Positions 1 through 35,233 of a stretch of 35,233 nucleotides of DNA are shown here, one piece after another. The notes beneath the pieces were generated by a model. That model was given only the letters and a program-made list of their open reading frames with translations. It was not told where the DNA came from and did no database searches. The DNA comes from Streptosporangiales bacterium (GTDB lineage Bacteria > Actinomycetota > Actinomycetes > Streptosporangiales > Streptosporangiaceae): contig WHSL01000037.1 of the NCBI GenBank assembly GCA_009380095.1, forward strand, positions 1 through 35,233, written 5' to 3'. The position numbers and the translations under genes were made by a program. Position 1 is the stretch's first letter. Each line of letters opens with the position of its first letter.

Positions 1-1295
1 CCCATCACGGTTCCGGAGGACTCCGCGTTGATGGGCCGGCGCCTGGAGAAGGCGCCGAGATCGATGCGGCCGGGCGTGTGCGCGCAGGAGAAGACGATCG
101 GGTCGGCGTCGTGGTCGTGCCCGCGCTCGACCTCCGTGATGAGCGTGGCCATGATCCGGCCCGCGACCGGCGCGTTCTTGAACTGGTTGCCGCTGGTGCC
201 GATCGCCACGTAGAAGCCGTCGAGCTCCGTGCGGTCGTAGATCGGCGTCCAGTCGGAGGCCACGTCGTACAAGGCGGCGATCCCCGACGGCCGGCCCGGC
301 ACGCGCAGCCCGGGGAAGCGCCGGGCTGCGCGCGTCACCTTGGCCTCGAACGAGGCGGCGGTCGCGCGCGGGTTCGACGAGTCCGGGTCGTCCACCCACT
401 CGAAGGGGTCGCACTCCGGCTCCGTCCCGCCCACCATCAGCCCGCCGCCGAGGGTGGGACGCAGGTAGACCCCCAGATCCAGGTCGGCGATAACCGGGCC
501 CGTGGGGCCGAACCCCGCGGGGGCGGCCACCTCGTGGACCTCCTGCCGCATGGGCCGTACGCCGATCGTGAAGTCCGCACCGATGCCGAAGGCCCGGTTC
601 AACGCGCCCGACCAGGGGCCGGCGCAGTTCACCACCACGCGGCTCGACAGGCGTTCGCCGCCGTCGAGAACGACCCCCGAGGCCCGCGATCCGGACCTGA
701 GCAGGCCGGTCACCGTACGCCGGAACGCGAACCGCACCCCCTGGTTCCGCGCTGCGGTCGCCAGGTTGGCGGTCGCGAGCAGGGGGTCCTCGACGAATCC
801 CGCGTCGGGCGTGAACAGGGCGCCGAGGACGCCGTCCGGCTCGGCCCAGAACTCCTCCGACTCGATCCGTTTCGGCGGCCAGTGGCGCCCGGGGTCGATC
901 CCCGGCACCCGCCGCGTCAGCTCGTCGGCGTCCCAGTCCTCGTATGGGATCCCGAGGCGGCCGAAGAGCTTACGGGCCCGGTCCCCGGGGACCGGCGGCG
1001 CGTCGAGCATGACCATGCCGGCGCGGTGGTAGCCCGCGACCGGTTCACCGCCCGAGAGCCCTAGCTGCTCGCTCCAGTTCTGCCAGCAGTGGAACGCCTC
1101 CCACGCCGTCGCCACGCCGTCGAGCGTCGAGTAGTTGAACCGCACGATGGCGCTCGACGCGCTCGTGGAACCCTGACCGGGGCCGCCCGCCTTGTCCACG
1201 ACGACGACCTGGAACCCACCACGGGCCAGCTCGAGCGCCACCGAGCACCCGATGACTCCCGCCCCGATGACGACCGCGTCCGCTGTGGCGCTCAT
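1..1295 (-). CDS. FAD-dependent oxidoreductase, DAO (sarcosine/glycine oxidase-like) family, C-terminus cut by window edge
   Basis: The reading frame runs from ATG at 1295 (preceded by GGGAGGA) leftwards with no stop, so the C-terminus lies outside the window; about 431 residues are visible. Residues 8-16 (VVIGAGVIG) form the GxGxxG dinucleotide-binding motif of a Rossmann FAD domain. The GSTSASSAIVRF stretch after the first beta-alpha-beta unit is typical of DAO-family amine oxidases and dehydrogenases such as sarcosine oxidase and dimethylglycine dehydrogenase. Such enzymes oxidise secondary or primary amines of amino-acid derivatives using FAD. The gene starts 56 bases after the EamA exporter on the same strand, so the two probably share a transcript; an amine exporter next to an amine oxidase is a sensible pair. 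The substrate cannot be read from the sequence. Confidence 0.85.
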   Translation of the reverse strand, partial: MSATADAVVIGAGVIGCSVALELARGGFQVVVVDKAGGPGQGSTSASSAIVRFNYSTLDGVATAWEAFHCWQNWSEQLGLSGGEPVAGYHRAGMVMLDAPPVPGDRARKLFGRLGIPYEDWDADELTRRVPGIDPGRHWPPKRIESEEFWAEPDGVLGALFTPDAGFVEDPLLATANLATAARNQGVRFAFRRTVTGLLRSGSRASGVVLDGGERLSSRVVVNCAGPWSGALNRAFGIGADFTIGVRPMRQEVHEVAAPAGFGPTGPVIADLDLGVYLRPTLGGGLMVGGTEPECDPFEWVDDPDSSNPRATAASFEAKVTRAARRFPGLRVPGRPSGIAALYDVASDWTPIYDRTELDGFYVAIGTSGNQFKNAPVAGRIMATLITEVERGHDHDADPIVFSCAHTPGRIDLGAFSRRRPINAESSGTVM

Positions 1296-1351
1296 GGTTC
1301 CTCCCAACGCGACCGTATTCGCCGCCCGGCAGGGCTGCCACGTTCACCGTC

Positions 1352-2278
1352 TCAGGGCCGGCTGCTTCCGCCCGTGACCTCGGGGAGGGGCGTTGCCGCG
1401 GCGGCCGTGTCCGGTACGCCGCCCGCGCGGCGCCAGGTCGCCAGCACGGAGCCGGCCAGGATCAGTACGAACGACGTGATGATCGTGGCGGTGAGCGGCT
1501 CGTCCAGGAACAGCACGCCCGCCGCGACCGCCACGGCCGGGTTCACGTACGTGAATACGAGCGCGCGGGACGCCCCGACCTCGCGGATCAGCGCGAAGAA
1601 CACCAGGAAGGCCAGCGCGGTGCAGATCAGCGCGAGCCCGCCGAGCGCGGCCAGCACCTCGGCCGAGGGCATCGTGTCCGGCCAGGTGAGGATCGCCGGG
1701 ACCAGGTAGACGAGCGCCGCGAAGCCCAGGCACACGGCGGTCATCGGCAGCGACGGCACGTCCTTCAGCCGCCGCGCGGCGATCTGCGGCGCGATGGCGT
1801 AGCAGATCGCGACGCCGAGCACCTCGGCGATCGCCCACGGGTCGCCGCCCCGGGCCTCCGGCGCGGCCAGCCACGCGACGCCGCCGAGCCCGACCGCGAG
1901 CCCGGCCCAGCGCGCCGCCCCGAGCCGCTCCCGGTCGCCGCCCGCCCGCGCCACGAACACCGTGATGATCGGCGACGCGGCGATCAGCAGCCCGGTCATC
2001 GAGCTGGTGATGGACTGCTCGGCATCCGCGAGCAGCGCCCACGGGATGATGATCTCGATGACGGCGAACGCGAGCAGCGGCCACCGATACCTGACCAGGC
2101 CGCGCAGCCGGCCCGATCGCAGCGCCAGCGGCAGCAGCACCGCCACGCCCACCGCGACGCGGGTGAACACGAGGACCGGCACCGAGATGCCGCCCTCCAC
2201 CGCCACCTTGATCATCAGATACGGGATGCCCCAGATCAGGCACATCCCGGCGAACAGCATCCAGCCCCGTCTGCTCAA
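1352..2278 (-). CDS. EamA/DMT-family membrane exporter
   Basis: The 308-residue protein is very hydrophobic and shows about ten membrane segments arranged as two EamA repeats. The first repeat begins MLFAGMCLIWGIPYLMIKVA, and the second covers roughly residues 150-285, ending with VNPAVAVAAGVLFLDEPLT, a characteristic EamA signature. DMT exporters of this class move amino acids or other metabolites across the cytoplasmic membrane. The start chosen is TTG at 2278 because an in-frame stop lies just upstream and a GGGGG-rich ribosome site precedes it; ATG at codon 7 is an alternative. It is divergent from a decayed MocR regulator, a common arrangement for MocR-controlled transporters, and sits upstream of the FAD oxidoreductase on the same strand. 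Confidence 0.88.
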   Translation of the reverse strand: MSRRGWMLFAGMCLIWGIPYLMIKVAVEGGISVPVLVFTRVAVGVAVLLPLALRSGRLRGLVRYRWPLLAFAVIEIIIPWALLADAEQSITSSMTGLLIAASPIITVFVARAGGDRERLGAARWAGLAVGLGGVAWLAAPEARGGDPWAIAEVLGVAICYAIAPQIAARRLKDVPSLPMTAVCLGFAALVYLVPAILTWPDTMPSAEVLAALGGLALICTALAFLVFFALIREVGASRALVFTYVNPAVAVAAGVLFLDEPLTATIITSFVLILAGSVLATWRRAGGVPDTAAAATPLPEVTGGSSRP

Positions 2279-2331
2279 CGCGTGTCACCCCCGCTCCCGG
2301 CGAACTCCTGCCTCCGAACCGTACGAACGTG

Positions 2332-2378
2332 ATTGGCTGATCGGTAGAGCCAATATCGGCGGAGTTGGACTGGGCCAA
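2332..2378. promoter_or_regulatory. Inverted repeats in the divergent exporter/MocR promoter region
   Basis: A perfect inverted repeat, ATTGGCT (2332-2338) and AGCCAAT (2348-2354) separated by 9 bases, lies between the divergent genes. A second, shorter pair TTGG (2365-2368) and CCAA (2375-2378) follows. Repeated TTGG/CCAA sites in such a gap fit a binding region for the adjacent MocR regulator. Since that regulator is decayed, the site may now be an orphan operator. Its role is inferred from position and symmetry only. Confidence 0.45.
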
Positions 2379-2389
2379 TCGGGAGCCGG

Positions 2390-3071
2390 ATGGACGTGCA
2401 CATCCGGCTCGACGGGTCCCGCGACCTCGCCGCGCAGATCTACCGGCAACTGCTCGACGCCGTCCTGGACGGCCGGCTCCGGTCCGGCGAGCGGCTGCCG
2501 CCGACCCGCGAGCTCGCCCGCCGGCTGACGGGCGTCGCGTACGACCTCCGGGTCGGCGTGGCCGATCCCGGCCTGTTCCCCGCGGAGGCGTGGCGCGCCC
2601 TGATGACCCGGGAGCTGCGGCGGCCGCTCGTGCGGTACGCGCACTACGCCGGTGCGGGGAACCCCGCCGACCCGGGCGGCCACCCCCGCCTGCGCGCGGC
2701 CATCGCCCGGTACGTCGGGGTATCGCGGTCGGTCCGGGCCGGTGCCGAGGACGTCGTCGTCACCCAGGGCGCGCAGCAGGCGCTCGACCTCATCGGCCGG
2801 CCTCGCCGAGCGCTTCACCGGCCTGCTGGAGCCGATCCCCTCCGCGGCCGGCCTGCACCTCTGCGCCCGGCAGCCACCGGGCGCCGCCGCCGACCTCGCG
2901 GAGGTCCTCGCCCGCGCCCGGACCGCCGGCGTCGGCATCGACCCGCTGCGCCGCCACCACGTACGGCCTCCGGCCCGCGACGGCCTGGTCCTCGGCTTCG
3001 GCGGCATCGGCCGTGAGCGGATCCCGCGGGCCCTCGACCTGCTGGCCGCCGCGTTCACCACCCCATGCTGA
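2390..3071 (+). pseudogene. MocR/PdxR-type GntR-family regulator, internally deleted
   Basis: MocR regulators have an N-terminal GntR winged helix fused to a PLP-binding aminotransferase domain and are usually about 450-490 residues long. The start (ATG 2390, GGGAG upstream) encodes the beginning of the winged helix (AAQIYRQLLDAVLDGRLRSG, then LPPTRELARRL). It jumps directly to TGVAYDLRVGVADPGLFP, the start of the aminotransferase domain, so the rest of the helix-turn-helix and the linker are gone. A normal stretch continues to TQGAQQALDLIG. Near 2795 the frame changes and the sequence resumes with the C-terminal part (GLAERFTGLLEPIPSAAGLH to the end), so the central domain with the PLP lysine is missing. 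With two deletions and a frameshift it cannot make a working regulator. It lies divergent to the exporter it probably once controlled. Confidence 0.85.
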
Positions 3072-3125
3072 CCCCGCTCGTCACGTACCGGGTATAAGGG
3101 TCGTCGGCCCTGCGTGTGAGGAGTG

Positions 3126-3806
3126 ATGATCGAGATCCTGCCCGTCGACACGGCGTCGCTGGGGGACCGCAGCTAAGTCGTCACCGACGGCGCGACCGCC
3201 TTCGTGGTCGACCCGCAGCGGGACATCGACCGTGTGCTGGATCTGGCGGCGCGGCGCGGGATCGCGATCACCGACGTGTTCGAGACGCCCATCCACAATG
3301 ACTACGTGACCGGGGGATACGCGCTGGCGGACGGGCCGATCGCCACGTATCTGGGCTGGCTCATCCCGTGGGGTACGCCGCTCACCCTGCTCGGCGCCAC
3401 CGCCGAGGACGTGGCCGAGATCCAGCGGGAGCTGGTCCGCATCGGGATCGACCGCCCGGCCGCGGCCGCCACCGGCGACGCCGCCGACTGGACCACCGGC
3501 GCGCCGCGCTCCTATCCGGTGGCGTCGTTCGCCGAACTCATGCAGGTCCGCAGCCACCGGCCGGTGACGGTCCTGGACGTGCGCCGCGACTCCGAGTGGG
3601 ACGCCTCCCACGTGCCGGGCGCCATGCACATCCCGCTGCACGAACTGCTCGCCCGTCTCGACGAGCTCCCCGGTGCGGAGATCTGGGTGCACTGCCAGTC
3701 CGGCTACCGCGCCTCGATCGCCGCCTCCATCCTCGCCGCCGCGGGCCGCGACGTCGTCCTCGTCGACGACGACTACGCGCCGCTCTCCGCCCCCGGCCCT
3801 GGCTGA
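3126..3806 (+). pseudogene. MBL-fold/rhodanese hydrolase (persulfide dioxygenase-like), decayed
   Basis: The gene begins at ATG 3126 behind GAGGAG and encodes MIEILPVDTASLGDRS, then an in-frame TAA at 3174-3176 where this family normally has a tyrosine. The frame continues with VDPQRDIDRVL and VFETPIHNDYVTGGYALA. The usual metal-binding histidine of the THIHND-type motif is replaced by proline. After GGYALA most of the metallo-beta-lactamase domain is missing, and the sequence resumes near its end (IATYLGWLIPWG). The C-terminal rhodanese domain is better preserved, with the active-site loop HCQSGYRAS at about 3690-3716. Intact relatives oxidise glutathione- or mycothiol-type persulfides in sulfide detoxification. 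The nonsense codon, the lost metal ligand and the missing core make this a clear pseudogene. A rhodanese-only product from the downstream frame is conceivable but not supported by a start signal. Confidence 0.85.
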
Positions 3807-3901
3807 AGCGGCCCCCCAGGCGGGCGGTTCTCAGCGGGGGGATTCGGACGTACGTTGAACGCGGCCTCACACGGGGGACCCGACCCACCGAAGGACGCAC
3901 C

Positions 3902-5410
3902 ATGGCGATCGATGACCCGACCCGTGACGAAGTCCGGTCCGCCGCGGCGGCGCTCGGCCTCGACCTGGACGAGGCCGCCTGCGACTCCTACCTCGCGATG
4001 ATCGCCGGGAACGCGGCGGCCTACCGCGCGCTGGACGCGATGACCGAGCCGCTCCCGGAGAGCAGGGGAGGGGACCGCTCCTGGCAGGAGCCGGGCGAGG
4101 ATCCGCTCAACGCCTGGGTGCTCCGGATGAACCTGCGGACCAGAGACGACGGCCCGCTGGCGGGCCGTACCGTCGTGGTCAAGGACAACGTCTCGGTGGC
4201 CGGCGTGCCGATGACCGGCGGGTCCTCGATCCTGCGCGGCTTCGTGCCGGACACCGACGCCACCATCGTGACGCGACTGCTGGACGCCGGCGCCACCATC
4301 ACCGGCCGGTCCCGGTGCGAGTACTTCAGCCTCTCCGGCGGCTCGCACACCTCCGACGGCGGCCCGGTGCGGAACCCGCACCGCCCGGACCGCTCCGCGG
4401 GCGGCTCCTCCTCCGGCTCGGGCGCGCTGGTGGCGTCCGGCGCGGTGGACCTGGCGATCGGCGGCGACCAGGGCGGGTCCATCCGCATCCCGTCCTGCTG
4501 GTGCGGCGTGTACGGGATGAAGCCCACGTACGGCCTCGTGCCCTACACCGGCGTCATGTCGATCGAGTCCGCCGTCGACCACACCGGCCCGATGACCGCG
4601 GACGTGACGGACAACGCCCTCATGCTCGAGGTGCTGGCCGGCGCCGACGGGCTCGACCCGCGGCAGAGCGCCCCGCAGACGCACGCCTACACCGCGGCCC
4701 TCACCGGCGACTGCCGGGGCCTCCGGGTGGGCGTGGTCCGTGAGGGCTTCGGTACCCCGGTCTCCGAGCCGGACGTCGATCAGGCGGTGCGCCAGGCGCT
4801 GGACGCGCTGGCCAAGCTCGGCGCCGAGGTCGCCGAGGTGTCCGTCCCCGCGCACGCCGACGCGCCGACGATCTTCACCCCGGTGCTCGTCGAGGGCGGC
4901 CTGCAGCAGATGCTCAGCACCAACGGGATGGGCGCCAACGGGCAGGGGCACTACGCGTCCGGGCTGATCGCGGCGATGAGCGGCTGGCGGGAACGCTCGG
5001 GCGAGTTCTCCGAGTCGCTGAAGGCGACGATCATCGCGGGTGAACTGTTCCGCCGCCGGTACGGGGGCGCGTACTACGCCAAGGCCATGAACCTCGTCCG
5101 CCACCTGCGGGCCGCGTACGACGACGCGCTCACCCGCTTCGACCTGCTGGCGATGCCGACCCTGCCGATGAAGGCCACCCCGCTGCCGCCGAAGGACGCC
5201 CCACGCGAGCTCATCGTCCAGCGGGCCCTGGAGATGATCGGCAACACCTCACCGTTCAACCTCACCGGCCACCCCGCCATGAACGTGCCCTGCGCGATGC
5301 GGGACGGGCTGCCGGTCGGCCTGATGCTGGTGGGCCGCAAGTACGACGAGCCGAGCATCTACCGCGCCGCGTACGCCTTCGAGCAGGCGGGCGACTGGAC
5401 GGCACGCTGA
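3902..5410 (+). CDS. Amidase signature family hydrolase, enantioselective (Rhodococcus) amidase-like
   Basis: The 502-residue protein starts at ATG 3902 behind AAGGA; the open frame runs further upstream but without a ribosome site and with unrelated sequence. The amidase-signature triad is visible: Lys94 (VVVKDNV), the cis-Ser169 (AGGSSSGSG) and the nucleophile Ser193 (GGDQGGSIRIP), with the standard 24-residue spacing between the serines. The alpha-helical N-terminal extension and motifs such as GVPMTGG, GDQGGSIRIP and KPTYGLVPYTG resemble the Rhodococcus enantioselective amidase that works after nitrile hydratase, hydrolysing carboxamides to acids plus ammonia. No nitrile hydratase is nearby, so the physiological substrate is unknown. 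It follows the decayed MBL-rhodanese gene and converges with the small gene at 5424. Confidence 0.9.
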   Translation: MAIDDPTRDEVRSAAAALGLDLDEAACDSYLAMIAGNAAAYRALDAMTEPLPESRGGDRSWQEPGEDPLNAWVLRMNLRTRDDGPLAGRTVVVKDNVSVAGVPMTGGSSILRGFVPDTDATIVTRLLDAGATITGRSRCEYFSLSGGSHTSDGGPVRNPHRPDRSAGGSSSGSGALVASGAVDLAIGGDQGGSIRIPSCWCGVYGMKPTYGLVPYTGVMSIESAVDHTGPMTADVTDNALMLEVLAGADGLDPRQSAPQTHAYTAALTGDCRGLRVGVVREGFGTPVSEPDVDQAVRQALDALAKLGAEVAEVSVPAHADAPTIFTPVLVEGGLQQMLSTNGMGANGQGHYASGLIAAMSGWRERSGEFSESLKATIIAGELFRRRYGGAYYAKAMNLVRHLRAAYDDALTRFDLLAMPTLPMKATPLPPKDAPRELIVQRALEMIGNTSPFNLTGHPAMNVPCAMRDGLPVGLMLVGRKYDEPSIYRAAYAFEQAGDWTAR

Positions 5411-5423
5411 CCCCGTACGCGGC

Positions 5424-5837
5424 TCAGCTGTGGCGGAAGCCTTCGAGGAAACGGCGGAACACGCCGCCCTCGCGGGGCAGCGCCGGGCCCGGTGGCGGGG
5501 CCGTCTCCCGCTGCCGGGCGATCGGCTTGTCGTAGTCCGTACGGGCGATCGCGTCGATGATCTGCTCCTCGGTGAAGTGCTCGGAGCCCTCGATCACCGG
5601 TACGAAGCCGACGAGCATGCCGTCCTTCATGACCTGCGCCTCGAGGCCGGCGGTGCCGTCGGTGTCCCACTCGGCCTCCCGGCCGCCGGGCAGGGCGACG
5701 CGGACCCCGTGCTGCCGGGTGCCGCCGCCGCGCATCATGGTGGCGTTGATGCCGCGTTCGCGTAGCGCGTCGGTGACGCGCCGGGCTCGGTTCTCGTCCA
5801 TCCCCGTCAAGATAACGCGGCGTGCGTGTGCCGCCAC
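5424..5837 (-). CDS. Conserved hypothetical small protein
   Basis: This frame encodes up to 137 residues. It contains a helix (MDENRARRVTDALRERGINATMMRGG), a beta-rich middle (HGVRVALPGGREAEWDTDGTAG) and a basic/aromatic tail (GGVFRRFLEGFRHS). No known catalytic motif was recognised. The start is uncertain: GTG at 5837 gives the full length, while ATG at 5801 gives 125 residues and begins at MDENRARR, which looks like the natural N-terminus although its ribosome site is weak. The codon pattern and periodicity look genuine. It converges with the amidase, whose stop is only 13 bases away. No function can be assigned. Confidence 0.65.
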   Translation of the reverse strand: MAAHARRVILTGMDENRARRVTDALRERGINATMMRGGGTRQHGVRVALPGGREAEWDTDGTAGLEAQVMKDGMLVGFVPVIEGSEHFTEEQIIDAIARTDYDKPIARQRETAPPPGPALPREGGVFRRFLEGFRHS

Positions 5838-6007
5838 CTTTGCTCACCCGAGGGCCGGGGGTTTGGCAATGTTCGTCCCTGTTCGTGGTGGCCGCCGTCG
5901 CGGCGCTGGCCGCGACGACCGCCACCCCCGCCGACGCCGATCCGCAGACCGTGCCGAACGGCCCGTGGGTGGAGGACAGCCAGCACGTCAGCCTGAAGCG
6001 GCACTGA
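5822..6007 (+). CDS. Possible small secreted peptide
   Basis: A 61-codon frame starts at GTG 5822. It has a hydrophobic segment (SSLFVVAAVAALAATTATPADA) that reads like a signal peptide with an Ala-x-Ala cleavage site, followed by a short polar mature part of about 22 residues ending VEDSQHVSLKRH. No clear ribosome site precedes GTG 5822, and the start could be further in. The first codons overlap the start region of the minus-strand gene at 5837. A strong hairpin follows ten bases after the stop, which supports a real transcript end here. It may be the truncated remnant of a longer secreted protein. Confidence 0.4.
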   Translation: MRVPPPLLTRGPGVWQCSSLFVVAAVAALAATTATPADADPQTVPNGPWVEDSQHVSLKRH

Positions 6008-6016
6008 CGAGTAAAT

Positions 6017-6044
6017 CCCCAAGATCAACAAATTGATCTTGGGG
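6017..6044. terminator. Strong perfect hairpin, repeated element copy 1
   Basis: A perfect 12-base inverted repeat, CCCCAAGATCAA (6017-6028) and TTGATCTTGGGG (6033-6044), is separated by the 4-base loop CAAA. It sits just after the small secreted-peptide frame and before the membrane-protein gene at 6080. There is no long T tract, which is common for actinobacterial terminators. A 19-base portion (6017-6035, reverse strand) recurs exactly at 16347-16365. Confidence 0.75.
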
Positions 6045-6079
6045 TGTCATGTTTCGGGGGCCGGTCTTGTTCTTGAGGT

Positions 6080-6463
6080 ATGAGTTCTACGACGTTCGCG
6101 CGTGTGGTGACCGGGGTGGCGGCGGCGGTCTTCCTGTTGCCGGGAGTCTGGGCGTTCGCCGCCCCTCGGTCCTTCTACGAGATCGTGGCCACCTTCCCCC
6201 CGTTCAACCTGCACCTTTTCCACGACCTCGGCGCGTTCCAGCTCGGCGTAGGGGCGGCGCTGCTGGTGGCGCTGTTCACCTCCGACGCGCTGCTCGCCGG
6301 GCTCGCGGGAGGCGCGGCCGGCACCGTCGTGCACGCGATCTCGCACTGGCTCGACCAGAACCTCGGCGGCCGCCCCTCCGACCCCTGGGTGCTCAGCGCG
6401 CTCGCGCTCGTCGTCGTCGCGGCCCTGGTCGTCCGGCTCCGCGCCGTCCGGGCTCGCGCCTGA
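6080..6463 (+). CDS. Small integral membrane protein of unknown function
   Basis: The 127-residue protein starts at ATG 6080 behind GAGG. It has four hydrophobic segments: about residues 8-28 (VVTGVAAAVFLLPGVWAFAA), 50-70, 72-90 and 105-120. The pattern APRSFYEIVATFPPFNLHLFHDLGAFQLGVG resembles small four-helix membrane proteins common in Actinobacteria, near the DUF4345/DoxX-like group, but I cannot assign a family with certainty. A conserved-looking histidine pair (HLFHDLG) lies between helices one and two and HAISHW between helices three and four. It converges with the methyltransferase, with 7 bases between the stops. Confidence 0.75.
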   Translation: MSSTTFARVVTGVAAAVFLLPGVWAFAAPRSFYEIVATFPPFNLHLFHDLGAFQLGVGAALLVALFTSDALLAGLAGGAAGTVVHAISHWLDQNLGGRPSDPWVLSALALVVVAALVVRLRAVRARA

Positions 6464-6470
6464 GTCTGAG

Positions 6471-7277
6471 TCAGGGGATGCGGGCAAGAGCGCCGAGGAA
6501 GCTGACCCGGTCGAGGTCGGGCTCGAACGCCGGCGCGCCCGGCCGCCAGTCCTCGACCGGCACCATGCCGGGGTCGACCAGCTCGGCGCCCTCGAAGAAG
6601 CGCATCTGCTGCTCGGGCGTGCGCGGGATGATGTCCCCGGCCCGTGTCTTCCCGTACACGCCGCGCACCTCGCGCTCGGTCTCCGCGCTCGCCGCGCCGG
6701 CGTGGCCGTGCGTGATGGCCACGTAGCTGCCGGAGCAGAGCGGTTTGCGGAGCCGCCGGACGATCTCGTACGGGCCGGCCTCCTCCGGCACGAAGTGCAG
6801 GATGGCCAGCATCAGCAGCGCGACCGGCCGGTCGAAGTCGATCATCGAGCGCACCGAGGGGTGCTCCAGGATGCCGTCCGGCTCGCGCAGGTCGGCCCGG
6901 ATCACCGTGGTGTTCGCGTCGTGCGCGAGCAGCGCCCGGGCGTGCACGAGCACCACCGGGTCGTGGTCCACGTAAACGACCCGCGCGTCGGGGACCGCAC
7001 GCTGGGCCGCCTCGTGCACGTTGTCCTGGGTGGGCAGCCCGGATCCGATGTCGAGGAACTGCCGGACACCGCGCTCGGCCAGCATGGTGACCACGTCGAC
7101 GAGGAACCGGCGGTTGGCCTTGGTGAACTCGCGGGCGTTGGGCAATGCCTGGATCACCCGCTCGGCGGCGGCGCGGTCCGCGGCGAAGTTGTCCTTGCCG
7201 CCCAGGTAGTAGTCGTACATCCGCGCCACGTTGGGCTTCGTGACGTCGAGCTCCGGCGGCGGTAGGTCTGCGGCCAT
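6471..7277 (-). CDS. SAM-dependent methyltransferase, PF04672 (DUF574) family
   Basis: The 268-residue protein starts at ATG 7277 behind GAGGGAC. Its opening LDVTKPNVARMYDYYLGGKDNFAADR is the diagnostic start of the actinobacterial PF04672 methyltransferase family. The SAM-binding motif I is FLDIGSGLPTQDNVHE (about residues 74-89), followed by the acidic ribose contact in VVYVDHDPVV. Later motifs include RPVALLMLAILHFVPEE and YVAITHGHAG. The length matches the family. Members are abundant in Streptomyces and Streptosporangiaceae; their substrates are mostly unknown, so the reaction beyond SAM-dependent methyl transfer is not assigned. It is transcribed alone, divergent from the DsbA-like fragment. 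Confidence 0.9.
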   Translation of the reverse strand: MAADLPPPELDVTKPNVARMYDYYLGGKDNFAADRAAAERVIQALPNAREFTKANRRFLVDVVTMLAERGVRQFLDIGSGLPTQDNVHEAAQRAVPDARVVYVDHDPVVLVHARALLAHDANTTVIRADLREPDGILEHPSVRSMIDFDRPVALLMLAILHFVPEEAGPYEIVRRLRKPLCSGSYVAITHGHAGAASAETEREVRGVYGKTRAGDIIPRTPEQQMRFFEGAELVDPGMVPVEDWRPGAPAFEPDLDRVSFLGALARIP

Positions 7278-7426
7278 GCTGGGTCCCTCGATGCCGGTTC
7301 GGACGGGGGTGATTACCGGATTCCGGGAGTGTACGGCGTACGGGGCGTCAACGCAGCCACACGGCGGTGTCCGGCGGCGGCTCGCGGTCCTTGCCGAAAC
7401 CGCCGGGCGGGTTACGGTGTGCTGCG

Positions 7427-7744
7427 ATGAACGAGCGCGACGGCGGTACGACGGCGGACTTCTGGTTCGATCCGTCCTGCCCGTACACGTGGGTGACCTC
7501 GCGGTGGCTGGTCGAGGCCGCGAAGGTCCGGCCGATTCGGATCCGCTGGCGGCTGATGAGCCTGTCCGTGCTCAACGAGGGCCGTGAGGTGGATCCGGAG
7601 GGGGACACCGAGGGGTACCTCTGGGTTCCGGTGCGGATCTGCATGGCCACGCGTGAGGAGTACGGGGAGGACGCGCCCGGCCGGCTGTACACCGCCCTGT
7701 GGACGACGGCGCGTGGCGGCCGGGACCGGCTCGGGGATCTGCAC
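7427..7744 (+). pseudogene. DsbA-family oxidoreductase (Rv2466c-like), C-terminus lost
   Basis: ATG 7427 opens a frame that reads TADFWFDPSCPYTWVTSRWL, then IRIRWRLMSLSVLNEGREVD and LYTALWTT. This is the N-terminal half of the thioredoxin-fold DsbA family that includes the mycothiol-dependent reductase Rv2466c (normally about 200-220 residues). The active-site region has one cysteine (SCPYTW). Similarity ends at about 7705-7744, after which the frame runs into sequence belonging to the opposite-strand GH115 fragment and reads as out-of-frame noise to 7927. About half the protein is missing, so it is called a truncated pseudogene. A TACGGT hexamer lies 8 bases before the ATG and could be a -10 element of a leaderless promoter. 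Confidence 0.75.
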
Positions 7745-7759
7745 ACGAGGCACACCGCA

Positions 7760-7991
7760 CGCCGGGCATCGGGTTGTTCACGACCTGCTGCAGCGAGGTC
7801 TCCCACTTCCCGGCGATGCCGCGCACGTCGAGTCGGCCCGCCGCGACGAGCCGGTCGATCAGCGGGCTCCGGCCGATCGTGCCGACGAGGGCGGGCGGAG
7901 CGGGGGCGAGGGTGGCGGCGAGGGTGACGAGTGCGACCGCGACGGCCGCCACGGGGGCCGGGATCCGTCGGCGCGGGGATGCCATTCTCAT
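7760..7991 (-). pseudogene. GH115 (alpha-glucuronidase-type) N-terminal remnant
   Basis: From ATG 7991 on the minus strand the frame encodes a signal peptide (RRRIPAPVAAVAVALVTLAATLAPA). It then has GTIGRSPLIDRLVAAGRLDV and GIAGKWETSLQQVVNNPMPGV, which match the N-terminal region of glycoside hydrolase family 115, secreted enzymes that remove glucuronic acid from xylan. The roughly 60-70 residues expected between the signal peptide and GTIGRSPLID are missing. Everything after NPMPGV (more than 800 residues in the family) is gone; beyond about 7760 the frame reads as noise over the DsbA fragment. It is a small remnant with an internal deletion and a large 3' truncation. Assignment rests on remembered family sequence; a profile search would settle it. 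Confidence 0.65.
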
Positions 7992-8240
7992 CTGCGGTCT
8001 CCGGTGACAGGCGGGACACCGCCGCCGCTGATCGCGCCACGACCGCGACCACTCCGCTGCGGGATCTCGCCGACCGGGCGAGGATCGGCGTCGGCACCGC
8101 GGTGGACATGTCCGCGCTCGCCGCCGACCCGCCGTACCGCCGCGCCGTGGCGCGCGAGTTCTCCACGGTCACCGCGGAGAACGTGATGAAGTGGGAGGCC
8201 CTGGAGCCGGAACGGGGGCGCCTCGACTTCGCCGCCGGCC
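7979..8240 (+). pseudogene. GH10 endo-1,4-beta-xylanase N-terminal remnant
   Basis: The frame, readable from ATG 7979, contains PLRDLADRARIGVGTAVDMSAL, then YRRAVAREFSTVTAENVMKW and EALEPERGRLDF. This is the conserved opening of a glycoside hydrolase family 10 catalytic domain (VTAENVMKWxxxEPxxGxxDF). The sequence stops matching at about 8235, before either catalytic glutamate region, so it cannot be active. A proper signal peptide is absent: the frame overlaps the 5' end of the opposing GH115 remnant by 13 bases, which implies the original intergenic region was deleted too. Together with GH115 it shows that an ancestor carried a xylan-degradation locus here. Confidence 0.75.
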
Positions 8241-8249
8241 GCTCGGCCT

Positions 8250-8421
8250 TCGCCGTCGCGCCCGCGGTGGGCTCGGCTTCGGGCTCCGCGTTCTCCGCGT
8301 CCTCCTGGTCCTGTCCGACGATTCCGTACCCGGCGCCGGCGATGTGCGCGGCGAGGCTCAGCCCGCCGTCGCGGTGAGGGCGAGGCCGGCGGTGACCACC
8401 AAGGCGGGTATCCGGGGACGC
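8250..8421 (-). pseudogene. Secreted-protein remnant with frameshift
   Basis: ATG 8421 on the minus strand opens a signal peptide (MRPRIPALVVTAGLALTATAG) that hits a stop (TGA) immediately after TATAG. In the neighbouring frame the sequence continues as LSLAAHIAGAGYGIVGQD and an acidic repeat-like tail (EDAENAEPEAEP), which looks like the mature start of the same protein. One missing base would restore the fusion. The 3' end merges into the antisense of the GH10 remnant. The family is not recognised. It is the fourth fragment in a row in this interval. Confidence 0.45.
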
Positions 8422-8452
8422 ATTGGTGGATCGTACGACGCGCGAACCCGGA

Positions 8453-8488
8453 ATAGTTGCGCTCCCGCAGGGGTTTCCGAGATAGTTG
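8453..8488. promoter_or_regulatory. Direct repeats upstream of the flavin oxidoreductase operon
   Basis: The heptamer ATAGTTG occurs at 8453-8459 and again at 8482-8488, 29 bases apart and about 25-60 bases before the ATG at 8514. Spacing near three helical turns would put both sites on one face of the DNA. This suggests a regulator site for the LLM/FMN-reductase operon; no regulator gene is adjacent. Confidence 0.3.
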
Positions 8489-8513
8489 AAACTTCTACTA
8501 CCCAAGGTGGGCC

Positions 8514-9647
8514 ATGCAGTTCGGGATCTTCTCCGTCGGGGACGTCACCACGGACCCCACGACGGGTCGTACGCCGTCCGAGGCCGAGCGGATCAAGGCG
8601 ATGGTCCGTATCGCGCTCAAGGCCGAAGAGGTGGGCCTGGACGTGTTCGCCACCGGCGAGCACCACAACCCGCCGTTCGTGCCGTCCTCGCCGACCACCA
8701 TGCTCGGCTTCATCGCCGCGCGGACCGAGCGGCTCGTGCTCTCCACCGCGACGACGCTGATCACCACGAACGACCCGGTGAAGATCGCCGAGGACTTCGC
8801 GATGCTGCAGCACCTCGCCGACGGCCGGGTCGACCTGATGATGGGCCGCGGCAACACCGGGCCGGTCTATCCCTGGTTCGGCAAGGACATCCGGCAGGGC
8901 ATCGAGCTCGCGCTGGAGTACTACAACCTGCTGCACCGGCTGTGGCGCGAGGACGTGGTGGACTGGCAGGGCAAGCTGCGCACACCACTGCAGGGCTTCA
9001 CCGCCACGCCGCGCCCGCTGGACGGCGTGCCGCCGTTCGTGTGGCACGGCTCCATCCGCAGCCCGGAGATCGCGGAGCAGGCCGCGTACTACGGCGACGG
9101 CTTCTTCGCCAACAACATCTTCTGGCCGAAGGAGCACTACATGCGGCTCATCGACCTGTACCGGCGGCGCTTCGAGCACTACGGGCACGGCGCGTACGAC
9201 CAGGCCATCGTGGGGCTCGGCGGGCAGGTCTTCATGCGGAAGAACTCGCAGGACGCGGTGCGGGAGTTCCGGCCGTACTTCGACAACGCCCCGGTGTACG
9301 GGCACGGGCCCTCGCTGGAGGAGTTCACTCGGGAGACCCCGCTCACCGTGGGGAGTCCGCAGGAGGTCATCGACAGGACGCTGAAGTTCCGCGAGTACTT
9401 CGGGGACTACCAGCGGCAGCTGTTCCTGATGGACCACGCGGGGCTGCCGCTGTCCACCGCGCTGGAGCAGCTGGACATCCTCGGCGAGGAGGTCGTGCCG
9501 GTGCTGCGCAAGGAGTTCGCGGCGGTGAGGCCGGCTCACGTACCGGACGCGCCGACGCATGCGAGTCTGCTCGCGGCCAAGCAGGACGCGGCTGCGGGCG
9601 TTGACGGTGACGGTGACGGGACCGAGAAGGTGGAGGCGGCACAGTGA
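8514..9647 (+). CDS. LLM-class (luciferase-like) flavin-dependent oxidoreductase
   Basis: The 377-residue protein starts at ATG 8514 (AAGGTGGG upstream). It carries the bacterial-luciferase TIM-barrel pattern: MQFGIFSVGD at the start, GLDVFATGEHHNPPF (about residues 42-56), LVLSTATTLITTNDPVKIAEDFAMLQHLADGRVDLMMGRGN (about 74-114), and PFVWHGSIRSPEIAEQAAYYGDGFFANN. This group uses reduced FMN to oxygenate or dehydrogenate organic substrates. The next gene, an FMN reductase, overlaps it by 4 bases (GTGA), so the two are translationally coupled and the reductase most likely supplies FMNH2. The C-terminal 40 residues are Ala/Asp-rich and low complexity (VDGDGDGTE). The substrate is unknown. Confidence 0.92.
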   Translation: MQFGIFSVGDVTTDPTTGRTPSEAERIKAMVRIALKAEEVGLDVFATGEHHNPPFVPSSPTTMLGFIAARTERLVLSTATTLITTNDPVKIAEDFAMLQHLADGRVDLMMGRGNTGPVYPWFGKDIRQGIELALEYYNLLHRLWREDVVDWQGKLRTPLQGFTATPRPLDGVPPFVWHGSIRSPEIAEQAAYYGDGFFANNIFWPKEHYMRLIDLYRRRFEHYGHGAYDQAIVGLGGQVFMRKNSQDAVREFRPYFDNAPVYGHGPSLEEFTRETPLTVGSPQEVIDRTLKFREYFGDYQRQLFLMDHAGLPLSTALEQLDILGEEVVPVLRKEFAAVRPAHVPDAPTHASLLAAKQDAAAGVDGDGDGTEKVEAAQ

Positions 9648-10282
9648 CCGAACGCCGGATCGCGGTGGTCTCCGCGGGGCTCGGGCGGCCCTCGTCCACG
9701 CTGTTGCTCGGCGAGAAGCTCGCCACCGCCGCCGAGGCGGCGCTGCGCGAGCGGGGGATCGAGGCCCGGGTCGACGTGGTGGAGCTGCGCGACCACGCGC
9801 ACGACCTGACCAACAACATGCTGACCGGTTTCCCCGCGTCATCGCTGCGGGAGATGCTGGAGCGGGTCACCGGCGCGGACGGTGTCATCGCGGTGACGCC
9901 GATCTTCAACGCCTCGTACAGCGGGCTGTTCAAGACCTTCTTCGACGTGCTCGAGCAGGACGCGCTGGCGGGGCGCCCGGTGCTGATCGCCGCGACGGGC
10001 GGGACGCCGCGGCACTCGCTCGCGCTGGAGCACGCGCTGCGCCCGATGTTCGCGTACCTGCGCTCGGTCGTCGTGCCCACCGCCGTGTACGCGGCGTCGG
10101 AGGACTGGGGTGCGGGCGGCGACCCGGCCGGCGGGCTGACCGGGCTGACCGGGTTGACCGGGCGGATCGGGCGGGCGGCGGAGGAGTTCGCCGCGCTCGT
10201 CGCGGACCGGCAGGCGCCCGAGCGGACGGATCCGTACGCGGACCCGGTGCCGTTCGAGCGCCTGCTGCGCGGCGGTGACTGA
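9644..10282 (+). CDS. NADPH-dependent FMN reductase (CE1759-type)
   Basis: The 212-residue flavodoxin-fold protein starts at GTG 9644, overlapping the LLM gene. Motifs: RRIAVVSAGLGRPSSTLLLGEKLA (phosphate-binding loop, residues 4-27), DGVIAVTPIFNASYSGLFKTFFD (about 84-106, the P-Y/F-N loop that contacts the isoalloxazine) and LIAATGGTPRHSLALEHAL (about 116-134). It matches actinobacterial FMN reductases encoded directly after luciferase-like monooxygenases. It should reduce FMN with NAD(P)H for the partner enzyme. A run GLTGLTGLTG at about residues 164-173 comes from a 9-base tandem repeat and may vary in length between strains. Confidence 0.9.
   Translation: MTERRIAVVSAGLGRPSSTLLLGEKLATAAEAALRERGIEARVDVVELRDHAHDLTNNMLTGFPASSLREMLERVTGADGVIAVTPIFNASYSGLFKTFFDVLEQDALAGRPVLIAATGGTPRHSLALEHALRPMFAYLRSVVVPTAVYAASEDWGAGGDPAGGLTGLTGLTGRIGRAAEEFAALVADRQAPERTDPYADPVPFERLLRGGD
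10136..10164 (+). repeat. 9-base tandem repeat inside the FMN reductase gene
   Basis: The unit GGGCTGACC is present about three times in tandem (the last copy as GGGTTGACC) and codes for repeated Gly-Leu-Thr. The period is a multiple of three, so copy-number change would keep the frame. Confidence 0.7.
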
Positions 10283-10297
10283 TCCGCACCCTCCCCG

Positions 10298-10702
10298 TCA
10301 GCCCTCGAGGGCCGACTGGTCCATGTACATGACCTCCCAGATGTGGCCGTCCAGGTCCTGGAAGCTGCGGCCGTACATCGGGCCCATGTCCTGGGTCTCG
10401 CCGGCCGGCGCGGCGCCCGCGGCGAACGCCTTCTCCATCAGCTCGTCGACCTCCTGACGGGTCTCCGCGGAGAGGCAGATCAGCACCTCGGTGGCCTGGG
10501 TGGCGTCCACGATCTGCTTCTTCGTGAAGGTGCCGAAGAACGGCTCGGTGAGCAGCATCGCCACGATGGTGTCGCTGATCACGACCGAGGCCGCGTTCTC
10601 GTCGCTGAACTGCGGGTCCAGCGTGTAGCCGAGCCGGGTGAAGAACTCCTTGGACCTCTCCAGGTCCTTGACCGGCAGGTTCACGAAGATCATCTGAGCC
10701 AT
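10298..10702 (-). CDS. VOC-family (glyoxalase/bleomycin-resistance-like) protein
   Basis: The 134-residue protein starts at ATG 10702 (GAGGGAC upstream). It shows two beta-alpha-beta-beta-beta units: MIFVNLPVKDLERSKEFFTRLGYTLDPQFSDENAAS at the N-terminus, and GGxP-like MYGRSFQDLDGHIWEVMYMD at the C-terminus, where DGHIWEVMYM supplies the usual glutamate ligand. This resembles the PhnB/YaeR-type lactoylglutathione-lyase-like proteins common in Actinobacteria. The specific reaction cannot be named. It converges with the FMN reductase, with only 15 bases between the stops. Confidence 0.88.
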   Translation of the reverse strand: MAQMIFVNLPVKDLERSKEFFTRLGYTLDPQFSDENAASVVISDTIVAMLLTEPFFGTFTKKQIVDATQATEVLICLSAETRQEVDELMEKAFAAGAAPAGETQDMGPMYGRSFQDLDGHIWEVMYMDQSALEG

Positions 10703-11090
10703 TGCGTGTCCCTCGTCTCACGGGCGGCCGAACCCTCCCTGAGTGGGGCGCGCGCCGCTTACATCAGGTTGGACACCGGTGCGGCGGAAAACTCATCGCT
10801 CCCCGGTCGCGATGCCGTGCGCCTCGTCGAACGAGCGCGCCCTCCGCAGCGGCGTGATGCCGCCGCCCTCCTCCAGGTGGTGGAGGACGGCGAGCTGCGT
10901 CGCGCGCGAAGCCGTCCCCGACTCTGGCTCCGGCCCCGGACGAGGAGCCGCCCCCGGCGATGACCTCGCCCTCGGCCACGCCGTTCTCGGCCAGGGCGTT
11001 CCGCCACGCCGCGTCGATGTCGGCCCCTGGCATCGAACGAATTTCTCCACGCCGCCGTGGCATTCTCACGGTCCAGTGGAGGCAGCGAGT
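10703..11090. other. Gene-poor interval with possible degenerate coding remnant (minus strand)
   Basis: No convincing intact gene was found in these 388 bases. On the minus strand, one frame from about 11030 reads GADIDAAWRNALAENGVAEGEVIAGG and looks protein-like. From about 10905 another frame reads TQLAVLHHLEEGG and RSFDEAHGIATGER before a stop near 10793. These could be two pieces of one small protein separated by a frameshift. No family was recognised. The interval lies between the VOC gene and the low-GC DUF262 gene, so it may include the edge of an inserted segment. Confidence 0.35.
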
Positions 11091-12962
11091 TCAGAGATCT
11101 GTGCGTAGCCGAGAAGGGGTCCAAATCCTCATGGCGAGCTGTCTGTAGAGCTCCTGCCGCTCGTCTAACCCCAGCTTGGTGAGCGTCGCTGTATAGGGCT
11201 TGAAAGGGAGGCCCGACTCAGCCACGTACCGAAGGAAGTTTGGATTGCTTGTGTAGCAGTCCGGCGACAACGACTTGGCGAGTAGGTTCTCGCCGAAGTA
11301 GAAGCCGATCTTCTGTGCGTAGGGTGCGGCGCCGAGAGACTGGTTCAGACCTCGGGGGAGGAGAATGAGGCCACCGAGCCGATTGCGGTAGCTGGCGAAC
11401 TCCTGCGCCGAGGCGAACGTGTCTTTGAGCTGTGAGTAGTCGTTTCCCCAGATGTGTTCCACTTCGAACGGCTTCTTGATGTCGCTGGCGACGTAGCTGT
11501 GGAACTCGCTCTCAATCCCGCACTCTGCCTCGATATGTGCGGTGAAGCGGGCGAGGATGTACCGGACGCGAGGGCCGTTCATCTGGTTCAACGCGTACGT
11601 GGAGACTCCATCGAAGGTCTCTTCCTGTTGCTCGAGCCGCTCGATGAGCGTATCCGCCAGTTCGTCGAGCGGGAGGCGGCGGATCCTCCTCATGAGATTG
11701 AAGGCCGTATAGGACATCGCCGAGTAGCCGATCTGCTTGTAGTTCACGATTCGGCGGGCGATAAAGATGTCGAGGAAGTCGGCGACGAGCCGCATCTTGC
11801 GGTCAGCGACCTCGTCAGTGTCTGAGACGGTGAGGGGCGCAAGCATCAGCGGGTATTGCAGCGTGAAGTCGTTGTGCGCGTTGTAGAAGACCGACGTCCA
11901 GCCCTTCTTGGCCGTGCCAGCCGCGTCCAGCGCCGTCAAGTAGTGACGGGAGTAGCGACGAACGTCTTCCTGGATGAAGTCCCTGAACGCCTTTGAATCG
12001 GTCAGCCCGAGGTCATCGCGGTGATCGCGTACCCACTTGTGGAAGGCAGTGCCGATGATGTCCCAGTCCCGAGGGAGTGCATCCTTCTTACGTTCGCGCA
12101 TGGTGAGGGCGTGCTGCCCACGCAGCCAGGCCTTGATGAAGTCGGCGTCGGTCTCCTTGCCCGCCTGCTCTGTCAGTCTCTGGACGCGCTGCTTCCACTG
12201 TGCGTCGGCTGATCGCTGTTCCGTGGCGCTCTCGATGTTGGCGAGAAGGTAGCCCTTCAACATCTCGGTCGGAGTCAATGAGAGACCCCGATCATTCATC
12301 GTCTCGAAGATCGTATAGGCGTCGTCGCTGTTGTAAGCGACGATCTCGATGAGGGATACGTTCTCTAGAAGCCAGTCCACGAAGTAGGGGAGGGCTTCAC
12401 TCGTGAGGGTGTCGGGGAAAAGCTCCTCGATATCGGTGTACCTGGCCAGCAAGTTACGTACCGTCGGTCCATCCCCCGCAGCGCCGACATATTCTTTGCC
12501 GCTGAAGAGGGCCTCCATTACGGCTACGCGGCGGCTGTCCTCCGGAGAATCGGCACCGTTCTTTCTGCCCTCGAGATTGAAGGAACGTTTCCCGTACCTC
12601 TCAGAGAAAATGAGATCCCTGAGGTCGGCCACACCAGGCGCGTCGGACAAGTGATGCAGATAGATCAGCAGGAGCGTCAGTGACGTCAGACGCTGCTGTC
12701 CGTCGACGATGTAGCGGTCCGTTCCCTTCTGACTGATGATGATCGAGCCGAGGAAGTACTGCTGGTAGCTCTCGACTGCGGTGCGCTCATGCCCATCTTG
12801 GTAGTTTGAAGTGAACTTCGTCTCCAAATCGTCGAGCAACTCGGCGATCTGTTTCCGCTCCCATGCGTACTCACGCTGATAGAGGTCGAGGTAGTACTTC
12901 CTGCCATGCAACAGTGCCCGGACGGTGCGTGGCTCGCCGCCGATCCTGTTGAGCGCGTTCAT
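11091..12962 (-). CDS. DUF262/DUF1524 protein, GmrSD-like type IV restriction/defence
   Basis: The 623-residue protein starts at ATG 12962, chosen because GGAGG lies 7 bases upstream. The N-terminal DUF262 (ParB/Srx-like) domain shows LYQREYAWERKQIAELLDDL (27-46), FLGSIIIS (70-77) and the core VDGQQRLTSLTLLLIYL (86-102), then FETMNDRGLSLTPTEMLKGYLL (219-240). The C-terminal DUF1524 HNH-type nuclease domain shows VEHIW (501-505) and YRNRLGGLILLPRGLNQSLG (525-544). This fused layout is that of GmrSD-type single-chain enzymes. Characterised members cleave modified phage DNA in an NTP-dependent way; others act in modification-sensing systems. Two 60-base samples (11161-11220 and 12361-12420) are 57-58% GC, well below neighbouring genes, which suggests acquisition by transfer. 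It stands alone, with no methylase or partner nearby. Confidence 0.88.
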   Translation of the reverse strand: MNALNRIGGEPRTVRALLHGRKYYLDLYQREYAWERKQIAELLDDLETKFTSNYQDGHERTAVESYQQYFLGSIIISQKGTDRYIVDGQQRLTSLTLLLIYLHHLSDAPGVADLRDLIFSERYGKRSFNLEGRKNGADSPEDSRRVAVMEALFSGKEYVGAAGDGPTVRNLLARYTDIEELFPDTLTSEALPYFVDWLLENVSLIEIVAYNSDDAYTIFETMNDRGLSLTPTEMLKGYLLANIESATEQRSADAQWKQRVQRLTEQAGKETDADFIKAWLRGQHALTMRERKKDALPRDWDIIGTAFHKWVRDHRDDLGLTDSKAFRDFIQEDVRRYSRHYLTALDAAGTAKKGWTSVFYNAHNDFTLQYPLMLAPLTVSDTDEVADRKMRLVADFLDIFIARRIVNYKQIGYSAMSYTAFNLMRRIRRLPLDELADTLIERLEQQEETFDGVSTYALNQMNGPRVRYILARFTAHIEAECGIESEFHSYVASDIKKPFEVEHIWGNDYSQLKDTFASAQEFASYRNRLGGLILLPRGLNQSLGAAPYAQKIGFYFGENLLAKSLSPDCYTSNPNFLRYVAESGLPFKPYTATLTKLGLDERQELYRQLAMRIWTPSRLRTDL

Positions 12963-13107
12963 CGCGCGACCTCCGTACGCGTGTGGCTCGACTGGACTAA
13001 CCACCCCTGGAGCGTGAGGGGTTACACCAGCGTCGACGAGTCACCTTGGCTGAGCAACCCGTTTGCCGGAACGCGCCATCTCTGCCGCCGCGGTGTCTCT
13101 GTAAGCC

Positions 13108-13135
13108 GAGAAAGCTTCTCAGGCGTTGGAACGCC
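13108..13135. repeat. Two adjacent short palindromes at the edge of the low-GC segment
   Basis: GAGAAAGCTTCTC (13108-13120) and GGCGTTGGAACGCC (13122-13135) are near-perfect palindromes one base apart. They lie exactly where similarity of the truncated Gfo/Idh gene ends (about 13129). They may mark the insertion or deletion junction. Confidence 0.4.
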
Positions 13136-13509
13136 TCCATCACCACCTGCCCCCGCGGCGCGACGGCGTCGGCGGCCGCGGCCACGCTCTCCGCCTCGGC
13201 CCGGTTGGCGGTGAACGGCTTCTCGCACAGCACGTGCTTCCCCGCCTCGATGGCGCGCAGCGCCCACTCCGCGTGCAGTCCGTTGGGCAGCGGGATGTAG
13301 ACCGCGTCGACCTCCGGGTCGTCCAGCAGGTCCGCGTACGAGTCGTGCACCACGGGCAGCGCGTGCCTGGCGGCGAACGCCTCGGCCCGCCCGTGGTCAC
13401 GGGAGGCGACGGCGGTCACCTCCAGCCCGTCCACCGCCCGGGCCGGCCGGATCAACGCCCAGGGGAGGATCGTCGCGGCCCCGAGGGCGCCGATCCGAAT
13501 CGCGGTCAT
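13129..13509 (-). pseudogene. Gfo/Idh/MocA-family oxidoreductase, truncated
   Basis: ATG 13509 (GGGAG upstream) opens MTAIRIGALGAATILPWALI, a Rossmann NAD(P)-binding start. It continues through VTAVASRDHGRAEAFAARHALPVVHDSYADLLDDPEVDAVYIPLPNGLHAEWALRAI with the catalytic motif EAGKHVLCEKPF, and ends after GQVVMEAF. Family members normally run on for another 200 or so residues. Here similarity stops at about 13129 and the frame reads noise to a stop at 12997. The broken end faces the low-GC DUF262 gene, so insertion of that segment, with loss of the 3' part, is the simplest explanation. Intact members are sugar or inositol dehydrogenases. The Rossmann half alone should be inactive. Confidence 0.85.
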
Positions 13510-13677
13510 CGCTGCTCCCTGTACGCCGATCCGGTGCTGTCCGTGGGACAACGCGATCCGCATCGGCTGCGGGTTCCCTCGGGTCGCGGACACCGCCCCA
13601 CGCTCACCCTCCGCCGCCGCCCGTAACGGCTTCGTACGCGGCGCAAACGTGTTGCGGGATTGTTGCTCACCACACCT

Positions 13678-13741
13678 CTTGTGCGCTGAACGTGACCCGT
13701 GACACTCTCCGCTCAACAACTGAGTCGCGTTCTAGGATGTG
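13678..13741 (+). promoter_or_regulatory. Conserved upstream block of the MFS gene, copy 1
   Basis: These 64 bases align without gaps to 15228-15291, with about 52 identities. The block includes an uninterrupted 18-base match around TGACACTCTCCGCTCAA, a small inverted repeat CTCA/TGAG (CTCAACAACTGAG), and TTCTAGGATGTG just before the start. Conservation in both copies, with a covarying symmetrical element (GCTC/GAGC in copy 2), suggests a promoter or operator. TAGGAT could be a -10 hexamer. Confidence 0.55.
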
Positions 13742-13746
13742 ATTCG

Positions 13747-15147
13747 ATGGCGCAGGTCATCCAGGAAAGACGCGGGCTGGGGGCGGCCCGGAATGCCGGC
13801 ATCAGTGCGGAGGATCGCGCCCCCTTCGGGTGGGCGCCGTTCGTCGTGCTCTTCCTCGTAGGACTCGTCGACAGGGTCGAACACAGCCTGCTCTCGGGAG
13901 TCCTCCCGCTCATCCAGGCGGAGTGGGGGTTCAGCGACACGCTCGCGGGCTCCATCCCCACGGCCGGGGCGATCGCCGCGGCGCTCGTGGTGATGCCGGC
14001 CGGCTACCTGGCGGACCGCTACAACCGCACCCGGATCATCGCGGTCGTCGTCTTCGTCTGGGCGCTGGCGACCATGGGGTCCGGCCTGGCGGCGGGCTTC
14101 GCCATGTTCTACATGATGCGGGTCGTGCTCGCGGCCGCGGAGAACATCGACAACCCCGCCTCCGGCAGCCTGCTCGCGGACTACTATCCGCAGGTCAACA
14201 GGCCCAAGGTCTTCGGCTGGGTACGGATCACCTCCTACCTGGGCGGGCTCGGCACGATCCTGGGCGGCGTGCTCGGCCAGGCGCTCGGGTGGCGTACCGC
14301 GTTCATGATCATGGTGGTGCCGGGCATCCTGGTCGCGGTCCTCGCGTGGTTCCTGAAGGAGCCGCCGCGCGGTTTCCTCGATCGCGTGGCCGCCGTCGGC
14401 TCGAAGGAACCCACGCCGGTGCCCAAGCCGGCCGCCGCGGCGAAGGGTGGCGCCGTCGAAGGCATCGCCAAGCGCATGCCCGGACCCCACTTCAAGACAC
14501 AGCTCAAGGACGTCCTCCGCGTTCCCACGCTGGTGCTGGTCGGATTCTCGATCGGGCTCCTCACCATCGGTGTCGCCGGCGTCTTCTTCTGGCTCCCCAG
14601 CCTGATCGTCCGCCGGTTCGGCGAGGACGCGGGCACGGCCGCCACCATCTCCGGCCTCATCACCCTGGTCGGCGTGATCGCCGGTACGGCCATCGGCTCC
14701 TACTTCGCCCCGCGCGTGCACTCCCGGTTCAAGGGCGGCATGCTCGTGCTCGCGGGGGCCGGCATCACGGTCGGCGCAAGCCTGCTCTTCGTGGTGCTGC
14801 GGATGCCGTCGCTGCTCGCGTACGGAGTCCTGCTCGTGATCTCCGTCGCGATCATGTCGATCTCGATCCCGACCGCCACGGCCGCGCTCGCGGACACCGT
14901 ACCGGCCGACTCGCGCGGCCTCGGCTTCGCGCTGCTGCAGTTCCTGCTCACCGGGGGCACCGCGCTCGGGCCGCTGACCGTGGGTGTGCTCTCCGACCTC
15001 ACCGGGTCGCTGCTCACCGGCATCAGCCTCACCGTGTCCCCGCTGGTCATCGGCGGACTCTTCACGCTGGTCCTCGGCCGCCGCTTCTACGACCGGGACG
15101 CCGCCCGGGTCCTCGAGGCCGCCCGCGGCGAGACCCCGCCCACCTAG
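13747..15147 (+). CDS. MFS transporter, spinster-like
   Basis: The 466-residue protein starts at ATG 13747; the frame is open to 13699 but that part is the conserved upstream block. About twelve membrane helices are visible: six in residues 30-200, a central cytoplasmic loop (about 215-260, rich in Pro/Ala/Lys), and six more to 455. The MFS loop 2-3 signature is GYLADRYNRTRIIA, preceded by IPTAGAIAAALVVMPA. The acidic/arginine VGLVDRVEHSLLSGVLP in helix 1 fits the spinster-like/anion-symporter branch. The transported substrate is not evident. A second, 5'-deleted copy follows directly in tandem. Confidence 0.9.
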   Translation: MAQVIQERRGLGAARNAGISAEDRAPFGWAPFVVLFLVGLVDRVEHSLLSGVLPLIQAEWGFSDTLAGSIPTAGAIAAALVVMPAGYLADRYNRTRIIAVVVFVWALATMGSGLAAGFAMFYMMRVVLAAAENIDNPASGSLLADYYPQVNRPKVFGWVRITSYLGGLGTILGGVLGQALGWRTAFMIMVVPGILVAVLAWFLKEPPRGFLDRVAAVGSKEPTPVPKPAAAAKGGAVEGIAKRMPGPHFKTQLKDVLRVPTLVLVGFSIGLLTIGVAGVFFWLPSLIVRRFGEDAGTAATISGLITLVGVIAGTAIGSYFAPRVHSRFKGGMLVLAGAGITVGASLLFVVLRMPSLLAYGVLLVISVAIMSISIPTATAALADTVPADSRGLGFALLQFLLTGGTALGPLTVGVLSDLTGSLLTGISLTVSPLVIGGLFTLVLGRRFYDRDAARVLEAARGETPPT

Positions 15148-15150
15148 CCG

Positions 15151-15198
15151 GGCCCACGGCCCCGCGGGTGCTCATCCCCCGGACGAGCACCCGTGGGC
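15151..15198. terminator. Hairpin after the intact MFS gene
   Basis: CGGGTGCTC (15165-15173) pairs with GAGCACCCG (15185-15193) across an 11-base loop, and flanking GCCCAC/GTGGGC can extend the stem with an internal bulge. It lies 18 bases after the stop at 15147. There is no T tract. Position and stability support a transcription terminator. Confidence 0.65.
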
Positions 15199-15227
15199 GC
15201 CCGCTTCCTGCCTTTTCACCGGATCCC

Positions 15228-15291
15228 CTTGTGCATCGAATGTGGCGTGTGACACTCTCCGCTCAATAATGGAGCCGCATTCTAGGATGTG
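15228..15291 (+). promoter_or_regulatory. Conserved upstream block of the MFS gene, copy 2
   Basis: This is the duplicate of the block at 13678-13741 (about 52 of 64 bases identical). In this copy the block is joined directly to the middle of the coding region, at GGATGTG followed by CGGGTC. Confidence 0.55.
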
Positions 15292-16329
15292 CGGGTCCTG
15301 CTCGCGGCCGCGGAGAACATCGACAACCCCGCCTCGAGCAGCCTGCTCGCCGACTACTACCCCCCGGTGAACCGGCCCAAGGTGTTCGGCTGGGTGCGCA
15401 TCACGACCTATCTCGGCGGCCTCGGCACCATGGCGGGCGGCGTGCTCGGGCAGGCCCTCGGCTGGCGTTCCGCCTTCATGATCATGGTGGTTCCCGGCAT
15501 CCTCGTCGCGATCGTCGCCTGGTTCCTGCGCGAGCCGCCGCGTGGCCTCCTGGACCGCATCGTCGCGGGCGGCTCCACCGAGCCGGTTCCGATGCCGGCT
15601 TCGGGGCCGTCGGCCAACGGCAAGGCCGGCGGGAAGCCGGCGGGCATGGCGGCGCGGCTGCCGAACCGCCAGTTCTGGCCTCAGCTCAAGGCGGTGCTCC
15701 GCATCCCCACGCTGCTGCTCGTGGGAATCGCGTTGGCCGTCCACACGATCGGTGTGGCCGGTGTGTTCTTCTGGCTGCCCAGCCTGATGGTGCGCAACTT
15801 CGATCAGTCGCTGGCCTCCGCGGCCTCGCTCTCCGGCCTGATCACGGTCGTCGGCGTGGTCGCCGGTACGGCCCTCGGCTCCTTCCTCGGGCCCCGCGCA
15901 CACGCCCGGTTCAAGGGCGGGCTGCTGATGACCGGTGGCGCCGGCATCGCGATCGGCGCCAGTATCCTGTTCCTCTCGCTGCGCATGCCGACCATCGGCG
16001 CGTACACGGCCGTCCTGATGGTCTCCTGCACGCTGATGTCGGTCGCCATCCCGACCTGTACGGCCGCCATCGCCGACACGATCGGCGCGAAGTCGCGCGG
16101 GATCGGGTTCGCCCTGGTGCAGTTCCTGCTCACGCTCGGCACCTCCCTCGGCCCGCTCACCGTGGGGGCGCTGTCCGACAGCACCGGCTCCCTGCTCACC
16201 GCGATCAGCATTCTCGTCACGCCGATGGTGATCGGCGGACTGTGCACGGTGATCCTCGGGCGCAGGTTCTACGACCGCGACGCCGCCCGCGTGATGGCCG
16301 AAGCCCGCGCAGAAACCCCCGACTCCTGA
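15289..16329 (+). pseudogene. Tandem MFS copy lacking the N-terminal helices
   Basis: This copy is closely similar to the intact MFS over its whole length: LAAAENIDNPAS, NRPKVFGWVRITxYLGGLGT and RRFYDRDAARV are shared. It begins at the equivalent of residue 125 of the first copy. The promoter block runs directly into this point, so a stretch equal to 13742-14118 of copy 1 (377 bases) was deleted. A GTG at 15289 formed at the junction is in frame and could start a 346-residue protein, but the first three to four transmembrane helices and the GYLADR loop are gone. A working transporter is unlikely. The divergence from copy 1 shows the duplication is not recent, whereas the clean open frame suggests the deletion may be. 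Confidence 0.8.
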
Positions 16330-16342
16330 TCAAAAAATCCTT

Positions 16343-16365
16343 CCCCCAATTTGTTGATCTTGGGG
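16343..16365. terminator. Bidirectional hairpin, repeated element copy 2
   Basis: CCCCAA and TTGGGG can pair across a 10-base loop between two convergent genes (MFS copy 2 and the ABC ATPase). The segment 16347-16365 is identical over 19 bases to the reverse strand of 6017-6035. Relative to that copy, a few bases of one arm are missing, which shortens the stem. Confidence 0.6.
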
Positions 16366-16962
16366 TTAGAGGACGTCGGCGAGGAATTGTTGGAGGCGGG
16401 GGCTTTGGGGGTCGCCGAAGATCTGGGTGGGCGGGCCGGTTTCGACGGCGACGCCGCGGTCGAGGAAGACCACGGTGTCGGCGGCCTCTCGGGCGAAGCC
16501 CATCTCGTGGGTGACGACGATCATCGTCATGCCTTCGCGGGAGAGGTCGGCCATCAGGCTCAGGACGCCCTTGACCAGCTCGGGGTCGAGTGCGGAGGTG
16601 ACCTCGTCGAAGAGCATCGCCTGGGGGCCCATGGCCAGCGCGCGGGCGATGGCGGCGCGTTGCTGCTGGCCGCCGGAGAGGTGACCGGGCCGGGAGTCCG
16701 CCTTGGCTCGCAGCCCCACGAGGTCGAGCTGGCGCAGCGCCTCCTCGTGGGCCGCGTCCGGCTCGAGCAGGCGGTTGACCGTACGCAGGAACGTCGACTT
16801 CCCTGACCCGGACGGCCCGATCAGGCAGGCGGTCTGCGCCCGCCCCACCTCGAGGTCGACACCCCGCAGTACGTGGTTGCGGCCGAACGACAGGTGGATG
16901 CCCTGGGCGTTGATCCCCGCGGCGTCGAACCGCTCGTCCTGCCGGGCACCGTCCGCGTTCAT
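16366..16962 (-). pseudogene. Polar amino-acid ABC transporter ATPase with in-frame internal deletion
   Basis: The frame encodes 198 residues, against about 250 for PAAT-family ATPases. Walker A is intact (GPSGSGKST, 49-57), as are the signature LSGGQQQR (95-102), Walker B (MLFDEVTSALDP, 116-127) and the H-loop (VVTHEMGFA). Only about 38 residues separate Walker A from the signature, where about 95-100 are normal. The sequence passes from RTVNRLLEPDA straight to AHEEALRQLDLVGL. The beta-subdomain and Q-loop (the MVFQxFNLFPH region) are missing. Without the Q-loop, coupling to the permease should fail. The deletion is in frame, so a product may still be made. It overlaps the permease stop by ATGA. 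Confidence 0.8.
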
Positions 16963-17745
16963 CGGGCACCTCCCGGGGTGGGCAGCGGCTCCGCGCCAGC
17001 GAGCTCGACCCCGTCGTCGTCATCCGGCCCGCCGGCGGCGCGGCGGCCCTGCCGCAGCCGCCGGTCGATGAAGTTCACGAAGTGCGTCAGCGGGATCGTG
17101 AGGATCAGGTAGAAGAGCCCGGCGAGCACCAGCGCCGACTGGTTGCCGGTGTTGACCGCCGCGTCCTGCCCGATCCGGAACAGCTCCCGCTGCCCGGCCA
17201 GCAGGCCCAGGAAGTACACCAGGCTGGATTCCTTGATCAGCGCGATGATCTGGTTCACCCAGGCCGGCAGCACCCGCCGTACGCCCCTGCGGGATGATCA
17301 CCAGCCGCATCGCGGCCGCGTACGAGAAGCCCAGCGCGCGGGAGGCCTCCATCTGCCCGGCCTCCACGCTCTGGATGCCGGACCGGAAGATCTCCCCCAT
17401 GTACGCGGTGGCGATCAGGGCCAGCGCCAGGATGCCCAGCGGGTACGGGTTCGGCCCCCAGATCTGCAGCCCGATCGGCGCCAGACCCACGCCGATCAGC
17501 AGGATCGTGACCACTGCGGGAAGGCCGCGGAAGATGTCCGTGAAGACCCGGGCCGGCCAGCGCAGCCAGCGCGTCCGGGAGATCCCCGCGACCGCGAGCA
17601 GCATCCCCAGGACGGTCCCGATGAGGGCCGAGCTGATCGACAGCAGCAGCGTGTTGGGCAGCCCGACCTGGAGCATCTCGGGCAGCGCCTCGCGCATGGA
17701 CTGCCAGTTGAAGAACGTCTCCCACAGCGTTCTCAACTCGTCCAA
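16959..17745 (-). pseudogene. Polar amino-acid ABC transporter permease, single-base frameshift
   Basis: From 17745 the frame encodes a HisM/GlnP-type permease: LPEMLQVGLPNTLLLSISSALIGTVLGMLLAVAGIS, then DIFRGLPAVVTILLIGVG, then AYMGEIFRSGIQSVEAGQMEASRALG and MRLVIIPQG. After IIPQG the frame breaks. Removing one base (around 17281-17288, in a CAGGGGC context) restores VRRVLPAWVNQIIALIKESSLVYFLGLLAGQREL to the natural end at 16959. The EAA loop itself (EAGQMEASRALGFSYAAAMRLVIIPQG) is conserved up to the break. Either the gene is a frameshift pseudogene or this is a sequencing error. Decay of both neighbours in the same operon favours a real mutation. Confidence 0.8.
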
Positions 17746-17798
17746 CTCGGCCCCCTCGGGTCCGTCGCGTACGTGGGGTGCGTCGCGTCAGCGGCGGT

Positions 17799-18260
17799 TC
17801 AGGACGCGGGCGTCTCCGACGCCGTGGGCGAGGCCTTGACCGGCGGGTAGTCGAGGTTGCCGCTGCCCGGCTCGAACGCCTCCGGCACCTCGCGGCCGGG
17901 GAAGTACTTCTCCTGCAGCTTCGTCCAGGTGCCGTCCTCGATCACCTGGTCGAGGCCCTTGTTCAGCGCCTTGAGCAGGTCCGGGTTGTCCTTCGCCACG
18001 GCGAACGCCATCGGCTCCGGGCTGAGCCGCTTGGCCACCAGCTTCACCTTGCCACCGCTGTCCTTGGCGGTGGACTCGCCGATCTCGGCCGGGGAGATCC
18101 AGGCCTGCGAGGTCCCGGTCTTGAGCTGGTTGAGCGCGCCGTTGTAGTCGGGCACCCGTACGGGGTTGAGGCCCTGCTTGGTGGCGTAGTCGTCCTGCAC
18201 GGTGCCCTGGACGACCACGACGCGCTTGCCCTTGAGCTGCCCGCGTACGACGCGTGGCGG
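17799..18260 (-). pseudogene. Amino-acid ABC transporter substrate-binding protein, N-terminus lost
   Basis: The frame contains the C-terminal lobe of an SBP_bac_3 protein. It reads QLKGKRVVVVQGTVQDDYATKQG, ALNQLKTGTSQAWISPAEIGES and MAFAVAKDNPDLLKALNKGLDQVIEDGTWTKLQEKYFPG, ending with a Thr/Ser/Pro-rich tail. Family proteins begin with a lipoprotein signal and about 120 residues before the QLKGKRV segment. Here that part is absent: upstream of about 18260 the frame holds unrelated residues to 18299. The solute pocket is formed by both lobes, so no function is expected. It heads the decayed operon (binding protein, permease, ATPase) and lies just downstream of the Cys leader peptide. Confidence 0.85.
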
Positions 18261-18332
18261 CATGGGATTCGAGGCTAAATCAGGACCCGGCGGAGGCACC
18301 TGTCGTCACACTCGGCGGGCAGGGCGGCGGGG

Positions 18333-18395
18333 TCACGCGCCCGGGCGACAACTCATGGTCGTGACGCGGAGCAGGTCGATATGCCTGCGCGTCAC
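18333..18395 (-). CDS. Cysteine-containing leader peptide (sulfur-responsive attenuator type)
   Basis: A 20-codon frame from GTG 18395 to TGA 18333 encodes MTRRHIDLLRVTTMSCRPGA. The RRHxDLLRV core followed by a cysteine is the hallmark of small actinobacterial leader peptides found before sulfur-assimilation and cyst(e)ine-transport genes, where ribosome stalling at the Cys codon is thought to sense cysteine supply. It lies about 70 bases upstream of the broken substrate-binding protein on the same strand, so the lost transporter was probably for cystine or another sulfur amino acid. The space needed for an attenuator hairpin between leader and gene seems to have been lost in the same deletion. 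No strong ribosome site precedes the GTG. Confidence 0.65.
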   Translation of the reverse strand: MTRRHIDLLRVTTMSCRPGA

Positions 18396-18656
18396 GAGAA
18401 GTCGGCCATGGACAGCAAGTCTGCCCAGCGCACCGAGCTGAGGCAAAACGGGAACAACCGGCCCAGCCACGGCCGAAGCGTCCAAACGCCGCCGCATCAG
18501 GCCATTCCCGAACCGCACGGGCCGGCCGGGAGAGCGATATCACACACCGTAGTGGCCCGCCGCGCGGTCGTACGGACGGCGAACGGCCCGTTTCACCACA
18601 CGGACGCCACACGCCCGAAGTGGCCGCACCGGTGTCGGCCGGGTTAGCGTGATGGC
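18396..18656. other. Intergenic region without recognised gene
   Basis: This region holds the upstream part of the minus-strand leader peptide and the start region of the plus-strand gene at 18657. Open frames here have no ribosome sites and no recognisable domains. A TAGCGT hexamer at 18645-18650 ends 6 bases before the GTG at 18657, which fits a leaderless promoter. Confidence 0.4.
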
Positions 18657-21002
18657 GTGCGCATCGCGGTGCTGGGCGGCGGGCCGGGCGGGTTGTATCT
18701 CGCCGCGCTGGCCAGGCAGCTGAATCGGGATCACGAGGTCACCGTCTGGGAGCGCAACGCGCCCGACGACACGTTCGGCTTCGGCGTCGTGCTGTCGGAC
18801 GAGACGCTCGGCGGCATCGAGCACGCGGACACCGCGATCTTCGCGGCGATGAGCCGGGAGTTCGCCCGCTGGGACGACATCGACGTGCACTACAAGGGCA
18901 CGGTCATCACGTCCGGCGGGCACGGCTTCGCGGCGATGAGCCGGCGGCGGCTGCTCGGCATCCTGCAGGAGCGGTGCGCGGCGCTCGGGGTGGACCTGCG
19001 GTTCCGTACGGAGGCGCCGGACGTCACGGCCCTGTCGGCGGAGTACGACCTGGTGGTGGCCGCGGACGGGGCGAACTCGGCGACCCGTACCCGCTACGCG
19101 GAGGTGTTCCGGCCCGACCTGGAGCGGCGGCGGTGCCGCTACATCTGGCTCGGCACCGACCGGGTGTTCGAGGCGTTCACGTTCGAGGTGCTGGACACTT
19201 CGTACGGGATCATGCAGGTGCACGCGTACCCGTACAGCCGCGAGGCCAGCACGTTCATCCTGGAGATGCACGAGGATGTCTGGCACCGCGCGGGGTTCCG
19301 GGCTCCGCAGGGCCTGCCGCCCGGCGCCAACGACACGGTCTCCATCGAGCGGATCAAGGAGCTGTGCGCGGACCTGCTGGACGGCCACGCGGTGCTCGGC
19401 AACAACTCCAAGTGGATCGACTTCACCACCGTGCGCTGCGCGACCTGGCGGCACGGGAACGTCGTGCTGCTCGGCGACGCCGCGCACACCGCGCACTTCT
19501 CCATCGGCTCCGGCACCAAGCTGGCCATGGAGGACGCGCTCGCCCTGGTGGCCTGCCTGCACGAGCACCCCGACGTGCCCGCGGCGCTGGCGGCGTACGA
19601 GGCGGAGCGGATGCCGGTGGTGGCCTCCACCCAGCGCGCGGCGCAGGCCAGCCTGGAGTGGTTCGAGAACCTGGGGCAGTACACCGGGCAGGAGCCGGAG
19701 CAGTTCGCGTTCAACATCCTCACCCGCAGCCGCCGGGTCACGTATGACAATCTGCGGCTGCGCGACCCGGAGTTCGCCGCCCGGATGGACGCGTGGTTCG
19801 CGTCCGCGCAGGACCCGCCCGCCGAGGTACGGCCGCCGATGTTCCAGCCGTTCCGGCTCGGCGGGCTGGAGCTGGTCAACCGGGTGATCGTGTCGCCGAT
19901 GGACATGTACTCGGCAGTGGACGGGGTGCCCGGCGACTTCCACCTCGTGCACCTGGGGAGCAAGGCGCTGGGCGGGGCGGGCCTGGTGATGACCGAGATG
20001 GTGTGCGTCTCCCAGGAGGGGCGGATCACGCCGGGCTGCGCGGGGCTCTACACGGACGAGCAGGAGGCGGCCTGGCGCCGGGTCGTCGACTTCGTGCACG
20101 CGAACGGGCCGGCGAAGATCGGGCTGCAGCTCGGGCATTCGGGGCGTAAGGGCTCAACGCGGCTCATGTGGGAGGGGATCGACCGGCCGCTGCTCTCGGG
20201 GAACTGGGAGGTCTGTGCGCCGTCGCCGCTCCCGTACGGGCCGGAGAACCAGGTGCCGCGGGAGCTGACCGTCGCCGATCTGGCCGAGATCCGGGAGGAC
20301 TTCACGGCCGCCGCGCGGCGGGCCGTACGGGCCGGCTTCGACCTGCTCGAGCTGCACTGCGCGCACGGGTACCTGTTGTCGTCCTTCCTGTCCCCGCTGA
20401 CCAATCGGCGCACCGACGCGTACGGCGGCGATCTCGAGGGGCGGCTGCGGTTTCCGCTGGAGGTGTTCGACGCCGTACGGGACGTCTGGCCGGGGCCGCT
20501 CAGCGTGCGGATCTCGGCCACCGACTGGTGCCCGGGCGGCGTGGACGTCACCGAGTCCGTGGAGATCGCGCGAGCCTTCGCCGAGCACGGCGCCGCGGCC
20601 GTGGACGTCTCCACCGGTCAGGTCGTGAGCGAGGAGCGGCCGGCGTTCGGCCGGAGCTACCAGACGCCGTACGCGGACCGCATCCGCAACGAGATCGGCC
20701 TCAAGTACGGGGTCGCGGTGATCGCGGTGGGGGCCATCTCCTCCTACGACGACGTCAACTCGATCCTGCTCGCGGGGCGGGCGGACCTGTGCGCGCTGGC
20801 CCGTACGCACCTGTACGACCCGCAGTGGACCCTGCACGCGGCGGCCGACCAGGGCTACGCCGGGCCCGGGGCGGAATGGCCGCTCCCGTTCGCCGCCGGC
20901 TCCCGTCCGCCCGCCACCGGCCGTACCGACGGCCCCCGTCCGCGCCTTCAACTCGTCCGTGAGGGCGACCCCGGGACGCGGCACGAGCGCTGGCGTCCGT
21001 AA
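18657..21002 (+). CDS. Bifunctional FAD monooxygenase / OYE-type reductase (2-aminobenzoyl-CoA monooxygenase/reductase or salicylyl-CoA 5-hydroxylase type)
   Basis: The 781-residue protein starts at GTG 18657. Residues 1-385 form a PHBH-like FAD monooxygenase: GGGPGGLY (7-14), the DG motif LVVAADGANSATR (132-144), and the GD motif VVLLGDAAHTAHFSIGSGTKLAMEDA (269-294). Residues 395-745 form an old-yellow-enzyme TIM barrel: FRLGGLELVNRVIVSPMDMYSA, LQLGHSGRKGS, and LELHCAHGYLLSSFLSPLTNRRTDAYGG. This fusion is known from the anaerobe/aerobe-hybrid 2-aminobenzoyl-CoA pathway, which hydroxylates then reduces the CoA-bound ring, and from actinobacterial salicylyl-CoA 5-hydroxylases. An aryl-CoA ligase gene nearby (21358) could make its substrate. 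I cannot decide between anthraniloyl- and salicylyl-CoA from sequence alone. There is no obvious ribosome site, so translation may be leaderless. Confidence 0.88.
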   Translation: MRIAVLGGGPGGLYLAALARQLNRDHEVTVWERNAPDDTFGFGVVLSDETLGGIEHADTAIFAAMSREFARWDDIDVHYKGTVITSGGHGFAAMSRRRLLGILQERCAALGVDLRFRTEAPDVTALSAEYDLVVAADGANSATRTRYAEVFRPDLERRRCRYIWLGTDRVFEAFTFEVLDTSYGIMQVHAYPYSREASTFILEMHEDVWHRAGFRAPQGLPPGANDTVSIERIKELCADLLDGHAVLGNNSKWIDFTTVRCATWRHGNVVLLGDAAHTAHFSIGSGTKLAMEDALALVACLHEHPDVPAALAAYEAERMPVVASTQRAAQASLEWFENLGQYTGQEPEQFAFNILTRSRRVTYDNLRLRDPEFAARMDAWFASAQDPPAEVRPPMFQPFRLGGLELVNRVIVSPMDMYSAVDGVPGDFHLVHLGSKALGGAGLVMTEMVCVSQEGRITPGCAGLYTDEQEAAWRRVVDFVHANGPAKIGLQLGHSGRKGSTRLMWEGIDRPLLSGNWEVCAPSPLPYGPENQVPRELTVADLAEIREDFTAAARRAVRAGFDLLELHCAHGYLLSSFLSPLTNRRTDAYGGDLEGRLRFPLEVFDAVRDVWPGPLSVRISATDWCPGGVDVTESVEIARAFAEHGAAAVDVSTGQVVSEERPAFGRSYQTPYADRIRNEIGLKYGVAVIAVGAISSYDDVNSILLAGRADLCALARTHLYDPQWTLHAAADQGYAGPGAEWPLPFAAGSRPPATGRTDGPRPRLQLVREGDPGTRHERWRP

Positions 21003-21013
21003 GCCCCGCGCGG

Positions 21014-21270
21014 TCAGGGGATGAGGAGGGTCTTGGCGGTGACGGTGCGGCTCTCGATCGCCTCGTGCGCCTTGGCGGCGTCGGCGAGCGGGTAGGTCTG
21101 GCCGATCACGGGACGGAGACGGCCCGCCGCGGCCTCCGCCAGGGCTCGGACCAGGAGGTCGCGGCCTCGACGCCGATCACGACCTGCCCCGGCCCGGCGA
21201 CCGGGTCCGGCAGCTCGACCGCTACCAGCTCCTCCGGCCCGCCGAACCGCTCCACGCGCATCGCCCGCAT
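21014..21270 (-). pseudogene. Zinc-type/quinone oxidoreductase remnant (both ends kept)
   Basis: ATG 21270, behind a strong GGAGGGGGAG, opens MRAMRVERFGGPEELVAVE and DPVAGPGQVVIGVEA, the N-terminus of a quinone oxidoreductase (MDR family, about 320 residues). Near 21164 it passes, with a frame change, straight into the family's C-terminus (LAEAAAGRLRPVIGQTYPLADAAKAHEAIESRTVTAKTLLIP), stopping at 21014. About 240 central residues, including the NADPH-binding domain, are missing. This is a very clear case of an internal deletion that left both ends. It sits between the bifunctional monooxygenase and the CoA ligase. Confidence 0.85.
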
Positions 21271-21357
21271 GGCTCCCCCTCCACCTCACGGCACGGACCG
21301 TCCGCGCCGTACGGGCAAGCCTGCGACCTCGACCAAGGTTGAGGTCAACCCGCCGGC

Positions 21358-22977
21358 TCAGGACTCTCCGGCGGCACGCTTACGGAGGAGGTAGCGCTGG
21401 ATCTTGCCGGTGTTGGTCTTGGGGAGCTCGTCGAGGAACTCGACGCGGCGCGGGTACTTGTACGGCGCGATCGTCTTCTTCGCGAACTCCTGCAGCTCGG
21501 CCGCCTTCACCGCGTCGCCGAAGGCCCCGTCGCGCAGCACCACGTACGCCCCCACGACCGTGCCCCGCTCCGCGTCCGGTACCCCCACGACCGCGGCCTC
21601 CACCACGTCGGCGTGGCCGAGCAGCGCCTGCTCGACCTCGGGCCCGGCGATGTTGTAGCCGGAGGAGATGATCATGTCGTCGCTGCGGGCCTGGTACCAG
21701 AAGTAGCCGTCGGCGTCCCGGATGTAGGTGTCACCGGTGATGTTCCAGCCGTCGACCACGTACGTACGCTGCCGCGTGTCGGACAGGTACCGGCACCCGG
21801 TCGGCCCCTTCACGGCGAGCCGCCCGGCCATGCCGTCGGGCATCCGCCGTCCCTGGGCGTCGAGGATCACGGCCTGGTAGCCGGGCACCGGCCGGCCTGT
21901 GGACCCGGGCCTGATGGCGTCGTCCGCGGAGGCGATGAACACGTGCAGCATCTCGGTCGACCCGATGCCATCGATGATCTTGATGCCGGTCCGGTCGTAG
22001 AAGTCCTGCCACACCGTCGCGGGCAGGTGCTCCCCGGCCGAGATACACCGCCGCAGCCCGCTCAGCTGCTTCGCCTTGCCCATCGCGAGCATCGCGCGGT
22101 ACGCGGTCGGCGCCGTGGACAGCACCGTCGCGCCGTGCTCGGCGATCGCGTCGGCCAACTCGGCCGCGGCCGGCCGCTCCAGCAGCAGTGCGGACGCGCC
22201 CACCCGCAGCGGGAACACCACCACCGCGCCGAGCCCGAACGTGAACCCCACCGGCGGGGAACCGGTGAACACGTCGTCCGGCTCGGGCTTGATCACGTAC
22301 TTGGAGAACGTGTCGGCGATGGCCAGGATGTCGCGGTGGAAGTGCATGGTGGCCTTGGGGCGGCCGGTGGTGCCGGAGGTCGGCGCGAGCATCGCCACGT
22401 CGTCGCCCGCCGTGTCCACCGCGCTGAAGGCGTCGTCCTTGCCGGCGCAGCGCGCGTCGAGGTCGTGCTCGCCCGTCCCGCCGTAGCCCACCACCGGGAG
22501 CCCGGGCAGCGCCTCGTCGAGCTCCGCGAGGAAGCGGTGGTCGCAGACGGCGAGGTCCGGGCGGGTGATGCCGGCCAGCGCGGCGATCTCCGAGGCGCGC
22601 AGCAGCGCCATCGTGGTGACCGCGACGCCGCCGGCCTTGAGCACGGCGAGCCAGGCCACCACGAGCCACGGGTTGTTCGGGCCGCGCAGCAGCACCCGGT
22701 TCCCCGGTACCAGGCCCATGTCCTCCACGAGCAGCCGGGCGAGCCGGTTCGCCTTGCCCTGCACCTCGCCGTACGTCCAGGTCGCCTCGGGGGAGCGCAG
22801 GCAGGGACGGTCCGCGCCGAGACGCGCGATGGTGCCGTCGAGCAGCTCCGCCGCGGCGTTGAGCCGTTCGGGATAGTCGAGCTCCTCCAGATCGAACCGC
22901 AGCTCCGGCCACAGCTCCTGATCGGGCAGGTGATCCCGGCAGAACGTGTCGATGTGCGCTGAACGTGTAAGCCGCAT
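21358..22977 (-). CDS. Aryl-CoA ligase, 2-aminobenzoate/benzoate-CoA ligase type
   Basis: The 539-residue ANL-family enzyme starts at ATG 22977 with GGGAG upstream; the frame extends to 23022 without support. Motifs: P-loop MLAPTSGTTGRPKATMH (about 196-212), GFTFGLGAVVVFPLRVGAS, the A5 motif IIDGIGSTEMLHVFI, the hinge GYFWYQARSDDMIISSGYNIAGPEVE, and the adenylation lysine K525 in PKTNTGKIQRYLL. The HVFIAS after GSTEM and the whole layout match benzoate- and 2-aminobenzoate-CoA ligases, which activate aromatic acids with ATP and CoA. The nearby fused monooxygenase/OYE enzyme suggests 2-aminobenzoate (anthranilate) or a hydroxybenzoate as substrate. A 26-base palindrome lies about 60 bases upstream of the start and is a likely operator. 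Confidence 0.9.
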   Translation of the reverse strand: MRLTRSAHIDTFCRDHLPDQELWPELRFDLEELDYPERLNAAAELLDGTIARLGADRPCLRSPEATWTYGEVQGKANRLARLLVEDMGLVPGNRVLLRGPNNPWLVVAWLAVLKAGGVAVTTMALLRASEIAALAGITRPDLAVCDHRFLAELDEALPGLPVVGYGGTGEHDLDARCAGKDDAFSAVDTAGDDVAMLAPTSGTTGRPKATMHFHRDILAIADTFSKYVIKPEPDDVFTGSPPVGFTFGLGAVVVFPLRVGASALLLERPAAAELADAIAEHGATVLSTAPTAYRAMLAMGKAKQLSGLRRCISAGEHLPATVWQDFYDRTGIKIIDGIGSTEMLHVFIASADDAIRPGSTGRPVPGYQAVILDAQGRRMPDGMAGRLAVKGPTGCRYLSDTRQRTYVVDGWNITGDTYIRDADGYFWYQARSDDMIISSGYNIAGPEVEQALLGHADVVEAAVVGVPDAERGTVVGAYVVLRDGAFGDAVKAAELQEFAKKTIAPYKYPRRVEFLDELPKTNTGKIQRYLLRKRAAGES

Positions 22978-23037
22978 CGCCGGCACTCCCTTGTGGGGCG
23001 TAACGCGAGATTCCCGAACCAACTCGGTGATCTAAGT

Positions 23038-23063
23038 ATTGACGGGTCATACCCCCCGTCAAT
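23038..23063. promoter_or_regulatory. 26-base palindrome upstream of the CoA ligase
   Basis: ATTGACGGG (23038-23046) and CCCGTCAAT (23055-23063) are perfect 9-base inverted arms around 8 bases. It lies 61 bases upstream of the ligase start, where a TetR-type repressor site would be expected. The TTGAC/GTCAA core also resembles promoter -35 elements on both strands. No regulator gene is adjacent. A hairpin role is possible but less likely at a 5' position. Confidence 0.55.
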
Positions 23064-23215
23064 GCCCACACCCCACCCAAAAGATCGCCAACCCGCCCTC
23101 CCCCACTACCCGCACCCACCGCCCCGGCGCCCGCCCCGGTCACCCCACCACCCCCACCCCACCGGCCACCCGCCCAGTCAGGCCGCCCCGCCCCGGCCCC
23201 CCGGGGGCGTTAGGG
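23064..23215. other. Extremely C-rich, G-poor non-coding stretch
   Basis: About 150 bases of the plus strand are dominated by CCCC/CACC/CCAC runs. The minus strand therefore carries many G3-G5 runs a few bases apart, a pattern capable of forming G-quadruplexes. No gene was recognised in it. It separates the ligase operator from the Rpn-like remnant. Confidence 0.5.
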
Positions 23216-23219
23216 GGCG

Positions 23220-23436
23220 AACAAGGGAGCACTACGGCCGCGGCCAGGTCGAAGGCCAGGTCGAAGGCAAGGTCGAAGGTGAGGCCGTCGCGCTGTTGAC
23301 GGTGCTTTCGGCGCGGGGGATCGCGATCTCTCGGGAGCAGCGTGAGCGCGTCGAGGCGTGCACGGACCTCGACCAGCTCGGCGTCTGGGTCAAGCGGGCC
23401 GCGACCGCCTCCGACGCGGACGAGGTCTTCGCCTGA
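23220..23436 (+). pseudogene. C-terminal remnant of an Rpn/PD-(D/E)XK transposase-like nuclease protein
   Basis: The frame ends with GQVEGQVEGKVEGE, AVALLTVLSARGIAISREQRERV and EACTDLDQLGVWVKRAATASDADEVF. This is the typical tail of Rpn-type (recombination-promoting nuclease) proteins that are abundant in Streptosporangiales genomes: a charged VEG repeat, then a helical domain with CTDLDQLxxWxxRA. The N-terminal nuclease domain (more than 200 residues) is absent, and the upstream sequence is C-rich non-coding DNA. The repeat comes from a 12-base tandem unit (GGCCAGGTCGAA, about three copies, 23243-23280). Assignment is from remembered family tails and is moderately sure. Confidence 0.6.
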
Positions 23437-23499
23437 CCCGTTCCCGATCCCCACAGTCGGGGGGAAGGGCTTCCTGACCTCCATGACACCCACGGCGTG

Positions 23500-23532
23500 G
23501 TGGAGGGGCGTTCCGGTGGGAGGCCCCTCCAC
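23500..23532. terminator. Hairpin between convergent genes
   Basis: GTGGAGGGGC (23500-23509) and GCCCCTCCAC (23523-23532) form a perfect 10-base stem with a 13-base loop. It sits between the end of the Rpn-like remnant and the end of the minus-strand flavoprotein gene, so it could terminate transcription from either side. Confidence 0.6.
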
Positions 23533-23538
23533 GGAGCC

Positions 23539-23594
23539 GAGGGCCGAGGGTTGGGCGCCGAGGGCCGAGAGCTGGGGGCCGAGAGCTGCGGGCC
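23539..23594. repeat. 21-base imperfect tandem repeat
   Basis: The unit GAGGGCCGAGAGCTGGGGGCC occurs at 23539-23559 and 23560-23580 (a few differences), with a 14-base partial third copy at 23581-23594. It lies in non-coding DNA 39 bases beyond the stop of the flavoprotein gene at 23633. Confidence 0.7.
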
Positions 23595-23632
23595 GGAGGC
23601 CGGGGGCGGGCGCGGGGCTGGGGAGGCGGAGC

Positions 23633-24868
23633 TTAGGTGAGGCTGGCGAGGTAGTCGGCGGTCTTGTCGGGGTGGAGGATCCAGCGGTCGAAGTCCTCGG
23701 GGTGGGTGTAGCCGTCGGCAAAGCGCTGGGCGACGCGGGGGTCCTCGGCGGCCACGCCGAGCACCTGGAGGAAGTGCTCGGGCGGCGGACCGAGCAGCAT
23801 GTTGCTGAAGTGGGTGCTGTGCCGCGCGTAGTCCCAGTACGCGTCGAACGTCTCCTGCATCCACGCGGGATCGAACGGCCGGTTCCCGTGCTCGAGGATG
23901 TGCCGCAGGTAGATCTCGGCGCAGTGCGCGGCGTTGTTGGCGCCCTGCCCGGCGATCGGGTCGTTGAGCACGACCACGTCCCCCATGCCGAACACGTGCG
24001 CGGTCGCCGACAGCGACCCCACCGGCTTGCGCACCATCGGCACATACCCCCCGTACAGCGTGCAGCGCGGGTCGGTCGGCACGGCGGCGTGCGCGGCGTC
24101 GGCCTCCCACGGGATGTACTCCCGGCACAGCTCGGTGCTGCGCTTGATGAACGCCTCCGGCGACGGCTTGTCCCCCCACACGTCCATCGCCCCGCCCGGC
24201 AGCGCCTCCCACAGCCAGATGTCGCACGCGCCGGAGGTGGTGTAGCCGGGCAGGTAGAACAGCTCACCCACGCCGGGCACCACGTTGATCCGCACCTGGT
24301 GCGTGTCCACCCCGGGCGGCCAGGTCATGCCGTGCATGTACATCGCGGCCAGCTGCCGCATCGGGCGGTCGTACGGGGACCGCTCCGGGTCCCGGTCGAA
24401 GAGCTCGACGAGCTCACCCTTGCCGGCCGCGATCAGCGTGAGGTCGTACAGCTCGGCGAGCCCCTCCAGGTCGGAGGTCATCACGCCGTGGTAGACGACG
24501 TTGCCGCCGCGCGACTCGAACAGCTCCAGCCAGCCGGCCATCTTGACCCGCTGGTCCACCGACTGGCCCTCGAACGCGGGCGCGAAACCCAGTGCCTTCG
24601 TGCCGGGCGGCGCCTGGTCCGGCGGCGCGGCGACCGACACGTTCATCTCCATGATCCGCGGCGTCTCGTGCTCCCACCGGTTGAGACCGTGGTCGCGCTC
24701 GATCGCCAGGCTCGGGCCGAAGAGGCACTGGGTGGAGGTTATTCGCCCGCCGCGCATCTCCTCCGGCGTACGGGCGGACATGATGGTGACCTCGTACCCG
24801 GCCGCCTGCAGGCACAGCCCCAGCTGCATGCCCGCCTGCCCGGCACCGATGATCAAGATCCTTCGCAT
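23633..24868 (-). CDS. Group E flavin monooxygenase, styrene/indole monooxygenase (StyA) family, second copy
   Basis: The 411-residue protein starts at ATG 24868 behind AAGGAGAG. The FAD-binding motif IIGAGQAGMQLGLCLQAAGYEVTIMS opens the protein. Other StyA-family features are VDQRVKMAGWLELFESRGGNVVYHGV, the SDLEGLAELYDLTLIAAGKGELVELFDRD segment, and VFGMGDVVVLNDPIAGQGANNAAHCAEIYL. At the position of the styrene-monooxygenase NTVAH motif it has STQCL. Length matches StyA (about 415) with no fused StyB reductase domain, so it must receive reduced FAD from elsewhere. It lies 52 bases after a close paralogue, and both follow cvnD. The substrate is unknown; indole or another aromatic alkene is plausible from family knowledge. 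Confidence 0.87.
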   Translation of the reverse strand: MRRILIIGAGQAGMQLGLCLQAAGYEVTIMSARTPEEMRGGRITSTQCLFGPSLAIERDHGLNRWEHETPRIMEMNVSVAAPPDQAPPGTKALGFAPAFEGQSVDQRVKMAGWLELFESRGGNVVYHGVMTSDLEGLAELYDLTLIAAGKGELVELFDRDPERSPYDRPMRQLAAMYMHGMTWPPGVDTHQVRINVVPGVGELFYLPGYTTSGACDIWLWEALPGGAMDVWGDKPSPEAFIKRSTELCREYIPWEADAAHAAVPTDPRCTLYGGYVPMVRKPVGSLSATAHVFGMGDVVVLNDPIAGQGANNAAHCAEIYLRHILEHGNRPFDPAWMQETFDAYWDYARHSTHFSNMLLGPPPEHFLQVLGVAAEDPRVAQRFADGYTHPEDFDRWILHPDKTADYLASLT

Positions 24869-24920
24869 CGATCTCTCCTTCGTGGCGGGGGACGAGCCCG
24901 CGTGAGGGTGGAGCCGGTCT

Positions 24921-26165
24921 TCAGGCTCCTACGGAGGCCAGGTAGGCGTCCACTGACTCGGCCTCCATGATCCAGTCCTGGAACTCGCCCGGATAGGCCG
25001 AGCCCCTGACGAATCGGTAGGCGACCTCGGGGTGCTCCACCGCGGCGCCGAGTACGCGCAGCAGATGCTCGGGCGGAGGGCCGAGGACCATGTTCGTGTA
25101 CCGGGTGACCGGCCCGGCGTACTCCCAGTACTCCTCGAAGGTCTCCCGCATCCACTTCTCGTCGAACGGCCGGTCACCGTGCGCGAGGATTCGCTTCAGG
25201 TAGATGTCGGCACAGTGGCAGGCGTTGTTGGCTCCCTGGCCGGTGATCGGGTCGTTGGCCACGACGACGTCGCCCATGCCGAACACCAGCGCCGTGTCGG
25301 ACAGCCGGCCCACCGGGTCGCGCACCACCGGGGCGTACCCGCCGATCAGGGTGGACCTGGCGTCGGTCGGCTCCGCGTCCTTGAACCTCTCGTACTCCCA
25401 GGGCAGGTACGTCCCCAGCAGCTCCAGCGTGCGCCGGAGGTGCTCGCCGGGGCCGGGCCGGTCGTCCCACACGTCGAGGGGGCCGCCCGGGATGGCCTCC
25501 CAGAGCAGGATTTCGCACGCCCCGGTGTGGGTGTAGCCGGGCATGATGATGGCCTCGCCGACCCCGGGCACGACGTTGATCCGCACGTGCGGCTCGGGGT
25601 ACTCGGGCATCGGTGTCGAACCGTGCACGTAGATGCCGGCCAGGTGCCGCTGCGGACGGTCGTAGGGGGAGCGGCCGGCGTCCCGGTCGAACAGCTCCAC
25701 GAGCTCGCCCTTGCCCGCGGCGATGATCGTCAGGTCGTAGAGCTCGCTCAGCCGCTCGAGGTCGGAGGTCATCGCCCCGTGGTAGACGACGTTGCCGCCG
25801 CGCTGCTCGAACAGCTCCAGCCAGCCGGCCATCTTCACCCGCTGGTCGACCGACTGTGCGTAGGAGTCCCACCGGCCGATGAAGGTGAAGCCCATGGTGC
25901 CAGGCGGAGCCTCGTCCGGCGGCGCCGCGACCGTGGACCGCTGCCCCACGATCCTCGGGGTGCTGGGCTCCCACAGGTCCAGTCCGTTCTCACGCTCGAT
26001 GTCGAGGCTGGTCCAGAACATCACCTGCGTCGAGGTGACCCGGCCCGCTCGGATCTCCTCCGGGGTGCGGGCCGACATCATGGTGATCTCATAGCCCCTG
26101 GCCTGCAGACACAGCGCCAGCTGCAGCCCACCTTGTCCGGCTCCGACGATCAAGATCCTGCGCAA
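24921..26165 (-). CDS. Group E flavin monooxygenase, styrene/indole monooxygenase (StyA) family, first copy
   Basis: The 414-residue protein starts at TTG 26165, supported by a clear GGAAGG ribosome site. It has the same architecture as its downstream paralogue: IVGAGQGGLQLALCLQARGYEITMMS at the N-terminus, SVDQRVKMAGWLELFEQRGGNVVYHG, and GMGDVVVANDPITGQGANNACHC. The motif STQVM at the NTVAH position fits the S-x-Q-x-M fingerprint I recall as typical of the indole-monooxygenase branch. It begins 51 bases after the stop of cvnD on the same strand, so it is probably cotranscribed with the conservon. Two similar but clearly diverged copies suggest different substrates, or a two-component pair as in StyA1/StyA2 systems. 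Confidence 0.87.
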   Translation of the reverse strand: MRRILIVGAGQGGLQLALCLQARGYEITMMSARTPEEIRAGRVTSTQVMFWTSLDIERENGLDLWEPSTPRIVGQRSTVAAPPDEAPPGTMGFTFIGRWDSYAQSVDQRVKMAGWLELFEQRGGNVVYHGAMTSDLERLSELYDLTIIAAGKGELVELFDRDAGRSPYDRPQRHLAGIYVHGSTPMPEYPEPHVRINVVPGVGEAIIMPGYTHTGACEILLWEAIPGGPLDVWDDRPGPGEHLRRTLELLGTYLPWEYERFKDAEPTDARSTLIGGYAPVVRDPVGRLSDTALVFGMGDVVVANDPITGQGANNACHCADIYLKRILAHGDRPFDEKWMRETFEEYWEYAGPVTRYTNMVLGPPPEHLLRVLGAAVEHPEVAYRFVRGSAYPGEFQDWIMEAESVDAYLASVGA

Positions 26166-26216
26166 CGCTGCCTTCCTTCCTGATTCGAAGCGGGAGAACG
26201 GGCGCGGACCGCGCGC

Positions 26217-26834
26217 CTACCGTCTGGCCAGCGTGCCTTGCTCCCCGGCGGCGTTCGCGCTGGCGACCTCCAGGGAGTGGGTCAGCGCCGTGACGAGCGT
26301 CTGGACGACGGACTGCCGGTCCCGCGCGTCGCAGGCGATGAGCGGCACGTTCTTCGACAGCCGCAGCGCCTCGCGGACCTCGTCGAGCGCGTGCGTCTGT
26401 ACGCCGTCGAAGAGGTTGACCCCGACGATGAACGGCACGTCGGTGTCGTTCTCGAAGTAGTTGACCGCGGCGAACGAGGCGTCCAGCCGCCGGGTGTCGA
26501 CGAGCACGACGGCGCCGCTGGCACCCCGGCACAGGTCGTCCCACATCTGCCAGAAGCGCGCCTGGCCGGGCGTGCCGAACAGGTAGAGCAGCAGGTCCTG
26601 GCTGAGGGTGATCCGGCCGAAGTCCATCGCGACCGTGGTGGTGGTCTTGTCGTCGTCGGTGTAGACCGCGTCGACCGTCTTGCTGGCCTGCGTCATCCAC
26701 GCCTCGGTGTTCACCGGCGGGATCTCCGACACCGCGCTGACCAGGGTTGTCTTTCCGACTCCGAAGCCGCCAGCGACAACGATCTTGACCGAGGTCGGTA
26801 GCGGCGCACCCTCAGGCGAGGTCGCGAAGGCCAT
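26217..26834 (-). CDS. cvnD: Conservon small GTPase-like protein CvnD
   Basis: The 205-residue protein starts at ATG 26834, overlapping the end of cvnC by 23 bases. It shows the Ras-like P-loop AGGFGVGKTT (21-30), a G2-like TTTTVAMDFGRI, the G3 region YLFGTPGQARFWQMWDDL and a degenerate G4 motif GVNLFDG in place of NKxD. These are the features of CvnD, the MglA-like GTPase of actinobacterial conservons, which acts with CvnA-C as a membrane-associated signalling complex compared to eukaryotic G-protein systems. It is followed by two flavin monooxygenase genes on the same strand. Confidence 0.93.
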   Translation of the reverse strand: MAFATSPEGAPLPTSVKIVVAGGFGVGKTTLVSAVSEIPPVNTEAWMTQASKTVDAVYTDDDKTTTTVAMDFGRITLSQDLLLYLFGTPGQARFWQMWDDLCRGASGAVVLVDTRRLDASFAAVNYFENDTDVPFIVGVNLFDGVQTHALDEVREALRLSKNVPLIACDARDRQSVVQTLVTALTHSLEVASANAAGEQGTLARR

Positions 26835-27156
26835 GAATGACTCTCTTCAGTACTCGCGGGTCGTACGGGGACGTGAGCGCCTCGGCGTTGAGCTCCAGCC
26901 GGCCACCGGCCGCGAGGTCCCCCAGCAGCACCCGGGTGACTCCCAGCGGCACGCCGCAGTTGGCGGACAGCTCGGCGACCGACTCCACGCCGTCGTGCGC
27001 GCGCTCGTACAGCGACCGCGCCTCCGGCAGCAGCCGCGCGGCGAACGCGGGGTCGTAGTGGGGCGCGCTGACCAGGGTGTGCACATGCAGCGTCTGACGG
27101 GTGCGGGTACGCCCGCCGGTCAGCACGTAAGGCCGCACCCAGGGATTGGCGGTCAT
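26812..27156 (-). CDS. cvnC: Conservon DUF742 protein CvnC
   Basis: The 114-residue protein starts at ATG 27156 (GAGAGGCTGGAG upstream); the longer open frame to 27336 is antisense-like noise over cvnB. It begins NPWVRPYVLTGGRTRTRQTLHVHTLVSA and carries the winged-helix-like DUF742 core SVAELSANCGVPLGVTRVLLGDLAAGGRLELNAE, ending DPRVLKRVIHGLRDLA. DUF742 proteins are the third component of conservons, between the roadblock protein and the GTPase, and are thought to bridge them. Confidence 0.92.
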   Translation of the reverse strand: MTANPWVRPYVLTGGRTRTRQTLHVHTLVSAPHYDPAFAARLLPEARSLYERAHDGVESVAELSANCGVPLGVTRVLLGDLAAGGRLELNAEALTSPYDPRVLKRVIHGLRDLA

Positions 27157-27187
27157 CTCCAGCCTCTCGCGTCTGGCCCGGGGCCGG

Positions 27188-27634
27188 TCACGATGCGCTC
27201 CCCGCCGACATGCGGCGCAGGTCCTCGCGCATCTTGGGGGTGAGGACATGGCCGACGCTGTCGACCAGCTGGGCCATCCGGTACGCCACGGCCCCGAGGT
27301 TCGCGCCGTCCTGCACGTGAACGGCGAGGCCGGCAAGGCTGCCGATGCCCATGAACAGGAAGTGCCCGCCCGGGAACTTCAGCATGATCTGGTCGCAGCC
27401 GGTCTCCCCGACCTGCTTGGCGATGTTCACGCCCAGCGCGATGAGGCCACTGGTCATCGCGGACAGCGGGTCGGCGACGTCGTTGGACATGCCCGCCGAG
27501 GCGATCAGCGGAAGCCCGTCGGAGGACACCACCAGGGCATGTTTCACGCCGGGGGTCGAGGACGCGAAGTTATTGATCAACCAGCCGAACTCCTGGGGAT
27601 TGCGCGGCTGGGCGGCGCTTGCCGGCATGTTCAC
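27188..27634 (-). CDS. cvnB: Conservon roadblock/LC7 protein CvnB
   Basis: The 148-residue protein starts at GTG 27634 (or ATG 27628, two codons later), overlapping the stop of cvnA by GTGA. The roadblock/LC7 fold is seen in EFGWLINNFASSTPGVKHALVVSSDGLPLIASAGM and then VADPLSAMTSGLIALGVNIAKQVGETG. MglB-like proteins of this family act on their partner small GTPase, so CvnB probably regulates CvnD. Operon order A-B-C-D is standard. Confidence 0.93.
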   Translation of the reverse strand: MNMPASAAQPRNPQEFGWLINNFASSTPGVKHALVVSSDGLPLIASAGMSNDVADPLSAMTSGLIALGVNIAKQVGETGCDQIMLKFPGGHFLFMGIGSLAGLAVHVQDGANLGAVAYRMAQLVDSVGHVLTPKMREDLRRMSAGSAS

Positions 27635-28989
27635 TGTTCTTCCAGGTCGTCGTCGGCAGGGGTGGAGGTGGCGGGTGGGGGAGACGAGGGGGCGGCCGTG
27701 CCGGCCTGCCGTGCCTCCCTGTCGCCGCTGGTGAACGCGTCGAGGTCGGCCGCGAACGACGAGCGGGCCGCGGAGCCGGTCTCGGCGTCGCCGGTCTCGC
27801 CGGTCGTGCCGGCGGTCGTGCCCGGGGCGGCCTCGGCGGGGGCGCCGGGCGTGGCCTCGCCGGCCGGCCGTGGTGCGGCCCCGCCGCGCAGGCTCGTCCG
27901 GGTCCGCCGGGGCAGCTGTCCCGGCCGCTCCATGCCCGGCTCGTCCTCGGTGCCCGGTTCCGGGCGCGGCCGGAGGTCGCGGGTGAGCGGCTCGGCCGCC
28001 GGCGCGGCGTTCGGCAGCTGGGCCACGGTGAGCCGGGCGGACGGCCCGGTGTCGTGGTCGCCCGGACCGTACGAGCCCGCGGGCGCGAGCGCCGGCTGGG
28101 TGGACTGCGGGACCTCGCAGAGCAGCGCCGGCGGGATCACCGCCATGGCGATGGTGCCGGTGGTGCCGGGGCCGGGGGACTGGCGCACGGCCAGCCGTAC
28201 GCCGATGCCGTGCTTGGCGGCGAGCCGGTGCACCACTGGGAAGCCGGTGTGCTTGCCGGTGTACTCGTCCACCTCGGGGACCGGCCCGGCGAGCACGCTG
28301 TTCAGCGTCGCCAGGTGGTCGGTGGCGATGCCGATGCCGGCGTCCTCGATGCGGATCATCACGCTGCCGTCGTGCGTCAGGTGCGCGCTGACCGTGACCG
28401 TGGTCGGCGAGTACTTCGTCGCGTTGTCGAGCAGCGCGGCGAGCAGCGACGCGACGTCGTCGGCGGCGTATGCGGGGACGGCGAGGTCGGTGACGGTGCC
28501 GATGGAGATCTGCGTGTAGCGCTCGATGGAGGACTCGGCGACCCGGATCACGTCGACCAGCGAGCTCGTGTACCCGGCCATCTCCTCGTTCCGGCCGCCG
28601 GCCAGCACGCGCAGGTCGCGGGCCGCCCGCCGCATCCGGGTCACGGCGTGGTCGACCTGGTAGAGGCGGTGCAGCCGGTCGGCGTCGTCCTCGTCCTTCT
28701 CCAGCCGGTCCAGCGCCGGGCGCAGATGTTCGGCGAGCACCAGCAGCTGCAGCGCGAACTGGTCCGCGATGCCCGCCCAGGCTCCGCTCGGCGCGGGTGC
28801 CGACGGCGGCTCGGGCGGCGTCGACGCGGGCGCGGGCGTGATCTCACCGTGCGGCACGGCGGCAGGCGGGGCAGCATCGGCAGGCGGCGCACCGTCGGCG
28901 GGGAGGGCCGGGCCTTCGGCGCCGGCGGCCGCCGCGGGGTCGTGCTCCGGGCGGCGCGACAGCAGGCCACGCCATCGCCCCCGCCTCAT
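27631..28989 (-). CDS. cvnA: Conservon sensor-kinase-like ATPase CvnA, without membrane sensor
   Basis: The 452-residue protein starts at ATG 28989 (GGAAG about ten bases upstream); the frame stays open far upstream but only as antisense of livJ. Residues 1-75 are Pro/Ala-rich. A helical dimerisation region follows (ADQFALQLLVLAEHLRPALDRLEKDEDDADRLHRLYQVDHAVTRMRRAARDL), then a HATPase domain with N-box LLDNATKYS, G1 IEDAGIGI and G2-like GFPVVHRLAAKHGIGV. The C-terminal 130 residues are again Pro/Ala/Thr-rich. Many CvnA proteins have two membrane helices and an extracellular sensor; none is visible here, so this one is probably cytoplasmic. It heads cvnABCD and the two flavin monooxygenase genes. 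Confidence 0.9.
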   Translation of the reverse strand: MRRGRWRGLLSRRPEHDPAAAAGAEGPALPADGAPPADAAPPAAVPHGEITPAPASTPPEPPSAPAPSGAWAGIADQFALQLLVLAEHLRPALDRLEKDEDDADRLHRLYQVDHAVTRMRRAARDLRVLAGGRNEEMAGYTSSLVDVIRVAESSIERYTQISIGTVTDLAVPAYAADDVASLLAALLDNATKYSPTTVTVSAHLTHDGSVMIRIEDAGIGIATDHLATLNSVLAGPVPEVDEYTGKHTGFPVVHRLAAKHGIGVRLAVRQSPGPGTTGTIAMAVIPPALLCEVPQSTQPALAPAGSYGPGDHDTGPSARLTVAQLPNAAPAAEPLTRDLRPRPEPGTEDEPGMERPGQLPRRTRTSLRGGAAPRPAGEATPGAPAEAAPGTTAGTTGETGDAETGSAARSSFAADLDAFTSGDREARQAGTAAPSSPPPATSTPADDDLEEQ

Positions 28990-29409
28990 GATGGTCGCTT
29001 CTTCCTGCGAAAACTGCCGAGACGTGCGGTTTTTGGCAGCAATGTGGACCTCAGGACTCAATCGACCGGGAAACGACAAGGCAAGAGATTGGCACAGGAG
29101 CGCCCGGAGTGAAAGGCCGGAATCAGATTCTACTTCAACTTCCGGTGCGACCATTTTGCGGTGATTCATGCGAAATGTGCGGGTTTGAGGTGGCGAAATG
29201 CCCGATGGGGCCCGTCCGCATCGCTGCGCCGGGTGCGAACGATCACACCGGATCTCCCGCCGCGCCGAAGGGTCCGGGGGGGGGCGACACGCAGGGCCCG
29301 GCATGACAACAATGAGATCTCGTTGAGCGTCGTCACGTCCGTATTGGGATAGGACCCACGGCGGTACCGGCCGGCCGCCGCCGGGTGCGCGTACCTCGAG
29401 GAGGAAACA
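28990..29409. promoter_or_regulatory. Divergent promoter region between cvnA and the liv operon
   Basis: This 420-base gap serves both the minus-strand conservon operon and the plus-strand liv operon. It is less GC-rich than its surroundings on the cvnA side (for example around 29021-29200) and includes a 9-base G run (29276-29284). The near-perfect 16-base palindrome at 29310-29325 is described separately. No gene was recognised in it. Confidence 0.5.
29310..29325. promoter_or_regulatory. Palindrome upstream of livJ-type gene
   Basis: CAATGAGATCTCGTTG is self-complementary at 14 of 16 positions around GAGATCTC. It lies 85 bases before the start of the binding-protein gene at 29410 and is a reasonable operator for a dimeric regulator of the importer. 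The regulator is not in the window. Confidence 0.45.
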
Positions 29410-30621
29410 ATGCGCAATCGTCCGTTCCCTCGAATAGGCGTCTCGGTACTCGCCGCGGTCCTGGCCCTGGGCGCGTGCGGCACCCGCAGTGAGGAGACCG
29501 GCGCCACCACCACACTGAAGATCGGCTTCGACGCGCCCACCACCGGGCAGTTGTCGGCCGTCGGGCTCGGCATGCAGCACTCCGCTGAGATGGCCGTCAA
29601 GGAGGCCAACGCGAAGAACCTGGTGCCGGGCGTGAAGTTCGAGCTCGTGCCCAAGGACGACCAGGCGACCCCGTCCATCGGGCAGCAGAACGCCAGCGCG
29701 TTCGTGGCCGACCAGGACGTCGTCGGCGTGGTGGGCGCGTACAACTCCAGCGTCTCGCAGTCCATGCAGCCGACCACGGCCTCGGCGAACCTGCTGCAGA
29801 TCTCCGGCGCCAACACCAACCCCACGCTGACCCGCGGGGCGAAGCACAAGGACGCTCCGAAGCGGCCGTACAAGAACTACTTCCGTACGGTGACCACGGA
29901 CGCCAAGGAGGCGCCCGCGGTCGCTCGGTACGCGTACAACGAGCTGAAGCTCAAGGAAGTCGCCACCGTCAACGACGGCAAGGTGTACGGCCTCGGCGTG
30001 ATCGAGGAGTTCACCCACGAGTTCGAGAAGCTCGGCGGGAAGATCGTGGTCAAGCAGCAGATCAGCGACAAGGACACGGACTACTCCGCGGTCGTATCCA
30101 ACATCAAGAGCTCGTCGGCCCAGGCGCTCATGTACGGCGGCGAGTACCCGCAGGCCGGCCCGCTGGCCAAGCAGCTCAAGGCGGCCGGCAAGGACATTCC
30201 CCTGCTCGGAAACGACGCGGTGTACGACGACGAGTTCATCGCGCTGGCCGGGGACGCGGCCGAGGGCGCGTACGTCGTCACCGCCGCGGAGCCGATCGGC
30301 AACTCGCAGGTGCAGCAGAAGTTCGTCACCGACTACAAGGCGGCGAGCCACAAGGAGCCGTACGGCATCTTCGGCCCGTACGTCTACGACGCGACGATGG
30401 CGATCATCAACTCGGTCGCCGCGGTGGCGAAGGCCGGCGACGGCAAGCTGCCCGAGAAGCCGGAGCTGCGCGCCAAGGTCACCGAGGCCGCGCAGAACGT
30501 CGCGTTCGACGGGCTCACCGGCAAGATCGCCTTCGACGAGTTCGGCGACAACAAGAACTACTCCGTGACCATGAACACCGTGAAGGACGGCAAGTGGTCG
30601 GTGGTCGGGCCCGTCGGCTGA
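29410..30621 (+). CDS. Branched-chain-amino-acid-type ABC transporter substrate-binding lipoprotein
   Basis: The 403-residue protein starts at ATG 29410 with GAGGA upstream. It has a lipoprotein signal with lipobox LGAC (cleavage before Cys23). The mature part is a Peripla_BP_6 (LivJ-type) protein: LKIGFDAPTTGQLSAVGLGMQHSAEMAVKEAN, then FVADQDVVGVVGAYNSSVSQSMQP, then VYGLGVIEEFTHEFEKLGGKIV and GIFGPYVYDATMAIINSVA. Such proteins capture branched-chain amino acids, amides or aromatic acids outside the membrane and deliver them to LivHM. It is the first gene of a complete five-gene importer and is probably the most highly expressed of them. Confidence 0.92.
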   Translation: MRNRPFPRIGVSVLAAVLALGACGTRSEETGATTTLKIGFDAPTTGQLSAVGLGMQHSAEMAVKEANAKNLVPGVKFELVPKDDQATPSIGQQNASAFVADQDVVGVVGAYNSSVSQSMQPTTASANLLQISGANTNPTLTRGAKHKDAPKRPYKNYFRTVTTDAKEAPAVARYAYNELKLKEVATVNDGKVYGLGVIEEFTHEFEKLGGKIVVKQQISDKDTDYSAVVSNIKSSSAQALMYGGEYPQAGPLAKQLKAAGKDIPLLGNDAVYDDEFIALAGDAAEGAYVVTAAEPIGNSQVQQKFVTDYKAASHKEPYGIFGPYVYDATMAIINSVAAVAKAGDGKLPEKPELRAKVTEAAQNVAFDGLTGKIAFDEFGDNKNYSVTMNTVKDGKWSVVGPVG

Positions 30622-30646
30622 TCCATCCCCGTCGGAGGAAAACCGG

Positions 30647-31627
30647 GTGACCCTGACCGAGCTGCTGCAGCTCACCACCGGTGGCGTCGTGCTCGGCGCC
30701 ATGTACGGCCTCATCGCCGTCGGCTACACGATGGTGTACGGCATCGTCCAGCTGATCAACTTCGCGCACGGCGAGATCTTCATGCTCGGCGCGTTCGGCG
30801 CGTTGTTCGTGTACGCGTGGGTGCCCGCGCTGCACGAGATCTCGCTGTGGCTGGCGCTGCCGATCATGCTCGCCGCCGGCACGGTGATCTCCGTGGTGGC
30901 CGCCGTCGCCGCGGAGCGGTTCGCGTACCGGCCGCTCCGCGGCGCCCCTCGGCTGGCACCGCTGATCACCGCGATCGGGCTGGCCATCGTGCTGCAGCAG
31001 CTCATCTTCCTGTACGCGCCGCTGCGGGAACTGCGGGACGATCGCTGGGAGACCACGGTGGGCGCCAAGCAGCCGCAGCTCTTCCCGCAGCTGCCGGGGG
31101 AGGCGCTGCAGCTCGGCGGGGTGACCGTGCAGTGGGCGGACGTGCTGACGCTCGGGTTCGCGGTGGTGGCGATGCTCGGGCTGGCGTACTTCGTGCGCCG
31201 CACCCGTACCGGCCGGGCCATGCAGGCCGCCGCGCAGGACCCGGACATCGCGCGGCTGATGGGCATCGACGTCGACAAGATCATCGTGATCGCGTTCGCC
31301 ATCGGCGGGGCGCTGGCCGCCGCGGCCGGGCTCGCGCACGGGCTGCGGTACGGGCAGATCACCTTCGACATGGGCTTCATCGCCGGGCTCAAGGCGTTCA
31401 CCGCGGCGGTGCTCGGCGGCATCGGCAACGTGTACGGGGCCATGCTCGGCGGGATCGTGCTCGGCGTGGTCGAGTCCCTGGCGGCCGGGGGGCTCAGCTA
31501 TGTGGACGCCGTACAGCAGTTCGGCGGCGGCGCGTGGAAGGACGTGTGGGCGTTCGTCGTGCTCATCCTGGTCCTGCTGATACGCCCGCGGGGGCTGCTC
31601 GGCGAACGAACCGGGGACCGCGCGTGA
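30647..31627 (+). CDS. livH: ABC transporter permease, LivH type
   Basis: The 326-residue permease starts at GTG 30647 behind GGAGGAAA. It shows eight or so membrane helices and LivH motifs: GAMYGLIAVGYTMVYGIVQLINFAHGEIFMLGAF at the N-terminus, RMGxxxRA-like RTGRAMQAAAQDPDIARLMGIDVDKII (the EAA-like coupling region), and FIAGLKAFTAAVLGGIGNVYGAMLGGIVLGVVES near the C-terminus. It overlaps the LivM gene by GTGA, indicating coupled translation. It forms the membrane channel together with LivM. Confidence 0.93.
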   Translation: MTLTELLQLTTGGVVLGAMYGLIAVGYTMVYGIVQLINFAHGEIFMLGAFGALFVYAWVPALHEISLWLALPIMLAAGTVISVVAAVAAERFAYRPLRGAPRLAPLITAIGLAIVLQQLIFLYAPLRELRDDRWETTVGAKQPQLFPQLPGEALQLGGVTVQWADVLTLGFAVVAMLGLAYFVRRTRTGRAMQAAAQDPDIARLMGIDVDKIIVIAFAIGGALAAAAGLAHGLRYGQITFDMGFIAGLKAFTAAVLGGIGNVYGAMLGGIVLGVVESLAAGGLSYVDAVQQFGGGAWKDVWAFVVLILVLLIRPRGLLGERTGDRA

Positions 31628-33339
31628 GCGGAGCGGGGGCACGGCGCGCGATCGTGCCGGCGCCGGCGGCGGGGCGCGGGACCGTGGCGCGGGCCCTGGT
31701 CACGGCCGGCGCGGCCGTCTCCGCCGGCTCCACCTTCCTGCCCTGGACGTGGACCGCCAGCTTCCCCGGCGACCTCACCGTGGCCGGGTACCCGGGCGGC
31801 AACCAGGTGATCACCCTGGTCGTCGCGCTGGTCATGCTGGCGTACTGCGGCGCCGCGTACGGCCTGCCGGGCCTGCGCGCGCTCGCCCCGCGCGGCGCCA
31901 CCCCCGCGCTGCGCGCGCTCGCCCTGGCGCTGGCCGTCTCCACCGGCTACGTCCTCGCCGCGATCGCGATCACGCTGGGCGGGCTGGTCAACTGGGTGCC
32001 CGGCTCGTGGGTGGCGGCGGTGGCCGTCCTCCTCACGCTGCTCGCGGCGCTGGCCCTGCCGGACGACCGGCGGGACGCGCCGCCCCCGGCGCCCGGGCCG
32101 CGCTGGCGGGAGACCCTGGTGGTCTTCGCGGTGCTGCTCGGCGGCCTGGTGCTGGCCGACTACGGGCTGGCCACCGAGCACACGGAGCAGTTCATCGGGT
32201 ACGTGCTCGCGCTCGGCTTCGCGGTCCGCGGGCTCGGGGTCAGCGGCCTGCCCGCGGTGATCTCCGCGCTGATCGCCCGCAACCGGGTGGCGACCTCGGT
32301 GGCGGCGCTCTGCGCGGGCCTGGCGTTCGCCGTCATCCAGACCTCCGGCGCGTACACCTCGCTCGCGGCCAACGTGCTGATCTTCGGCGCGGTGGCGCTC
32401 GGGCTGAACATCGTGGTCGGGCTGTCCGGGCTCCTCGACCTCGGGTACGTGGCGTTCCTCGGGGTCGGCGCGTACGCGGGCGCGCTGGTCTCCGGGTCCA
32501 CGTTCTCCCGGTTCACCGGGACGCCGCTGCCGTTCTGGGCGGCCGTACTGATCGGCATCGCCGTCGCCGTGCTGGCCGGGGTCGTGATCGGCGCGCCGAC
32601 GCTGCGGGTGCGCGGCGACTACCTCGCCATCGTCACACTCGGCTTCGGGGAGATCTTCCGGATCGTGGTGAACAACCTGGACGGCGTCTCCGGGCCGCAG
32701 CTCACCAACGGGCCCAACGGCATCCCGAACATTCCGGACCTGGTGATCTTCGGGTACGACTTCGGCGAGGAGCACACGGTGCTCGGCGTGACGTTCGGGC
32801 GCTTCACGAACTACTACCTGCTGCTCGTGTTGGTCATCGCGGTCATGGTGTTCGTCTTCGCCCGGGTCGGCGACTCCCGGATCGGCCGCGCCTGGGTGGC
32901 GATCCGCGAGGACGAGGTGGCCGCGCAGGCCATGGGCGTCAACACGTTCCGGCTCAAGCTGCTGGCCTTCGCGCTCGGCGCCGCGATGGCCGGGCTCGCC
33001 GGGACCGTACAGGCGCACGTCACCACGACCGTCACGCCGGACCAGTATCAGTTCCTGTCCACGGCGCCGCCAAACTCAGCGTTCCTGCTGGCCGCCGTGG
33101 TGCTCGGCGGGATGGGGACGATCACCGGGCCGCTGCTCGGCGGCGCGCTGCTGTTCGTGATCCCGGAGAAGCTGGAGTTCTTCGAGGACAAGCAACTGCT
33201 GCTGTTCGGGCTCACGCTGATCCTGATGATGCGGCTGCGGCCGGAGGGCATCGTGCCGAACCGGCGGCGGCAGCTGGAGTTCCACGAGGAGGAGATCGCG
33301 GGCCGGGAGGGCCGCGCCGTCGCGGGGGTGGGCGCGTGA
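31624..33339 (+). CDS. livM: ABC transporter permease, LivM type, with long N-terminal membrane extension
   Basis: The 571-residue protein starts at GTG 31624 within the LivH stop. The conserved LivM core lies in about residues 235-555: ANVLIFGAVALGLNIVVGLSGLLDLGYVAFLGVGAYAGA, GAPTLRVRGDYLAIVTLGFGEIFRIVVNN, then WVAIREDEVAAQAMGVNTFRLKLLAFALGAAMAGLAG and PPNSAFLLAAVVLGGMGTITGPLLGGAL. The first 230 residues add about six extra hydrophobic segments absent from the 300-420-residue LivM of proteobacteria. Similar extensions occur in other actinobacteria. It overlaps the LivG gene by GTGA. Confidence 0.92.
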   Translation: MSGAGARRAIVPAPAAGRGTVARALVTAGAAVSAGSTFLPWTWTASFPGDLTVAGYPGGNQVITLVVALVMLAYCGAAYGLPGLRALAPRGATPALRALALALAVSTGYVLAAIAITLGGLVNWVPGSWVAAVAVLLTLLAALALPDDRRDAPPPAPGPRWRETLVVFAVLLGGLVLADYGLATEHTEQFIGYVLALGFAVRGLGVSGLPAVISALIARNRVATSVAALCAGLAFAVIQTSGAYTSLAANVLIFGAVALGLNIVVGLSGLLDLGYVAFLGVGAYAGALVSGSTFSRFTGTPLPFWAAVLIGIAVAVLAGVVIGAPTLRVRGDYLAIVTLGFGEIFRIVVNNLDGVSGPQLTNGPNGIPNIPDLVIFGYDFGEEHTVLGVTFGRFTNYYLLLVLVIAVMVFVFARVGDSRIGRAWVAIREDEVAAQAMGVNTFRLKLLAFALGAAMAGLAGTVQAHVTTTVTPDQYQFLSTAPPNSAFLLAAVVLGGMGTITGPLLGGALLFVIPEKLEFFEDKQLLLFGLTLILMMRLRPEGIVPNRRRQLEFHEEEIAGREGRAVAGVGA

Positions 33340-34133
33340 CGGTGCTCGACGCACGTGGCGTGACCATGCGGTTCGGCGGGCTGACCGCGGTGAAGGGGGT
33401 TGACCTCAGCGTCGCGGAGGGTGAGATCGTCGGGCTGATCGGGCCGAACGGGGCCGGGAAGACGACGTTCTTCAACTGCCTGACCGGGCTCTACACGCCG
33501 ACCGCAGGGGAGGTGCGGTATCGCGGTTCCCGGCTGCCCGCCCGCCCGCACGAGGTGACCCGCGCCGGGGTGGCCCGTACGTTCCAGAACATCCGGCTCT
33601 TCCCGAACATGACCGTGCTGGAGAACGTCCTGGTAGGGCGGCACGTACGGATGCGTGAGGGGTTGTTCTCGGCCATCGGCCGCAGCCCGCGCTACCGGCG
33701 TGCCGAGCGGGAGGCCCGGGAGGCGGCGCGGGAGCTGCTCGACTTCGCGGGCATCGGCGGGCAGGCATCGTCGCTGGCGCGCAACCTGTCGTACGGCGAC
33801 CAGCGGCGGCTGGAGATCGCCCGCGCGATGGCGTCGGGCCCGGGCCTGCTGCTGCTCGACGAGCCGACCGCGGGGATGAACGCGCGGGAGACCCGGCAGG
33901 CCCGTGACCTGGTACTGGCGATCCGCGGCCGGGGTGTCGCGGTGGTGGTGATCGAGCACGACATGCGCTTCATCTTCGGCGTCTGCGACCGGGTGGCGGT
34001 GCTCACCCAGGGCGAGAAGCTCGTCGAGGGCGCGCCGGCGGAGGTGCGGGCCGACGAGCGGGTGATCGCGGCGTACCTCGGCACGCCCGCCGGCGACGGG
34101 CCGGGCGGCGCGGCGCGGGGGGAGGGGGACTGA
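33336..34133 (+). CDS. livG: ABC transporter ATP-binding protein, LivG type
   Basis: The 265-residue ATPase starts at GTG 33336. Motifs: Walker A GPNGAGKTT (36-44), Q-loop RTFQNIRLFPNMTVLENVLVG (81-101), signature LSYGDQRRLEIARAM (151-165), Walker B LLLLDEPTAGMN (171-182) and H-loop VVIEHDM. LSYGDQ and the RTFQNIRLF pattern are LivG hallmarks. A Gly-rich tail (GDGPGGAARGEGD) ends the protein. It shares one base with the LivF gene (TGATG) and powers import with it. Confidence 0.94.
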   Translation: MTVLDARGVTMRFGGLTAVKGVDLSVAEGEIVGLIGPNGAGKTTFFNCLTGLYTPTAGEVRYRGSRLPARPHEVTRAGVARTFQNIRLFPNMTVLENVLVGRHVRMREGLFSAIGRSPRYRRAEREAREAARELLDFAGIGGQASSLARNLSYGDQRRLEIARAMASGPGLLLLDEPTAGMNARETRQARDLVLAIRGRGVAVVVIEHDMRFIFGVCDRVAVLTQGEKLVEGAPAEVRADERVIAAYLGTPAGDGPGGAARGEGD

Positions 34134-34843
34134 TGGCGCTGCTCGAGGTGGAGGGGCTGCACGTCGCGTACGGAAAGGTCGAGGCCGTGAAGGGCATCTC
34201 GCTCTCGGTCGGCGCCGGGCAGGTGGTGACGCTGATCGGCGCGAACGGCGCGGGCAAGACCACCACGCTGCGGACGATCTCCGGGCTGCTCGGCCCGTCT
34301 GCCGGGACGGTCGGCTTCGACGGGCGGCCGCTGGCCGGGGTGCCCGCGCACGAGATCGTCGCGATGGGGCTGTCGCACGCGCCGGAGGGGCGGCGGATCT
34401 TCCCGCGCATGACGATCGAGGAGAACCTGCTGCTCGGCGCGTTCCTGCGGCGCGACGCCGGGGTGGCCGCGGACGTCAAGCGGGTGTACGACCTGTTCCC
34501 CGTGCTGGGGGAGCGGCGTTCTCAGGCCGCGGGCACGCTGTCCGGCGGCGAGCAGCAGATGCTGGCGATGGGCCGGGCGCTGATGTGCCGGCCCAAGATG
34601 ATCATGCTGGACGAGCCCTCCATGGGCCTCTCGCCGATCGTCACCCAACTGATCATGTCCACGATCGCGGACCTGCGGTCCGAGGGCATCACGATCCTCC
34701 TGGTCGAGCAGAACGCCCAGGCCGCCCTCACCCTCGCCGACCACGGCCACGTCATGGAGACCGGCCGCATCACCCTCTCCGGCACCGGCCCCGACCTCCT
34801 CACCAACGAAGCCGTCCGCAAGGCCTACCTCGGCGAAGACTAA
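34133..34843 (+). CDS. livF: ABC transporter ATP-binding protein, LivF type
   Basis: The 236-residue ATPase starts at ATG 34133. Motifs: Walker A GANGAGKTT (36-44), Q-loop region SHAPEGRRIFPRMTIEENLLLGAF (81-104; LivF proteins use PEGRxxF), signature LSGGEQQMLAMGRAL (136-150), Walker B MIMLDEPSMGLSP (156-168) and H-loop LLVEQNAQ. It is the last gene of the importer operon and converges with the GNAT remnant. Confidence 0.94.
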   Translation: MALLEVEGLHVAYGKVEAVKGISLSVGAGQVVTLIGANGAGKTTTLRTISGLLGPSAGTVGFDGRPLAGVPAHEIVAMGLSHAPEGRRIFPRMTIEENLLLGAFLRRDAGVAADVKRVYDLFPVLGERRSQAAGTLSGGEQQMLAMGRALMCRPKMIMLDEPSMGLSPIVTQLIMSTIADLRSEGITILLVEQNAQAALTLADHGHVMETGRITLSGTGPDLLTNEAVRKAYLGED

Positions 34844-34885
34844 CCCCACCCACGCTGACCCCACCCACGCTCGCGGAACGACGCC

Positions 34886-35233
34886 TCAGTCCTCGAAGAG
34901 CCGGCGGAAGCCGTTCTCCTCGGCGCGGTGGGTCGCGGTGTAGCCGTGGCGGGGGTAGGGCGGGGGTAGTACGTGAGGTTCTCCGTCATGGCCTCGTTGG
35001 TGTAAAGGCGGATCTCGCCCCGCCCCAGTCGGCGCGCCTCGTCCTCGGCGAGGCCGAGCAGTCGTCCGCCGAGGCCGGTGCCCTGCGCGTCCGGGTGCAC
35101 GGCCACGTTCTCCAGCAGCAGGTGGTCCACGTACGGGACCAGCACGAGCAGCCCCACGACCCGTCCGCCGCCGTCCTCGGCGACCCAGGTGTGCCCGGCC
35201 GCGACGGCCGCGGCGTAGTCGGCGGTCATCGGG
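34886..35233 (-). pseudogene. GNAT N-acetyltransferase, frameshifted by an 11-base duplication and cut by window edge
   Basis: The frame enters from the right edge (a methionine at 35229 is internal-looking, within PMTADYAAAVAAG) and reads TWVAEDGGGRVVGLLVLVPYVDHLLLENVAVHPDAQGTGLGGRLLGLAEDEARRLG. The acetyl-CoA loop is V-x-P-x-x-Q-G-x-G-x-G/L. After YTNEAMTENLTYYPR the frame goes wrong and runs to a stop at 34840. The cause is visible: GGCGGGGGTAG occurs twice in tandem (34948-34958 and 34959-34969). Removing one copy restores YYPRHGYTATHRAEENGFRR and a natural stop at 34886. The gene is therefore a recent frameshift pseudogene, a phase-variable state, or a sequencing artefact. Confidence 0.8.
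34948..34969. repeat. Perfect 11-base tandem duplication in the GNAT gene
   Basis: GGCGGGGGTAG is repeated exactly twice with no spacer. Eleven is not a multiple of three, so the duplication shifts the reading frame. Confidence 0.85.

Follow-up and report, generated by a model that had tools for sequence, protein, structure and literature searches.

A recurrent conservon subtype carries a flavoprotein gene of the indole-monooxygenase branch directly after cvnD

This work reveals a recurrent conservon subtype in which cvnD is followed by a gene for a predicted group E flavoprotein of the indole-monooxygenase branch, a gene that sits beside a reductase gene in many relatives unlinked to conservons. 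The flavoprotein is a further accessory class beside the P450 (CvnE) and GAF (CvnF) proteins, and the literature that we searched holds no description of a flavoprotein-bearing conservon class. Antibiotic-producing actinomycetes are rich in conservons, whose inputs and outputs are for the most part poorly known. A conserved enzyme whose gene adjoins that of the GTPase, in Streptomyces probably that of cvn5, gives a tangible point of entry through its substrate, its product and its binding partner. It would also represent, in an enzyme family that is well studied, a change of gene partner from reductase to GTPase.

The window, i.e. the whole stretch of 35,233 nucleotides analysed here, is a complete contig (C332) in which four contiguous genes of the minus strand encode a HATPase, a roadblock protein, a DUF742 protein and a Ras-like GTPase and thereby form a conservon. 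These are cvnA (27631–28989; histidine-kinase-like, 452 aa, HATPase_c), cvnB (27188–27634; Roadblock/LC7, PF03259 at 1.7e-13, GTG start), cvnC (26812–27156; DUF742, 114 aa, PF05331 at 7.8e-26) and cvnD (26217–26834; small GTPase, 205 aa, ATP_bind_1/Ras PF03029 at 1.6e-29). The start of cvnB overlaps the stop of cvnA by 4 bases, a gap of 31 bases separates cvnB from cvnC, and cvnC and cvnD overlap by 23. The C-terminal LPRR of CvnA (residue 359) and the GGFGVGKT, NLFD and DAR motifs of CvnD correspond to the LPxR motif and to the P-loop, NxFD-type G4 and DAR G5 motifs, respectively, as defined in the accessible text of PMC4316618. Following cvnD by 51 bases is the TTG start (26165) of the first flavoprotein gene, S1 (24921–26165, minus strand; 414 aa, PF17885 at 2.2e-41), with AGGAAGGAAGG immediately 5' of it in the sequence; after another 52 bases comes a second tandem copy, S2 (23633–24868, minus strand; 411 aa, PF17885 at 5.9e-38). 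This confirms the gene order of the original prediction, namely cvnABCD and, 51 bases on, two tandem StyA/indole-monooxygenase-like genes. A domain search of the window CvnA for NIT and HAMP gave no match, and no transmembrane segment was called in it (top 19-residue hydropathy of 1.54, below the threshold of 1.6 used). Membrane-spanning CvnA proteins with a sensor/HAMP part are common and vary among CvnA clades, so that such a part is not defining. A longer mechanical cvnA frame, extending up to 30714, was rejected as a gene, as it runs under a plus-strand ABC-transporter gene. A consensus scan of positions 23300–29420 returned 0 promoter-like and 0 terminator-like sites where shuffles expect 0.3 and 1.4, which is weak evidence either way.

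Judged from their sequences, S1 and S2 (64% identity) are group E flavoproteins of the indole-monooxygenase branch. They share 48–49% identity with the indole monooxygenase VpIndA1 and 28% with Pseudomonas StyA; the indole-monooxygenase half of the predicted likeness is thus borne out, while StyA proves to be the more distant relative. The NCBIfam equivalog for StyA proper (NF045732, cut-off of 550 bits) was not reached, with 209.9 and 207.2 bits. The group E fold is seen in the structure model, made for S1 only, which matches VpIndA1 with a TM of 0.96. Both copies display a GxGxxG dinucleotide-binding motif at residue 8 (GAGQGG and GAGQAG), and neither a P450 nor a GAF domain is found among their Pfam matches. 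A fingerprint of indole monooxygenases (IMO), S46-Q48-M50-V/I73-I76-A96, is given in the accessible text of PMC13101512. S2 retains all 74 positions common to the reductase-linked and conservon-linked groups, S1 serving as the reference, and 13 positions set the two groups apart. With the fingerprint positions provisionally placed on both proteins, S1 keeps 5/6 and S2 3/6 of the residues, S2 lying further from the fingerprint than S1. Position 76 is altered in nearly all conservon-linked rows, which makes an activity on indole doubtful.

Recurrence in other genomes, on which the original prediction had made itself dependent beforehand, is extensive. Among the 80 closest named relatives of S1, cvnD is directly upstream at 79 (gap of −8 to 142 bp), and its stop overlaps the flavoprotein start by 8 bases at 17 named loci. 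This recurrence supports the proposal that an oxygenase-type protein of a kind different from P450 can belong to a conservon. The tandem pair, real in the window, is an exception elsewhere (5/80 named loci), a single copy being the rule. The order is found across several actinomycete families. For a genus that we infer is Streptomyces, 58/61 genomes hold a member of the flavoprotein family and cvnD precedes it at the best-scoring 30 of 66 places (30/30 inspected); synteny suggests that the flavoprotein conservon of Streptomyces may be cvn5. An order set of 100 loci from a longer list (the best 80 places outside the window genome and 20 further down) has cvnD upstream at 39 loci among the matches listed, 33 of them with cvnC too; its classes, again among the matches listed and not to be read as an unbiased rate, are 33 conservon-linked, 6 cvnD-only, 2 cvnB-cvnC and 59 unlinked. 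The six cvnD-only loci, from five genera, hold cvnD and the flavoprotein gene without cvnA, cvnB and cvnC, and their GTPases retain the P-loop and DAR. Two loci carry cvnB and cvnC without cvnD, L091 and L097 carry both cvnC and cvnD, and in Saccharopolyspora flava the flavoprotein is kept with no conservon in view. No fused cvnD-flavoprotein frame occurs in 180 loci, and within the order set and the named set there are seven loci with identical flavoproteins.

A scan with a flavin-reductase HMM placed a StyB-type reductase next to the flavoprotein at 37/59 unlinked loci of the order set, among the matches listed (adjacent in 37/37), versus none of the 33 conservon-linked, 6 cvnD-only and 2 cvnB-cvnC loci of that set, among the matches listed, and none of the 80 named loci. 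In the window genome, PF01613 flavin reductases are absent from the contig and four are found on other contigs. The earlier remark that no StyB is encoded beside the flavoproteins hence stands for the contig and, as a trait of the entire clade, for the linked loci checked. We infer that the GTPase gene replaced the reductase gene as partner. Since the order recurs across families and is without an adjacent reductase at the loci checked, the flavoprotein looks like a stable, overlooked part of conservon signalling. On the tree, the reductase-linked L110 falls in a distant group, so that the reductase-linked rows form one clade only without it. One analysis did without L110 and L112 (both reductase-linked), L117, L118 and a single copy of L126, and one row set without L241, which has an odd frame.

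A NIT sensor domain is present in 23/23 Streptomycetaceae CvnAs tested versus 0/48 of the others, the group of the window; CvnA was not present for testing at nine of the 80 named loci. According to the accessible text of PMC13343842, CvnE and CvnF accompany CvnA proteins without sensory domains. Because all 23 Streptomycetaceae CvnAs carry NIT, the flavoprotein class departs from this rule and qualifies the recent statement tying accessory genes to sensor-less CvnAs; the role of the flavoprotein is therefore not simply to stand in for a missing sensor. Over 71 loci, flavoprotein distances correlate least with those of CvnD (rho of 0.71, versus 0.73 for CvnA, 0.73 for CvnB and 0.83 for CvnC) and correlations between core proteins lie mostly above these values (0.79 to 0.89); co-diversification thus does not single out CvnD. 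The flavoprotein-adjacent CvnDs are not one clade either, their label needing four changes on the tree.

We tentatively favour, at somewhat less than an even chance, a flavoenzyme effector working with CvnD. CvnA, CvnB and CvnC would set the nucleotide state of CvnD, and the flavoprotein, which comparison places as the fifth member of this recurrent subtype, would act downstream of CvnD or bound to it. It is most likely still an FAD-dependent monooxygenase, which would receive reduced FAD from a general cellular reductase and whose substrate would be small, probably aromatic or N-heterocyclic, and need not be indole. In the window, the gene is duplicated, and its second copy appears to have drifted in pocket residues. 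The recurrent order, the reductase-less linked loci, the loci with cvnD and the flavoprotein only, the intact scaffold, the overlap at 17 named loci and the NIT domain of the 23 Streptomycetaceae CvnAs all speak for such an effector. A precedent is the mfp conservon of Mycobacterium, where the MfpA gene is likewise fifth, directly after that of a GTPase whose GTP form binds MfpA, as reported in the accessible text of PMC4316618. Speaking against it are the lowest rho with CvnD, the cvnB-cvnC loci lacking cvnD, Saccharopolyspora flava, the flavoprotein-adjacent CvnDs that do not form one clade, the altered position 76 with its doubtful indole activity, and the CvnF8 precedent, which in the accessible part of PMC13343842 points to CvnA and not to CvnD. 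A bolder version, which we regard as distinctly unlikely, puts CvnD in the place of StyB: the Ras-like GTPase would directly gate the flavin monooxygenase, with cvnD and the flavoprotein as the minimal module, the full conservon as upstream control and the product as a small-molecule conservon output in most Streptomyces.

Alternatively, and in our judgement somewhat unlikely, the flavoprotein might be an ordinary aromatic-metabolism enzyme of group E, expressed from the promoter of the conservon and regulated with it but making no contact with Cvn proteins. Three cvnD-only loci adjoin molybdopterin dehydrogenase and CoxG genes, the window genome has its four unlinked flavin reductases, and cvn13 of S. 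coelicolor (SCO7463) adjoins indole prenyltransferase and FMO genes, SCO7467/7468 (PMC3617294, PMC9739842, accessible texts). In the window itself, a benzoate-CoA-ligase-like gene (21361–22977, minus strand; 363.8 bits for a cut-off of 375.25) and a salicylyl-CoA 5-hydroxylase-like gene/oxidoreductase (18657–21002, plus strand) lie near the flavoproteins and had suggested a catabolic cluster for an indole-to-anthranilate route; this was dropped as a general explanation because tblastn with both, run over the 100 order-set loci, found no close counterpart and no more than three ligase-family matches, at 30–33%. Co-expression alone also fits poorly with an order kept across families, down to the 8-base overlap at 17 loci, and with the absence of a dedicated reductase at every linked locus checked. 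The catabolic-looking neighbours could also mean that an unrelated catabolic pair landed after cvnD by chance in one genome, a reading contradicted by the order at 79/80 named loci and at 30/30 inspected places of the inferred Streptomyces genus, and highly improbable. Rather unlikely, in our view, is a role on the input side, where the flavoprotein would serve in the cytosol as a sensor or modulator that responds to redox state, FAD or an aromatic ligand and acts on CvnA, as proposed for CvnE/CvnF, with catalysis secondary or lost. The modulation of CvnA8 autophosphorylation by CvnF8 and the pairing of CvnE/CvnF with sensor-less CvnAs (both from the accessible text of PMC13343842), the 0/48 NIT count, the missing adjacent reductase and the altered position 76 are in line with it; the NIT-bearing Streptomycetaceae CvnAs, the six loci without cvnA and a scaffold kept as in active relatives are not.

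Compared with known systems, conservons with cvnE or cvnF agree in the four core genes, in their order and in having an extra gene directly after cvnD; the extra gene differs here in encoding a group E flavoprotein, which is also found with NIT-bearing CvnAs. VpIndA1 and its group E relatives share the fold, the FAD motif and, in S1, five of the six fingerprint residues as provisionally placed, and differ from the window proteins in overall identity, at position 76 and in gene neighbour, a GTPase gene standing here where no reductase gene does. The cvn13 conservon likewise lies upstream of tryptophan/indole-modifying genes including a flavin monooxygenase (SCO7467/SCO7468; 5-dimethylallylindole-3-acetonitrile), although SCO7468 is similar to monooxygenases that form N-oxides and itself uses NADPH, and these modifying genes are biosynthetic (PMC3617294, accessible text). 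Finally, a census in genomes that all carry PF17885 matches took in 56 places with cvnC, of which three belong to the window genome, four lack cvnD and two are one region; a same-strand ORF lies within 300 bp at 37 places, with 6 P450, 3 PF17885 and 2 GAF matches. The idea that an oxygenase can stand after cvnD as an alternative to the P450 is upheld by the flavoprotein; oxygenases are not the sole class in this place, given these 2 GAF proteins among 37 downstream ORFs and those described in the accessible text of PMC8510531.

Directly downstream of a complete conservon on the minus strand of the window, made up of cvnA (28989-27631), cvnB (27634-27188), cvnC (27156-26812) and cvnD (26834-26217), lie two tandem genes of the StyA/indole-monooxygenase (IMO) family, S1 (26165-24921) and S2 (24868-23633), both on the same strand and both with a PF17885 match. 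The successive intergenic gaps from cvnA to S2 are -4, 31, -23, 51 and 52 bases, in agreement with the original prediction for the position and nature of the six genes and for the 51 bases between cvnD and S1. Its claim that no flavin reductase is encoded beside the pair also held, since none is present on this contig; the four PF01613 flavin reductase genes of the genome are on other contigs. Counted by its DUF742 matches, the same genome has four conservons. Another of these (L138, contig C153) is followed, after a gap of 173 bases, by a gene for a flavohaemoglobin-like protein with globin, FAD and NAD domains, which may be a chance placement.

We found no description of a flavoprotein as fifth gene of a conservon in the accessible main text of the open-licence literature on conservons and actinobacterial G-proteins. 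The accessory types named in the accessible text of PMC13343842 and PMC8510531 are P450 and GAF only, and the flavoprotein is an accessory type beyond these in the literature searched.

As predicted, the gene order recurs in other genomes. At least 589 stretches of named genomes encode a relative, and among the best 80 of them (named set) cvnD is directly upstream on the same strand at 79, accompanied by cvnC at 78 and by all four cvn genes at 70. The gap between cvnD and the flavoprotein gene ranges from -8 to 142 bases at named loci and is exactly -8 at 17. Genera of this set include Actinomadura, Streptomonospora, Murinocardiopsis, Prauserella, Amycolatopsis, Frankia, Pseudonocardia, Saccharopolyspora, Actinopolyspora, Streptomyces and Actinacidiphila. 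Only Saccharopolyspora flava (L194) lacks a cvnD directly upstream; in S. rhizosphaerae (L198), cvnD is short and may be broken, and cvnA-C are absent from the region viewed. Within the window's order, 118 of 200 drawn genomes have a PF17885 match (among the matches listed), and 100 loci (order set; the 80 best-scoring and 20 picked lower in the list) divide into 33 with cvnC and cvnD, six with cvnD only, 59 with neither, and two (L123 and L124, two genomes) where cvnB and cvnC precede the flavoprotein gene and cvnD is missing. Across the phylum, 22 of 396 genomes have a match, with cvnD upstream at 14 loci, all from one genus (g48), and absent at 12 others. This genus, which we equate with Streptomyces from the clustering of its CvnDs with CvnDs of named Streptomyces, has a match in 58/61 genomes and cvnD upstream at 30/30 inspected places (best 30 of 66). 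Tandem flavoprotein genes occur at five of the 80 named loci and at L096. Since the S1/S2 pair is apart from the other tandems on the tree, the gene was probably duplicated more than once.

At 37 of the 59 order-set loci without adjoining cvn genes (unlinked), a StyB-type flavin reductase gene directly follows the flavoprotein gene (gap -4 to 67). Such a gene is beside the flavoprotein at none of the 33 conservon-linked, six cvnD-only, two cvnB-cvnC and 80 named loci, one linked order-set locus being covered by less than 700 bases of downstream sequence. In a 72-row flavoprotein tree, five reductase-linked rows form one side of a branch (support 100/99), with 59 cvn-linked rows and eight with neither partner on the other; two more reductase-linked rows, excluded for their long branches, are not in this tree, and one of them is far off in a separate one. 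The 72-row tree is unrooted, so the direction of this change of partner is inferred. At six loci from five genera, cvnD and the flavoprotein gene stand without cvnA, cvnB or cvnC in the ~5 kb upstream, and their CvnDs form one group (support 100); the remaining flavoprotein-linked CvnDs are not one clade, with four label changes on the tree. The order molybdopterin dehydrogenase-CoxG-cvnD-flavoprotein is common to three of the six cvnD-only loci, L077, L084 and L096 (three genera), a SecA-like gene being next in the first two.

S1 shares 48-49% sequence identity with the indole monooxygenase VpIndA1, whose structure is solved, and 28% with Pseudomonas StyA. An AlphaFold prediction of S1 (mean pLDDT 92.3) aligns with VpIndA1 at a TM of 0.96. 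The flavoprotein scaffold is intact: S1 and S2, the latter compared by sequence, both contain the GxGxxG motif, and S2 differs at none of 74 positions (S1 reference) common to reductase-linked and conservon-linked relatives. From the six-residue IMO fingerprint defined in the available part of PMC13101512, five residues are kept in S1 and three in S2. At position 76 of this fingerprint (Ile in IMO), 64 of 118 conservon-linked rows carry Leu, 40 carry Gln and a single one carries Ile; the 61 unlinked rows include 34 with Ile and 15 with Val. The order and named sets behind these counts have seven loci in common. A divergent conservon-linked type (L104, L105, L122, L125 and relatives; ~40-43% to S1) does not keep 16 positions, S45 and N304 included, common to the other linked proteins and the nine reductase-linked rows used, and may be inactive.

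The flavoprotein has broadly co-diversified with the cvn genes: over 71 loci, its distance correlations extend from rho 0.71 with CvnD to 0.83 with CvnC, those among the core Cvn proteins being 0.79 to 0.89. It would use FAD to oxygenate a small substrate of aromatic type, possibly under the control of CvnD, the Ras-like GTPase of the conservon. We tentatively favor this action under CvnD. Its direction is supported by the loci with cvnD alone and by the case of MfpA, a protein encoded right after the mycobacterial conservon, whose GTPase binds it in the GTP form (PMC4316618, text seen in part). That the correlation is lowest with CvnD counts against a special tie between the two proteins and slightly lowered our confidence; an enzyme simply co-expressed with the conservon is conceivable, if doubtful. 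Action on the CvnA side has a precedent in CvnF8, which acts on CvnA8 in the accessible text of PMC13343842, and seems about as doubtful. Set next to the recurrence at named loci, a chance neighborhood is highly improbable.

In the same accessible text, CvnE and CvnF accompany CvnA proteins without sensory domains. Of 72 CvnAs found, 71 (the window's own and 70 from named loci) were tested for a NIT domain; it is present in 0/48 of the window's group, the window CvnA also having no transmembrane segment called, and in 23/23 from Streptomycetaceae. The flavoprotein therefore fits the rule in the window's group but departs from it in Streptomycetaceae. The surroundings of cvnC in three g48 genomes include a gene for a Lon protease at a distance of ~5 to 11 kb and, at ~11 to 18 kb, one for an OmpR-type response regulator, which adjoins a histidine kinase gene in one of the three (G222). 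Since this regulator neighborhood resembles that of CvnA5 (SCO5289) in S. coelicolor, close to the OmpR system SCO5282/5283 (PMC9739842, in part), the flavoprotein-bearing conservon of Streptomyces is probably cvn5. Excerpts of two reports list cvn5 with the conservons that have a NIT domain in CvnA (PMC8510531) and with those that all three cell-wall antibiotics repress (PMC3123327).

Beyond the flavoprotein genes lie a benzoate-CoA-ligase-like gene (21361-22977, minus; scoring just below the threshold of its family) and a gene for a bifunctional salicylyl-CoA 5-hydroxylase/oxidoreductase (18657-21002, plus; above its threshold), which together with the IMO-like pair would fit an indole-to-anthranilate route; this neighborhood is not conserved at the 100 other loci compared. 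On the other side, 420 bases from cvnA and on the opposite strand, begins a branched-chain-amino-acid-type ABC transporter operon (29410-34843, plus; substrate-binding protein, permeases and ATPases), possibly sharing its intergenic region with cvnA. The window also encodes a GmrSD-type restriction endonuclease (11091-13004, minus; PF03235 and PF07510), whose family has a known role in defence against phages.
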